From a virus: 45,162 nucleotides of DNA. The translations under genes were made by a program, and so were the position numbers. The DNA lies in IMG/VR virus record IMGVR_UViG_3300025424_000019, positions 1-45,162 of that record. One strand, 5' to 3'. Below, piece after piece: positions 1 to 45,162 of the stretch. How positions within the stretch are numbered: position 1 is the first letter of the stretch; the number at the start of each line of letters is the position of its first letter. The notes beneath the pieces were generated by a model that was given only the letters and a program-made list of their open reading frames with translations, searched no databases and had not been told where the DNA came from.

Positions 1-2
1 TA

Positions 3-1730
3 GAAATGTGGATTTATCCAACAACCACTCCGACTACTCCGATTCTATTGGATGCTAGGAATTCCAGTACTACTAATACTTGGGCACTTGGTTGGGGTAC
101 TGGCAGTGCTTCTTCTGGTCAACTTTGTTGGGCAGGATATACTGGATCCATCAGTGTTTATGATACAACTACATCAAGGATTACAGCTGGATCTTGGTAT
201 CATATTGCATATTGTCGTTCTGGTACTACTGGTTATTTATTTGTTAACGGGGTACAAGTAGCAACCGGTACAGATAACTCTAACTATAATGTAACTTCTC
301 CTATTGTTCACATAGGTTCTCAGTACACACCTACTTTATATTTTCCTGGATATATTTCTAATTTAAGAATTGTAAACGGTACAGCAGTATATACAGGTAA
401 CTTCACACCACCAACAAGTCCACTAACAGTAGCACAAGGTGCTGGAACTAATATAGCTGCACTACCAAATAGTACACCAACATATAGTGATAGTTTTAAT
501 GGTAGTAGTCAATATTTGACCCTTCCAATAAATGCTGCAATTGTTAGCCCCGGGGCAACATACACGTTTGAAGCATGGCTGTACCCAACCTCATTCAGCG
601 GTACGCCAATTGTATATCAAGTTACAAACACAGCAACAGTTAACTGGGGTGGACTACTTTGGCAATTAAGTACAACTGGTCAAATTCAATACCAAATAAG
701 AGCTAGTACCGGTGGAACTAACTATAGTTTCACTACCACACAAACACTTACTCTAAACACCTGGTCGCATGTTGCATTAGTAATTAACAGCAATAGCTTA
801 ACTATTTTTATAAATGGTGTAGCCACTAGCGTATTAAATGCTACTGGTTTTTCGGCACTTGATGGAACACAAACATTTGCTGCAATTGGCAACCTTACAA
901 ACGGATATACCCCATCAGGACCATACTCTGGATATATCAGTAACTTTAGATATGTTAAAGGCACAGCAGTATATACAGGTAACTTCACACCACCAACAAG
1001 TCCATTAACAGCAACACAAAGTGCTGGAACTAATATAGCTGCTATAACAGGAACACAAACTAGTTTATTAACTGCACAAAGTTCTACGATTGTTGATAAT
1101 AGCTCTTATGCATTTTCTATTACAAATAACGGAACAGTAACTACAACCAATACTACTCAGCCATTCCCTGTAACAGTATTACTAACTGCACAAAGTTCTA
1201 CTATAGTTGATAATGGTCCTTATGCATTTTCTATTACCAATAACGGATCAGTAACCATAACTAATAGTATACAGCCATTTGGATATACAGCATTATTATT
1301 GAATACTGTATATGGCAGTAGTTATTTAACTGATGCGTCAATTAATAACTTTACTATAACCAATAACGGTGCTGCTGTTTCATTACCATACAATCCATTT
1401 TATAGTATAGCATACGCAGGCGGTGGTGGAGGTGGTGCATATTCTTCAACTACTCCGGGTATAGGTGGATTAGGTGGAGGTGGCGCTGGAACTGCTTCAA
1501 CCAATGCTGCAGGTACTGCTGGTACAGCTAACACCGGTGGTGGTGGAGGCGGTGGAGGTGGTGGAGGTAGTGGTTCTAACACTACTGGTAGTGGTGGTAG
1601 CGGTATTGTAATCATTCGTTATCCAACTACTTATCCTTTACCGTCATCAATAACAGGTAGTCCAAGTTATACCATACTTAATGGATATTACATATATGCA
1701 TGGACCAGTTCAGGGACAATTACATTCTAA
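3..1730 (+). CDS. LamG-like, glycine-rich phage tail adhesin (5' partial)
   Basis: The frame is open to the left edge and the first ATG (6) follows a Glu codon inside a LamG strand (EMWIYP), so the true start lies upstream. Two concanavalin/LamG-like domains can be seen, about residues 1-135 and 160-340, each ending in a near-identical block (GTAVYTGNFTPPTSPLT). They are followed by Ser/Thr/Asn-rich repeats (LLTAQSSTIVDN) and a poly-Gly region at about residues 470-535 ending in SGSGIVIIRYP-type sequence. Gly-rich tips with this ending are common in T4-like distal fibre or adhesin proteins that contact the host surface. The receptor cannot be inferred. The long ORFs on the opposite strand are by-products of the Gly codons. 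Confidence 0.82.
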   Translation, partial: EMWIYPTTTPTTPILLDARNSSTTNTWALGWGTGSASSGQLCWAGYTGSISVYDTTTSRITAGSWYHIAYCRSGTTGYLFVNGVQVATGTDNSNYNVTSPIVHIGSQYTPTLYFPGYISNLRIVNGTAVYTGNFTPPTSPLTVAQGAGTNIAALPNSTPTYSDSFNGSSQYLTLPINAAIVSPGATYTFEAWLYPTSFSGTPIVYQVTNTATVNWGGLLWQLSTTGQIQYQIRASTGGTNYSFTTTQTLTLNTWSHVALVINSNSLTIFINGVATSVLNATGFSALDGTQTFAAIGNLTNGYTPSGPYSGYISNFRYVKGTAVYTGNFTPPTSPLTATQSAGTNIAAITGTQTSLLTAQSSTIVDNSSYAFSITNNGTVTTTNTTQPFPVTVLLTAQSSTIVDNGPYAFSITNNGSVTITNSIQPFGYTALLLNTVYGSSYLTDASINNFTITNNGAAVSLPYNPFYSIAYAGGGGGGAYSSTTPGIGGLGGGGAGTASTNAAGTAGTANTGGGGGGGGGGGSGSNTTGSGGSGIVIIRYPTTYPLPSSITGSPSYTILNGYYIYAWTSSGTITF

Positions 1731-1762
1731 TATGGATATAACTTTTTAATTTGTATCTAAGC

Positions 1763-1777
1763 ATATAAATATAAATA
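1763..1777 (+). promoter_or_regulatory. T4-late-type promoter box (ATATAAATATAAATA)
   Basis: Two overlapping TATAAAT-type octamers lie about 30 nt upstream of the ATG at 1806, which also has an AAAGGA ribosome binding site. The sequence matches the T4 late consensus TATAAATA. Use by a gp55-like sigma factor is inferred. Confidence 0.5.
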
Positions 1778-1805
1778 TCAATTAATTTTTCAAAGGAAAA
1801 CAAAA

Positions 1806-2165
1806 ATGAGTCATTTCGCAAAAGTAGAAAACGGTATCGTTACTCAGGTAATCGTTATTGAACAAAATGTTCTTAATACAGGACTATGGGGTGATCCATC
1901 ACAGTGGGTACAGACCAGTTATAACACACACGGTGGACAACACCCAGAAGGTAGACCACTACGCAAAAACTATGCAGGTATTGGTTATACATACGATAGT
2001 GTAAGAGATGCATTTTATGCACCACAGCCTTTCCCTAGTTGGATACTAAACGAAGATACATGTTTATGGGAAGCACCTATTCCAATGCCAGACCCAATTG
2101 AAGGTACATACTATACATGGGATGAAGCTACAGTAAGCTGGGTTTCTCAACAACTACCTAGTTAA
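1806..2165 (+). CDS. conserved phage protein, small tail-associated type
   Basis: 119 aa, soluble and rich in Trp and Tyr (MSHFAKVENGIV, TYDSVRDAFYAP, WDEATVSWV). The start is set by AAAGGA 9 nt upstream. Proteins beginning MSHFAKVENGIVTQVIVIE recur in aquatic T4-like phage genomes near tail-fibre genes; no function is established as far as I know. The position directly after the adhesin supports a virion or fibre-attachment role, but this is inference. Confidence 0.7.
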   Translation: MSHFAKVENGIVTQVIVIEQNVLNTGLWGDPSQWVQTSYNTHGGQHPEGRPLRKNYAGIGYTYDSVRDAFYAPQPFPSWILNEDTCLWEAPIPMPDPIEGTYYTWDEATVSWVSQQLPS

Positions 2166-2207
2166 GTAATCATATTTTTTATCATTTTTTATAAATGATA
2201 AGTATAT

Positions 2208-2645
2208 ATGATGAATGTATTCCAATTAAATTATGAAACCAGACTACAGAACTGGTATGATCTAAGAAACTCTCTAAAAAACGCGGATGTTGAAACCGTA
2301 TGTGTAGAAATAGACAAATGGTGGCAACATGCGCCGTTAGTCAATCATTACCTTCACCCATATGAAGTATCAACATGGCCAGGACCATGGGATTTACTCA
2401 ATGATAATGAATATTGCTACTTTGCCCGTGGCTTAGGTATGGTATATACACTACTATTAATGGGAGTAACATGCATTGACTTTTGTGTCGCAACTGACGA
2501 TAATAGTGAAGAAGTTGTAATAGTCCTGGTTGACAACGCAAAATATGTATTGAATTACTGGCCCAATTCGGTTCTAAATATAACTCAACAGCAATTTAAG
2601 ATAGTCCAAAAGATAGATTTGGACATGATAAAACAAAAACTATAA
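2208..2645 (+). CDS. hypothetical protein
   Basis: 145 aa, acidic and Trp-rich (WYDLRNSL, KWWQHAPLVNHYLHPYEVSTWPGPWDLL), with no catalytic motif I recognise. It ends 10 bp before nrdA and probably shares its transcript. Its position next to ribonucleotide reductase is the only functional hint. Confidence 0.6.
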   Translation: MMNVFQLNYETRLQNWYDLRNSLKNADVETVCVEIDKWWQHAPLVNHYLHPYEVSTWPGPWDLLNDNEYCYFARGLGMVYTLLLMGVTCIDFCVATDDNSEEVVIVLVDNAKYVLNYWPNSVLNITQQQFKIVQKIDLDMIKQKL

Positions 2646-2655
2646 TAGGTGAAGA

Positions 2656-4311
2656 ATGATTATTAATGTTACCAAGAGATCAGGTAAGAAAGAGCCACTC
2701 AATTTAGAAAAGTGGCAAGCACAAGTAGCAAAGATTTGTGCAGGGATTGCAGATGTAAGCCCGAGCATGATTGAAATTCGTAGCAACCCACACTTTTATG
2801 ACGGAATTACTACACAGGAAATTGATAGTATTACATTACGGGCTATTGTTGATCTTATTGATGTAGAATCAAACCCAGATGTTGGCCACACTAACTACCA
2901 ATATGTAGCAGGTAAACAGCGTGTAAGCATGTTGCGTAAAGATGTTTATGGGCAATATGAACCTCCCAGTCTTTATGAAATCGTTAAAAAGAATGTAGCT
3001 ACAGGTTTATACACCAGTGAACTATTAGAATGGTATAGTGAAGATGACTGGAATAAAATGGATACATTCATCGATCACTCTAAGGATGAACAATACAGTT
3101 ATGCCGCCATTGAACAACTTATAGAGAAGTACTTGGTTAAGAACCGTAGTACTAAACAAACATATGAAACACCGCAAATCCGCTACATGGTTGCTTCTGC
3201 AACGATTTTTCACAGTGAAGAACCAAACAGCGCAAGAATGCGCTACATCAAAGAATACTATAATGCAGCTAGTGACGGCCTTTTTACTCTCGCTACACCT
3301 GTCCTTGCTGGGCTTGGGACTCCAACAAAACAATTTAGTAGTTGCGTTCTTATCCGCAGTGATGATGATCTGGACAGTATATTTGCTTCTGGAGAAATGA
3401 TGGCAAAGTATGCTAGCAAACGAGCTGGCATTGGACTAGAGATTGGTCGTCTACGATCATTAGGTAGTCCTATTCGTGGTGGTGAAATCATGCATACAGG
3501 TATGATTCCGTTTTTAAAGAAATGGTTTGGCGACCTACGTAGTTGCAGTCAGGGTGGAATACGCAATGCTTCCGCCACTGTCTTTTATCCAATATGGCAT
3601 CATCAGTTTGATGACTTAATCGTATTAAAGAACAATCAAGGTACAGATGAAACTCGTGTTCGTTTTATGGACTATGGTGTTGTGTTGAGTGCATTCTTTT
3701 GGAGACGATTTAAGAACAAAGAAAATATTACATTCTTTGATCCAAATGAAGTGCCTGATTTGTATGAAGCGTTCTACTCAAATACTCAACTATTTGAAGA
3801 ATTGTATGTCAAATATGAGAAACGCAAGGATCTACGCAAAAAGACAATGAACGCAGAAGATGTGTTCAAAGGTGGCATATTAAAAGAACGAACAGATACA
3901 GGTCGTATCTATTTGGTATTCATAGACAATGTAATGAATCAAGGTCCATTTGACGCTGAGTATCATACAATTTACCAGAGTAATCTTTGCTGTGTTACAG
4001 GAGATACTCAGGTGACTTTCCTACACGAAAATGGAAACATAGAACAACTGTCTGTTGCCAGTGCTGTGGAAAGATTTGAACTCGGTGGACTTGGTAACGC
4101 TAAGATTAAAAGTTTCAAGAATGGTGAAGTTTCTTGGGAGAATATTTCGGCTGCAATTAAAACTAAAACGGTTACTGAACTATATGAGATTGAAGATGAA
4201 AACGGTAATGTTCTGAAATGTACAGGAGATCATCGTGTTTTTACTAAGAACAGAGGTTATGTAAGGGCCGACGAATTAGTAGAATCTGACGAGTTATGTG
4301 TTGAAATTTGA
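2656..4311 (+). CDS. nrdA: ribonucleotide reductase large subunit, N-terminal half fused to N-intein
   Basis: Class Ia NrdA reduces ribonucleoside diphosphates for phage DNA synthesis. Residues 1-90 are an ATP-cone; the barrel follows, with the first redox Cys in SSCVLI. The N-extein ends QSNLC at residue 445, the equivalent of E. coli thiyl-radical Cys439. Residue 446 begins an N-intein: Cys1 with CVTGDTQV, block B GDHRVFTKNRGYVRADEL, and a stop at 551. The missing C-intein and C-extein are encoded at 5277-6362. The extein parts sum to 772 aa, normal for NrdA (E. coli 761). The partner halves are separated by an HNH gene, the fractured-gene arrangement described for environmental phages (Dassa et al. 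2009). The ribosome binding site is AGGTGAAG. Confidence 0.96.
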   Translation: MIINVTKRSGKKEPLNLEKWQAQVAKICAGIADVSPSMIEIRSNPHFYDGITTQEIDSITLRAIVDLIDVESNPDVGHTNYQYVAGKQRVSMLRKDVYGQYEPPSLYEIVKKNVATGLYTSELLEWYSEDDWNKMDTFIDHSKDEQYSYAAIEQLIEKYLVKNRSTKQTYETPQIRYMVASATIFHSEEPNSARMRYIKEYYNAASDGLFTLATPVLAGLGTPTKQFSSCVLIRSDDDLDSIFASGEMMAKYASKRAGIGLEIGRLRSLGSPIRGGEIMHTGMIPFLKKWFGDLRSCSQGGIRNASATVFYPIWHHQFDDLIVLKNNQGTDETRVRFMDYGVVLSAFFWRRFKNKENITFFDPNEVPDLYEAFYSNTQLFEELYVKYEKRKDLRKKTMNAEDVFKGGILKERTDTGRIYLVFIDNVMNQGPFDAEYHTIYQSNLCCVTGDTQVTFLHENGNIEQLSVASAVERFELGGLGNAKIKSFKNGEVSWENISAAIKTKTVTELYEIEDENGNVLKCTGDHRVFTKNRGYVRADELVESDELCVEI

Positions 4312-4319
4312 TTACCAAG

Positions 4320-4327
4320 AATAAATA
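4320..4327 (+). promoter_or_regulatory. late-type promoter box AATAAATA before the HNH gene
   Basis: AATAAATA lies between the nrdA-N stop and the HNH start at 4345 and is followed by a GGAGA ribosome binding site. It resembles the T4 late consensus and would let the homing gene be expressed separately from nrdA. This is inference from sequence only. Confidence 0.4.
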
Positions 4328-4344
4328 CTTATGGAGAAATTCAT

Positions 4345-5280
4345 ATGTATAAAGAACTTTATAAGAATATAATTGATAATGCAAGAAAAGAAAATAGAAT
4401 GAAAAATCAAGGAACCTACTATGAACGACACCATATCGTTCCTGATTTCTTATACAAGAACAGAAAGAGAACCGGACCAAAAGGACATCTAGATGGTAAT
4501 CCAGATAGTGCAGAAAATTTAATTTTATTGACTTTTTCCGAGCATTTAATGGCTCATTACTACTTGTATGAGATTTATAAAGGAACTCGGTATGAATATT
4601 CTGCGGGGTCTGCCCTGCAATTCTTTTTTGTAAAAGCGACCGGCAATCATAAACGACAGATCAATCTATCAGAAGTTGATGAAAAGTTTCTCAAAGAAAT
4701 GGAACATCTTAGACTGCTAGGCAACCAATGTATTAGTAAAGCAAGAACTGGAATGATGCCAGTGGTTGATGCTGTTTCTAGAGAAAAGCAAGGCTCTGTT
4801 CCAGTAGATCATCCTAAGGTGATATCAGGAGAATGGATACACCACAGTAAAGGGTTACCGGGAAAATCTGCCAGAGATATGTCAGGTTCCAAAAATACAA
4901 ACTTTAAGGAGCTGACACAAGACCGAAGGGAAAGAATGTGGAAATGTGTTTCTGAATCTTGTCAAGAAGGTTATCTAAAATTGCATTTATTGCAGGACGC
5001 AATGAAAAAAGAATTTGTAGAATTCAATAAAATATCATTAGCGTGGATAGGTAATAAATTTGGATCGCTAGAAAACTTAATAAATGAAACAAATGAAAAC
5101 TTGAATCTAACTGTAAAATATGATCCATATCATAGAAGTCCCGAACAGCGAAAAATTGCAGCAGAACATTCAGCAAAACATCGTTGGTACAACAACGGTG
5201 TACAAAATGTAAGAGTTATCAATGAAGAAGAATTTTGTAAACACAATACAGAATATGTGTTAGGAAGAATAAAAGTATGA
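4345..5280 (+). CDS. HNH homing endonuclease between split-intein halves
   Basis: 311 aa. The HNH core is visible at residues 28-75: ERHHIVPDFLY, SAENLILLTFSEHLMAHY. C-terminal segments (HHSKGLPGKSARDMSGSKN, HRWYNNG) resemble modular DNA-binding NUMOD regions. It should cut an intein-less nrdA and copy the whole split-intein block. The start has GGAGA 8 nt upstream. Its stop overlaps the next start by ATGA, so translation is coupled to the C-half of nrdA. Confidence 0.88.
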   Translation: MYKELYKNIIDNARKENRMKNQGTYYERHHIVPDFLYKNRKRTGPKGHLDGNPDSAENLILLTFSEHLMAHYYLYEIYKGTRYEYSAGSALQFFFVKATGNHKRQINLSEVDEKFLKEMEHLRLLGNQCISKARTGMMPVVDAVSREKQGSVPVDHPKVISGEWIHHSKGLPGKSARDMSGSKNTNFKELTQDRRERMWKCVSESCQEGYLKLHLLQDAMKKEFVEFNKISLAWIGNKFGSLENLINETNENLNLTVKYDPYHRSPEQRKIAAEHSAKHRWYNNGVQNVRVINEEEFCKHNTEYVLGRIKV

Positions 5281-6362
5281 TTAAAATTAAAAAAATTAAA
5301 GTAAAACCCACAGATGTATACGATTTATCAGTCCCAGAAACTGAATGTTTTTTTGCAGACAATATACTAGTCCATAATTGCGAAATCCTTCTTCCCACAA
5401 AATCTTTTAAGCGCCTTGATGATGCTGATGGACGCATCTCTCTTTGTACTCTTGGTTCGATCAATTGGGGGAGTTTTAGGCACCCAGAAGATATGCGCCG
5501 CGCCTGCCGCATTTTACATCGCAGTCTTAACAATATACTCGATTACCAAGACTTCTTATCCATTCAATCTAAATTAAGTAATGACGAGATTCGTCCAATT
5601 GGTATCGGTATCACTAACTTAGCATACTGGCATGCAAAGCGTGGTTACAAATATGGCACACCAGATGCATTACAAGATGTCAAAGCCTGGATGGAACATC
5701 AAGCATACTATTTGACTGAATCTAGTGTTGAATTGGCACAAGAGCGTGGTCGTTGCGAACACAGTGATAAGACATATTATGGTCAAGCTATCTTCCCTTG
5801 GGAACGCAGAGCAAATGGTGTCAATGAATTAGCAGACTTCACTCCAGAATTAAACTGGGAAGGTCTACGAGCATTGATGCGTAGTTATGGTGTCCGTAAC
5901 GCTACACAAATGGCTGTAGCTCCTGTAGAATCTAGTAGTGTAGTAATTAATTCTACAAATGGTATTGAAATGCCAATGAGTTTAATTAGTGTCAAGGAAA
6001 GTAAAGCAGGTAGTTTTGTTCAAGTTGTTCCTGAGTATCACAAACTAAAGAACAAGTATCAACTAATGTGGGATCAAACTGATTGTGAAGCATACTTAAA
6101 GACCAGTGCTGTCATTCAAGCATATGTGGATCAAAGTATCAGCACTAACACATTCTACAATCCTGCACACTTCCCTGACAGAAAAGTTCCTACAACATTG
6201 ATTGCTAAGAACTTGATGAACTTCTACTATTGGGGAGGAAAGACACTATATTACTCACTCATAAATAAAGCTGGTAGCAAACAAGTGGCAGAAGACGCTC
6301 CTACAATGTTGGAGCCAATTGACTTTGACGACGAAGAGGATTGTATTGCCTGCAAGCTCTAG
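5277..6362 (+). CDS. nrdA: C-intein plus ribonucleotide reductase large subunit, C-terminal half
   Basis: 361 aa. Residues 1-34 are a C-intein: block F DVYDLSVPETECFFADN and block G ILVHN, ending in Asn34 with Cys35 as the +1 nucleophile. The C-extein (CEILLPTKS...) carries the second redox Cys (LCTLGSIN), the long barrel segment, and a tail DCIACKL with the CxxC used for re-reduction by glutaredoxin or thioredoxin. Trans-splicing would give QSNLC-CEILLPT, restoring a complete active site. The intein junction sits next to the catalytic cysteine, so the unspliced halves should be inactive. No HEN domain is in cis; the endonuclease is the separate gene upstream. Confidence 0.96.
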   Translation: MIKIKKIKVKPTDVYDLSVPETECFFADNILVHNCEILLPTKSFKRLDDADGRISLCTLGSINWGSFRHPEDMRRACRILHRSLNNILDYQDFLSIQSKLSNDEIRPIGIGITNLAYWHAKRGYKYGTPDALQDVKAWMEHQAYYLTESSVELAQERGRCEHSDKTYYGQAIFPWERRANGVNELADFTPELNWEGLRALMRSYGVRNATQMAVAPVESSSVVINSTNGIEMPMSLISVKESKAGSFVQVVPEYHKLKNKYQLMWDQTDCEAYLKTSAVIQAYVDQSISTNTFYNPAHFPDRKVPTTLIAKNLMNFYYWGGKTLYYSLINKAGSKQVAEDAPTMLEPIDFDDEEDCIACKL

Positions 6363-6393
6363 TCTTGTAAATTATAAGTTTTCTGTAAGTTGT

Positions 6394-6401
6394 GATAAAT
6401 A
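6394..6401 (+). promoter_or_regulatory. late-type promoter box GATAAATA
   Basis: GATAAATA followed by a short leader with AGGAG leads into the ATG at 6420. It fits the TATAAATA late promoter pattern found before many genes in this window. Confidence 0.45.
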
Positions 6402-6419
6402 AACTTGCAGGAGACTTAT

Positions 6420-7103
6420 ATGGATTATCGAAAAATATACGACAGTATCGTTAAACGAGGAAAAAACAGAATATTTGAAGGATACACCGAAAGCCATCAT
6501 ATTATTCCGCGATGTATGGGTGGAACTGACGATTCATCTAACTTAGTCAATTTAACAGCAGAAGAACATTATGTGTGTCATCAATTATTAGTAAAAATAT
6601 ATCCAGATGAAATAGGATTAGTAAGGGCTGCAATGTTTATGACCGCAAGCGGAGTAGGTCCTAAACGCCAAGGCAACAAAATGTATGGATGGTTAAAGAG
6701 AAGATTTAGCGAGTATATGAGTGGTCCAAATAATCCGTCAACTCTAAACGGTACGTGGAATAAAGGAAAAACAGGTTATAAGAATAAAGTAAATTTCTCA
6801 GATAAAACAATAAAATCAATGTCTGAGAGAATGAAAAGCAATAATCCGTGTGCTGGCGTTAAACCGTGGAAACATCCAAGAACAACTGATGTTACATTAG
6901 CACTATGGAAAAGAGCCGATGAGATTTATGAAATATGGTTAGCAAATGAAAAGCCATCATACTGTAAGTTATATGGATTGACAATGAATAAGAAATATGA
7001 TTGGAAAACAAATGGCAAAGAAGTGGGTCCATATATGAATATGGTAAAGTATTTTAGAAGTGGTTGGGTTCCAACACAAGACCAAGAATGGATGAAATTA
7101 TGA
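6420..7103 (+). CDS. HNH homing endonuclease
   Basis: 227 aa from the ATG at 6420, chosen over the in-frame 6405 because AGGAG lies 6 nt upstream. N-terminal HNH: ESHHIIPRCMGGTDDSSNLVNL and EEHYVCHQLL. A NUMOD3-like GTWNKGKTGYKN follows at about residue 112. It is free-standing between nrdA and the next small gene, outside the intein, so it is an independent homing gene in the nrd operon. Its stop overlaps the next start (ATGA). Confidence 0.85.
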   Translation: MDYRKIYDSIVKRGKNRIFEGYTESHHIIPRCMGGTDDSSNLVNLTAEEHYVCHQLLVKIYPDEIGLVRAAMFMTASGVGPKRQGNKMYGWLKRRFSEYMSGPNNPSTLNGTWNKGKTGYKNKVNFSDKTIKSMSERMKSNNPCAGVKPWKHPRTTDVTLALWKRADEIYEIWLANEKPSYCKLYGLTMNKKYDWKTNGKEVGPYMNMVKYFRSGWVPTQDQEWMKL

Positions 7104-7270
7104 TATACATCAGACGAGAAGGTGAGAAAGTACGTAACGGATTCAACTTTTATCCACTAACAGATAAAAGTAGTTTTGGATTTCTATTACATTACGGTAA
7201 GAATTTGGAATCAAAAGTATTTTGGTTCCGTTACAGTAAAAAAAATAAAACATGGATTATAGGGAAGTAA
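7100..7270 (+). CDS. small hypothetical protein
   Basis: 56 aa, basic (MIYIRREGEKVRNGFNFYPL). The start overlaps the HNH stop by ATGA, and the stop directly abuts the next ATG. No recognisable domain. Probably a real operon member because the spacing is tight on both sides. Confidence 0.5.
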   Translation: MIYIRREGEKVRNGFNFYPLTDKSSFGFLLHYGKNLESKVFWFRYSKKNKTWIIGK

Positions 7271-7927
7271 ATGCTAGAAACTATTTGCGATATATTAGTT
7301 GATGCATACAAGCGTAATTGGATTACCAGTCGTGATGGCAATGTAAGTATTCGTCATCACGACCGTGATCACTTTTACATTACACCCAGCGGTGTGCGTA
7401 AACAAACAATGCAACCTGATCAATTTAAAAAGATAAAAATTGATAAATGGATCAATAGTGGGTATAGTACAGGTGTATACGGATACGCATGGAAAGAATT
7501 AGAGTATACCGATATCAGTAGAAATTTAAAACCCAGCGGAGAAATTCCTCTGCACTTTGGTCTACAGAAAGAAATGGGACAACACGAAGATGAAGTTCGT
7601 GTGGTTGTTCATGTGCATCCCACTTATTGTATTGCGGCCATGCATGCCGGTATTGATCTTAGTACTATTAGCGATGCTTTTCCAGAACTCAATCGTTATA
7701 CTAAAGTGGCACCCAATGTGGGCGATGTTGCTCCTATTAGCCAAGAGTTAGCCGATGAGTGTCATAAAAATTTGCAGTTGGATGCTCGAGGTAATATTGC
7801 TTATGATATTGTGGGTATCAAAGGGCATGGGGTAGTTGCTATTGATACAAGTCCATGGCGTGCCTACGAACACATTGAACGCTTAGAGCATATTTGCAAG
7901 ATAGTACTGGCCAGTGGAAAATATTAA
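7271..7927 (+). CDS. class II aldolase/adducin-family protein
   Basis: 218 aa, matching the AraD/FucA fold length. Zn-ligand pattern HVHPTY at about residue 113 and a later KGHGVVAI; the N-terminal GNVSIRHHDRDHFYITPSG fits the family phosphate/substrate loop. Known members are L-fuculose-phosphate aldolase, ribulose-phosphate epimerase and MtnB. The substrate cannot be assigned here. Such genes appear in aquatic T4-like phages as putative auxiliary metabolic genes; its place between nrdA and nrdB may be only positional. Confidence 0.85.
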   Translation: MLETICDILVDAYKRNWITSRDGNVSIRHHDRDHFYITPSGVRKQTMQPDQFKKIKIDKWINSGYSTGVYGYAWKELEYTDISRNLKPSGEIPLHFGLQKEMGQHEDEVRVVVHVHPTYCIAAMHAGIDLSTISDAFPELNRYTKVAPNVGDVAPISQELADECHKNLQLDARGNIAYDIVGIKGHGVVAIDTSPWRAYEHIERLEHICKIVLASGKY

Positions 7928-8174
7928 GTTTGCATGGTGGCCCATTAGAGTAACTAGTGGAAAGCGTATATGGTTAAGATCATATATACAGCATCGCAGT
8001 TTATATGATGAGTCAACTGGCAGGCCGCCATTAAACAGTTTGCATTTTGAATGGACAGAAACTGAGCAAGAAAAGACATGGAGACTATTGAAAGAGTCAG
8101 TAGTACAAAATAGAAATGTGTGGAACGAACATTTGTTAACACATGAAGATATATCAAATTTATATGAGAAATAA
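7914..8174 (+). CDS. small hypothetical protein
   Basis: 86 aa, GTG start inside the end of the aldolase gene (14-bp overlap), so coupled translation is likely. Trp-rich (FAWWPIRV, NSLHFEWTETEQEKTWRLLK), no known domain. It ends 3 bp before nrdB. Confidence 0.6.
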   Translation: MENIKFAWWPIRVTSGKRIWLRSYIQHRSLYDESTGRPPLNSLHFEWTETEQEKTWRLLKESVVQNRNVWNEHLLTHEDISNLYEK

Positions 8175-8177
8175 ACA

Positions 8178-9287
8178 ATGAGCCAACAACAATATAACCT
8201 AAACACACCTACCGACTATCTTAATCGCAAGATGTTTCTAGACCCAGCAGGTCCAGTAACCATTCAACGGTTTGAAGAAGTCAAATATCAAAAGATTGCA
8301 AACTTTGAAACTACAGCACGTGGTTTCTTCTGGGTACCGGAAGAAGTAAGTCTTACTAAAGATGCTAATGATTTCAAAGAAGCAAGTGATGCAGTTAAAC
8401 ATATCTTCACTAGCAACCTATTGCGTCAAACTGCATTAGACAGTTTGCAAGGTCGTGGTCCAAGTCAAGTGTTTGCACCTGTTATTAGTTTGCCTGAACT
8501 AGAAGCACTTGTTTATAACTGGACATTCTTTGAAACTAACATTCACAGTCGTAGTTACAGTCACATCATTCGCAACATCTACAATGTGCCTAAAGATGTA
8601 TTCAATACTATCCACGACACACAAGAGATTGTTAATATGGCAAGTAGTGTAGGTAAATATTATGATTATTTACATAGACTAAACTGCCGCAAAGAATTGA
8701 ATGACAATGGTTATGCAGTAGATGAAAAAGATCACATCAAAGCAATCTACATGGCGCTACATGCAAGTTATGCATTAGAAGCATTTAGATTCATGGTAAG
8801 TTTTGCTACAAGCCTAGCAATGGTTGAGAACAAAATCTTTATTGGTAATGGTAACATTATCAGTTTAATTTTACAAGACGAACTATTGCATAAGGGTTGG
8901 ACAGCCTATCTTATCAATCAAGTTGTAAAAGAAGATCCAAGATTTGCAGCAATCAAAAATGAGTGTGAGCAGGAAGTCTATCAACTTTACATGGATGTTA
9001 TCCGTGAAGAAAAAGCATGGGCAGACTATCTATTCAAGATGGGTCCTGTTATTGGATTGAACGCAACTGTTCTGAAAGACTTTGTTGACTATACGGCAAA
9101 AGGCGCATTAGCAGACATTGGTATTAAGTATCAAGCAACTGCGCCAAAGAGTACACCTATACCTTGGTTCAACAAGCATAGTGATACTAGCAAGAAACAA
9201 TCTGCTCTTCAGGAAACGGAGAGTACCAATTACGTGATAGGAGTTATGTCTGACTCATTAGATTATAATGAATTGCCTAATATATGA
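8178..9287 (+). CDS. nrdB: ribonucleotide reductase small subunit (diiron/tyrosyl radical)
   Basis: 369 aa. Iron ligands and radical Tyr are visible in [19 protein letters not shown] (the Tyr corresponds to E. coli Y122), with further Glu/His ligands in the helix containing DELLHKGW. The acidic C-terminal tail ending DYNELPNI should bind NrdA. The last 25 bp overlap the 3' end of a convergent GIY-YIG gene, so the homing gene abuts the conserved end of nrdB, a typical homing-gene position. Confidence 0.95.
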
Positions 9288-9820
9288 CGGCAGTTATCAA
9301 AGTGATATCTTTTCATTGCATTGAAACCACCTTCTAACCCGCAATGCGGACATATTACTTTGTATTTAGGACCCAGTTGTTTGCCCTTCATCTTGTTGGG
9401 CAAACCTTTATTCCACGCAGTATATCCTCTTGCCTTAGGACTAGCTAATCTTGCAGCCACTACATTAGATATGTGTTCGGGAGTTTTCTTCTTACCCTTT
9501 AAAGATTTACTGGCATTTTGGCGGAACTCAATTGATCTGACTGCCCCACTACCGCCCTCACCACCGTCTGTTCGGTTGTGTAGTATTCCAGTGTTCAGGT
9601 CTTTTCGACCATACCACTCAATGTAACGTCTTTCCAAAGCGAACGCACCAATTTCAGTTAAATTTTGTTCTAAAAATATGATTCTAGATTTATCTATCGG
9701 GGTGTGAATTCCACCTTCTTTTGTGCGGTGAGGCTGAAATGCTCGTCTTCCTGAGCCTTTGCCAATGTAATAAGGGGTGCCATCTTTTCGTAGATAGGCG
9801 TATACGTAATAAATAGACAT
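9263..9820 (-). CDS. GIY-YIG homing endonuclease
   Basis: 185 aa. The motif is at the N-terminus: [19 protein letters not shown], followed by Arg/Glu catalytic positions ([12 protein letters not shown]). A NUMOD3-type [14 protein letters not shown] and a C-terminal Zn-finger-like [12 protein letters not shown] follow. It has GGAGC 8 nt before the ATG and shares its leader with the paralogue at 40742-41341. Confidence 0.9.
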
Positions 9821-9890
9821 GCTGATTGCTCCTTTAAAGCGTTAGAGTAGTTGGGAATTCCAGTTCCGCGAACTACACTACTATTTAGTC
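9821..9890 (-). promoter_or_regulatory. conserved leader of GIY-YIG genes, copy 1
   Basis: About 65 nt, nearly identical to 41342-41405 upstream of the second GIY-YIG gene. Read on the minus strand it contains GTAGTT...AACTAC with an inner GGAA...TTCC, that is, a hairpin just before the GGAGC ribosome binding site. It could limit translation as in T4 homing genes. The shared sequence may also have moved together with the genes. Confidence 0.6.
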
Positions 9891-9944
9891 CATATATGTT
9901 AACAAATATGGATTTTCATGTTACAATTATTGAAGGAGAAAAAT

Positions 9945-10175
9945 ATGAAAGCAATTATTTGGTCACGCTACCACTGTCCTTATTGCGAACAAGCAAAGGC
10001 ACTACTAACTCAAAAAGGTATTCCATTTGAAGAAAAGAAAATCGGTGATGGATACACTAAAGAAGAATTATTAGAAGCTGTACCAACAGCCAGAACAGTT
10101 CCACAAATCTTTTTAGACGGAGAACTTGTGGGTGGGTTTAATGAACTCAAACAAAAATTAACAGAAAGCGCATAA
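9945..10175 (+). CDS. glutaredoxin
   Basis: 76 aa, start with GAAGGAG upstream. CPYC redox motif at residues 11-14, cis-Pro in RTVPQIF and a GG motif (VGGFNEL), the standard glutaredoxin layout. It probably re-reduces the NrdA C-terminal CxxC, as T4 NrdC does. The stop overlaps the next ATG by one base. Confidence 0.93.
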   Translation: MKAIIWSRYHCPYCEQAKALLTQKGIPFEEKKIGDGYTKEELLEAVPTARTVPQIFLDGELVGGFNELKQKLTESA

Positions 10176-10474
10176 TGCAATTAGAACCAAATACAGTATA
10201 TACACTTAAACTTAACTCAGGTGAAGAACTAATTACAAAGGTAATTGAAACAACAAACGATTACATTCAAATTGAAGAACCTGTATCTATTGCTCCTTCT
10301 CAGCAAGGCATGCAAATGATTCCTAGCGTATTTACAGCAGATCCGAAGGGTACATTTAAGCTAAATACTAATAGTATTGCCATTTATGCTGAAACTGATG
10401 ATAGCATCAGAATGAAGTATTTAGAAGCAACAACTGGTATTAAGGTACCGGATAAAAAACTAATCTTGGGATAA
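10175..10474 (+). CDS. hypothetical protein, small beta-rich (LSm-like?)
   Basis: 99 aa: VYTLKLNSGEELITKVIETTNDYIQIEEPVSI resembles the strand order of an Sm-like barrel, and similar short proteins occur in T4-like aquatic phages. The fold is a guess from the pattern. It lies between glutaredoxin and PAAR in a tight operon. Confidence 0.6.
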   Translation: MQLEPNTVYTLKLNSGEELITKVIETTNDYIQIEEPVSIAPSQQGMQMIPSVFTADPKGTFKLNTNSIAIYAETDDSIRMKYLEATTGIKVPDKKLILG

Positions 10475-10475
10475 T

Positions 10476-10760
10476 ATGGCAGGACTAAGCAGATTGGGTG
10501 ATACAAATCAAGAAGGTGGCGCAATTATGCGTGGTGCCGCAACGGTTTTTTGTAACGGAATCCCAGTCGGCTTACATGATAGTCAAATGACTCCGCATGC
10601 ACCCTGGAACCGTAGTAGTCATCCACCGCACCAAGCAGCACATACAACTGATGCAAGTCCAACAGTATTTGCTGAAGGTAGTCAAGTTCTTAGAGTGGGG
10701 TCAGGTAATAGCTGCGGTCATTCTATTGTACAAGGTAGTGAGGATGTGTTCGTACCATGA
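10476..10760 (+). CDS. PAAR-domain spike-tip protein
   Basis: 94 aa with the PAAR layout: N-terminal MAGLSRLGDTNQEGGAIMRG, His-rich centre (SSHPPHQAAH), and GSQVLRVGSGNSCGHSIVQGS. PAAR proteins form a Zn-stabilised cone that sharpens the baseplate spike (T4 gp5.4). Its stop overlaps the next start (ATGA), tying it to the large downstream protein. Confidence 0.88.
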   Translation: MAGLSRLGDTNQEGGAIMRGAATVFCNGIPVGLHDSQMTPHAPWNRSSHPPHQAAHTTDASPTVFAEGSQVLRVGSGNSCGHSIVQGSEDVFVP

Positions 10761-12997
10761 GTAATACTGGAAAACAAAGTCCATTAGGTGTTAATGCACT
10801 TAGTGGATTATTAGCAACACAAGGTTTAGCTATTAACCAAACTACTGCTGGCTATGTTGGCTCAAGTACAGCAATAGACAATTATACATATGGTAGTCTA
10901 ATATCAGAAACTGTTTTAAATAAATTAACCTCCGCTATTCGTGCAGGATGGGTATTATTTAACAATGGTGATATCACAAGTACAACTTATAGTAATTTGA
11001 TTAGTATAGGTAGAACAACTATTCCTGCACTTGGAAATACGATACCACCTAGCTATACTTATACAGGTAGTCCTGGTTGGGGCGGAGCTAGTTACACAGG
11101 TCAAATTGCAAGTTATGGATATGTTAGATTATTCCCATGGCAAGCATATGACGAATTTAATTACAATAGTACTTTAAGTATTGATGGTAAATATACTGAC
11201 TTCTTAGGTAGCTTTATATCAGCATCAGCATTCATAGACACTTCAAATAGTGCTATTATGAGTATGCAGAATTCATTGTCATTCTTGCAAGGTACATACA
11301 GTAACATGGATGACTTGATATCTAGTGATGTATCAGGTGTAAGTTTATCAACATTTGAATTTGGTCAAGATTTAATTAATCTAGGCAAAGCATTAGACCT
11401 ATCTACAATTAGTACATTTGGTTTTCCCTCTAATCTATTAGCAACATTAAAAAGGTATAATGCTATAACACCATCACTAACATTAGCATTATTAGCAACT
11501 GGATTGACTAATGTTGATATTGATCAGGTTTCAAACAATGTTCGTGTTACTACTAGCCAGCAACAGAAAATCTATGCTGCATTTTTAATAATCACTGGTG
11601 TTGACTTAGCACAGATATTAATACCATTAAATTGTAATACTGTTGGACTTAACACATTAGCTGATTTATTAAATGTAAAGAAACTGTTCCCTAATAGTTA
11701 TCAGTCAATCACTGTTCCAGTTTATAACGCTGTATTAAATTTGCCAACTAATAGCAAAACATATTACACGATATACACAGACAATTCTGTTACTGCGGCA
11801 CTGACTAGTCCTGCAATAATGGATCAGATTGGAACTATCATTCCACCTGGTACACCAAGTACTAGTGCTAGTACAACTACAACTATACAAGCTTTACCTA
11901 AAGGATTTGGTAGCTATTTGTATAATATACTACCATCAGACATAGCTACTGCTAGCGGTGCATTTAGTATGTCTATGCAACAGATAAAGAATATTAGTAA
12001 TGTTCCTATAGAGAAGTTTGCACAAGTAGTCAATTCAATTGAGACTACGCAAAACTTAAATCTAATCAATGGTACTAATCTGCCTACCAATACTGACCAA
12101 GCACAAAATGGTCTTTCTATGATTGCTATAGGTAGTGGGCCATATGGTACATATACTTATAGTAATTTCTTTGGATGTATGTCAGGTTTACCTTATCCTT
12201 GGATGCAAATACAAACTAGCATACAACAGTTACAAACATCTGCACTAGCTACTATATATGATAATTTATATACTGCCACACAGACAGGTGGCGATGTTCA
12301 AATACAAGCACAGATTGATTTTGCTAATAGTGAGATAGCCAATATACTTTCAAAGTATCCAACACAGTCGGCAGATTTAAACACACTATGGTCTAACACA
12401 GGAACACAATTAGGCATAGAACAACAGGCTAGAGTTATGGGATATAACACATTACCCTCACCTAGACTTACTATTAATTCATATCCAAATGTCATATATA
12501 GTTTTGTAGATACTATTACTTCTAAGTTTGCAGCCGACACATTCCCAAATATGGCAGCACAAACATTGGAAGCTATAAGTGATGTATCCAATGTTACTGG
12601 ACAAAGTATTATAGGACTAATGAGATCCTCAAGAAATCAAACAAGATTGAATATTGCAGGCATACCATTGGATGACAACATATCAGCTACTATACCACCC
12701 GAACAACAATTTGAATGGATTGGTAATGGTGTACTAGCAAATTCTGCACCTGCATACCCCAATAATGCATTGGGTTATGTTAACACTACTACTCAAAAGT
12801 ATATTATAAATAATCAACCAATGAGTACAGGCATGTCAGTTGTACCCGGAAGTCTAGCGGGATCACCTTATCAAAACTTGATACCAAAACAACTAATTCC
12901 GGTTGTTGCATCAAGTACATTACCAACTTCACAATATACAGTACCACAAGCTATTGACAATGTAGTACTATGTAATTGTGACTGTTGGGTACAGTGA
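10757..12997 (+). CDS. large probable virion/baseplate protein
   Basis: 746 aa, rich in Ser, Thr, Asn and Ala, no enzyme motif, no clear signal or membrane segment. It ends in an unusual Cys cluster (VVLCNCDCWVQ). Translational coupling to the PAAR gene and composition typical of structural proteins suggest a baseplate or spike partner. I do not recognise the family. Confidence 0.65.
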   Translation: MSNTGKQSPLGVNALSGLLATQGLAINQTTAGYVGSSTAIDNYTYGSLISETVLNKLTSAIRAGWVLFNNGDITSTTYSNLISIGRTTIPALGNTIPPSYTYTGSPGWGGASYTGQIASYGYVRLFPWQAYDEFNYNSTLSIDGKYTDFLGSFISASAFIDTSNSAIMSMQNSLSFLQGTYSNMDDLISSDVSGVSLSTFEFGQDLINLGKALDLSTISTFGFPSNLLATLKRYNAITPSLTLALLATGLTNVDIDQVSNNVRVTTSQQQKIYAAFLIITGVDLAQILIPLNCNTVGLNTLADLLNVKKLFPNSYQSITVPVYNAVLNLPTNSKTYYTIYTDNSVTAALTSPAIMDQIGTIIPPGTPSTSASTTTTIQALPKGFGSYLYNILPSDIATASGAFSMSMQQIKNISNVPIEKFAQVVNSIETTQNLNLINGTNLPTNTDQAQNGLSMIAIGSGPYGTYTYSNFFGCMSGLPYPWMQIQTSIQQLQTSALATIYDNLYTATQTGGDVQIQAQIDFANSEIANILSKYPTQSADLNTLWSNTGTQLGIEQQARVMGYNTLPSPRLTINSYPNVIYSFVDTITSKFAADTFPNMAAQTLEAISDVSNVTGQSIIGLMRSSRNQTRLNIAGIPLDDNISATIPPEQQFEWIGNGVLANSAPAYPNNALGYVNTTTQKYIINNQPMSTGMSVVPGSLAGSPYQNLIPKQLIPVVASSTLPTSQYTVPQAIDNVVLCNCDCWVQ

Positions 12998-13054
12998 CCA
13001 AAACTGTTGGTCACAAATTAACTTTGTAGTATACTGCTACGAAGAAAGGAAATT

Positions 13055-13588
13055 ATGATTTTATCGTTAAAAAATAAAATAATACTATTCTCCATGATGT
13101 TTTTTACAATCATGGCTTTTCCTTTGCCAACTCAACCAATGAATACTAATGTATTACCTACCGCCATTAACTTAACAAAATCTCAGTTAAGACAATTGGC
13201 ATGCATGGCAAAGAATATATATTATGAAGCTGGTTCAGAAATTCGTTCTGGACAAGCGGCAATTGCAAGAGTTGTATTGAATAGAGTCAACCAAGGTTTT
13301 GCTGAAACCCCGTGCAAAGTTATCTATCAAAAAACACTGGTAAAACAAAATACAGTATGTCAGTTTAGTTGGGTATGTGCTAATGCAATTGATCCAAATA
13401 AAGACAGTTTAAAGTATAAGCAAGCTGAAGCTGTGGCATATGAAGTTATGATTATGGGAATGTATAAGAATGTTATTCCAAAGACAGCATTGTTCTTCCA
13501 CTCAATATACATTGATCCATTATGGCCATATAAGCAAGTAGCTAAAATTGGTAACCATGTTTTCTATTCTAATACAAGGTCAAAATAA
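13055..13588 (+). CDS. SleB-like cell-wall hydrolase
   Basis: 177 aa with a hydrophobic N-terminus (residues 6-24), probably a signal or anchor. The body fits Hydrolase_2/SleB: MAKNIYYEAGSEIRSGQAAI (catalytic Glu in YYEAG), ARVVLNRVNQ, CQFSWVC. It would cleave peptidoglycan at entry or lysis. AAAGGA precedes the start and a TATACT -10 lies about 25 nt further up. Confidence 0.87.
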   Translation: MILSLKNKIILFSMMFFTIMAFPLPTQPMNTNVLPTAINLTKSQLRQLACMAKNIYYEAGSEIRSGQAAIARVVLNRVNQGFAETPCKVIYQKTLVKQNTVCQFSWVCANAIDPNKDSLKYKQAEAVAYEVMIMGMYKNVIPKTALFFHSIYIDPLWPYKQVAKIGNHVFYSNTRSK

Positions 13589-13589
13589 T

Positions 13590-14165
13590 ATGTTACTTAG
13601 TAAAAGTCCAGAACGAGGATCGTTTAGTATTGAAAATCAACTCAAGGCAGTTGAAGAGGGTAGAAAAACCGCCGAAGAGGCTGAGGATATGATTGATTTT
13701 TACAAAAGTCATGCCCAACAGAAAGCAGAGTTAGAAGCATCAATCGAATGGCAGACCGACAACATGGAGTACGATTTGCGATCCACTCAGTGGATTCTTG
13801 ATAAAGTAAAAGGTGATGATACTTATGCACAGCACTTGTATGCGGCATTGTGCAATAATGACTTTACTAAGAATGATGTTTGGCCACTATTAACTGAGAA
13901 ACGTTGGAGCTGTAGTTGGCGTCATGCCGGTGGTATCATCGCTGATATGCGTGAACAAGGTGACTACATAGATTGGTATTGCAGTGGTATCAAGAATAGT
14001 GAAGACATGGAAGACGAACAATTCCATCAACTGACCAAAGAAGATCAGGAACATTATTTGAAAATAAAATCATATGTAGGTGAGAGTCATGTAACTGAAG
14101 AAATAAAACAAGATTTGTTAAGATTAGGATGGATAGTGATAAGTAATTCAGAGGACCTAATATAA
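13590..14165 (+). CDS. hypothetical protein
   Basis: 191 aa, strongly acidic, with an N-terminal coiled-coil-like stretch (KAVEEGRKTAEEAEDMIDFYKS) and a C-terminal segment seen in other phage proteins (WSCSWRHAGGIIADMREQGDYIDWYCSG). The start was chosen just after the hydrolase stop. It overlaps the next gene start by one base. Function unknown. Confidence 0.7.
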   Translation: MLLSKSPERGSFSIENQLKAVEEGRKTAEEAEDMIDFYKSHAQQKAELEASIEWQTDNMEYDLRSTQWILDKVKGDDTYAQHLYAALCNNDFTKNDVWPLLTEKRWSCSWRHAGGIIADMREQGDYIDWYCSGIKNSEDMEDEQFHQLTKEDQEHYLKIKSYVGESHVTEEIKQDLLRLGWIVISNSEDLI

Positions 14166-15046
14166 TGAGTGAACCAACTATCACCGAAGACAAAACAGTA
14201 CAATTATCTAATTTATTTGAAAAATTAAAACCAAATTTAGTTGGCACGGAAACTAGAGTAGGTACATTAGCAGTATACAAAAACGATGTTGTAATTAGTT
14301 ATGCATTACGCTTATATGGTGAATATTGCCATGCTGAAGTAGAAATCATGTCTAATTTTTTAGACAAAGATTCTCTTTATATTGATGTTGGTACAAATAT
14401 TGGTTATCATATATTAGGTGTACACAAGAATACGAATTGTAAATGTTTGGGTTTTGAACCGCACCCAAAGCATTTTGCAGTAGCATCATATAATTGTCAA
14501 AACTACAATGATATTGCATTAATTAATGCTGCCATAAGTGATACCTCTGATGATATTACACTAACAGACTTTGATGAAACTGTAATACAAAATTACGGTG
14601 AAGTAAAAATTCCAGACAATGATGAACTACCAACTATAACAACTCCTTCTATTGTATTAGATAATCTTAGTTTATCCGGATGCACATTGATTAAGATTGA
14701 TGTAGAGGGTAATGAGATGAGAGTACTGCGTGGTGCTGAAAAGACAATTGACAAATTTAAACCCGTCATACTTTATGAAGCAATGGATGTAGATGTATGG
14801 GCTGAATGTGTTAGTTTCATGAAGCAAAAGGGTTATAAGCAATATTGGGTTATTAGTAAAACTGATCCATTGACTGATACATTTAAACCAAGGACAGAGA
14901 TAAAACCGTTTGGCGATTCATCAGTACCAAATGTATTATGCATTCCTGAAGAAGTTACTCAACCTAAAAATCTAGTACCTGTGGTTGAGGGAGAGTATGC
15001 AATTGAGTGTATAGAACGGTATAAAAATTATAGATTGATATTTTAA
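14165..15046 (+). CDS. FkbM-family SAM methyltransferase
   Basis: 293 aa. SAM motif I LYIDVGTNIGYHILG, motif II region CLGFEPHPKHFAVASYN, and the FkbM signature TLIKIDVEGNEMRVLRGAEKTI. Members O-methylate sugars and other small hydroxyls. In phages they may modify host or virion glycans. The substrate is unknown. Confidence 0.88.
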   Translation: MSEPTITEDKTVQLSNLFEKLKPNLVGTETRVGTLAVYKNDVVISYALRLYGEYCHAEVEIMSNFLDKDSLYIDVGTNIGYHILGVHKNTNCKCLGFEPHPKHFAVASYNCQNYNDIALINAAISDTSDDITLTDFDETVIQNYGEVKIPDNDELPTITTPSIVLDNLSLSGCTLIKIDVEGNEMRVLRGAEKTIDKFKPVILYEAMDVDVWAECVSFMKQKGYKQYWVISKTDPLTDTFKPRTEIKPFGDSSVPNVLCIPEEVTQPKNLVPVVEGEYAIECIERYKNYRLIF

Positions 15047-15049
15047 TAT

Positions 15050-15223
15050 ATGGCAAACTTAAAACATATAGGAACTGGAAGAAAATTGCTTGAACAATTT
15101 GTAGAAAAGAATGGTTCAAAATTAACAACTTGGAATAGACCAGAAAACACCAGAACATCACAACTACAAAATCCTACATCTGCTTCACCATCAAAGAACA
15201 TTATTCCTAAACAAAACAAATAA
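15050..15223 (+). CDS. small basic hypothetical protein
   Basis: 57 aa (MANLKHIGTGRKLLEQFVEK...), Asn/Ser/Thr-rich C-terminus, very basic. It starts 3 bp after the FkbM stop and ends 9 bp before the next start. Short, so confidence is moderate. Confidence 0.5.
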   Translation: MANLKHIGTGRKLLEQFVEKNGSKLTTWNRPENTRTSQLQNPTSASPSKNIIPKQNK

Positions 15224-15232
15224 GGTATCAAA

Positions 15233-15538
15233 GTGAGTACTGATCAAGACAAATTTAAACATAGTAAGCGACTACAACAGGATGAAAATGCTATTAAAAA
15301 GCAATTAAAGATTGCTAAACAACACAACATTCCTGGATACAAAAGTCGTGATGAAAAAGAACCACATAGACTAGCAAAGCATCATGCTATGGATTGCGGT
15401 AATCCAGAATGTTATCTATGCGGTAATCCTCGTAAGACTCATAAAGATAAATTAACTGCACAGGAAAAAAGAATATTCCAAGATACAGAAAAGCTTTCTG
15501 ATAGACACAGTAATGGACTAGGCACACAGGAAGATTGA
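15233..15538 (+). CDS. small protein with a Cys cluster
   Basis: 101 aa, GTG start with AAGG upstream. Basic, helical, with MDCGNPECYLCGNPRKT, a CxxxxCxxC knuckle that may bind Zn. Function unknown; context is a run of small genes before rubrerythrin. Confidence 0.65.
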   Translation: MSTDQDKFKHSKRLQQDENAIKKQLKIAKQHNIPGYKSRDEKEPHRLAKHHAMDCGNPECYLCGNPRKTHKDKLTAQEKRIFQDTEKLSDRHSNGLGTQED

Positions 15539-15550
15539 CCAAAACATATA

Positions 15551-15558
15551 GATAAATA
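15551..15558 (+). promoter_or_regulatory. late-type promoter box GATAAATA before rubrerythrin
   Basis: GATAAATA lies about 43 nt before the rubrerythrin ATG, which has its own AAGGAG. It fits the late promoter pattern. Confidence 0.45.
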
Positions 15559-15600
15559 TGATTGAGTAGTATATACTCACAGACACACAAGGAGAAAATT

Positions 15601-16068
15601 ATGTCACAAACAATGCAAAACTTGCAAGATGCGTTCGCCGGTGAGAGTCAAGCACATACCAAGTATCGCTATTTTGCTAAAATTGCTAGAGAAGAAGGGT
15701 ATGAAGAAATTGCAAAACATTTTGAACATACCGCAGACCAAGAGTTACTACATTCTTGGGGTCACTTAGAGCTAATGATAAAAAAGCCAACAACACAAGA
15801 ATGCTTGCAAATGGCAATTGATGGTGAAACATACGAGTTCACTACCATGTATCCAAACTTCAAACAAACAGCAGAATTTGAAGGTAATTTGGTTTTTGCT
15901 AACGAAGCTAATATGCAAATTGCAGAAAGCAAAGAACATGCATCTCAGTTCAAAGAACTATTAACCAAAGCTGAAAAACGATTCTCTGCACTATCTAAAA
16001 TAGAAAAGCGCCATGCAGAAGCATATCAAAGTAAGTTGGATGAACTAAACCAAGTGGAGGCACGATAA
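15601..16068 (+). CDS. rubrerythrin diiron domain
   Basis: 155 aa four-helix ferritin-like protein. Diiron ligands: AFAGESQAHTKY, TADQELLHSWGH, and EKRHAEAY near the end. Rubrerythrins reduce hydrogen peroxide with electrons from a rubredoxin domain; here that domain is the separate next gene. AAGGAG precedes the ATG at 15601. Phage-encoded rubrerythrin suggests peroxide defence of the infected cell. Confidence 0.9.
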   Translation: MSQTMQNLQDAFAGESQAHTKYRYFAKIAREEGYEEIAKHFEHTADQELLHSWGHLELMIKKPTTQECLQMAIDGETYEFTTMYPNFKQTAEFEGNLVFANEANMQIAESKEHASQFKELLTKAEKRFSALSKIEKRHAEAYQSKLDELNQVEAR

Positions 16069-16199
16069 TGGATTATATTTGTATCGTATGTGGTCATGTA
16101 CATGACGAAGAAACAGAAGGCAAGTGGGACGAATTGCCAGAGAATTTTGAATGCCCTGAATGCGGTTGCGGAAAAGAAGATTACGAAGCAATGGCATAA
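16068..16199 (+). CDS. rubredoxin-like protein
   Basis: 43 aa. Two metal knuckles: CIVCGH and CPECGC, the Cys4 iron site of rubredoxin. The start overlaps the rubrerythrin stop (TAATG), so the two are co-translated. It looks like the rubredoxin tail of a classical rubrerythrin split off as its own protein; it would feed electrons to the diiron site. Confidence 0.85.
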   Translation: MDYICIVCGHVHDEETEGKWDELPENFECPECGCGKEDYEAMA

Positions 16200-16202
16200 A
16201 GC

Positions 16203-16745
16203 ATGATAAATCATGATGCATTTTCTAATGGTCAGATTGCTAGTAAATTATGGTTATGTGAAGAATTAGAAAATCTAAATTGGTCAAGCCATATCACTCA
16301 TATTTACGGTGGGTGGTATGGCATTACCGCATTCTTGTTACTATCTAGAGGTAAGTTTCAAGTCAACAACATTAAAAGTTTTGACATTGATCCAGAATGT
16401 GAATCAATCGCAGATATGATTAACAACAACTGGGTGTTTCAAAATTGGAAATTTAAAGCATATACCAAAGATTGTAATACACCATTCGATGGTGATTATG
16501 ACCTAATCATCAATACATCAACTGAACACTTTGAAACACTAGATTGGTTTAATTTTATCCCAAATGGTACTAGAGTTATATTGCAGGGTAATAACATGCC
16601 ACATGATGATCATCATGTACATTCAAAATCATTGAGTGAGTTCATGGCAACATATCCATTGTCTAAAATTAATTATACTGGTAAGAAAGATTTTCAGTAT
16701 GATACATGGGGATTCACTAGATACATGGTTATTGGCATTAAATAG
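16203..16745 (+). CDS. probable SAM-dependent methyltransferase-like protein
   Basis: 180 aa. HIYGGWYGITAFLLLSRGKF fits a degenerate motif I, IKSFDIDPECESIADMI motif II (acidic end), and YDLIINTSTEHF motif IV. Similar proteins occur in aquatic phages. The substrate is unknown; a non-catalytic Rossmann protein is possible. Confidence 0.7.
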   Translation: MINHDAFSNGQIASKLWLCEELENLNWSSHITHIYGGWYGITAFLLLSRGKFQVNNIKSFDIDPECESIADMINNNWVFQNWKFKAYTKDCNTPFDGDYDLIINTSTEHFETLDWFNFIPNGTRVILQGNNMPHDDHHVHSKSLSEFMATYPLSKINYTGKKDFQYDTWGFTRYMVIGIK

Positions 16746-16749
16746 TGCT

Positions 16750-17253
16750 ATGATAAAAGAAATTGACACTATTGACATAACCGATATACTATCTAAATAT
16801 CAAGAATTGGAAAAAGATATCGTATGGTATGAAACCATGGATAAGCAAGTAAAAATAAATGACAATTTAAAAAGACAAACAAGCTTGCAGTATAAGGATG
16901 ACGAAGATCCTTGGAGTAGTGCAGTTGGCAAATCGCGTGGTAATGAAAAATTATACAATAACATCAATCCCTATTTTAAAGATACCATATTTGAAGAATT
17001 GATTAACAAGTATCAATTGACAAGAACAAGATTAATGTGGGTTCCACCATACTCATGTTATAGTATGCATAGAGATATGGAATATAGAATTCACATACCG
17101 TTAATCACTAATGTTAACTGTTATTTTGTATTTAAAAAGGGCATAATAGAACATCTACCATGTGGTGGTGTTTATCTAGTAAACACAAAGGAAGAACATA
17201 CTTTTATGAATTGTTCAAACTACCATAGATTACATTTTATGGGAGTGATATGA
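16750..17253 (+). CDS. Asp/Asn beta-hydroxylase-like (2OG-fold) protein
   Basis: 167 aa from the ATG at 16750; the upstream in-frame ATG at 16636 lies inside the previous gene. SMHRDMEYRIHIPLITN carries an HxD pair and a strand with R.HIP; later HTFMNCSNYHRLHF gives the distal His and Arg. This is the double-stranded beta-helix Fe(II)/2-oxoglutarate layout. The stop overlaps the next start. Substrate unknown. Confidence 0.7.
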   Translation: MIKEIDTIDITDILSKYQELEKDIVWYETMDKQVKINDNLKRQTSLQYKDDEDPWSSAVGKSRGNEKLYNNINPYFKDTIFEELINKYQLTRTRLMWVPPYSCYSMHRDMEYRIHIPLITNVNCYFVFKKGIIEHLPCGGVYLVNTKEEHTFMNCSNYHRLHFMGVI

Positions 17254-17984
17254 TAAAACTAGTATTATCAACTCCTAGATCAGGAAGCACACATTACACT
17301 GAAACACTCAGAAAGACCGTTGGGTATAATGCTGAGGTTATTGTTTTACAAGAGTGGATGTTAAAATTATTTAATGATCGTTATGTATTAGAACACGAAG
17401 AATATACATTATCAGTAGATGGCTATGTTGATGGTTCCTATTATTTAAAGTTTAATGATGATGACACTGTTAATAGAGAATATAGTAAACGAAGATTTGA
17501 TATTGAAACAGAATTTGATATATTTTGCAAGTTCTTAGAAACTTCTAAGATGGATTTTCTTATACACGAACACATTCATAGATTACCAGTTGAATGGATT
17601 AATAGATTAATTAGTCTGTCGGACGAAGTTCACTATATAACTAGAAATATAAAAGAACAGATTTCTAGTTATGCTATAGCAGTTTACACTGGAGTTTACA
17701 TATATGCTGCCGGTAGAAAATATTGCTTAGGTGACATCACTCATATGACAGAATCAGATAATGAAAGATTTGAATATTCTATTGTTGATCCTATAATCAT
17801 GAATCAATTTAAAGATGAAGTTGAGGCATCACATGTTAAGGCTAAAGAATTAAATTTGTCAATCATCAAGTATGAAGATTTGCCAACAATAAATTCTGCA
17901 TGTCAAAAAAAGTTTCCTAGTAGCTACGACCGCTTGTGCGACACGGACAAACAACTAATAGATAAAATATGTTCACCTCTTTAA
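17250..17984 (+). CDS. sulfotransferase-like P-loop protein
   Basis: 244 aa. N-terminal LVLSTPRSGSTHYTETL is a PAPS 5'-phosphosulfate-binding loop (TPRSGST); HYITRNIKEQISSYAIAVYTG fits the 3'-phosphate motif (RN...SSY). Such proteins could sulfate host-surface or small-molecule hydroxyls. Overlaps its neighbours by 4 and 16 bp in one operon. Confidence 0.78.
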   Translation: MIKLVLSTPRSGSTHYTETLRKTVGYNAEVIVLQEWMLKLFNDRYVLEHEEYTLSVDGYVDGSYYLKFNDDDTVNREYSKRRFDIETEFDIFCKFLETSKMDFLIHEHIHRLPVEWINRLISLSDEVHYITRNIKEQISSYAIAVYTGVYIYAAGRKYCLGDITHMTESDNERFEYSIVDPIIMNQFKDEVEASHVKAKELNLSIIKYEDLPTINSACQKKFPSSYDRLCDTDKQLIDKICSPL

Positions 17985-18544
17985 ATCACACTATTGTTTC
18001 GTCAGATGAATTCCTTTCTCTCTATATGGATAAGTATAAAAGATCAATTGCTAGACTAGATAGCAAATATCCAAATCGTGATCAAAACTACTTAGAAGAA
18101 TTTAAGGATTCGCCAGCAAGTATTTGGAAAAAACTTGCTGAACCGGACGCTTATATAAGTATGGTCTTTGATAAAGATGATGAAATTATAGCACTCAGTC
18201 TGACTTATGGGTATAATGAAGATACATGTATTTTAGGTGCTAGGAGTTTTGTTGTCCTTGATAGCGGATATGAATCAGTTGGATTGCTTAGTTCATTCTG
18301 TATTCCTGAACAAATGTTGATGCAACGCAAGAAATATAAGTTTGGGATGACTACTTTCAATATAAATAGCTATACAGATAGATTGTGGAAAGCGCATTGT
18401 AGGACATTTGCAAAAAATTGGAATAAACATCAAATTACTGTAAAGACTATTTTCCCTGATTATGACTATCCAAGAACATATCCACAACCTACAACAAAGA
18501 TTATTAACTATGTTGAACAAAGATATTCATTAGTAGAGCTATGA
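17969..18544 (+). CDS. hypothetical protein, possibly GNAT-fold
   Basis: 191 aa. The pattern ISMVFDKDDEIIALSLTYGYNEDTCILGARSFVV followed by a helix and TFNINSYTDRLWK is reminiscent of acetyltransferases without a clear acetyl-CoA loop. In the same operon as the sulfotransferase-like gene. Confidence 0.6.
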   Translation: MFTSLNHTIVSSDEFLSLYMDKYKRSIARLDSKYPNRDQNYLEEFKDSPASIWKKLAEPDAYISMVFDKDDEIIALSLTYGYNEDTCILGARSFVVLDSGYESVGLLSSFCIPEQMLMQRKKYKFGMTTFNINSYTDRLWKAHCRTFAKNWNKHQITVKTIFPDYDYPRTYPQPTTKIINYVEQRYSLVEL

Positions 18545-19068
18545 CATACATAAAAATTTTACAAGATTTGCCAAAGGTTACACCAAACTTTAACTTTACC
18601 ACTAAACCTGGCCAGGCATTTACAAATTGTAAAATAGACGATGAGACATATGACATAGTAAATGATTGGTTAAAATCAAAAGGTCTATTACTAGGGCATT
18701 TTAGTTCATTGGTATATCCTACTGGTGGAAGTTCACCATTGCATGTTGATTTTAGAAATGTCACTGATTTTCCTAAGGTAAATTGGATATATGGTGGAGG
18801 AACGATGAGAGTATTTGAATCTGCTGAAAAATTAACGCCAACCGAACATATGAGAACTGATTTGAATTTACCATATGAATATTATGATAGCTATAATGGT
18901 ATGCAAGAAGTTGAATCGTTCACAGGCGGAGGCACACTTATGGTCAATGCTGCCACCCCACATGATGTTGTTAACATTGATGAGCCACGCTATTGCTTTA
19001 GCTTAACACCATTGAAAAGAAGAGGTCGCTTTTTTTCTTGGGCTGAAGCTACCGAGATTTTTACCTAA
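18541..19068 (+). CDS. 2OG/Fe(II)-oxygenase-fold protein
   Basis: 175 aa. HxD in SSPLHVDFRN, distal His in ATPHDVVNI, and Arg in PRYCFSLTP, in the order expected for the double-stranded beta-helix iron site. It overlaps the previous gene (ATGA). The next gene has the same motif order, so the two look like diverged duplicates. Confidence 0.72.
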   Translation: MTYIKILQDLPKVTPNFNFTTKPGQAFTNCKIDDETYDIVNDWLKSKGLLLGHFSSLVYPTGGSSPLHVDFRNVTDFPKVNWIYGGGTMRVFESAEKLTPTEHMRTDLNLPYEYYDSYNGMQEVESFTGGGTLMVNAATPHDVVNIDEPRYCFSLTPLKRRGRFFSWAEATEIFT

Positions 19069-19074
19069 ATTTCA

Positions 19075-19629
19075 ATGATATACTATAAAATAATCAATGA
19101 CTTATCAGTAGATTTTAGTCAGTATAAAGACTTTCCGATAGAAGATCAGGTAAAAATTTATCAAATACCTCTACCTGATAACATTGCTATTTGGGCCGAC
19201 TCCTTAGGTTTAACTATTCCTGTATGCGAGTTATTTGTGACACCTCCCGGACTACACACAGGCACATACCTGCACATTGATGGTGACGGTACACAAGGCG
19301 ATGTTCCTAAATTTAACTGGGCAACAGGCGTAGGTGAAATGGTTTGGATGCAACCAAAGAGAGACAATATCAAAACAATTAAGTTTGCAACTGAACACGG
19401 CAATCAATACCTCAGAATGGCAAAGTCTAGTTGCATAGAAGTTGCTAGAACAGTTGTTCAGAATAAAACTACATTGATCAACGCCAGTGTTCCTCACTTG
19501 GTTGACTATACCGGTGATGTGCCTAGATACTGTGTGAGCATCACTTGTTTTTACAACGGTGTCAGACCAACCTTCGATAAGGTGCTAGAATTGATCGGTA
19601 ACCAACAAGGTGTTGACATTAATTCCTAA
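19075..19629 (+). CDS. 2OG/Fe(II)-oxygenase-fold protein, paralogue of preceding gene
   Basis: 184 aa. HID in TYLHIDGDGT, distal His in ASVPHLVDYT and Arg in PRYCVSIT parallel the upstream protein. The gene's 3' end carries a TTGACA -35 at 19613, so transcription of the RNA region begins inside it. Confidence 0.72.
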   Translation: MIYYKIINDLSVDFSQYKDFPIEDQVKIYQIPLPDNIAIWADSLGLTIPVCELFVTPPGLHTGTYLHIDGDGTQGDVPKFNWATGVGEMVWMQPKRDNIKTIKFATEHGNQYLRMAKSSCIEVARTVVQNKTTLINASVPHLVDYTGDVPRYCVSITCFYNGVRPTFDKVLELIGNQQGVDINS

Positions 19630-19641
19630 CTATGTTACACT
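19613..19641 (+). promoter_or_regulatory. sigma70-like promoter TTGACA-17-TACACT
   Basis: TTGACA at 19613-19618 and TACACT at 19636-19641 with 17 bp spacing. The transcript starts with a GTTGAG/CTCAAC hairpin (19651-19669) followed by A/T-rich sequence, which could attenuate it. Confidence 0.6.
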
Positions 19642-19708
19642 TCAGCATGGGTTGAGAAATTGACTCAACAAGAATTTTTGTGTTTTGGGAACATTGTTGA
19701 AAAAATTG

Positions 19709-19737
19709 TTGACAATAATTGGAGACAGTGCTACAAT
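19709..19737 (+). promoter_or_regulatory. sigma70-like promoter TTGACA-17-TACAAT
   Basis: TTGACA (19709-19714), 17 bp, TACAAT (19732-19737). Shares TTGACAATAA and the GTGCTACAAT extension with other promoters of the array. It leads into the short ORF at 19816. Confidence 0.7.
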
Positions 19738-19815
19738 ACATACATGAATTGCGGAAAGGCATAAAAAACAGTGCTTATTTGCAGAAATTTTTAACCAGGA
19801 CTAAATAACTTTACT

Positions 19816-19980
19816 ATGAAAAACTTTACTTGTCAATCGCTAAAACATACGGGTCAGTGGCAGATAGCCTCTCAGACACCAGTGTTAGCCTTTGCGGGTA
19901 ATATGTCTGCACCGAGTATTCGCACATCATATAATGATGAGGGATTACCAGGGAGTTTCATAGAAGGAGAACGATACTAA
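19816..19980 (+). CDS. possible small protein
   Basis: 54 aa (MKNFTCQSLKHTGQWQIASQ...), no domain. It lies between a strong promoter and a terminator, so it may be the product of that transcript. No convincing ribosome binding site at normal spacing; the region could instead be noncoding. Confidence 0.4.
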   Translation: MKNFTCQSLKHTGQWQIASQTPVLAFAGNMSAPSIRTSYNDEGLPGSFIEGERY

Positions 19981-20004
19981 AGTATCAACTCTAAAAAGAT
20001 TATG

Positions 20005-20044
20005 AAACCCCTGGGAAACTAAAAAGTTCTCAGGGGTTTTTGTT
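20005..20044 (+). terminator. rho-independent terminator
   Basis: AAACCCCTG...CAGGGGTTT stem with an inner GAAACT/AGTTC pairing, followed by TTTTTG. Closes the short transcript from 19709. Confidence 0.85.
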
Positions 20045-20073
20045 TATGTGTCTCTAAAATACAACAAAGGAAT

Positions 20074-20102
20074 TTGACAGTAAATGAAAAGTGTAATAGA
20101 AT
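20074..20102 (+). promoter_or_regulatory. sigma70-like promoter TTGACA-17-TAGAAT opening the tRNA array
   Basis: TTGACA 20074-20079 and TAGAAT 20097-20102. First promoter of the tRNA/ncRNA region; GGTTCTTCTGAAAAA just downstream is a weak boxA look-alike. Confidence 0.65.
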
Positions 20103-20226
20103 CGGGTTCTTCTGAAAAAAAGAATGATTGGTTTACTGATCATGTTTTGTCAAAAGAACAGTTTGCACAGTTGTTAGCTAATAAGTTACAACGAGCAAAA
20201 GTCTATCAGATACTATATAAGGTAAA

Positions 20227-20359
20227 ATGATAGGCAGCGTGAATAGGCAACGAGAGCCGTAATACAGCGCAAAATGTATAGAATGGGCGGACAGTAGGAT
20301 GAAGTCTGTGGCGATAACGCAGATTGTAAAATCACTGGGTAGGGTATCAACCCTATCAT
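20227..20359 (+). ncRNA. structured RNA, unknown family
   Basis: ATGATAGG (20227-20234) pairs with CCTATCAT (20352-20359), enclosing several smaller hairpins. A separate hairpin CGTGTA-ATAA-TACACG follows. No coding frame and no tRNA can be fitted. It lies between the array promoter and the first tRNA. Confidence 0.45.
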
Positions 20360-20378
20360 GTCGTGTAATAATACACGG

Positions 20379-20447
20379 CATTCTAAAACATACTTTGCGA
20401 ACAATGGCCCCGATTGCGGCCTAAGTAACTTAGTGTGTTTTAGAATG
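20379..20447 (+). ncRNA. long-stem hairpin RNA, H family member 1
   Basis: CATTCTAAAACATACT pairs with AGTGTGTTTTAGAATG over 16 bp (one G-U) around a 37-nt interior. Shares the AAAACATACT/AGTGTGTTTT core with 23944-24023, 24100-24182 and 29710-29819, whose interiors differ. Confidence 0.6.
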
Positions 20448-20455
20448 TAATTTTA

Positions 20456-20535
20456 TTCCGTAGAATTCGAGCATGGTGCACGGACTTAACTGTTAATCAA
20501 TGACTAGCTGGGATCGTTACCCAGATACGGAGCCA
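20456..20535 (+). tRNA. tRNA-Asn(GTT), divergent
   Basis: Acceptor TTCCGTA/TACGGAG, encoded CCA with G73, anticodon loop CTGTTAA, T arm CTGGG-ATCGTTA-CCCAG. The D arm and anticodon stem are poor. T-loop positions 54/58 are A/T instead of T/A. A canonical second copy lies at 28778. Confidence 0.6.
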
Positions 20536-20545
20536 AACAATTTAT

Positions 20546-20621
20546 ACCGTAGAGTCCACCTGGGGGTGATACTTGACTGTCTATCAAGATGCGGCGGGTC
20601 CGATTCCCGTCTACGGTGCCA
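20546..20621 (+). tRNA. tRNA-Asp(GTC)
   Basis: Acceptor ACCGTAG/CTACGGT, G73-CCA encoded, anticodon stem CTTGA/TCAAG with loop CTGTCTA, T arm CGGG-TCCGATT-CCCG. The D arm is short (CACC/GGTG). Confidence 0.82.
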
Positions 20622-20629
20622 GTTTATGT

Positions 20630-20707
20630 TGGGGTGTCGCCTAGTCTGGCCTAAGGCAACGGTCTTTGAAATCGTGATCACTGGTTCGAATCCAGTCACC
20701 TCTGCCA
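20630..20707 (+). tRNA. tRNA-Gln(TTG)
   Basis: Anticodon loop CTTTGAA, acceptor TGGGGTG/CACCTCT with the weak first pair typical of tRNA-Gln, G73-CCA, T arm ACTGG-TTCGAAT-CCAGT. Confidence 0.9.
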
Positions 20708-20709
20708 AA

Positions 20710-21075
20710 TTAAAATTGCATTTTCCAGCCTAGCTCCATGTTGTGCATACTTGCACCTCCATGTGATACTAGTCTAAATGTAAAATAATAAGTGCGATAT
20801 TCGTCCGGTAGAGCATCGGCAATTAAGTGATTAGTTGCTAGTAAAGCAATACAATATAAGTCAACTTTACCAACACTAGGATGATGACCTAATATAAAAT
20901 TAGTTTCATATATTCCGGTTGAAAAGTTATTTCTTGCGGCATATCTTGTTGTACTCCAGTCAGCTACGATGGCTATTTGACTGGCTATATACAATTTTTC
21001 ATCGTCACTGGACCATTCACCTGCGTTTGCTAATGTAGAGATCGCACAAAGAATGGCAAGAAATAGTTTTTTCAT
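20710..21075 (-). CDS. secreted small protein, unknown function
   Basis: 121 aa with a clear Sec signal peptide: MKKLFLAILCAISTLANA then GEW, predicted cleavage after residue 18. The mature part has no Cys and no known motif. The start at 21075 was chosen because longer reading frames run into the tRNA-Gly. It is antisense to the array, wedged between tRNA-Gln and tRNA-Gly. Confidence 0.72.
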   Translation of the reverse strand: MKKLFLAILCAISTLANAGEWSSDDEKLYIASQIAIVADWSTTRYAARNNFSTGIYETNFILGHHPSVGKVDLYCIALLATNHLIADALPDEYRTYYFTFRLVSHGGASMHNMELGWKMQF

Positions 21076-21086
21076 TTTAATATTTA

Positions 21087-21160
21087 GCGTGGTTAGTTTA
21101 ACGGTAAAATCAGACGTTGCCAACGTTTAGTCAAGGGTTCGACTCCCTTACCCCGCACCA
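21087..21160 (+). tRNA. tRNA-Gly(GCC)
   Basis: Loop TTGCCAA, acceptor GCGTGGT/ACCCCGC (one mismatch), T arm AAGGG-TTCGACT-CCCTT, A73-CCA. A second Gly(GCC) is at 36260. Confidence 0.88.
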
Positions 21161-21167
21161 ATTTTAT

Positions 21168-21243
21168 CTCTGTAAAGCGTTATCAGGCAGCGTACTCGGT
21201 TTGGGGCCGAGTGGTCTAGGTTCGAATCCTAGTACGGAGACCA
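21168..21243 (+). tRNA. tRNA-Pro(TGG)
   Basis: Acceptor CTCTGTA/TACGGAG, anticodon stem CTCGG/CCGAG with loop TTTGGGG, T arm CTAGG-TTCGAAT-CCTAG, encoded CCA. Confidence 0.92.
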
Positions 21244-21249
21244 ATATAC

Positions 21250-21324
21250 ACACCGTGAGGCAGCTGGAGTGGCCGATAGTCCTTCAAACTATTGAGATGG
21301 GATCAAAACCCATACGGTGTACCA
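21250..21324 (+). tRNA. tRNA-Glu(TTC), divergent
   Basis: Acceptor ACACCGT/ACGGTGT, anticodon stem ATAGT/ACTAT, loop CCTTCAA with C33 instead of the near-universal T33, T loop ATCAAAA. Two normal Glu(TTC) genes are at 21707 and 30653, so this one may be specialised or decaying. Confidence 0.7.
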
Positions 21325-21334
21325 ACAATTTAAT

Positions 21335-21422
21335 GGAGCCCTTCCCCGCTTGCGGTCTGTAAAATCGTAGCCATGATAAGGTGGGTGGTTGGCAAGAGGT
21401 TCGATTCCTTAGGGTTCCACCA
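21335..21422 (+). tRNA. tRNA-Tyr(GTA)
   Basis: Class II with a long variable arm (GCCA/TGGC), loop CTGTAAA, acceptor GGAGCCC/GGGTTCC, A73-CCA. Confidence 0.85.
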
Positions 21423-21433
21423 AATAATTTAAT

Positions 21434-21508
21434 GGGGGCAGTAGCGGGCTACGGGTGATCCTTGCAAGATTGCTGACTAGAAGGGTTCAACTCCCTCGGC
21501 TTCCACCA
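21434..21508 (+). tRNA. tRNA-Ala(TGC)
   Basis: Loop CTTGCAA, acceptor GGGGGCA/GGCTTCC with two G-U pairs, T arm AAGGG-TTCAACT-CCCTC, A73-CCA. Immediately precedes structured element A. Confidence 0.85.
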
Positions 21509-21513
21509 GTTTT

Positions 21514-21615
21514 AGGATCAGTTCAGCAAACTTTAATCCAAGCAGACTGTCGTGGGTTCGAATCCCACCTTAATTGTAGCTCAGTGGTAGAGCATCCGCC
21601 AATAAAAGTGATCCT
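21514..21615 (+). ncRNA. AGGAT/CAGCAA RNA, member A: circularly permuted tRNA-like (Y-RNA-like)
   Basis: Closing stem AGGATC/GATCCT, 5' bulge AGTTCAGCAA, then ACTTT/AAAGT stacking directly on it. Inside, tRNA parts appear in permuted order: anticodon 3' side, a perfect T arm (GTGGG-TTCGAAT-CCCAC, 21552-21568), a 7-10 nt linker, a perfect D arm (GCTC-AGTGGTA-GAGC, 21579-21593), anticodon 5' side. The acceptor stem is reduced to the linker. This is the plan reported for bacterial Y RNAs (YrlA): a Ro60-binding stem topped by a tRNA-like elbow. Followed by the CTGTTTTATAT tail and a tRNA. The family name is mine; function inferred. Confidence 0.7.
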
Positions 21616-21624
21616 GTTTTATAT

Positions 21625-21699
21625 GCTCTATTAGTTCACGTGGTAGAATAACGGTTTTGTAGTCCGTAGAAGGCAGTTCAAGTCTGTCATGGAGCACCA
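21625..21699 (+). tRNA. tRNA-Thr(TGT)
   Basis: Acceptor GCTCTAT/ATGGAGC, loop TTTGTAG, T arm GGCAG-TTCAAGT-CTGTC, A73-CCA. Starts 9 nt after element A. Confidence 0.85.
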
Positions 21700-21706
21700 A
21701 ATTTAT

Positions 21707-21781
21707 ACTCAGTTCGTCTATCGGTAAGGACGACAGCCTTTCAAGTTGTAAAGACGGGTTCGATTCCCGTACTGAGTACCA
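21707..21781 (+). tRNA. tRNA-Glu(TTC)
   Basis: Acceptor ACTCAGT/ACTGAGT, loop CTTTCAA, T arm ACGGG-TTCGATT-CCCGT, A73-CCA. Confidence 0.93.
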
Positions 21782-21790
21782 AAATTTAAT

Positions 21791-21865
21791 ACCGCGTTAG
21801 TATAGTGGAAAATACACAAGTCTACGAAACTTGGAACGTCTGTTCAACTCAGGCACGCGGTACCA
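21791..21865 (+). tRNA. tRNA-Arg(ACG)
   Basis: Acceptor ACCGCGT/ACGCGGT, stem CAAGT/ACTTG with loop CTACGAA, A73-CCA. A34 would need TadA deamination to inosine by the host. Confidence 0.9.
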
Positions 21866-21916
21866 AATAATTGATTTCTACATTATTATGCTAAATACTA
21901 ATGTAGAGGTTCAATT

Positions 21917-22588
21917 ATGAAAATATGCCCAAAATGTCAAACACTGCATGAAAAACCTGGAATATTTTGTTCTAGGAAGTGTGCTAATGCTAGAGTTTTT
22001 ACAAAGGAAACCAATCTGAAAAGGGGTGCTTCCGTAAAAGCGACCGCCGCAAAAATGGATAAAGCATTAGTCGGTGAGGCAGTTAAACGAGGTAGTAAAT
22101 ATCAAGGTCCTTATTGTAAGTTGACACCTAGAAAATGCACAGCGTGTGGTGTAGATTACTTAGCATCAAGGGATAAACCGCAATATACTACATGTTCAGA
22201 AGAATGTTTTCTCTTTATAAAAAGAAAAAATAGAGCCGGAAACAAAACTGTATACAATAATGAAATGTATGATTCCTCTTGGGAAGCCAATCTTGCTCAG
22301 TGGTTTGACCACAACAATATTCAATATATAAGACCTAAGAAATCTATCAAGTGGGAAGATAGTACTGGTAAGTCAAGAAAATATTTTCCTGACTTTTATC
22401 TACCTGAGGTAGACTTATATGTTGATCCAAAAAATAAGTTCTGTATTAAGGATCAACAAGAAAAACTTGACAAAGTGACGCTGCTCGTTAATCTGATATA
22501 TGGAGAAGTTCATCTATTGAAAGAAACTATTACTAAGATAATGAACACCAAACATAAAGGAGAATATTATGAAAATTACATATTTTGA
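21917..22588 (+). CDS. Vsr/EDxHD-like homing endonuclease with N-terminal Zn fingers
   Basis: 223 aa. Three Cys knuckle regions: CPKCQTLHEKPGIFCSRKC, CTACGVDYLA, TTCSEECF. C-terminal nuclease part: YDSSWEANLAQWFDHNNIQY ... KYFPDFYLPEVDLYVDPKN, the restriction-fold pattern (E, then PDFYLP with catalytic Asp) of the EDxHD/Vsr-like homing class. The array holds three related genes (23002, 25192, 36723). Preceded by GCTAAATA and AGAGG. Confidence 0.82.
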   Translation: MKICPKCQTLHEKPGIFCSRKCANARVFTKETNLKRGASVKATAAKMDKALVGEAVKRGSKYQGPYCKLTPRKCTACGVDYLASRDKPQYTTCSEECFLFIKRKNRAGNKTVYNNEMYDSSWEANLAQWFDHNNIQYIRPKKSIKWEDSTGKSRKYFPDFYLPEVDLYVDPKNKFCIKDQQEKLDKVTLLVNLIYGEVHLLKETITKIMNTKHKGEYYENYIF

Positions 22589-22748
22589 AAACATGAGAAA
22601 CAAAGAGAAATTCTTCTGCAAAGATTTGAAAGATATTCAGATGATCGATGGAGTAGAGTATCTTAGAGTGTTTAGGTTTGAAAATAAGCGTGAGTGTCTT
22701 GTTAAGAAGGACTCGCTACGCAAAACAGTAGAACCTAAAAAGATTTGA
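22569..22748 (+). CDS. small conserved phage protein
   Basis: 59 aa, basic (MKITYFENMRNKEKFFCKDLKDIQ...). AAAGGAG 7 nt before the ATG is the best ribosome binding site in the area. Its start overlaps the endonuclease 3' end; the array promoter at 22745 begins on its stop. No recognised function. Confidence 0.65.
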   Translation: MKITYFENMRNKEKFFCKDLKDIQMIDGVEYLRVFRFENKRECLVKKDSLRKTVEPKKI

Positions 22749-22773
22749 CAATAAATCGTAGTGGTGTTACACT
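22745..22773 (+). promoter_or_regulatory. sigma70-like promoter TTGACA-17-TACACT
   Basis: TTGACA 22745-22750, TACACT 22768-22773, spacer ATAAATCGTAGTGGTGT, nearly the same as that of 29850-29878. Drives the structured leader and the two Lys-anticodon tRNAs downstream. Confidence 0.75.
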
Positions 22774-22823
22774 ACAAACTTAACGAAAAGGAAACGACAT
22801 GAAACCGACAGGTAAACGATAGT

Positions 22824-22864
22824 GTCGCTCTAGATCCCGTATTGGTCTAGGGATGGCACGTAAA
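22824..22864 (+). ncRNA. structured leader, possible H-type pseudoknot
   Basis: CTAGA can pair with TCTAG and the adjacent ATCCC with GGGAT in crossing order (22832-22856), inside an outer GTG/CAC pairing. This would be a compact pseudoknot 20-30 nt before tRNA-Lys(CTT). It may instead switch between the two stems. Confidence 0.35.
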
Positions 22865-22886
22865 AGAAAATTCTAATACTGCTTAT

Positions 22887-22960
22887 CCCTCACAAACATT
22901 AAGGTGATGTAACCGGCTCTTAACCGGTAAAACACGGATCGTTACCGTGGTGTGGGACCA
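22887..22960 (+). tRNA. tRNA-Lys(CTT)
   Basis: Anticodon arm ACCGG-CTCTTAA-CCGGT, D arm ACAT-TAAGGTG-ATGT, T arm CACGG-ATCGTTA-CCGTG, acceptor CCCTCAC/GTGTGGG with one T-T mismatch, A73-CCA. T loop has A54/T58. Confidence 0.82.
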
Positions 22961-22966
22961 TATTAT

Positions 22967-23054
22967 GGGGCAGACACCGAAGTGGCTGCGGTACCAGACT
23001 TTTAATCTGGCGAGAGAAATCTCCTTGTGGGTTCGAACCCCACCTGCCTCACCA
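22967..23054 (+). tRNA. class II tRNA with TTT anticodon (Lys codons; identity uncertain)
   Basis: Acceptor GGGGCAG/CTGCCTC, A73-CCA. Anticodon stem CCAGA/TCTGG with loop CTTTTAA gives anticodon UUU, yet the variable region folds as a long arm (GAGA-GAAA-TCTC), a feature of Leu, Ser and Tyr tRNAs, never of normal Lys tRNA. The D arm also looks Leu-like. It may be mischarged, or be a decoy. The end of the antisense endonuclease gene overlaps its 3' 53 nt. Confidence 0.75.
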
Positions 23055-23910
23055 ATAATTTTAGTAATTCGTTTATTTTAGAACCAGCTTGATATTCATC
23101 ATAAGAAATTCTAAAAACATTTAAGTTTAGATTAGTAGCGATGTATTCATCACGAAGTTTGTCTGCTTCTTTGTGTTTAGGTTTTTCGTGCTGTTTCCCG
23201 TCAAGTTCAACTATAAGATTTATTTCGGGAAAGTAGAAATCCACGAAATACCATTTCTGTGTAATATGATTTTTAATAGTGTATTCAGTTTCATATTTTA
23301 GAGAAATGTTATTATCCAACAACCAAGTTTCAAATGATTCTTCGAGATAAGATCTTTTATCTCTGCGATAATTACTTCTTCTGTTTTGTTTGATTCTATC
23401 GGACATGTTGTTTGATAACAGCACTGACTTGCATTTAGAAGAACAAGTTTTAACAATTTTGTTTTGTATGACAGAGTTGCATATACAACAATACGATAGT
23501 CTGCTAAACATCTGTTTTGATTTGGTGTAAGGATTTTCTAGATTAAACTTTTTAACACTATCTGAAATCTTTTGTTTCACAGTAGCATCTAGAGCAACAC
23601 CTTTTCGATCCTTGTTGTAAAAACTTGCCGAACAGGATGTTGAACAGAATTTATTATGACGCTGATCGTATGTAAGAGAGACATCGCACTGTTTGCATTT
23701 GTTAGGATTTTCTAAATATTGATTTTGAATTTGCTGTGCATTTTGTTTAGCAATTTCAGAACCTAATAATCCACCAGCAAGACGATTTTTACGATTTCTT
23801 ACTCGTCCTTCTTCTGTATGAGAAATGAGATAATGAGAATGAATACCTTTTGAGGTTTTTGGTTGTTTGCAGACTATGCAAGAACATGTAAATGTTGTAT
23901 AATTAGGCAT
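23002..23910 (-). CDS. Vsr/DUF559-like homing endonuclease with Zn fingers
   Basis: 302 aa. N-terminal fingers CSCIVCKQPKTSKGIHSHYLISH, CKQCDVSLTYDQRHNKFCSTSC, CCICNSVI...CSSKC. C-terminal nuclease SYLEESFETWLLDNNISLKY ... YFVDFYFPEINLIVELDGKQHE, with the Asp and ExDGxxH pattern of DUF559/Vsr folds. The C-terminus is read through the antisense of the UUU-anticodon tRNA. A CATAAATA box lies 5 nt upstream of the ATG with no Shine-Dalgarno, implying a leaderless late mRNA. Confidence 0.82.
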   Translation of the reverse strand: MPNYTTFTCSCIVCKQPKTSKGIHSHYLISHTEEGRVRNRKNRLAGGLLGSEIAKQNAQQIQNQYLENPNKCKQCDVSLTYDQRHNKFCSTSCSASFYNKDRKGVALDATVKQKISDSVKKFNLENPYTKSKQMFSRLSYCCICNSVIQNKIVKTCSSKCKSVLLSNNMSDRIKQNRRSNYRRDKRSYLEESFETWLLDNNISLKYETEYTIKNHITQKWYFVDFYFPEINLIVELDGKQHEKPKHKEADKLRDEYIATNLNLNVFRISYDEYQAGSKINELLKLLVRQVGFEPTRRFLSPD

Positions 23911-23943
23911 ACACTTATTTATGCATCAACTCATAAAACCCCT

Positions 23944-24023
23944 ACCATATAAAAACACATTCGAATTCATAATACTTCGGTACGGGGAGGTAATGCGTCT
24001 CCGGGAGTGTGTTTCTATATGGT
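23944..24023 (+). ncRNA. long-stem hairpin RNA, H family member 2
   Basis: ACCATATAAAAACACATTC pairs with GAGTGTGTTTCTATATGGT over 19 bp (one A-C mismatch) around a 42-nt interior. The stem is identical to that of member 3 downstream although the interiors are unrelated. Confidence 0.65.
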
Positions 24024-24024
24024 A

Positions 24025-24098
24025 TGTAATGGCAGAAATGCGACCTAGAAGCGAGTGGACAAACGTGACTGTGGGCCACTAAGGTAGTCAACATTACA
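24025..24098 (+). ncRNA. structured RNA between two H-family hairpins
   Basis: TGTAATG (24025-24031) pairs with CATTACA (24092-24098); an inner AGTGG/CCACT stem encloses AAACGTGACTGT, a 12-mer that recurs at 30281 in another structured RNA. No ORF. Confidence 0.5.
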
Positions 24099-24099
24099 A

Positions 24100-24182
24100 A
24101 CCATATAAAAACACATTCGCTTATATTTTAACGGCTTGCAAGGCACGGGCGTATAAGAATATTGAGTGTGTTTCTATATGGT
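24100..24182 (+). ncRNA. long-stem hairpin RNA, H family member 3
   Basis: Same 19-bp closing stem as 23944-24023; the interior is different and contains CTTATA/TATAAG. The direct repeat of the stem halves looks like a cassette with exchangeable loop. Confidence 0.65.
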
Positions 24183-24196
24183 ATCATAAATACTAC

Positions 24197-24385
24197 ATGA
24201 TAGTTCAATCAATACACAATACAATAGATGCGGTTAATCACAAGCATCGCACCACTGTGTATACAACACTTGAAGATCCTGTTTCTCACAAAAAAGTTAC
24301 AGAGGTCGTACAATACCTTTATGATGAGACTGGGAAAGTAGAACCCACTAATACTAAAGGTCGTCATGTAGATACAAAAATATAA
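24197..24385 (+). CDS. small hypothetical protein, leaderless
   Basis: 62 aa (MIVQSIHNTIDAVNHKHRTTVYTTLEDP...). No Shine-Dalgarno, but CATAAATA ends 4 nt before the ATG, so the mRNA would begin at or next to the start codon. Ends just before tRNA-Leu(CAA). No known domain. Confidence 0.55.
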   Translation: MIVQSIHNTIDAVNHKHRTTVYTTLEDPVSHKKVTEVVQYLYDETGKVEPTNTKGRHVDTKI

Positions 24386-24387
24386 TT

Positions 24388-24469
24388 GCCCCTGTGGACA
24401 AATTGGTAAAGTCGCCTCTCTCAAACAGAGGAGTATGATATGTCAGTTCAAATCTGACCGGGGGTACCA
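24388..24469 (+). tRNA. tRNA-Leu(CAA)
   Basis: Class II; stem CCTCT/AGAGG, loop CTCAAAC, T arm GTCAG-TTCAAAT-CTGAC, acceptor GCCCCTG/CGGGGGT, A73-CCA. Confidence 0.92.
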
Positions 24470-24474
24470 GCTTT

Positions 24475-24536
24475 AGGATGCTAACAGCAAATTTTTATAC
24501 ATTTGACTTTTAATCAAAACCGTAAAAATGCATCCT
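24475..24536 (+). ncRNA. AGGAT/CAGCAA RNA, member B: presents a tRNA-Lys(UUU) anticodon arm
   Basis: Closing stem AGGATGC/GCATCCT, bulge TAACAGCAA, then ATTTTTA/TAAAAAT stacking without gap on the 3' side, topped by TTTGA-CTTTTAA-TCAAA, a 5-bp stem with a 7-nt loop identical in form to a tRNA-Lys anticodon arm. No D arm, T arm or CCA. Tail CTGTTTTATAT, then tRNA-Ile. Confidence 0.65.
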
Positions 24537-24545
24537 GTTTTATAT

Positions 24546-24619
24546 TCCTCTATAGCTCAATGGTAGAGCATTTGACCGATAATCGAAAGACCCAGGATCG
24601 TAACCTGGTGGAGGAACCA
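24546..24619 (+). tRNA. tRNA-Ile(GAT), divergent
   Basis: Acceptor TCCTCTA/TGGAGGA, loop CCGATAA (C33), T arm CCAGG-ATCGTAA-CCTGG with A54/T58, A73-CCA. A canonical Ile(GAT) is at 25811. Confidence 0.78.
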
Positions 24620-24775
24620 GTTTTGGGATAGACGGTAAGATTGAGTCCCCAGTAATCTAGCACAGTTTTGGTCGGCTGTGTGACACCGCACACGATTACA
24701 AGGTAGTATAAACTCTCTTATTCGAGACAATCTAGTGAGGCTTGCTAACAACAAGATAGTTAGGCTCCCGCCTTA
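24620..24775 (+). ncRNA. structured intergenic RNA
   Basis: 156 nt without ORF or tRNA. GTAATC (24652-24657) pairs with GATTAC (24694-24699) around GTGTG/CACAC and CACAG/CTGTG alternatives; later GCTAAC/GTTAGGC. Begins with TTTTGGGATAG, reminiscent of the TTTAGGAT start of the AGGAT/CAGCAA RNAs but without the bulge motif. Confidence 0.35.
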
Positions 24776-24779
24776 TAAT

Positions 24780-24855
24780 GCAACTTTAGCTGATGTGGTC
24801 ATAGCGCCGGTTTGAAGCACCGGTGAACCAGGTTCGATCCCTGGAGGTTGCACCA
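24780..24855 (+). tRNA. tRNA-Phe(GAA)
   Basis: Acceptor GCAACTT/AGGTTGC, stem CCGGT/ACCGG with loop TTGAAGC, T arm CCAGG-TTCGATC-CCTGG, A73-CCA. Confidence 0.9.
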
Positions 24856-24862
24856 AACAAAT

Positions 24863-24957
24863 GGAAAGTAATGCAGTCGGGATGGTCCGGCGACTAGTCT
24901 TGAAAACTAGGTTCTCATGAAGAATGGGATGGGGTTCGACTCCTCTGCTTTCCTCCA
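24863..24957 (+). tRNA. tRNA-Ser(TGA)
   Basis: Class II; stem CTAGT/ACTAG, loop CTTGAAA, acceptor GGAAAGT/GCTTTCC. Discriminator is T73 rather than the usual G73 of tRNA-Ser. Confidence 0.9.
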
Positions 24958-24968
24958 AACAATTTTAT

Positions 24969-25044
24969 GGTGTCACTAGTGTAGAGGTTCGCACCCTAGT
25001 CTGTGAAACTGGTAGTACGGGATCGTTCCCCGTGTGACACCCCA
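24969..25044 (+). tRNA. tRNA-His(GTG)
   Basis: Extra G-1 opposite C73, acceptor GTGTCAC/GTGACAC, loop CTGTGAA, T arm ACGGG-ATCGTTC-CCCGT with A54/T58, encoded CCA. The G-1:C73 pair is the histidine identity element. Confidence 0.92.
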
Positions 25045-25051
25045 AGCATAT

Positions 25052-25126
25052 GGATGTATAGCACAGCGGTAGTGCATCTCCTTCATACGGAGCAGGTCAG
25101 TAGTTCGAATCTACTTACATCCACCA
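25052..25126 (+). tRNA. tRNA with CAT anticodon (Met, or Ile2 after lysidine)
   Basis: Acceptor GGATGTA/TACATCC, stem TCTCC/GGAGC, loop TTCATAC, T arm GTAG-TTCGAAT-CTAC, A73-CCA. Elongator Met is clear at 33209 and an initiator-like gene is at 35636, so this could be the AUA-reading Ile2 species. Confidence 0.85.
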
Positions 25127-25191
25127 AATAAATAACTCAGAAAATAAGCACTTTCTTGATCTGTAAGATAAATAATACAAAGAGGTATTGT

Positions 25192-25824
25192 ATGTCTTCC
25201 AAATATCAAATAATGTGCTCTTGTATCAAGTGTAAACAAGAAACAACAACAAGTCAACTATCCAGAAGTCATGGAGAAAAATGTCCCGGGATAAAGACAC
25301 AAGTGCAATTTCCTGGCAACTTCGGAAGAACAGCTTGGAATAAAGGTTTAACTGCCGAAGCTGATACTAGAGTTAGTGTTATGGCTAAATCAATATCAAA
25401 GACTGCGACCTCCAACCCGAGGTATCTCACTGATGAACAAAAGGCTCATCTATCAGTGATTGCTAAAGATAAAGGTCTGGGTGGATATCAGCCAAATGCA
25501 GGAAGAAGCAAGAAGTTTCATGTATTAGATTCGTTTGGTAAGGAAGTTTGTCTACAAAGTACATTTGAATTAAAATGTAGTGTATTACTGAATGAGTTAG
25601 GAATACAGTGGATTAGACCGCCAGCATTAAAGTATGATGGTAGGAATTATTTCGCAGATTTTTATCTTCCGGAATACGACTTGTATCTAGATCCAAAAAA
25701 TTCGTACAAAGCAAAACTTGATACGACCAAGATAGAAAAAGTAAAAGAACAAAACACAGTCAGAGTCATTGTTTTATTGGAACATGAATTGACACATGAA
25801 TTCATAAAAAGCCTTTGTAGTTAA
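25192..25824 (+). CDS. Vsr/EDxHD-like homing endonuclease
   Basis: 210 aa from the ATG at 25192, which has AGAGG upstream. N-terminal finger CSCIKCKQETTTSQLSRSHGEKC, NUMOD3 motif RTAWNKGLTAE, then LQSTFELKCSVLLNELGIQW ... YFADFYLPEYDLYLDPKN, the same catalytic pattern as 21917. Its last 14 nt overlap the 5' end of tRNA-Ile(GAT), so the gene and the tRNA travel as one unit. Confidence 0.82.
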   Translation: MSSKYQIMCSCIKCKQETTTSQLSRSHGEKCPGIKTQVQFPGNFGRTAWNKGLTAEADTRVSVMAKSISKTATSNPRYLTDEQKAHLSVIAKDKGLGGYQPNAGRSKKFHVLDSFGKEVCLQSTFELKCSVLLNELGIQWIRPPALKYDGRNYFADFYLPEYDLYLDPKNSYKAKLDTTKIEKVKEQNTVRVIVLLEHELTHEFIKSLCS

Positions 25825-25884
25825 ACGGTATAACGTCCGCTTGATAAGCGGTTATCACAAGTTCGATTCTTGTCGAAGGCACCA
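25811..25884 (+). tRNA. tRNA-Ile(GAT)
   Basis: Acceptor GCCTTTG/CGAAGGC, loop TTGATAA, T arm ACAAG-TTCGATT-CTTGT, A73-CCA. Overlaps the endonuclease 3' end. Confidence 0.9.
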
Positions 25885-25926
25885 AGTTGTGTTGCAACTG
25901 ATTTGAGGAACTTGCGTTCAAGCCTC
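25885..25926 (+). ncRNA. double-hairpin spacer
   Basis: AGTTG-TGTTG-CAACT (starting 25885) then TTGAGG-aa-CTTG-CGTT-CAAG-CCTCAA. Compact structure between tRNA-Ile and tRNA-Gln; possibly an RNA-processing signal. Confidence 0.35.
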
Positions 25927-25960
25927 AATGAGAATGACAAAAACACGCAGCCAAATTTGT

Positions 25961-26034
25961 TGGGGGTTAGTTAAATGGTATAACCGCGGATTTTGATTCC
26001 GCTGTCATAGGTTCGATTCCTATACCCTCTGCCA
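25961..26034 (+). tRNA. tRNA-Gln(TTG)
   Basis: Stem GCGGA/TCCGC, loop TTTTGAT, T arm ATAGG-TTCGATT-CCTAT, G73-CCA, weak first acceptor pair as expected for Gln. Confidence 0.9.
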
Positions 26035-26039
26035 GTTTT

Positions 26040-26128
26040 AGGATAGCCACAGCAAACAATAATGTGATTGGTTCACAATTTCTCTGAAAAAGAAACTTAA
26101 CGGTTCGAATCCGTAAACTTGCTATCCT
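26040..26128 (+). ncRNA. AGGAT/CAGCAA RNA, member C: enclosed tRNA-Phe-like arms
   Basis: Closing stem AGGATAGC/GCTATCCT, bulge CACAGCAA. Inside, in normal order: D-like arm GTGA-TTGGT-TCAC, anticodon arm TTTCT-CTGAAAA-AGAAA (GAA, Phe) at 26079-26095, T arm with loop TTCGAAT. No acceptor pairing of normal length and no CCA; a real tRNA-Phe exists at 24780. An alternative AGCAA/TTGCT pairing competes with the closing stem. Tail CTGTTATATAT leads into the next tRNA. Confidence 0.6.
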
Positions 26129-26137
26129 GTTATATAT

Positions 26138-26255
26138 GCCGCTGTCGTCTAATGGTAGGACGCTTATAAAAGGTTATCCTGTAAAGGATACAGTCAGCAA
26201 CATCAAACTCCATTCTAAGGAAGTTATCTTGGTTCGAATCCAAGCAGCGGCACCA
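26138..26255 (+). tRNA. tRNA-Arg(TCT) with about 40-nt insertion between D arm and anticodon arm
   Basis: Perfect acceptor GCCGCTG/CAGCGGC, T arm CTTGG-TTCGAAT-CCAAG and D stem CGTC/GACG. The anticodon loop ATTCTAA (TCT) sits in a bulged stem. Between D and anticodon arms are about 40 extra nt holding TATCCTGT-AA-AGGATACAGTCAGCAA, the parts of the AGGAT/CAGCAA family in circularly permuted order. The mature tRNA would need this removed, or the gene is inactive; a clean Arg(TCT) is at 29638. Confidence 0.7.
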
Positions 26256-26263
26256 AATAATTC

Positions 26264-26338
26264 GGATGATTATTTCAGCGGTAGAATAACTCCGTGACAT
26301 GGAGTAGGTCGCAAGTTCGATCCTTGCATCATCCACCA
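26264..26338 (+). tRNA. tRNA-Val(GAC)
   Basis: Acceptor GGATGAT/ATCATCC, stem ACTCC/GGAGT, loop GTGACAT, T arm GCAAG-TTCGATC-CTTGC, A73-CCA. Confidence 0.9.
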
Positions 26339-26491
26339 GATTATTTAAATAGTCTAATTTTTTCAGATGTCCAGTATAATGCATTTTGGAACGGGTGGAA
26401 CATCTAATGGGGTATATAATATGTCTAACGGAGTCATTCAGTATTTAATCTATAAAAGAACAAGCTAAAAATAACTCGCATAAATATTCGC

Positions 26492-27061
26492 ATGTTAGTA
26501 CAAATTCTAGGAGAGGTGCCAGACGAAATTTTCATGCCGGCACTAAATGAAATATCAACGATAGATTGGTCAAGTATAAATGATCTGTCGAGAAATAGTA
26601 AAGTATTTAATACTAGTACATCAATACACCTTCGTAGTCATAAAATAGATATTAATAACCCACCTAAAGAACTAAAAGATTATTGTAAAATAATAGATTG
26701 CGTAGATAAGCAAGTATCTGCGTTCCCATCATCGTATAATTTAGCTAAATGGATATTTGAAAAAGTAAACGGCAAGCGAATGGGTAGGATTATGATAGTG
26801 AGGTTAGAGGAAAAGAGTACTATAGGTTTACACATTGATCCTTTTGAATACTTTGAAGTATATTCAAGATTTCATGTACCTTTAAAAACCAATGAACAGG
26901 TATTGTTTAGTGGTGGAGATCATGTGTATGAACATATGCCCTACAAAATGTTAAGCAGACTGAACAACAGAAAGCCGCATATGTTAGAAAATAATGGTAC
27001 TGAGTATAGAATTCACTTAATAGTTGATGTTGAAATTGAAGGTCAAAATCAGATATTTTGA
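26492..27061 (+). CDS. Asp/Asn beta-hydroxylase-like 2OG oxygenase, leaderless
   Basis: 189 aa. HxD in TIGLHIDPFEYFE, RFHVPL strand, distal His in RKPHMLENNG and Arg in YRIHLIVDV: the iron/2-oxoglutarate site of the Asp/Asn hydroxylase family. CATAAATA ends 5 nt before the ATG and there is no Shine-Dalgarno, so the late mRNA probably begins at the A of ATG. The target is unknown. Convergent with the next gene, overlapping 13 bp. Confidence 0.75.
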   Translation: MLVQILGEVPDEIFMPALNEISTIDWSSINDLSRNSKVFNTSTSIHLRSHKIDINNPPKELKDYCKIIDCVDKQVSAFPSSYNLAKWIFEKVNGKRMGRIMIVRLEEKSTIGLHIDPFEYFEVYSRFHVPLKTNEQVLFSGGDHVYEHMPYKMLSRLNNRKPHMLENNGTEYRIHLIVDVEIEGQNQIF

Positions 27062-27930
27062 TTAATGAAATTTTCATCAGACATATGATCTATATTAATT
27101 CTATGAAATTTTCGTTCATTGCCTTCTTCTTCATTGAATTGTAATGCAGTGCGTCCGTGAATGAATGAATAGTTATCATAAATTGCTATATCATATGTCT
27201 CCCAAACATGTTCTATATACAGTTCAGGGAATTGTAACAAGTAATCGATGTATGTTTGTATTAAACTGCAATCAGCTTGTTCAACTCCATCGATATATAC
27301 TTTTTTAATCCAAGCACCAGAGTGTCCTGGTCTTACATAATAATTGAGTCTTAAAGATTTTTTCCTAGTAACTGGATGTACTTTAATAAAATCAAATAAT
27401 TTTTCATCAGTACCAGGTGAATACCAACTTTGTTGTAACACAGTGATACGATGTGATAAATCTTTTAGTTCATCACTAAGGTAATCAATTCCGTCCTCAA
27501 TATTGAGCCAAAATGTATGTCCTGAGTTAGATGCATTAGGGTTTTTAACAATCCATAATGCTCTATGTGGGAAGCAATGGTCTATATCAGCATTAGGAAT
27601 ATCAGCATGCCATGGCATTATGTCAGATGGAATCTTTTTAGTGCTAATTATGATATTGCTAAATGAGGTTATTACAAATTTTTTATTGTTTTCAGTTAAT
27701 ATATCACTGCGTTCATGACTATAAGCATAGTTTTTTTGTTCCCAAGGTTTACCAAAATAATACGCAAATTTTGCATAGTCTAATTCAGTAAAGGTCATTT
27801 TTTTAAAAACTAATAATTTTTTTTCATACAATAACTCACGCATATGTGACTTATCCTGTTTGAAGAAATCCATTGGGTCTTCAAATTCAATCTTTGCACC
27901 CCATGTTTCATTTATATCAGTAATGTTCAT
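27049..27930 (-). CDS. TauD/TfdA-like 2OG oxygenase, leaderless
   Basis: About 293 aa. Iron site: MPWHADIPNA (HxD), distal His in FIHGRTALQF and Arg in KFHRINID. The ATG at 27930 was preferred over the upstream TTG (27951) because GATAAATA ends exactly 5 nt before it, the T4-late geometry for +1 at the start codon. Members hydroxylate small molecules or amino acids. Substrate unknown. Confidence 0.82.
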   Translation of the reverse strand: MNITDINETWGAKIEFEDPMDFFKQDKSHMRELLYEKKLLVFKKMTFTELDYAKFAYYFGKPWEQKNYAYSHERSDILTENNKKFVITSFSNIIISTKKIPSDIMPWHADIPNADIDHCFPHRALWIVKNPNASNSGHTFWLNIEDGIDYLSDELKDLSHRITVLQQSWYSPGTDEKLFDFIKVHPVTRKKSLRLNYYVRPGHSGAWIKKVYIDGVEQADCSLIQTYIDYLLQFPELYIEHVWETYDIAIYDNYSFIHGRTALQFNEEEGNERKFHRINIDHMSDENFINQNI

Positions 27931-27990
27931 AAAAATATTTATCGTATCCAAAGATGATGTACATTAAATACACTGGTACAAATTCACTAT

Positions 27991-28019
27991 TTGACAATTA
28001 AACATTTTTAACATATAAT
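27991..28019 (+). promoter_or_regulatory. consensus sigma70 promoter TTGACA-17-TATAAT
   Basis: Perfect hexamers at 27991-27996 and 28014-28019. The transcript starts just before tRNA-Arg(TCG) at 28027, so tRNA 5' processing is minimal. Confidence 0.85.
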
Positions 28020-28026
28020 AAACAAC

Positions 28027-28102
28027 GGGTCGTTAACTCAGTGGACAGAGTACTTGGCTTCGAACCAAGGAGTCAGGGGTTCAAATCCTCTACGACCCAC
28101 CA
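28027..28102 (+). tRNA. tRNA-Arg(TCG)
   Basis: Acceptor GGGTCGT/ACGACCC, stem CTTGG/CCAAG, loop CTTCGAA, T arm AGGGG-TTCAAAT-CCTCT, A73-CCA. Confidence 0.93.
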
Positions 28103-28146
28103 ACAAGGCATTAAATAATGTAGACAGTAACACAAAGGAGTTTGTC

Positions 28147-28707
28147 GTGTCAGTATTAGCACTAGATATTTCAGGAGTTCCCCGGCAGTGGATCTCATAC
28201 GATGACGCAATTAGTTACCACGCAACTAACAGTGTTGCCTGGTCAATGGGTGAAGTTGTGGCTAAGTATAGAGGCGGAATCCAACACGATGGAACTGAAA
28301 GCTACCTAGAATCACCGTCAATCATTGCGATTAAAGGACATAGCTTTAACCCACATAAGCATTCAACTGTTGCATTGACTAACAGAACATTGTTCGGTCG
28401 TGACCGTTATGTATGTGCATACTGTGGTGGTCACTTCCCTAATCATAATCATTTAAGTCGTGACCACATTGTGCCTAAGTTCTTAGGTGGTGAAAACACT
28501 TGGATGAATGTGGTAACCGCATGTAAGGAATGTAACAGCAAGAAGGGCCATAAGACTCTCAAAGAAGCACATATGGAACTATTGTATGCACCTTATGCAC
28601 CTAACCACTATGAAAACATGATTCTGCAACATAGAACAATCCTTGCAGATCAGATGGAATACTTGCTTGCTGGTGTACCTAAGCATTCAAGGATTTTGTT
28701 GTCATAG
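28147..28707 (+). CDS. HNH endonuclease (CxxC, DHxxP type)
   Basis: 186 aa; the GTG at 28147 was chosen because AAAGGAG precedes it. Zn-HNH core: YVCAYCGGHFPNHNHLSRDHIVPK, GGENTWMNVVTACKECNSKKG. This family is widespread in bacteria and phages and not strictly homing. Lies between two tRNA genes with codon usage less AT-skewed than its neighbours. Confidence 0.85.
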   Translation: MSVLALDISGVPRQWISYDDAISYHATNSVAWSMGEVVAKYRGGIQHDGTESYLESPSIIAIKGHSFNPHKHSTVALTNRTLFGRDRYVCAYCGGHFPNHNHLSRDHIVPKFLGGENTWMNVVTACKECNSKKGHKTLKEAHMELLYAPYAPNHYENMILQHRTILADQMEYLLAGVPKHSRILLS

Positions 28708-28726
28708 ATAGATATCATGGCAGGAG

Positions 28727-28755
28727 TTGACAAAAAAGTTTTGTTGTGATATACT
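28727..28755 (+). promoter_or_regulatory. sigma70-like promoter TTGACA-17-TATACT
   Basis: TTGACA 28727-28732, TATACT 28750-28755, TGTG extension before the -10. Drives tRNA-Asn/tRNA-Thr. Confidence 0.8.
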
Positions 28756-28777
28756 TCAATTAAATAACAATACATAT

Positions 28778-28853
28778 TCCTCGATAGCTCAGTTGGTAGA
28801 GCCCAGCACTGTTAATGCTGTTGTCCCTGGTTCGAGCCCAGGTCGAGGAGCCA
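28778..28853 (+). tRNA. tRNA-Asn(GTT)
   Basis: Acceptor TCCTCGA/TCGAGGA, stem CAGCA/TGCTG, loop CTGTTAA, T arm CCTGG-TTCGAGC-CCAGG, G73-CCA. Canonical counterpart of the divergent gene at 20456. Confidence 0.94.
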
Positions 28854-28860
28854 AATTTTC

Positions 28861-28934
28861 GCCCTACTAGTACAATGGTAGTACACTGGTTTTGTAATCC
28901 TGTGATGGCAGTTCGATTCTGTCGTGGGGCACCA
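28861..28934 (+). tRNA. tRNA-Thr(TGT)
   Basis: Acceptor GCCCTAC/GTGGGGC, loop TTTGTAA, T arm GGCAG-TTCGATT-CTGTC, A73-CCA. Confidence 0.88.
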
Positions 28935-28991
28935 ATTTAATGCTATTTTTAGAGTTGAGGACTAAATACTCTTGCATGAGAAAGTTCGACT

Positions 28992-29591
28992 ATGAAAATG
29001 AGCAAATCACAATCAGGTAAATTAGGAGCAGAAATTTCTGCAATAATTACAGCACAAAAAAAGCAAGCAAATATAGAAGCATATATGATTGACCCAAAGA
29101 AATGCGGGAATTGTGATGCAATCATTAATTATGAAGGCAGATATAAAAAATTCTGTAATTCATCTTGCTCTGCATCACACAACAATACAAAAAGATTAAC
29201 CGTTTCAACTAACAGTTGTACGCAATGTAGTAAGATAATTGGAAAGAATAGTAAATATTGTTCAGTCCGTTGTCAGAAGGATTTTGAATCAGCAGAAACT
29301 ATCAGAAAATGGATTGCAAGAGAACCGATAACAGGATTATCTGCGGTCCGCCGATACATTAAAGAACAGCAGAATGGTAAATGTGCAGAGTGTGGTATTG
29401 CTGACTGGAATGGAAAAGATATAACACTGGAGCTTGAACATAAAGATGGTAACAGTGATAATAACAATCCTGAAAATTTATGTTTATTGTGCCCAAATTG
29501 CCATAGCCAAACCCCAACCTACAAAGCAAAAAATAAAGGTAAGGGTAGACATTCTCGCCGAGAGCGATACAAAAACGGTAAAAGCTATTGA
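28992..29591 (+). CDS. HNH homing endonuclease with Zn fingers
   Basis: 199 aa. Fingers CGNCDAIINYEGRYKKFCNSSC and CTQCSKIIGKNSKYCSVRC; C-terminal HNH: CAECGIADWNGKDITLELEH, GNSDNNNPENLCLLCPNCHSQ. The finger architecture matches the array's Vsr-like endonucleases, but the nuclease domain is HNH, so the same DNA-binding module is combined with different nucleases. ACTAAATA about 25 nt upstream. Confidence 0.85.
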   Translation: MKMSKSQSGKLGAEISAIITAQKKQANIEAYMIDPKKCGNCDAIINYEGRYKKFCNSSCSASHNNTKRLTVSTNSCTQCSKIIGKNSKYCSVRCQKDFESAETIRKWIAREPITGLSAVRRYIKEQQNGKCAECGIADWNGKDITLELEHKDGNSDNNNPENLCLLCPNCHSQTPTYKAKNKGKGRHSRRERYKNGKSY

Positions 29592-29616
29592 CAACAAATC
29601 AACAACCCTCTATAAT
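29588..29616 (+). promoter_or_regulatory. consensus sigma70 promoter TTGACA-17-TATAAT
   Basis: Perfect hexamers at 29588-29593 and 29611-29616, starting on the HNH stop codon. Drives tRNA-Arg(TCT) and the following long-stem RNA. Confidence 0.85.
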
Positions 29617-29637
29617 AGAGACAACTTAGAAATATAT

Positions 29638-29712
29638 CTGGCGTTCTTCTAACGGATAAGAAAGTGGTCTTCTAAACCATCAATAGGGGTTCGATTCCCT
29701 TACGCCGGACCA
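29638..29712 (+). tRNA. tRNA-Arg(TCT)
   Basis: Acceptor CTGGCGT/ACGCCGG, loop CTTCTAA, T arm AGGGG-TTCGATT-CCCTT, A73-CCA. Confidence 0.88.
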
Positions 29713-29819
29713 AATTAAAACACACTACTCGCAGGACAGCCGAATCTGTCTGTAACTTCTAGTCGTAACTAAGCGTGAGAACTTGGGAAGTGCGATTCTC
29801 ATAGTGTGTTTTAATTTGG
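29710..29819 (+). ncRNA. long-stem hairpin RNA, H family member 4
   Basis: CCAAATTAAAACACACTA (29710-29727) is perfectly complementary to 29802-29819, 18 bp; the first three bases are the CCA of the preceding tRNA. The 74-nt interior has several small stems. Shares the AAAACACACT/AGTGTGTTTT core with the other H members. Confidence 0.7.
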
Positions 29820-29849
29820 TTCTGTTGTAAAAATACAACGAGAAAAATT

Positions 29850-29878
29850 TTGACAATAAATCGTATTGGTGATACAAT
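29850..29878 (+). promoter_or_regulatory. sigma70-like promoter TTGACA-17-TACAAT of RNA T1
   Basis: TTGACA 29850-29855, TACAAT 29873-29878, spacer almost identical to that of 22745-22773. Followed by a boxA-like motif. Confidence 0.78.
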
Positions 29879-29919
29879 ACATGTATTGAAAGTGATAAAG
29901 CAATCTTGCTTAATCACTA

Positions 29920-29934
29920 GGTTCTTTAAAAATT
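29920..29934 (+). promoter_or_regulatory. boxA-like antitermination motif
   Basis: GGTTCTTTAAAAATT resembles rRNA-leader boxA (TGCTCTTTAACAA). It precedes RNA T1, and the same motif at 30188 precedes RNA T2. Suggests recruitment of host NusB/NusE for untranslated RNA. Confidence 0.5.
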
Positions 29935-30126
29935 TGTAGTGTAGTTTAGGCTGATGAACGGCAATTTGCCAGCAGTCTGAAACTTGACCTTAACGCCATT
30001 ACTTTGCCGGGTAACCGTTGAGAGTTGTATTCGTCTAGAGGCAGGACACCGTCCGTAATAGGGACGGAAACATGGATATCGTTATTCCATATACATTTAT
30101 CAAGCGTCAGCCTAAACTACATTACA
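29935..30126 (+). ncRNA. structured RNA T1: 20-bp stem enclosing a tRNA-like cloverleaf
   Basis: 29935-29954 pairs with 30107-30126 over 20 bp with one G-U (core TTTAGGCTGA/TCAGCCTAAA). Inside lie an irregular domain closed by AACGG/CCGTT and a tRNA-like fold at 30026-30095: TGTAT/ATACA acceptor, D stem GTC/GAC, anticodon arm CGTCC-GTAATAG-GGACG, T-like arm ATGGA/TCCAT with ATCGTTA. No CCA. Long stem plus tRNA-like module again recalls Y RNAs. Confidence 0.6.
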
Positions 30127-30132
30127 AAAAGG

Positions 30133-30161
30133 TTGACAATAATTCGTTGCTGTGATACAAT
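30133..30161 (+). promoter_or_regulatory. sigma70-like promoter TTGACA-17-TACAAT of RNA T2
   Basis: TTGACA 30133-30138, TACAAT 30156-30161. The leader has GTTGA-GAAA-TCAAC and then boxA-like TGTTCTTTAAAAA at 30189. Confidence 0.78.
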
Positions 30162-30187
30162 CATAGCATGAGTTGAGAAATCAACAA

Positions 30188-30203
30188 TGTTCTTTAAAAA
30201 TTT
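30188..30203 (+). promoter_or_regulatory. boxA-like antitermination motif
   Basis: ATGTTCTTTAAAAATT, second instance of the motif described at 29920, again 25-30 nt after a TTGACA/TACAAT promoter. Confidence 0.5.
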
Positions 30204-30210
30204 TACATTT

Positions 30211-30490
30211 CATATAGACCCTGTTAAGTTCAGGGTTCTATATGTAAACATATTAACAGGGTTACCCACTCCGTTAGGCTAAACGTGACTGTCTGTTATC
30301 GGGTCACTAGTAGGCATGAAACAGGGAACTAGAGGATAGGTTGAGGCGACACCAAAGCCAATAGCACTGAAGGGCTAGGGATCTCCCGGAGTAGCGACGG
30401 ATTAAACAGTGGGGTGTAATGAGAGTAAGTCAAATGTAGCAAGTGGTGTTGCTGTTTGCTGTTCTTCCCTTTTATTGTGTTTACATATAG
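30211..30490 (+). ncRNA. structured RNA T2 with mutually exclusive stems
   Basis: CATATAGACCCTG pairs with CAGGGTTCTATATG (30231-30244, one bulged T). The same CTATATG is also part of CTATATGTAAACA (30238-30250), perfectly complementary over 13 bp to 30478-30490. The two pairings exclude each other, so the RNA could switch. The interior holds many short stems and the 12-mer AAACGTGACTGT. No ORF of note. Confidence 0.55.
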
Positions 30491-30499
30491 TGTAAAACT

Positions 30500-30644
30500 A
30501 TTATTAAGTGTTATCATGGGTATCGTGTATGGACGCATACACTATGCGGGCCTAACTAGCGAGGGACAGGTCCTGATATAACTGCTTAGTCGCTATGGGA
30601 TGGAAGCACCAGACCCCTAAATAGAGCAGATAGCACTTAATAAT
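30500..30644 (+). ncRNA. structured RNA T3, 16-bp closing stem
   Basis: ATTATTAAGTGTTATC pairs with GATAGCACTTAATAAT (30629-30644; one G-U), followed by TATTTTT. Interior hairpin GTGTATG-GACG-CATACAC. Third consecutive large RNA after the boxA leaders. Confidence 0.55.
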
Positions 30645-30652
30645 ATTTTTAT

Positions 30653-30727
30653 GGAGCCATCGTCTATCGGTTAGGACATCAGGTTTTCATCCTGAGAAGC
30701 GGGGTTCGATTCCCCGTGGCTCTTCCA
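30653..30727 (+). tRNA. tRNA-Glu(TTC)
   Basis: Acceptor GGAGCCA/TGGCTCT, loop TTTTCAT, T arm CGGGG-TTCGATT-CCCCG, T73-CCA. Confidence 0.88.
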
Positions 30728-30732
30728 AGTTT

Positions 30733-30806
30733 CGCATAGTTCAATACTAGATTAGAACGACACTGAGGTACCTTGGTGTAGATATCGGAGTACTGTTCCG
30801 ATTGCG
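30733..30806 (+). ncRNA. tRNA-like cloverleaf without anticodon, S1
   Basis: CGCA/TGCG acceptor, TA linker, D arm GTTC/GAAC with loop AATACTAGATTA, GA, anticodon-position arm CACTGAG-GTAC-CTTGGTG, TAGATA, T-position arm TCGGA-GTACTGT-TCCGA. Spacing equals a tRNA cloverleaf, but the anticodon loop is a GTAC tetraloop and there is no CCA. All four helices covary with S2 (35123-35197), while loops are conserved. D-loop TACT could pair with the AGTA at the T-arm junction. Confidence 0.7.
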
Positions 30807-30816
30807 TAAAAGTTAT

Positions 30817-30924
30817 GGAGACAGAAACTTATCACTTGCTTCCCCGTACTAAGGTAAGTTGCAAAGATAAGCGGATAACGTGGACGGTGTATGGGTCATG
30901 CCTGTACATAGGCGGTCTCCACCA
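30817..30924 (+). tRNA. degenerate tRNA-like gene with CCA
   Basis: Acceptor GGAGACA/GGTCTCC (last pair mismatched) with A73-CCA encloses 108 nt. A hairpin ACTTGC/GTAAGT and a T-arm-like GCCT-GTACAT-AGGC can be drawn, but no normal T loop or anticodon arm. It follows S1 as the split tRNA-Leu 3' half follows S2. Confidence 0.4.
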
Positions 30925-30931
30925 AGATCAA

Positions 30932-31003
30932 CAATGAAGGATGTTTAAGACGGCTTGTAAACTTCATTGGATTCAGATACAGATTGCCGTTAATTTCTGA
31001 ATC
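30932..31003 (+). ncRNA. paired hairpins with complementary loops (kissing)
   Basis: CAATGAA.../TTCATTG with inner GTTTA/TAAAC, immediately followed by GATTCAGA/TCTGAATC. Loop 1 has ACGGC (30950-30954), loop 2 GCCGT (30986-30990): a 5-nt perfect kissing complement between adjacent hairpins. Confidence 0.5.
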
Positions 31004-31014
31004 AAATTTTTTAT

Positions 31015-31153
31015 GTGGTAAGTCTGGAGACAGGTTATTTGACTGTATGCGTAGCAGGATTGCAAACCCGAGGGGCATATGGCGATGGGAAGTGATATCA
31101 CCCGTTTGTAAAAACAAATGACTGGTTGGGTTCAACTCCCAATTACTACACCA
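31015..31153 (+). tRNA. oversized tRNA-like gene (139 nt)
   Basis: Acceptor GTGGTAA/TTACTAC with A73-CCA and a normal T arm TTGGG-TTCAACT-CCCAA. D stem AGTC/GACT with a 16-nt loop; anticodon-position stem TATGC/GCATA encloses 24 nt including GGATTGCAAACC, reminiscent of a tRNA-Cys anticodon arm; then a GTGAT/ATCAC variable region. A tRNA with insertions or an unknown processed precursor. Confidence 0.5.
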
Positions 31154-31169
31154 AGATATTTAAAGTTTT

Positions 31170-31238
31170 TGAAAATTCGCAGAAACGCTATAAGGAAGTA
31201 ACAGGTAGAACCTATCCTTGGCAAGTAACGAATTTTCA
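31170..31238 (+). ncRNA. hairpin RNA with 10-bp closing stem
   Basis: TGAAAATTCG/CGAATTTTCA perfect, interior AAGGA/TCCTT over AGGT-AGA-ACCT. Directly upstream of tRNA-Tyr. Confidence 0.45.
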
Positions 31239-31241
31239 TAT

Positions 31242-31327
31242 GGAGATGTAGGAAAATTGGTAACCCCAGTGGACTGTAAATCCACCGCCTTATGGCACTA
31301 CTGGTTCGACTCCAGTCGTCTCCACCA
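31242..31327 (+). tRNA. tRNA-Tyr(GTA)
   Basis: Class II; acceptor GGAGATG/CGTCTCC, stem GTGGA/TCCAC, loop CTGTAAA, T arm ACTGG-TTCGACT-CCAGT, A73-CCA. Confidence 0.92.
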
Positions 31328-31339
31328 TAATGTAAGATA

Positions 31340-31403
31340 GTTGCTATCGCGTCCTGCAGGTAAGTTAGCAACCGTATCATCACGGACGGGCGTATATGCC
31401 GTG
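31340..31403 (+). ncRNA. double-hairpin spacer RNA
   Basis: GTTGCTA/TAGCAAC (31340-31346 with 31366-31372) with palindromic CCTGCAGG in the loop, then CACGG/CCGTG (31381-31403). No coding potential. Confidence 0.4.
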
Positions 31404-31428
31404 TAAGAAATGCGACTCAGAATTTTAT

Positions 31429-31507
31429 GCACCGTTAGCTCAGTTTGGCCTAAGGCGCCGCCCTGTCACGGCGGAGATCAGGGGTTCGAATCCCCTACGG
31501 TGCGCCA
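31429..31507 (+). tRNA. tRNA-Asp(GTC)
   Basis: Acceptor GCACCGT/ACGGTGC, stem CCGCC/GGCGG, loop CTGTCAC, T arm AGGGG-TTCGAAT-CCCCT, G73-CCA. Confidence 0.95.
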
Positions 31508-31558
31508 AGTTTATAAGAACAATAAAATCTAATAATTTTTCTAAAACTAAATATCGTT

Positions 31559-32281
31559 ATGTATAATATAACATTACCTATTAGTAACAAAAAAATCTAT
31601 TGGCAAGACTATGAAAAATTATCGTTAATAGCAAAACTGCAAACAGGTCCTCAACATTGGCGTGAGATCAATACAGTAGAGTTATCATTGAAAAAAATAG
31701 AAAATCTTGCATGGTGGAATTGGGAAAGAACATCAAAATATTTAAATGTTCAAGAATTAAAAAAAGTAATTGATGTAGGTAGTGGTATAGCTACCTTTGA
31801 TTTAACCTTGCATCATTTAAATAAAGACATTGAGTTTTTCTTAGTTGACAAAACAACAGTTGATATTCCTAAACAACCTTCTTATTATTCTCAGGAATAT
31901 TTTTCTTACAACTTATGGGAAGTATTTAATGAATCATTAAATTCTCCTGATGTAGATAAAAACAAATTTAATTTATTATCCCCCGATGATGAATGGCCAT
32001 CTGATGTGGATCTTGTAATTTCCATGTTTTCATGGTGCTGGCATTATCCTAAGGAATATTATTGGGATAAGTTGCTTAAAAGCCTTAAAGTTGGTGGTGT
32101 ATTAATACTAGATGTATTAAACATCAAAGATAGAAATATTGTAGAAGAAATTAGTGACGAATTGGGATCAAGCCCACAGTATGATTTAAAATATCCGCCC
32201 ATAGATCATCCATATATAAATCAATTTAATCTTATAGATGGAAGTCATGGCGGTTATTATTCATGGATTAGAAACAGATAA
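31559..32281 (+). CDS. SAM-dependent methyltransferase, leaderless
   Basis: 240 aa. Motif I VIDVGSGIATFDLTLHHL, post-I EFFLVDKT, motif IV DVDLVISMFSWCWHYP, then LKVGGVLILDVLN. Class I methyltransferase; the substrate is unknown (small molecule or RNA possible). ACTAAATA ends 5 nt before the ATG and no Shine-Dalgarno exists, so the transcript should start at the initiation codon. Confidence 0.78.
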   Translation: MYNITLPISNKKIYWQDYEKLSLIAKLQTGPQHWREINTVELSLKKIENLAWWNWERTSKYLNVQELKKVIDVGSGIATFDLTLHHLNKDIEFFLVDKTTVDIPKQPSYYSQEYFSYNLWEVFNESLNSPDVDKNKFNLLSPDDEWPSDVDLVISMFSWCWHYPKEYYWDKLLKSLKVGGVLILDVLNIKDRNIVEEISDELGSSPQYDLKYPPIDHPYINQFNLIDGSHGGYYSWIRNR

Positions 32282-32307
32282 TTTGTTTCTAATTACATAA
32301 AAAAGTT

Positions 32308-32502
32308 TTGTAAGTGTCAGTAAGTGGAAGTCACCGATTCGAGTAGCCGGCCAGCCAAAGAGTAGGTAAACAACGAGGGGCGCAATACCCTAGCACAAAC
32401 ATAGAAGCGTTGGATGAGTAACTGTAATGACGTACCGAGTCCCAGCCGGCTTTATATACTTGGGTGAATGGTGTCAATAACGATGGTGACACAACTTACA
32501 AA
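32308..32502 (+). ncRNA. large structured RNA W
   Basis: TTGTAAGTGTCA (32308-32319) pairs with TGACA(CAA)CTTACAA ending about 32502, 12 bp with a 3-nt bulge; inside, AGCCGGC (32345-32351) pairs with GCCGGCT (32445-32451). No ORF on either strand. Lies between the methyltransferase gene and tRNA-Gly. Confidence 0.45.
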
Positions 32503-32506
32503 TTCA

Positions 32507-32671
32507 TTATAATGACTGAATGAATTCTAACGCATCATTGACATTAGTAAAAAACTTCATAGTTAGTACATGGTTATAAATATCACGAGAAAATATATAG
32601 CATGTATTGTCGTTACTCATTGACAAATGTATATGTAGCCCAGATTGAGTGATAGCGTCATAAGTGTGCAT
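32507..32671 (-). CDS. small hypothetical protein, leaderless
   Basis: 54 aa: MHTYDAITQSGLHIHLSMSN...DALEFIQSL. AATAAATA ends 4 nt before the ATG on the minus strand, the same geometry as 24197 and 33568. No known domain; helical C-terminus. Confidence 0.5.
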   Translation of the reverse strand: MHTYDAITQSGLHIHLSMSNDNTCYIFSRDIYNHVLTMKFFTNVNDALEFIQSL

Positions 32672-32683
32672 TAAGTATTTATT

Positions 32684-32757
32684 GCGGGTTTAGTTTAATG
32701 GTAGAATTAGAGCCTTCCAAGCTCAAGACACGGGTTCGATTCCCGTAGCCCGCTCCA
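32684..32757 (+). tRNA. tRNA-Gly(TCC)
   Basis: Acceptor GCGGGTT/AGCCCGC, loop CTTCCAA, T arm ACGGG-TTCGATT-CCCGT, T73-CCA. Confidence 0.93.
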
Positions 32758-32762
32758 AACAC

Positions 32763-32770
32763 TATAAATA
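32763..32770 (+). promoter_or_regulatory. late promoter box TATAAATA
   Basis: Exact T4 late consensus immediately after tRNA-Gly, 18 nt before the ATG at 32789 with AGGAG between. Confidence 0.6.
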
Positions 32771-32788
32771 CTTGTCAGGAGATTAATT

Positions 32789-32965
32789 ATGGCAGACGAT
32801 TTAAATCAACAAATAAAAGAATATCTAAAAGAAAATATGACTTTAAATATATCACAAATATCTGATATATATGGTAACAATCCAGATGAAGTAAGAATAG
32901 ATATTTTACTAGAGGGCGACATCATTGCAACAAATAAAATAAATCCAACATACGATTGGAGTTAA
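32789..32965 (+). CDS. small acidic hypothetical protein
   Basis: 58 aa (MADDLNQQIKEYLKENMTLNISQI...). AGGAG 8 nt upstream and a TATAAATA box. No recognised domain. Confidence 0.65.
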   Translation: MADDLNQQIKEYLKENMTLNISQISDIYGNNPDEVRIDILLEGDIIATNKINPTYDWS

Positions 32966-32971
32966 AAGTTG

Positions 32972-33000
32972 TTGACAACAAACACTATGTGATATATAAT
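32972..33000 (+). promoter_or_regulatory. consensus sigma70 promoter TTGACA-17-TATAAT
   Basis: Perfect hexamers at 32972-32977 and 32995-33000; drives the Leu-Ile-Met-Ser tRNA block. Confidence 0.85.
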
Positions 33001-33015
33001 AGTGTTAAGTATATT

Positions 33016-33100
33016 GCGACTGTGGTGAAATAGGTAGACGCAAGGGACTTAAAATCCCTCGCCGCAAGGCGTCCCGGTTCGATTCCGGGCAGTCGCACCA
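33016..33100 (+). tRNA. tRNA-Leu(TAA)
   Basis: Class II; acceptor GCGACTG/CAGTCGC, stem GGGA/TCCC with loop CTTAAAA, variable arm GCCGCAAGGC, T arm CCCGG-TTCGATT-CCGGG, A73-CCA. Confidence 0.95.
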
Positions 33101-33109
33101 AACATTATA

Positions 33110-33199
33110 CCCCCAGTAGCTCAAGGAGAGCAGGTCGTTTTATACACGATTAATCTAGATAAGGTCCAGGATGGGGTTCGATTCCTCACTGGGGGACCA
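33110..33199 (+). tRNA. tRNA with TAT anticodon and long variable region
   Basis: Acceptor CCCCCAG/CTGGGGG, anticodon stem GTCGT/ACGAT with loop TTTATAC (UAU, Ile AUA codon), T arm TGGGG-TTCGATT-CCTCA, A73-CCA. About 21 nt in the variable region, too long for tRNA-Ile. Charging identity is uncertain. Confidence 0.8.
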
Positions 33200-33208
33200 A
33201 GGAATGTT

Positions 33209-33285
33209 GCGCCTATAGCTCAGTTGGTCAGAGCAGTGGACTCATAATCCATTGGTCCAAGGTTCAAGTCCTTGTGGGCGCACCA
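33209..33285 (+). tRNA. tRNA-Met(CAT), elongator
   Basis: Acceptor GCGCCTA/TGGGCGC, stem GTGGA/TCCAT-type with loop CTCATAA, T arm CAAGG-TTCAAGT-CCTTG, A73-CCA. Confidence 0.93.
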
Positions 33286-33292
33286 AAAATAA

Positions 33293-33380
33293 GGAGCATT
33301 GGCCGACCGGTTAAGGCAATGGATTGCTAATCCATCATTCAGCAATGGGTGAGTAGGTTCGATTCCTACATGCTCCGCCA
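33293..33380 (+). tRNA. tRNA-Ser(GCT)
   Basis: Class II; acceptor GGAGCAT/ATGCTCC, stem ATGGA/TCCAT, loop TTGCTAA, G73-CCA. Confidence 0.94.
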
Positions 33381-33382
33381 AA

Positions 33383-33568
33383 TTATTTCTTGTTCTTGAT
33401 TAATTCTTCAAGGTCCCTACGAAGTATAGGGTCTGTGAGCATTAGTCTTGAGATAAGACCAGTAAGATATCCACGTTCATATAACATTTGTTCGTGGCTG
33501 TCTTTAAAATTACGCTTATGCTGGCGTAATAATTTTTCAACAACATCGCTACAGTCTTTGATATTCAT
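33383..33568 (-). CDS. small hypothetical protein, leaderless
   Basis: 61 aa, charged and helical (MNIKDCSDVVEKLLRQHKRNFKDSHEQM...). TATAAATA ends 4 nt before the ATG. Its stop lies 2 bp from tRNA-Ser on the opposite strand. Confidence 0.6.
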   Translation of the reverse strand: MNIKDCSDVVEKLLRQHKRNFKDSHEQMLYERGYLTGLISRLMLTDPILRRDLEELIKNKK

Positions 33569-33586
33569 GCTGTATTTATATTTAAC

Positions 33587-33612
33587 GGTTCGGTGGCAGA
33601 GTGGCTAACAAT
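33587..33612 (+). pseudogene. 5' half of a split tRNA-Cys
   Basis: GGTTCGG acceptor strand and TGGCAGAGTGGCTAACAAT D-arm region, ending where the anticodon arm should start. The matching 3' half is at 34341-34377 (CCGAACC, T73). The intact tRNA-Cys and an endonuclease gene lie between. Could be a dead remnant or a trans-acting half. Confidence 0.7.
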
Positions 33613-33687
33613 GTGAGCGTGGCGGAATGGTTACGCACCGGATTGCAAATCCGCACCATGCAGGTTCGAGCCCTGCCGCTCACTCCA
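33613..33687 (+). tRNA. tRNA-Cys(GCA), nested inside the split tRNA-Cys
   Basis: Acceptor GTGAGCG/CGCTCAC, loop TTGCAAA, T arm GCAGG-TTCGAGC-CCTGC, T73-CCA (U73 is the Cys identity base). Begins directly at the break in the 5' half. Confidence 0.92.
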
Positions 33688-33729
33688 TTTTACGAACTAA
33701 CGCTAAATATATATAAAGCGAGGGTTCAA

Positions 33730-34365
33730 ATGTTTTGTGAAAATTGCGGTAAAGAACATACTGGTACATACGGTTCGGGCAGATTCTGTAGCCCTAAATG
33801 TGCCCGTGGGTTTTCTACAAAAAATAAAAGAGCAGAGATTAATAAAAAAGTTTCTAAAACTCTTTTTGGTAGAAGATTGACTTCTGAGCATATAAGGAAT
33901 ATAGAACAAGGAAACAATTTTAATCGAAAAGATAAAATTGAAAAAAATTGTTTAGAATGTAACGCTATTATAGTGTGTAGGCCAAGTGATTGTAGAAAAT
34001 TTTGCACAACAAAATGCTGGGCAAACTACACAGAAAAAAATAAAGAACCGTTTTTATTGTACAGACAAAGATGTAACTTTGGTTTCAAATTTGAGGACTA
34101 CCCAGATAATTTTGATTTAGGATTAGTAGAAGAATACGGTTGGTATAGTCCAAGTAATAAAGGTAACAACCTTAACGGAGTATCTAGAGATCATATGGTC
34201 AGTGTCAGGACAGGTTTCGAGTTAGGAATAGATCCTGATATTATTAAACACCCTGCTAATTGTAAATTAATGTTACATAAAGATAATCAAAGTAAGAGAG
34301 AAAAAAGTTCAATTTCTATCGAAGAACTTTTAGAAAGAATAAGGAGCTGGTCAGTTCAAATCTGA
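33730..34365 (+). CDS. Zn-finger HNH-like homing endonuclease in split tRNA-Cys
   Basis: 211 aa from the ATG at 33730. Fingers CENCGKEHTGTYGSGRFCSPKC and CLECNAIIVCRPSDCRKFCTTKC; C-terminal NGVSRDHMVSVRTGFELG ... ANCKLMLHKDNQSKR resembles a divergent HNH core (DH...H..N..K). The stop codon lies inside the T stem of the tRNA-Cys 3' half, so the gene is fused to the tRNA remnant. Confidence 0.75.
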   Translation: MFCENCGKEHTGTYGSGRFCSPKCARGFSTKNKRAEINKKVSKTLFGRRLTSEHIRNIEQGNNFNRKDKIEKNCLECNAIIVCRPSDCRKFCTTKCWANYTEKNKEPFLLYRQRCNFGFKFEDYPDNFDLGLVEEYGWYSPSNKGNNLNGVSRDHMVSVRTGFELGIDPDIIKHPANCKLMLHKDNQSKREKSSISIEELLERIRSWSVQI

Positions 34366-34377
34366 CCCGAACCTCCA
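34341..34377 (+). pseudogene. 3' half of the split tRNA-Cys
   Basis: T arm GTCAG-TTCAAAT-CTGAC, acceptor strand CCGAACC perfectly complementary to GGTTCGG at 33587, T73-CCA. Overlaps the endonuclease 3' end. Confidence 0.7.
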
Positions 34378-34378
34378 A

Positions 34379-34450
34379 TGTAGCTCTTATTGTGTAATAG
34401 AATTACACGGCTTTGGTAAAGCCATATAAGTTTAATTCTTAGTAACAGCA
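34379..34450 (+). tRNA. possible degenerate tRNA-Thr(GGT)
   Basis: Anticodon arm CGGCT-TTGGTAA-AGCCA, T arm AAG-TTTAATT-CTT, acceptor TGTAGCT/AGTAACA with a mismatch and a G-U. The end reads CAC instead of CCA and the D arm is poor. Probably decayed. Confidence 0.3.
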
Positions 34451-34471
34451 CTAAAGAGTTACCCAAATTAG

Positions 34472-34500
34472 TTTACAGATAAATAGCTGTCTGATATAAT
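34472..34500 (+). promoter_or_regulatory. sigma70-like promoter TTTACA-17-TATAAT
   Basis: TTTACA 34472-34477, TATAAT 34495-34500. Its start point coincides with the 5' end of the split tRNA-Leu. Confidence 0.75.
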
Positions 34501-34509
34501 TATTGTATA

Positions 34510-34545
34510 GCCCTGGTGGTGAAATTGGTAGACACGCTATATTAG
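34510..34545 (+). pseudogene. 5' half of a split tRNA-Leu
   Basis: GCCCTGG acceptor strand, Leu-type D arm (TGGTGAAATTGGTAGAC), anticodon 5' stem GCTAT, breaking inside the anticodon loop (ATTAG). The 3' half at 35199-35242 begins with the complementary ATAGT. An active promoter sits directly upstream. Confidence 0.65.
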
Positions 34546-34563
34546 TGTTTTCTTTATGTTTAG

Positions 34564-34571
34564 TATAAATA
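34564..34571 (+). promoter_or_regulatory. late promoter box TATAAATA
   Basis: Exact T4 late consensus 17 nt upstream of the ATG at 34589, with GAGGAGAG between. Confidence 0.6.
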
Positions 34572-34588
34572 AACATGAGGAGAGTAAA

Positions 34589-35047
34589 ATGCTATTAATA
34601 GAAGAATACATTACACAATCAAAGGTAGAGAGACAAACGCACATAGATTTAACTGATCCGTGTGTAGAACGAGGTGGTCCGCAGAAAGGCGGACTATCAA
34701 GTTATTGTAAAGGGCTAATGGCACATTTATTGGATACTACTATACCAAGTGGTCATAAGATACATGTATGTCATGCCTGTAACAATGAAAAGTGTAGTAA
34801 TCCAAAACACCTATATTGGGGAACAGCACAAGAGAATAGATTAGATCAAGGGCATAATACTTCTCCTTGGGACAGAATGGTTGAGAAATATGGTTACGAA
34901 GAAGCCTGTAGAATGAACGCTAAAGGCAAGAAAGGTAACACACACGGTTCTGGAAACAAAGATAAGCCAAAGTCAGCGGATCAAAAGAAAAAAATCTCCG
35001 AGAGTATTAAGTTACACTGGGAGAAGAGAAAAGGGCAAGTGGCGTAA
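34589..35047 (+). CDS. HNH homing endonuclease in split tRNA-Leu
   Basis: 152 aa from the ATG with GAGGAGAG upstream. HNH variant: HKIHVCHACNNEKCSNPKHLYWGTAQENRLDQ (typical phage CHxCxNxxCxNPxHL pattern), then a basic tail GKKGNTHGSGNKDKPKSADQKKKISES like NUMOD modules. Its last 15 nt overlap the intact tRNA-Leu(TAG). Confidence 0.85.
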   Translation: MLLIEEYITQSKVERQTHIDLTDPCVERGGPQKGGLSSYCKGLMAHLLDTTIPSGHKIHVCHACNNEKCSNPKHLYWGTAQENRLDQGHNTSPWDRMVEKYGYEEACRMNAKGKKGNTHGSGNKDKPKSADQKKKISESIKLHWEKRKGQVA

Positions 35048-35117
35048 TTGGTAGCCGCACTGGATTTAGGTTCCAGCGAGTAAAATCGTGAGAGTTCGAG
35101 TCTCTCCTTGCCCACCA
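35033..35117 (+). tRNA. tRNA-Leu(TAG), inside the split tRNA-Leu
   Basis: Class II; acceptor GGGCAAG/CTTGCCC, loop ATTTAGG, T arm GAGAG-TTCGAGT-CTCTC, A73-CCA. Overlaps the endonuclease stop. Confidence 0.92.
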
Positions 35118-35122
35118 AAGTT

Positions 35123-35197
35123 TTGTATAGTGTAATACTAGATAACACGACATAGAGGTACCTTTATGTAGATACTGGAGTACTGTTCCAGTTACAA
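35123..35197 (+). ncRNA. tRNA-like cloverleaf without anticodon, S2
   Basis: TTGTA/TACAA, D arm GTGT/ACAC with loop AATACTAGATA, arm CATAGAG-GTAC-CTTTATG, TAGATA, arm CTGGA-GTACTGT-TCCAG. Each stem differs from S1 by compensatory changes while loop sequences are kept. Lies between tRNA-Leu(TAG) and the tRNA-Leu 3' half. Confidence 0.7.
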
Positions 35198-35198
35198 T

Positions 35199-35242
35199 AT
35201 AGTTTATGCCCTGATAGAGTTCGAGTCCGTCCTAGGGCACCA
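35199..35242 (+). pseudogene. 3' half of the split tRNA-Leu
   Basis: ATAGT completes the anticodon stem of 34510-34545; CTAGGGC completes its acceptor (one G-U); A73-CCA present. The T stem next to TTCGAGT is poorly paired, suggesting decay or a need for another partner. Confidence 0.55.
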
Positions 35243-35279
35243 AATAATTTGATGTGGAAACGCATGGGACAGAAAATAT

Positions 35280-35353
35280 GGGGGATTAGGCTAGCGGGAA
35301 ACCGTCGCCCTTGCACGGCGAATTCATCAGTTCGATTCTGATATCCTCCACCA
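35280..35353 (+). tRNA. tRNA-Ala(TGC)
   Basis: Acceptor GGGGGAT/ATCCTCC, stem TCGCC/GGCGA, loop CTTGCAC, T arm ATCAG-TTCGATT-CTGAT, A73-CCA. Confidence 0.9.
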
Positions 35354-35359
35354 AGAAAC

Positions 35360-35490
35360 CCGGGCACCTCTGCCCGTTAGTGAAGGGGGTGTGCTGATCA
35401 CCATAGACTCAGCAGGTACATACGGACTTGACCATACGACCCGCTTTACATGGGTACGGAAACAACCGTAGGTGAGGACTAACAACCTTC
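35360..35490 (+). ncRNA. structured RNA X
   Basis: GTTAGT (35376-35381) pairs with ACTAAC (35478-35483), with GCTGA/TCAGC and TACGG/CCGTA inside; a GGGC-ACCTCT-GCCC hairpin precedes. No ORF. Confidence 0.4.
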
Positions 35491-35498
35491 CCATAAGA

Positions 35499-35629
35499 AT
35501 AAATGTTATGGACAGTGTAACTACTCAGAGATTGGGCTTATGTGGTGTAAGTGGCAGTCTCACTTTATAAGTGTGTTTCGCACCCTGCTGATAAGACAGG
35601 CTCTGTAAGTGAAAAAGAAATACATTTAT
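35499..35629 (+). ncRNA. structured RNA X2
   Basis: ATAAATGT (35499-35506) pairs with ACATTTAT (35622-35629). Inside are a D-arm-like CTTA-TGTGGTG-TAAG and CCTG/CAGG; a possible further tRNA-like fold. Ends 7 nt before the initiator-like tRNA. Confidence 0.4.
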
Positions 35630-35635
35630 AAATTA

Positions 35636-35704
35636 CGCGGGGAATCAGGTGATAGGTCAGTCTCATAAGCTCGGCCCAGAGGTTCGAATCCTTACCCGCA
35701 ACCA
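35636..35704 (+). tRNA. initiator-like tRNA-fMet(CAT)
   Basis: 5' CGCGGGG and 3' ACCCGCA-A-CCA reproduce the bacterial initiator ends, including the C1xA72 mismatch. Loop CTCATAA, T arm GAGG-TTCGAAT-CCTT. Short (69 nt) with reduced D arm and weak anticodon stem; may be divergent. Confidence 0.6.
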
Positions 35705-35709
35705 ATTAT

Positions 35710-35783
35710 CTCGGTATAGTGAAATGGTATCACCCGACGTTTGGGACGTTGAAGCGCAAGTTCGATTCCTGCTACCGAGACCA
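35710..35783 (+). tRNA. tRNA-Pro(TGG)
   Basis: Acceptor CTCGGTA/TACCGAG, loop TTTGGGA, A73-CCA. Confidence 0.9.
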
Positions 35784-35807
35784 ACAGTTTTTAACAAAGG
35801 AAATAAC

Positions 35808-35972
35808 ATGACATGTAGAGGATATGATCCAAAAGCCGTTAAAATCGGAAGCTTAGTTAAGATGGCAGCATCAACGATTTTAGATCCACATAAGCGTGGT
35901 GCATTTATGCGTAGCTATGTTAAAATCGCTGAAAGCGAATTACGCACACCAAATCGTAAGGATTCTAAATAA
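35808..35972 (+). CDS. small basic hypothetical protein
   Basis: 54 aa (MTCRGYDPKAVKIGSLVKMA...), AAAGG 7 nt upstream. Its stop overlaps the next ATG (TAATG), so the two small proteins are co-translated. Confidence 0.65.
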   Translation: MTCRGYDPKAVKIGSLVKMAASTILDPHKRGAFMRSYVKIAESELRTPNRKDSK

Positions 35973-36148
35973 TGAGTAAAGGTTCACGACCTCGTCCATT
36001 TAGTATTCCTATAGAAGAATACAACAATAGGCTAGATTTAATATTCGGGAAAAAAGAACCGAAAGCAAGATATGTTCCCCCTCCGTTACCTGAAAAAGAA
36101 GTAGAAACACATATCTGGGAAATTAAAGACTCCGATCAAGGGGACTAA
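35972..36148 (+). CDS. small hypothetical protein
   Basis: 58 aa, Pro-rich (MSKGSRPRPFSIPIEEYNNRLDLIFGKKEP...). Coupled to the preceding small gene. No known domain. Confidence 0.6.
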   Translation: MSKGSRPRPFSIPIEEYNNRLDLIFGKKEPKARYVPPPLPEKEVETHIWEIKDSDQGD

Positions 36149-36178
36149 ATAAAAAGTAGGTATCTAAAAGAGTATAAA

Positions 36179-36254
36179 GCCTGAGTGCGTAGAGAGGTGA
36201 TACGTCTCCTTTACACGGAGAGCGATACTGGTTCGAGTCCAGTCTCAGGTACCA
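36179..36254 (+). tRNA. tRNA-Val(TAC)
   Basis: Stem TCTCC/GGAGA, loop TTTACAC, T arm ACTGG-TTCGAGT-CCAGT, acceptor GCCTGAG/CTCAGGT, A73-CCA. Confidence 0.92.
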
Positions 36255-36259
36255 AATAT

Positions 36260-36335
36260 GCGGGAATAGCTCAGTTGGTAGAGCGTCACCTTGCCAAGGT
36301 GAATGTCGGGAGTTCGAGTCTCCTTTCCCGCTCCA
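36260..36335 (+). tRNA. tRNA-Gly(GCC)
   Basis: Acceptor GCGGGAA/TTCCCGC, stem TCACC/GGTGA, loop TTGCCAA, T73-CCA. Canonical second copy. Confidence 0.95.
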
Positions 36336-36366
36336 AGTTTATTAACAAACGAAAGAAAATAAATAA

Positions 36367-36585
36367 ATGTCTGAATCAAGAGCAAGATACACAAGCGAGG
36401 AAGCCGCACTAGCAGTGGGTAACCGTTTTGATTTAGTTCTTATTGCATCACAGCGTGTAAGAGAATTAAAGCGAGGACATCAACCTAAACTTGTTACAAA
36501 AGCAGGCGCAACAGTTACAGCATTAGAAGAAATTGAAAAGGGACTTGTAGGTAGAGATTACCTCAAGCGTATTAGAAAATCATAA
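36367..36585 (+). CDS. rpoZ: RNA polymerase omega-subunit-like protein
   Basis: 72 aa. RYTSEEAALAVGNRFDLVLIASQRVRELKRGHQP and ATVTALEEIEKGL follow the omega/RPB6 core closely (GNRFDLVLxAxxRxR, then TVxALxEIxxG in E. coli RpoZ). Omega stabilises beta' in host polymerase. A phage copy could replace the host subunit or shift polymerase toward phage sigma factors. It sits between tRNA-Gly and tRNA-Trp. Confidence 0.85.
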   Translation: MSESRARYTSEEAALAVGNRFDLVLIASQRVRELKRGHQPKLVTKAGATVTALEEIEKGLVGRDYLKRIRKS

Positions 36586-36590
36586 AATAT

Positions 36591-36665
36591 ATCTCTCAGG
36601 TGTAATGGGCTGCACATCAGTCTCCAAAACTGAAGGACAGGGATCGTAGCCCTGGGGGGATGCCA
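36591..36665 (+). tRNA. tRNA-Trp(CCA)
   Basis: Stem TCAGT/ACTGA, loop CTCCAAA, acceptor ATCTCTC/GGGGGAT, G73-CCA, T arm CAGGG-ATCGTAG-CCCTG with A54/T58. Confidence 0.85.
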
Positions 36666-36673
36666 AAAAAGAA

Positions 36674-36715
36674 AAATTGCGTAAATTTTGATAAATAAAT
36701 CAAGACAAGCGCAAT
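36674..36715 (+). promoter_or_regulatory. late-type box within a hairpin upstream of a homing gene
   Basis: AATTGCG (36674-36680) pairs with CGCAATT (36709-36715) and encloses GATAAATA. The stem could sequester the promoter or the mRNA start of the endonuclease at 36723. Confidence 0.4.
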
Positions 36716-36722
36716 TATCCAT

Positions 36723-37340
36723 ATGAACTGTATTCACTGTAACCGAGAAATTAATAATCGAGGATCTCTATATGCACATCAAATGTCGTGCAGTTTAAAT
36801 CCTGAAAAGATTACCCATGCTAGATCACCACTAGCAGGTAGAAAAAAAGGTTCCGTGGCTTGGAACAAGGGTATTCAGACTGGGCATAAGCCTTGGAACA
36901 AGGGCTTGACAGGCCTGACAGGTACCCCGCATACTGAAGAAACGAAAAAGCACCTTTCCAAAAGGGCTAAAGAATTGAATTACGGTGGGTATATCCCCGG
37001 ATCAGGTCGAGGCAAAAAAGGATGGTACAATGGTTTTTTCTGTGATAGCAGTTGGGAACTAGCATACGTTATATATTGCCTAGAACACAACATAAATATC
37101 AAACGAAATACCGATAAGCGAAAATATATATGGGAGGGTGTTGAAAAATCATACACTCCTGATTTTATTGTTGATGGAAAAGTCACGGAGATTAAAGGTT
37201 ATAAAACTGACCAATGGTTAGCAAAACACAAAGCTAATCCGGACATTGAAGTTTTGTATGAAAAAGAAATGCAGCCAATACTTAATTATGTGATAAGTAA
37301 GTATGGTAAGAATTATATTGAATTATACCAGGGAAGATAG
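36723..37340 (+). CDS. Vsr/EDxHD-like homing endonuclease
   Basis: 205 aa. N-terminal finger CIHCNREINNRGSLYAHQMSC, duplicated NUMOD3 motifs (VAWNKGIQTG, KPWNKGLTG), then FCDSSWELAYVIYCLEHNI ... YTPDFIVDGKVTEIKGYK, the catalytic E/PDF/ExK pattern. Ends 9 nt inside tRNA-Ser(TGA), mirroring the endonuclease-tRNA overlaps at 25811 and 35033. Confidence 0.82.
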   Translation: MNCIHCNREINNRGSLYAHQMSCSLNPEKITHARSPLAGRKKGSVAWNKGIQTGHKPWNKGLTGLTGTPHTEETKKHLSKRAKELNYGGYIPGSGRGKKGWYNGFFCDSSWELAYVIYCLEHNINIKRNTDKRKYIWEGVEKSYTPDFIVDGKVTEIKGYKTDQWLAKHKANPDIEVLYEKEMQPILNYVISKYGKNYIELYQGR

Positions 37341-37421
37341 GCTGCATGGCGCGGACACGGTCTTGAAAACCGTCCCACTTATGATGAATAGGTGACAGTT
37401 CGATTCTGTTATCTTCCTCCA
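37332..37421 (+). tRNA. tRNA-Ser(TGA)
   Basis: Class II; acceptor GGAAGAT/ATCTTCC, stem ACGGT/ACCGT, loop CTTGAAA, T arm GACAG-TTCGATT-CTGTT, T73-CCA. Confidence 0.9.
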
Positions 37422-37424
37422 ACA

Positions 37425-37460
37425 CACGAAGCGTGAGTTCGAATCTCACCGTTTCCGCCA
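37425..37460 (+). pseudogene. orphan tRNA 3' half (Ser-like)
   Basis: T arm GTGAG-TTCGAAT-CTCAC, acceptor strand CGTTTCC, G73-CCA, with no 5' half adjacent. Directly follows the endonuclease plus tRNA-Ser unit, as expected if the unit displaced a resident tRNA-Ser. Confidence 0.6.
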
Positions 37461-37474
37461 AACAAAGGTTTGAT

Positions 37475-37849
37475 ATGAAAATTACTGAAGATCAATTTCG
37501 ATATGAGTGGTTTTCTGGTACTGGCAAAGGTGGACAGCATCGCAACAAGCATCAAAATTGTTGCCGTTGTATACATGAACCTACTGGAATCACTGCAAAC
37601 GGTACGAATAGTCGTAGCCGAGAAGATAATAAAAGAGCCTCATATGTCACATGTTTAAGTAGAGTATTAGCACACTTTCATGAAGACACTGAAAGATATC
37701 AAGCTGGTTCTGAAAGAATTAGAACATATCATGAACCTGACAACCGTGTCACGGATCATGCTAGTGGACACACTGACACATACACCAATGTAGTATTAAA
37801 AAACTATATTGATGAAATGGTAGAAGCAAGAGCAAAGTCAGTAAGATAA
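37475..37849 (+). CDS. release-factor-like GGQ protein (catalytic domain only)
   Basis: 124 aa. SGTGKGGQHRNKHQNCCRC carries the GGQ loop (residues 19-21) that hydrolyses peptidyl-tRNA; ERIRTYHEPDNRVTDHASG is the RF1/RF2/PrfH segment following it. The codon-recognition and N-terminal domains are absent, so it should act codon-independently, for example on stalled or damaged ribosomes. AAAGG upstream. Lies just ahead of the tandem RNAs and the Ro60-like gene. Confidence 0.85.
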   Translation: MKITEDQFRYEWFSGTGKGGQHRNKHQNCCRCIHEPTGITANGTNSRSREDNKRASYVTCLSRVLAHFHEDTERYQAGSERIRTYHEPDNRVTDHASGHTDTYTNVVLKNYIDEMVEARAKSVR

Positions 37850-37863
37850 TTGCCCAAAAACAA

Positions 37864-37892
37864 TTGTCAAGTATTCGATACTGTGATACGAT
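37864..37892 (+). promoter_or_regulatory. sigma70-like promoter TTGTCA-17-TACGAT
   Basis: TTGTCA 37864-37869, TACGAT 37887-37892 with TGTGA extension. The first structured RNA (E0) starts 24 nt downstream; the DUF2828-like gene is probably in the same transcript. Confidence 0.7.
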
Positions 37893-37915
37893 ACATGTAT
37901 TGAACGATTAATTAA

Positions 37916-38079
37916 AGGTTAGGTACAGCAATCATATATTATATGAACTGTTAGACACCGTGGTAGAATATTGGAGCAAAACAGGTAAAACTGTGTAGCG
38001 TTGAAGGTATCTATTGAAGCAGGACTAACAAGCACAGAGTGATGGCCTGTGTTGAATAAAAGCAGTCAACAACTAACCT
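37916..38079 (+). ncRNA. AGGAT/CAGCAA RNA, tandem member E0
   Basis: Closing stem AGGTTAG/CTAACCT, bulge GTACAGCAA, then TCATAT/ATATGA hairpin, TGTTAG/CTAACA and CACAG/CTGTG. Tail CTGTTTGTATTCT runs straight into E1. Confidence 0.65.
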
Positions 38080-38090
38080 GTTTGTATTCT

Positions 38091-38340
38091 AGGATGATTA
38101 CAGCACTTAAAAACAATAACGAAACCATTAATGCAGTAGACAGCGGCCCGTGGAAAGGCTTTATCTAGGAAACTAGACGCTAATGGAACTGACGACTTAT
38201 GGAAAGACATATATGATGTTTGTACAGACACAACACAAACTAGCCAACATGATATGTTGGTATGGATCTAGGAAACTGAACCGACATGCAGGGGATTTGG
38301 CTAGACCTGACAGAAAAACTTAACCAGTTTCGCTCATCCT
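38091..38340 (+). ncRNA. AGGAT/CAGCAA RNA, tandem member E1 (250 nt)
   Basis: Closing stem AGGATGA/TCATCCT, bulge TTACAGCA, then CGAAAC/GTTTCG near the stem, CCATTA/TAATGG, a TCTAG-GAAA-CTAGA GNRA hairpin, and CCAACAT-GAT-ATGTTGG competing with CTAGCCAA/TTGGCTAG. The largest family member. Tail CTGTTAAATTT leads into E2. Confidence 0.65.
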
Positions 38341-38349
38341 GTTAAATTT

Positions 38350-38402
38350 AGAATGTTAACAGCAACTAAAAAACTTTTATTGACAAAAAGAAAATACATT
38401 CT
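38350..38402 (+). ncRNA. AGGAT/CAGCAA RNA, tandem member E2 (minimal)
   Basis: Closing stem AGAATGT/ACATTCT, bulge TAACAGCAA, one inner hairpin CTTTT-ATTGACA-AAAAG. Only 53 nt: it defines the minimal unit. Ends 16 nt before the DUF2828 ATG, so it may act on that gene's translation. Confidence 0.65.
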
Positions 38403-38418
38403 GTAAAGGTAAAATAAA

Positions 38419-38910
38419 ATGAACGCATTTGTAAACGCAATACAAAACCAAGAAGCCCGTACTACTAACGGTATGAAGGCCCGTAAGTCAACTGCTAACT
38501 CAATAGTTGATTTGTTCTACAACATCGGTGCAAGCCGTGGTAAGAACATTATCCCAGCATTCACTGCTGCCTATGTGCAAGACAAGGAACTTGCTTTGCG
38601 TGTGGCTTTGTGGGCACGAGATGCCCGTGGTGGTGCAGGTGAACGACAATTGTTCCGTGATATATTGTCATACTTGGAAAAGCATGACCCAGAAGCGGCA
38701 GCACGATTGTTAGTTAAGATTCCTGAAGTAGGTCGTTTCGATGACTTGTTTGTCTTTAAGGATAAGGATCTTAAGGCTAAGGCATATACTTTGCTAGGTG
38801 ATGTTATTAGAAATGCTCAAAATGCTGAAAATATTCTAAAACAATTGGATAACCTGTCAGAAAAAGAATGCGAAGATTTACTTAAGCAATTTTCCGACCA
38901 AACTGATTAA
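38419..38910 (+). CDS. DUF2828/TROVE-like (Ro60-like) protein, N-terminal piece
   Basis: 163 aa: NSIVDLFYNIGASRGK, then ALWARDARGGAGERQLFRDIL and IPEVGRFDDLF, the conserved helical-repeat motif of DUF2828/TROVE-like proteins related to the RNA-ring protein Ro60. It ends abruptly where a GIY-YIG gene is inserted antisense (29-bp overlap). The rest of the protein is encoded at 39677-40747; together 519 aa, close to full length. A ribosome binding site (AAAGG) precedes the start. Confidence 0.82.
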   Translation: MNAFVNAIQNQEARTTNGMKARKSTANSIVDLFYNIGASRGKNIIPAFTAAYVQDKELALRVALWARDARGGAGERQLFRDILSYLEKHDPEAAARLLVKIPEVGRFDDLFVFKDKDLKAKAYTLLGDVIRNAQNAENILKQLDNLSEKECEDLLKQFSDQTD

Positions 38911-39607
38911 ACTTACCAGAGTCGATCTGTTTCTTCATTCCTTCTTTACACGAGTTAGAAACTTGTTTCCAGTAATCCAAATTAACATTTGGATTCTTTT
39001 TACAATTTTCTCCGTGAAATCGTTTGTAGTTAGCGGGATCGACTTCTTTAGAACAGTGTTCGCAAATGACCTTCTTTGTTTTTAACCTTCCTTTAGAAAT
39101 ATTAGATTTCCTCGTTTGTGAACACGGACCAGTTGATCCAGTGGACTTTCCTTTATTCCAGGGAATTTGTGTATTTTTCTTACCCTTATTCCAGACTTCG
39201 TTAAGTCTACCTTGCTCCCAACCACTTGGAATTGGCAATAATGGATCATGCCAGGTTTGAAGATTACATTCGGGGTGGCAGATAAGGATTAACCCTTCTG
39301 CTGAAAAGTCAGGCATATTATTTCTTTTGTTGATAAAACAACCGTTAGTAGATGCTTTAACTTTATACAAAAATCTTTTTTCGTGGTGTATTGCTTGTTC
39401 TTTACTTGAAAAAATTTTAGAGACTCTGACTTCGAATGAATCTTTACCGTATTGTTTTATTAAGTTTTTAACATGTGTAGATGAACTAAAATAAGTATTC
39501 CATAAGTCATTAGGCGAACATCCTTTTGCCCATCTGACTCCGTAATACCACTGGTTGGTAGGTTTGAATTTTAAAATGTATGTAAATGGGATAGTAAGTG
39601 TTGACAT
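38882..39607 (-). CDS. GIY-YIG-like homing endonuclease inserted in the Ro60-like gene
   Basis: 241 aa. TYILKFKPTNQWYYGVRWAKG is a GIY-YIG variant; KEQAIHHEKRFL supplies the Glu helix. NUMOD3 motifs EVWNKGKKNTQ and IPWNKGKSTGS, C-terminal Zn-finger CEHCSKEVDPANYKRFHGENC. Antisense within the split gene, like MobE in phage Aeh1 nrdA. AGATAAATAAG lies upstream of its start. Confidence 0.82.
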   Translation of the reverse strand: MSTLTIPFTYILKFKPTNQWYYGVRWAKGCSPNDLWNTYFSSSTHVKNLIKQYGKDSFEVRVSKIFSSKEQAIHHEKRFLYKVKASTNGCFINKRNNMPDFSAEGLILICHPECNLQTWHDPLLPIPSGWEQGRLNEVWNKGKKNTQIPWNKGKSTGSTGPCSQTRKSNISKGRLKTKKVICEHCSKEVDPANYKRFHGENCKKNPNVNLDYWKQVSNSCKEGMKKQIDSGKFNQFGRKIA

Positions 39608-39629
39608 ATAAAAAGTTTTCTGTTATACT
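39601..39629 (+). promoter_or_regulatory. sigma70-like promoter TTGACA-17-TATACT
   Basis: TTGACA 39601-39606 and TATACT 39624-39629, overlapping the start of the antisense endonuclease. Gives the C-terminal piece of the split gene its own transcription. Confidence 0.75.
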
Positions 39630-39676
39630 TATTTATCTTTAAAACGCTAAATGGACTCCTTATAAGGAAACAAAGA

Positions 39677-40747
39677 ATGACTACAGCAAAAAATGAATTG
39701 AAGAAAAAACTAAACCTCATTCTGATGAATGGACAATTGGCAAGCAAATGGACTCCTCGTAAGGGCGAAGTGGCCCGTGAAATCCGTGAGTTCTTCGGTA
39801 TGAGTCCCAAGCAATATCGTAAGAGTCTTGTGGCTCTTACTAAGGTTGTTGAAACACAAATGTGTTCCAACGATTGGGACAACATCAACTATAGTCATGT
39901 GCCTTCACAGGCAGCACGAATCTACAAGAAGGCGTTCAACCGTCATTCTACTACATTCAGTGAATATGTGGCTAAGTTGGTAAGTGGTGACAAGACTGTG
40001 AAGGTCAATGCTTCGGCAGTGTTCCCTCATGAAGTACTGAAGGGTTTAATCTCTAGCTATAGCCGTACTAACTTGGGTAAGACTGAGTTGGATCATGTGA
40101 CAGCGCAATGGGATGCATTGCCTAACTACATGAATGATGCAAACATTCTACCAATGGTAGATGTATCTGGTTCTATGACTTGCCCAGCAGGTGGAACTGG
40201 TAGTGTAACATGTTTGGATGTTAGTGTATCGCTTGGTCTATACCTAGCTGACAAGAACAAGGGCGTGTTCAAGGACACATTCTTGACTTTCAGTGGATCT
40301 CCTGAACTACTTACCCTAAAGGGTGATATTGTTCAAAAGATTAACCAAATGGTTCAATCTAAGTGGGCAATGGACACAAACTTGCACAAGGCTATGGACA
40401 AGATCCTAAGTGTTGCGGTCAAGAACAATGTTCCTGAAAGTGACATGCCTAAGATGTTGTTGATCCTTTCTGACATGCAATTCAATGCGTGTGTTACACA
40501 CGATGACTCTGCAATGGAAATGATTCAACGCAAGTATGAACAAGCTGGTTACACTATGCCTAGCGTAGTATTCTGGAACTTGAACAGTAGCGGTAACGCC
40601 CCTGTCAAGGCAGACAAGAGTGGTGCGGCTTTAGTCTCTGGCTTTAGCCCAAGCATCATGGCAAGTTTGTTAGGTGCAGATCCTTCTGAGTTCACTCCAG
40701 AAGGAGTTTGTCTAAAGACTATTATGCAACCAAAATACGATTTATAA
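39677..40747 (+). CDS. DUF2828/TROVE-like (Ro60-like) protein, C-terminal piece with vWA domain
   Basis: 356 aa. [40 protein letters not shown] is the second conserved DUF2828 segment; [10 protein letters not shown] follows. The vWA domain has an intact [15 protein letters not shown] (DxSxS), later Thr and ILSDMQF. AAGGAAACAAAG precedes the ATG. The split pieces keep all domain motifs, so a two-chain protein is plausible. In the Ro60 model the helical ring binds RNA ends and Y RNAs on its outside. Confidence 0.85.
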
Positions 40748-41341
40748 TCGTCCTCTAATGAACCCGGGGTAGTTTTCTAACTGCTCCGGGTTTATCCTTA
40801 TGGACCTAAAACCGTCATTCACCCAGATCCTGCCCACGCATACTTTATTGAAGTTAGTAGAATATGCTTGATTGGACTTGTCCTCAAGCATTTCATTCGT
40901 GTATTTGAAATTTTTTGGTTTGCCCTTTTGACTCTTTGAAAGATTTTCCCTCCATTCAACTGTAAAATCCTCAGAGGTTCTGCCGGTCTTTTTTCCTAGA
41001 TGCGATTTTCTAGATTTATCTTTGGACTCCGATGTATGTGTTCTTCCCTTGAATGGTGATGGTTTTCCACGAACCGCCCCTCCATTGCCACCGTCCCCAC
41101 CGTCGGTTCTATTTCTAAGTATACCTGTACCATTATCTTTTCTTCCATACCAACGAATCATCCTTCGTTCGATAGCGGATGCTCCGACATTTGTGAGACT
41201 AGTTTCTAGAAAGATGATGCGAGATTTGTCTTTTGGTAACTGAATAGTGTGCTTTGCGTATGCTCTACTTCTTTTACCCTTACCTATATAATAGGGTGTG
41301 CCATCTTTACGAAGATAGGCGTAAACATAATAAATACTCAT
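40742..41341 (-). CDS. GIY-YIG homing endonuclease
   Basis: 199 aa. [19 protein letters not shown] is identical over the motif to 9263-9820; [25 protein letters not shown] follows. The two differ after about residue 100, so the nuclease domain is shared and the DNA-binding tails have been exchanged. The 3' end overlaps the DUF2828 C-piece by 6 bp and forms an AACCCGG/CCGGGTT hairpin that could terminate that transcript. Confidence 0.9.
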
Positions 41342-41405
41342 GCTGATTGCTCTCCATAGCGTTAGAGTAGTTGGGAATTTCAGTTCCGCGAACTACACTT
41401 TTATT
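41342..41405 (-). promoter_or_regulatory. conserved leader of GIY-YIG genes, copy 2
   Basis: About 90 percent identical to 9821-9890, including GTAGTT/AACTAC and the GGAGC-type ribosome binding site region (here GGAGAGC). Confidence 0.6.
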
Positions 41406-41455
41406 TATGCTAAATGTAAGAAAAGGGTATTACACCCTTTACCCATATCTAAAAT

Positions 41456-41484
41456 TTGACATTAAATAAATTTTAGCATATAAT
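41456..41484 (+). promoter_or_regulatory. consensus sigma70 promoter TTGACA-17-TATAAT
   Basis: TTGACA 41456-41461, TATAAT 41479-41484. Drives the phosphatase to metallophosphoesterase operon. Confidence 0.82.
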
Positions 41485-41505
41485 ACTATTGTTAAGGATT
41501 TTAAT

Positions 41506-41970
41506 ATGTGGATTGAGAATGTAGCGGCTGCTGATATACCAACTAGGTTTCATCACGATGCCGGTGAGAATAGTATGCTGATTAGCATTACAGACCCTGC
41601 AAGTTGGAGACCAACTCCTGCTCACAAGTTCAAAGAGATTCACAATTTTGAATTCTTGGATGTGGAAAAGGATGATGAGGTTCTTGACGAAGCTATGAAG
41701 TGTAGCCAAGAGCAAGCAAACGAATTGGTTAGACTATTGCAACATGCCAAGGACAATAGAATGAATGTTGTTGTTCATTGTTATGCAGGTGTATGCCGTA
41801 GTGGTGCAGTTTGTGAAATTGGGGTAATGCTAGGCTTCGAAGACACTGGAAGATTCCGTAGTCCCAACCTTTTGGTCAAGCATCGTATGATGAAGGCATT
41901 AGGTTGGACTTATGATCCAGATGAAAAGCCCAACATTGATGATTGGCGCAAGTTTACTAATGAGTTTTGA
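41506..41970 (+). CDS. dual-specificity protein phosphatase-like
   Basis: 154 aa. VVVHCYAGVCRSGAV is the HCx5R(S) phosphate-binding loop with catalytic Cys and Arg. The general acid Asp would lie upstream (DVEKDDE region). Similar small phosphatases occur in T4-like phages. Substrate unknown. Confidence 0.87.
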   Translation: MWIENVAAADIPTRFHHDAGENSMLISITDPASWRPTPAHKFKEIHNFEFLDVEKDDEVLDEAMKCSQEQANELVRLLQHAKDNRMNVVVHCYAGVCRSGAVCEIGVMLGFEDTGRFRSPNLLVKHRMMKALGWTYDPDEKPNIDDWRKFTNEF

Positions 41971-42281
41971 TGATGAATAAATTAATTGTTGATGGAAAAG
42001 TAGCAGTATTGATTAGTCCTGGCTTTGGTGCAGGATGGTATACATGGAACTATGATTATCCTGAAATACTTTTTGACCCAGCGATTGTAAAACTTGTTAT
42101 GGAAGAGAAGTTTGATGAGTTGACGATATATGCAACACTGAAGTATCCTGAAATTTATTTAGGTGGTATGGAACAATTAGAAGTAGCATGGATACCAGAA
42201 GGCACATTATTTAATGTTGAGGAATATGATGGAGCTGAAGTAGTAGTTTTTAAAGAAGATCAAGATTGGATGATCGCATAA
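41967..42281 (+). CDS. conserved hypothetical protein
   Basis: 104 aa, acidic, beta-rich (VAVLISPGFGAGWYTWNYDYPEILFDPAIV...). Overlaps the phosphatase stop. A family seen in phages and some bacteria without known function. Confidence 0.72.
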   Translation: MMMNKLIVDGKVAVLISPGFGAGWYTWNYDYPEILFDPAIVKLVMEEKFDELTIYATLKYPEIYLGGMEQLEVAWIPEGTLFNVEEYDGAEVVVFKEDQDWMIA

Positions 42282-42291
42282 AGGAATGATA

Positions 42292-42519
42292 ATGTATAAG
42301 TTAATTTTCGATAACCGAGTGATAGAATTTGACTCACTAGACATGGCAATGGCTTATGCTAAATTGACCAACAAGTTTGTTACTATCAGTGGTGATGATT
42401 TTGAAGTATGCGGTATGTTCGGTGTTGATAGCGTTGTTGATGGTAAGTGCCCAGATGGTGTTGCTTACGATTGGAACAAGGCATCACGCATTGGTCGTGT
42501 AAAGAAGGAACGAGTGTGA
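42292..42519 (+). CDS. small hypothetical protein
   Basis: 75 aa. The ATG at 42292 was chosen because AAAGGA lies 8 nt upstream. YKLIFDNRVIEFDSLDMAMAYAKLTNKFVTISGDDFEVCGMFGVDSV. No known domain. Confidence 0.65.
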   Translation: MYKLIFDNRVIEFDSLDMAMAYAKLTNKFVTISGDDFEVCGMFGVDSVVDGKCPDGVAYDWNKASRIGRVKKERV

Positions 42520-42704
42520 AAATTAAACTGTCAACATACGAAAGAATTGCTGAAAAATTACTGAAGGGTCAGCCCAAAGCAAAGCCTTTCGGTAAGTTGA
42601 TTGGCAATACATTTCTTACTGGAACAAAGAGCCTTCATTGGACTAAACAATCTAGAACTTGGCAATTGTTCTGGCGAATCAAACAACATAGAAAAGGAAT
42701 ATAA
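42516..42704 (+). CDS. small basic hypothetical protein
   Basis: 62 aa, GTG start with AAGAAGGA upstream, overlapping the previous stop. Basic (KLLKGQPKAKPFGKLIG...). Ends 1 bp before the metallophosphoesterase start. Confidence 0.6.
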   Translation: MKIKLSTYERIAEKLLKGQPKAKPFGKLIGNTFLTGTKSLHWTKQSRTWQLFWRIKQHRKGI

Positions 42705-42705
42705 T

Positions 42706-43308
42706 ATGCCAGCAGTATTTTTAGTATCAGACACACACTTTGGTCATGCTGGAGTGTGTAGATTTACAGAGAGTGACGGAGTTACAAAGATCCGCCCATG
42801 GACTGATCCAGACGAAATGGATGAGGAAATGATCCGTCGTTGGAACGACACGGTTCGTCCAAACGATAAAGTATATCACTTAGGCGATGTTGTCATTAAC
42901 CGTAGATCATTAAAGACATTAGCCAGATTAAACGGTGACAAGGTCTTAATTCGTGGTAACCATGACATCTTCCGTGATGATGAATATCGTGAATACTTCC
43001 GTGAGTTAAGAGCGTATCATGTGATGAACGGTATGATTTTAAGTCACATCCCAGTACACCCTGAATCGTTAGGTCGTTTTGGCGTTAACATTCATGGTCA
43101 CTTACATACTAACCGTGTGAAGAAAATCATCGGTGTGAATGCTAAGACAGGTGAGTTCAAATACAGCACTGAAAATGATGTTCGCTATCATTGTGTATGT
43201 GTTGAACAAACTGATTTTACACCTATCTTATTCGAGCATGTTATCAAGCGCATCGAAGCAGAAGGTGGAAGTGTTGGGTTCAAGAATGGTAATGGACCTA
43301 CAATGTAA
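42706..43308 (+). CDS. calcineurin-like metallophosphoesterase
   Basis: 200 aa. All metal motifs present: SDTHFGH, LGDVV, GNHD, SHIPVH and HGHLH. Small phage members of this type act on phosphodiesters or nucleotides; the substrate is not known. AAGGA upstream; followed by a strong terminator. Confidence 0.92.
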   Translation: MPAVFLVSDTHFGHAGVCRFTESDGVTKIRPWTDPDEMDEEMIRRWNDTVRPNDKVYHLGDVVINRRSLKTLARLNGDKVLIRGNHDIFRDDEYREYFRELRAYHVMNGMILSHIPVHPESLGRFGVNIHGHLHTNRVKKIIGVNAKTGEFKYSTENDVRYHCVCVEQTDFTPILFEHVIKRIEAEGGSVGFKNGNGPTM

Positions 43309-43310
43309 AA

Positions 43311-43337
43311 TAGGACTCTACGGAGTCCTATTTTTTT
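43311..43337 (+). terminator. rho-independent terminator
   Basis: TAGGACTC-TACG-GAGTCCTA followed by seven T. Ends the phosphatase-metallophosphoesterase operon. Confidence 0.95.
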
Positions 43338-43378
43338 GGCTAAAAGTTAAAAATTATAATATACGCATAAATAACATT

Positions 43379-43834
43379 ATGCTACACTTCATCAGAGACC
43401 TCACAGACAAACTATTAGAATTTATTAAGGACGACCCAGTGCGCCCTGAAATACCAACCGACTTCCGTGTAAGCGATGGAAGAATGGTTGCCGCATTAGT
43501 TAGTGAAGATAAACCTGATGCAATGGTTTGTGTGAGTTTCCATGATTTTGTTCCTGCAGGTGTAGATGATTTAAAGAAAACATCACAAGTTCCAACAACC
43601 GCTATATTCTATACAATATGGAGTTATAAAGCAGGTAAAGGTCAAGAGTTATTATTTCAGGCAGTTAAAGCAATACAGGAACAATATCCTAGTATAAATC
43701 GATTTGTAACATTAAGTCCTAAAACAAATATGGCAAGACGATTTCATTTAAAAAATGGTGCTATTGTTTTTAGAGAAAATGTAGAAACCATTAACTACGA
43801 ATATCAAGCTAATAAAGAAATAACCGAAACTTGA
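43379..43834 (+). CDS. GNAT-like acetyltransferase, leaderless
   Basis: 151 aa. VSDGRMVAALVSEDKPDAMVCVSF, then a helix and INRFVTLSPKTNMARRFHLKNGAIVF, the closing pattern of GNAT folds (substrate unknown). CATAAATA ends 5 nt before the ATG with no Shine-Dalgarno, implying transcription from the start codon. Confidence 0.7.
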   Translation: MLHFIRDLTDKLLEFIKDDPVRPEIPTDFRVSDGRMVAALVSEDKPDAMVCVSFHDFVPAGVDDLKKTSQVPTTAIFYTIWSYKAGKGQELLFQAVKAIQEQYPSINRFVTLSPKTNMARRFHLKNGAIVFRENVETINYEYQANKEITET

Positions 43835-43859
43835 CAATAAATCCATTCTCTGTTAAACT
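43831..43859 (+). promoter_or_regulatory. sigma70-like promoter TTGACA-17-TAAACT
   Basis: TTGACA 43831-43836 and TAAACT 43854-43859, at the end of the GNAT-like gene. Confidence 0.6.
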
Positions 43860-43900
43860 GTAGTTACAGTAGATAGCAACCCCCGAGAAAGGAAGGTAAT

Positions 43901-44074
43901 ATGTCTAAATATACTTTCATTGTCAACCCCAAAGTCAAAGAGATTTTGGAACTTGCTGAAAAACTCAACAAATGTCTACAATATCCCAACAGCGAAAACT
44001 CAAGGGATGAAAGACACTATTCTGAACACTTTGAACAAAAGATCCTAGAAGTCATCAAAAGTAAACAAAAGTAG
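43901..44074 (+). CDS. small charged hypothetical protein
   Basis: 57 aa (MSKYTFIVNPKVKEILELAEKLNK...), strong GAAAGGAAGG ribosome binding site, own promoter and terminator, so a genuine single-gene transcript. Confidence 0.7.
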   Translation: MSKYTFIVNPKVKEILELAEKLNKCLQYPNSENSRDERHYSEHFEQKILEVIKSKQK

Positions 44075-44082
44075 TACACTTT

Positions 44083-44106
44083 ATGAGTACGAAAGTACTC
44101 ATTTTT
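44083..44106 (+). terminator. rho-independent terminator
   Basis: ATGAGTAC-GAAA-GTACTCAT followed by TTTTT; GNRA-type loop. Confidence 0.93.
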
Positions 44107-44161
44107 GTGTCTCAGGGACGCTAGGACCGATATTTTATTTTGAGGTCTAATTTGATACACA

Positions 44162-44253
44162 GGAAATACCAAAGTAAATTTCAGGGGAATACCAAAGTAA
44201 ATTTCAGGGGAATACCAAAGTAAATTTCAGGGGAATACCAAAGTAAATTTCGG
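44162..44253 (+). repeat. four tandem 23-bp repeats (iterons)
   Basis: Unit GGGAATACCAAAGTAAATTTCAG at 44162, 44185, 44208 and 44231 with exact 23-bp period; the first begins GGA, the last ends CGG. The array abuts the -35 box at 44254. Period of about two helical turns suggests protein binding on one face: an operator or a replication iteron. Confidence 0.9.
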
Positions 44254-44282
44254 TTGACAATAAATGGTACTGGTGCTATAAT
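44254..44282 (+). promoter_or_regulatory. consensus sigma70 promoter TTGACA-17-TATAAT directly after iterons
   Basis: Perfect hexamers at 44254-44259 and 44277-44282 with a TGC extension. The downstream ATG at 44289 is 7 nt from the -10, so the transcript should be leaderless. Confidence 0.85.
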
Positions 44283-44288
44283 TCATGC

Positions 44289-44618
44289 ATGAACTCAAGA
44301 AAACGCCGCAGTGACCGAAATCATATCGTGTACTACATCCAAGATACAGTAACACTTGAGTATTACATTGGTTTGACTGCTCTTTCATTTAATGGCAATG
44401 TGCGTAAGACATTGAATCGTCGGTGCCAGAAACATATGCAACGGGCACTGACTGAGAACAAAGATTGGGGTCTGAGCCGTGCATTGCGTGAGCGTGGTGC
44501 CGAGCGTTTTGTATTCGGTAAGTTGGAAGTTGTGCGCGGCAAGCGTCCTGCACATAGCCGTGAAACACTATTGATTAATACATTGCAACCAGCATTAAAT
44601 ACATTCGGAGTCAAATGA
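44289..44618 (+). CDS. small GIY-YIG-domain protein, leaderless
   Basis: 109 aa. HIVYYIQDTVTLEYYIGLTAL is a GIY-YIG core; RRCQKHMQRA and the ETLLINTLQPALN helix supply Arg and Glu. No DNA-binding tail, so it may not be a homing enzyme. Under the iteron promoter. More GC-rich than its neighbours. Confidence 0.78.
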   Translation: MNSRKRRSDRNHIVYYIQDTVTLEYYIGLTALSFNGNVRKTLNRRCQKHMQRALTENKDWGLSRALRERGAERFVFGKLEVVRGKRPAHSRETLLINTLQPALNTFGVK

Positions 44619-44833
44619 TGAACGAACTAATCGCAAAACTATATGACCAAGCCTTGGTTCTTGAAAGCAATGGTGATTATGTTGCTGGCGAATTAGACCC
44701 CGTAAAGTTCGCCATGTTGATTGTGAAGGAATGTGTGGAGCAGGTTTGGTATACTCGTGAAGATGGTATCAATGGCAATATTTCTGAAGTTATCAAGGAC
44801 AGGATCAAACAACATTTTGGAGTTGAAGAATGA
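44615..44833 (+). CDS. small conserved phage protein
   Basis: 72 aa (MMNELIAKLYDQALV... VKFAMLIVKECVEQV), a common type of phage protein of unknown function. Start overlaps the previous stop. Confidence 0.72.
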   Translation: MMNELIAKLYDQALVLESNGDYVAGELDPVKFAMLIVKECVEQVWYTREDGINGNISEVIKDRIKQHFGVEE

Positions 44834-44885
44834 ACAACCATAATAGAAACACACTTTGCCATATCATTTTTGACTAGTTGGTTAT

Positions 44886-45116
44886 ATGAATTCCGCACAA
44901 AGACGAAAAAGTAAAAGAGAATTTCCTCATACAATCAAGTTGGTTGCTCAAAATGGCAAACGATATTTTGAACATGATGAAAAAGTAAATAATGCTAGAA
45001 AATGGTGTGATCGTAATTTCCGTGATAGTTATAGAGTTATTGATAGATATGATAATGCTGAATTCAAGTTTACTAAAGAAAAGGATGCGGTTATATTCGC
45101 ATTAAAATGGTTATGA
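44886..45116 (+). CDS. small basic hypothetical protein
   Basis: 76 aa (MNSAQRRKSKREFPHTIKLV...). No strong ribosome binding site; overlaps the next ATG (ATGA). No recognised domain. Confidence 0.6.
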   Translation: MNSAQRRKSKREFPHTIKLVAQNGKRYFEHDEKVNNARKWCDRNFRDSYRVIDRYDNAEFKFTKEKDAVIFALKWL

Positions 45117-45162
45117 CAACAATGTATAAAATTAGATATAAAGATGATCCTGAAAAATACAT
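45113..45162 (+). CDS. start of a further ORF (3' partial)
   Basis: ATG overlapping the preceding stop, open to the window edge (MTTMYKIRYKDDPEKY). Too short to identify. Confidence 0.45.
   Translation, partial: MTTMYKIRYKDDPEKY

Follow-up and report, generated by a model that had tools for sequence, protein, structure and literature searches.

The question raised by this locus is what a huge phage might do with a release-factor catalytic domain that stands alone, encoded within the phage's own tRNA gene array and followed by non-coding RNA and a Ro60-like gene. The window, i.e. the whole stretch of DNA analyzed, is a complete IMG/VR record of 45,162 bp; the remaining phage genome lies beyond the search. 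The features discussed are collected in Table 1.

Table 1. Features around the GGQ gene (positions in the window)
Feature	Position	Strand	Remarks
tRNA array, 38 genes	20630..37421	+	GGQ gene at distal end
tRNA-Ser (UGA)	37332..37421	+	Final intact tRNA gene in the array; 54 nt before GGQ start codon
3' tRNA half	37432..37460	+	T-arm, acceptor strand and CCA; no 5' half
GGQ-only release-factor-like protein, 124 aa	37475..37849	+	RF-1 catalytic domain and RTY..RVTDH segment; no domains 1/2
Sigma-70-like promoter just 5' of RNA A	37864..37892	+	TTGTCA-17-TACGAT, extended -10; consensus match only
RNA A, Y-RNA-like non-coding RNA	37917..38078	+	GGTTAG/CTAACC closure; covarying helices
RNA B, second Ro60-associated non-coding RNA	38086..38354	+	Closes with UCAUCC
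Split Ro60 homologue, N-terminal half	38419..38910	+	DUF2828; phrog_850 positions 1-144
GIY-YIG homing endonuclease gene inside Ro60 gene	38882..39607	-	
Promoter-like sequence before second Ro60 half	39601..39629	+	TTGACA-17-TATACT, extended -10
Split Ro60 homologue, C-terminal half	39677..40747	+	Rest of DUF2828 and vWA-like DUF7788; phrog_850 positions 144-476

The GGQ ORF begins with an ATG behind an AAAGG Shine-Dalgarno sequence; a longer version starting at GTG 37433 was dropped because it would read through the tRNA remnant. The translated protein matched the Pfam RF-1 family (PF00472) over positions 6-115 of the 116 in the profile, with 52.9 bits (cut-off 35) and an E value of 4e-14. 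Both the GGQ motif (SGTGKGGQHRNK) and the RTY..RVTDH segment (RTYHEPDNRVTDH) are intact, bearing out the original prediction, made from the sequence of this DNA, that these two elements are kept. Release factor domain 3 is followed in the protein by the RTY..RVTDH segment and then by a short C-terminal helix. The prediction that codon recognition is lacking also held, as the ORF begins at domain 3. Given that the reading frame 5' of the ORF consists of tRNA sequence only, and that the ORFs of relatives start directly at domain 3 with no N-terminal domain (the sole exception, L080, belongs to the sister family described below), codon-recognition domain 2 is absent. The protein has the GGQ motif and RF-1 fold that define the catalytic domain of a class-I release factor and lacks what defines RF1 and RF2, namely domain 1, a domain 2 with a PxT or SPF motif, and a place in the RF1/RF2 clade.

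An initial scan of IMG/VR with the GGQ protein yielded 242 relatives, and 80 loci were kept. Alignment of 32 family sequences revealed 24 invariant columns, including W12, GGQHRNKHQNC and R83, with G19, G20 and Q21 present in all 32. Comparison of the gene with its relatives gave dN values of 0.09-0.18, and dS was 1.4 or more, or saturated. The number of relatives, the invariant columns and a dN far below dS show that the ORF did not arise by chance; it is a real gene under strong purifying selection. All of the relatives are on metagenomic contigs, many of them incomplete, such that a gene missing from a contig is not necessarily missing from the phage. No relative in a cultured phage exceeded 60% identity. 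Most of the records hit there are unannotated; the annotated hits are ordinary prfA/prfB genes, apart from two short matches to Tunturiibacter phage. A search of 85,000 species genomes returned 11 loci only: two GGQ-only copies, both on MAG contigs (L086 and L087), some fragments, and otherwise the domain-2-bearing factors taken up below with the sister family.

In a maximum-likelihood tree built on 135 columns, the GGQ-only phage proteins, which share the signature GGQHRNKHQNCCR, formed one clade (support 98/94). This clade joined a second phage-rich family, the sister factors with an in-frame UGA, with 100/100 support, and RF1, RF2, PrfH and ArfB lay outside the two; the branches of ArfB and PrfH are long, and the placement of those two is unsure. 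The GGQ-only proteins are a phage-specific clade distinct from RF1, RF2, PrfH and ArfB.

By sequence, the closest solved structure was RF1 (E = 5e-13), followed by PrfH (about 1e-5) and mtRF-R (phmmer E = 2.5e-4). An AlphaFold model of the GGQ protein, computed with 32 aligned relatives, had a mean pLDDT of 84, with lower values near the GGQ loop. Foldseek ranked ribosome-bound RF1 first among matches to this model. VIA-align superposed it on PrfH bound to the damaged 70S ribosome (9mor_A) with Z 9.5 and rmsd 2.1 over 76 aligned residues, a score tied with those of RF1 structures, and on mtRF-R (7a5h_C) with Z 7.8 and rmsd 2.7 over 72.

Each of the known factors resembles the window protein in part. 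RF1 and RF2 share domain 3 with it, and RF1 provided its best PDB sequence matches, but domains 1 and 2 are missing, the clade is separate, and the ncbifam prfA score was 64 bits against a cut-off of 423. PrfH (RFH) is likewise an RF-domain protein without domain 1, and its core fold matches; however, PrfH combines a codon-recognition-type domain with an RtcB partner and has no RTY..RVTDH segment, the GGQ protein being the reverse on all three counts. Identity with PrfH was rejected on the basis of the ncbifam release_prfH score (47.3 bits against a cut-off of 166.65) and the separate clade in the tree. ArfB/YaeJ and ICT1 are also GGQ proteins without codon recognition. In contrast to them, the window protein keeps the RTY..RVTDH segment and an RF1-type C terminus and has no basic C-terminal tail; the missing tail, seen in an alignment with E. 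coli ArfB, led to rejection of ArfB identity. The mitochondrial mtRF-R (C12orf65), a small GGQ protein that acts on split large subunits, has a similar fold, but its sequence is only distantly similar and no MTRES1-like partner is known here. The sister factors, which are phrog_19918-like, have in common with the window protein the GGQHRNKHQN signature, the 100/100 branch and a phage distribution; they differ in keeping domain 2 with a PPT motif and in a single UGA interruption, neither of which the window protein has.

A tRNA gene was located within 50 nt of the GGQ gene in 27 of 63 distinct members, compared with 93 of 770 other ORFs from the same loci (P = 8e-9), and tRNA genes were present on both sides in 20 of 63 members as against 20 of 770 other ORFs (P = 8e-14); these P values overstate the certainty because related contigs are not independent. 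One order that recurs is tRNA-Met, GGQ gene, tRNA-Arg, the genes being closely spaced, mostly 8-33 nt apart. The association is weaker in the distant members (L058-L081), which are mostly without nearby tRNAs. At one related locus, L004, an intact tRNA-Ser whose 3' end is similar to that of the remnant in the window directly precedes the GGQ gene. The remnant itself adjoins an endonuclease ORF (36723-37340) and is probably the scar of a mobile-element insertion. Also within the array of the window, positions 36367-36585 encode a small protein that matches RNA polymerase subunit Rpb6/omega (PF01192, 43 bits).

The two ORFs downstream of the RNAs are halves of one phrog_850 protein. A Ro60-like protein had been predicted here; its Ro60 fold was supported, but the gene proved to be interrupted by an endonuclease gene on the opposite strand. 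Sequence searches matched this protein to DUF2828 and DUF7788 only, with vWA_Ro60 marginal and no match to the Pfam TROVE model, and a sequence profile run against the PDB returned nothing convincing, whereas a fold search succeeded. The fold was tested on the intact relative L030 rather than the split window gene, and the model had a modest pLDDT of 67. Its top four VIA matches were all TROVE/Ro60 chains, each aligned over about 340-350 residues: 9kop (Z 11.5, rmsd 5.8, 350 aligned), 2nvo (Z 10.5), human Ro60 9nen (Z 10.4) and that of phage phiLo, 9l5y_A (Z 10.3). Foldseek placed the phiLo protein first (E = 6e-7). As judged from this modeled fold, the neighbor of the GGQ gene is a Ro60, with a TROVE ring and a vWA-like domain. 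It has in common with bacterial and phage Ro60 proteins (Rsr and that of Thermus phage phiLo) the fold, a MIDAS-type DVSGSM motif and structured RNA directly upstream; it differs from known Ro60/Rsr in belonging to the DUF2828/DUF7788 sequence family with no Pfam TROVE match, in being split in the window, and in having RNAs that lie outside Rfam. The second half has its own start and is preceded by a strong promoter-like sequence, so that each half may be expressed on its own; the working protein may be made in two pieces.

The non-coding stretch between the GGQ and Ro60 genes (37850-38418) recurs directly 5' of nearly all related phage Ro60 genes, irrespective of where the GGQ gene sits, and the sigma-70-like promoter falls within this conserved upstream profile. 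RNA A and RNA B share the 5' start AGGAUNNNUACAGCA and each closes back on itself, the self-closing ends being as expected for a putative Ro60-binding stem. In RNA A, 89.1% of cells in the alignment were paired, and compensatory change was present in 25 of 29 pairs. The covariation score was 0.67, compared with 0.24 for shuffled and 0.06-0.13 for slid controls; the score is favored by a structure derived in part from the consensus fold of that very alignment, although the margin is large. The closing helix was 99.3% paired with four of five pairs compensated, and helix 6 was only 74.7% paired; roughly one RNA A sequence in two has a T-arm-like hairpin with a UUUCGAU loop. Covariation therefore confirms as structured the RNAs that had been put forward as candidate Y RNAs. 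No Rfam family, Y RNA included, matched either RNA.

Full-length copies lay no more than 700 nt upstream of a Ro60 start in 48 of 50 cases for RNA A and 40 of 40 for RNA B (88 of 90 in total), and none was found in 78 loci (1.0 Mb) without Ro60. Since the RNAs track Ro60, the GGQ gene was rejected as their partner. RNA A and RNA B are best described as a candidate family of phage Y RNAs. At some loci the RNA modules are duplicated or reordered. The segment before the Ro60 start (38355-38400) resembles profile positions 478-537, which recur elsewhere in related tRNA arrays, and is perhaps a repeated promoter or leader.

In the window the GGQ protein, the Y-like RNAs and the Ro60 homologue are contiguous, as had been noted, and the original prediction drew from this that the three could form one ribosome-rescue and RNA-repair system. 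All three components exist, but Ro60 was present in only 9 of the 26 larger GGQ contigs, and the gene order varies there; unconserved order had been named in advance as evidence against the idea, and the outcome goes part of the way to that. The search for RtcB or RNA ligases that had been proposed for the rest of the genome was run on the contigs of relatives. RtcB was found in 2 of 26, close to the GGQ gene in one of them (L051/G014, 2.6 kb), and in none of the window proteins scanned around the gene; T4-type RNA ligases were found in 5 and 3 of 26 by two ligase searches. Where present, Ro60 and RNA ligases were nearer the GGQ gene than expected from random placement (combined P of about 5e-4 and 7e-4, with kinship among the contigs uncorrected and contig ends treated as real). 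The GGQ and Ro60 genes were near each other in L004, L015, L021, L030 and L049, and in L021/G007 RNA ligase 1, GGQ and Ro60 genes lie on one strand within about 4.4 kb. Viewed from Ro60, 76 of 80 loci had no RF-domain gene within about 6 kb; among the other four, the gene was GGQ-only in one (the contig of L030) and a sister factor in three. The varying order and the 76 Ro60 loci without an RF-domain gene indicate that GGQ, Ro60 and ligase genes share a region and not a fixed operon, and Ro60 and its Y-like RNAs appear to be largely a separate unit from the GGQ gene.

Joint action of the GGQ protein, Y RNAs and Ro60, on the pattern of PrfH-RtcB2 and Rsr-Y RNA-RtcB, is accordingly given a low probability: contiguity in the window, the five loci with GGQ and Ro60 close together and the two clusters with RNA ligase 1 or RtcB speak for it, but the order varies, 17 of 26 GGQ contigs are without Ro60 and 24 without RtcB, most Ro60 loci have no GGQ gene nearby, and the RNAs follow Ro60 only. 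The likeness to PrfH-RtcB2 in particular was not upheld, the protein having missed the PrfH cut-off and fallen in a separate clade, and a PrfH-RtcB module was rejected because RtcB is mostly absent. Still less probable is interference with the host: the protein would stop or divert termination or rescue there, for instance as a competitor of RF1/RF2 or ArfB for the peptidyl-transferase center, instead of rescuing ribosomes. Unusual invariant residues around the GGQ (W12, R23 and HQNC), absent from RF1/RF2, could be read in this way, but pure competition would not require the GGQ signature that is invariant in all 32 sequences.

A somewhat better case, though an unlikely one, can be made for a two-piece release factor in which the RTY..RVTDH segment docks in trans on a codon-recognition or adaptor protein of the phage or the host, much as ArfA recruits RF2. 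The segment is strongly kept though domain 2 is missing, and other genes of the window (Ro60 and NrdA) are split by mobile elements. However, no PCRF/domain-2 gene (PF03462) occurs elsewhere in 25 of 26 GGQ contigs, and thus no split partner is recognizable by sequence; no domain-2 piece was found close to GGQ-only loci, and the ORFs invariably open at domain 3, with no remnant ahead of it. Each of the 26 contigs has exactly one RF-1-domain gene, the second copy in G010 being a terminal repeat.

The reading we favor, at slightly better than even confidence, is that the GGQ protein is a codon-independent peptidyl-tRNA hydrolase that has lost stop-codon recognition and is made with replacement tRNAs, this last element being proposed from its frequent place inside a tRNA array. 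Ribosomes would become stuck when host defenses cleave tRNAs, lower their supply or damage the ribosome itself. The GGQ loop would then enter the peptidyl-transferase center of these ribosomes, or that of a split 50S subunit on which peptidyl-tRNA remains, and release of the peptide would free the ribosome for reuse, with Ro60 and the Y-like RNAs, encoded in that region as well, forming a particle of their own for RNA quality or repair. We infer the hydrolase activity, its substrate and the link to RNA damage. Several features count against this reading. The basic C-terminal tail of ArfB finds empty mRNA channels, and the GGQ protein has neither such a tail nor a domain 2 for positioning on the ribosome; in RF1 the RTY..RVTDH segment packs on domain 2, yet the segment is retained here; the linkage to Ro60 and RtcB is loose; and the tie to tRNA genes fades in the more distant members, on loci that are metagenomic throughout.

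In passages of earlier work, the tRNAs, RNA ligases, TROVE proteins and peptidyl-tRNA hydrolases of jumbo phages are interpreted as a means of countering host tRNA cleavage (PMC7824862), RF-domain proteins are read as rescue factors in conflict systems, and prfH is placed in RNA-repair conflicts (PMC6514570); the passages of these two papers retrieved by term search contain no description of a GGQ-only phage family. RF1 and RF2 of huge phages are mentioned in PMC7162821. Should the GGQ protein prove to hydrolyze peptidyl-tRNA with no stop codon present, phages would have a rescue factor other than ArfA, ArfB, tmRNA and PrfH, and this would suggest that phage tRNA arrays are in part a response to attacks on translation, beyond aids to codon usage. 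How a bare GGQ domain is targeted to the right ribosomes is then a sharp, testable question. For Ro60, the covarying RNAs provide a concrete candidate for a phage Y RNA family.

The sister clade consists of short RF1-like factors that have domain 2 and no domain 1. In all 80 phage loci compared (L180-L259, of which 67 differ in their downstream sequence; one of the 80 is the contig of L080), the reading frame is broken by exactly one internal stop, without exception a TGA at one fixed position preceded by a Gly codon, and the same single in-frame TGA was present in L133, L143 and L151. Of the bacterial homologues, the six that cover this site in frame (L088-L091, L093 and L094) carry it too, with Arg in place of Gly before the TGA in L091. 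A seventh, L092, has TGG at the site and a frame disruption just after it, and E. coli RF1 has Trp at this position. The ordinary RF1/RF2 genes of the same bacterial genomes, that of L088 aside, contain no internal stops. Among 385 alphaproteobacterial genomes, the UGA-bearing factor occurred in one, the genome used as center.

In the sister-family phages UGA is a normal stop, ending 159 of 496 long ORFs, and no tRNA with a UCA anticodon was found in the flanks of the loci, although tRNAs of some kind flank 58 of 80. On these two grounds selenocysteine and a reassigned code are disfavored. Taken with the Trp in RF1 and L092, they make readthrough as Trp the preferred, not proven, explanation, and the UGA looks like a site of programmed readthrough or recoding. 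A literature search found no published description of UGA readthrough in short RF1-like phage factors; the family is an example of apparent UGA recoding within a release-factor gene. The codons just 3' of the UGA are strongly biased in L180-L259 (CGC for 39 of 53 Arg, CTG for 21 of 32 Leu and ATA for 27 of 31 Ile), a choice that in many members would put TGA TAA into the +1 frame; the biased codons are a possible recoding signal.

More tentatively, and with rather less than even confidence, we suggest that phages own a branch of class-I release factors in two forms, a UGA-interrupted short RF1-like factor and a codon-blind GGQ-only protein in tRNA arrays. The first would be made only when termination at UGA fails, and both would rescue ribosomes under defenses that target translation. 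The two forms never occurred together in the contigs examined.

Elsewhere in the window, at positions 2656-6362, the large subunit of ribonucleotide reductase (NrdA) is encoded as two ORFs with intein-like ends and an endonuclease ORF between them, an arrangement that looks like a split intein.
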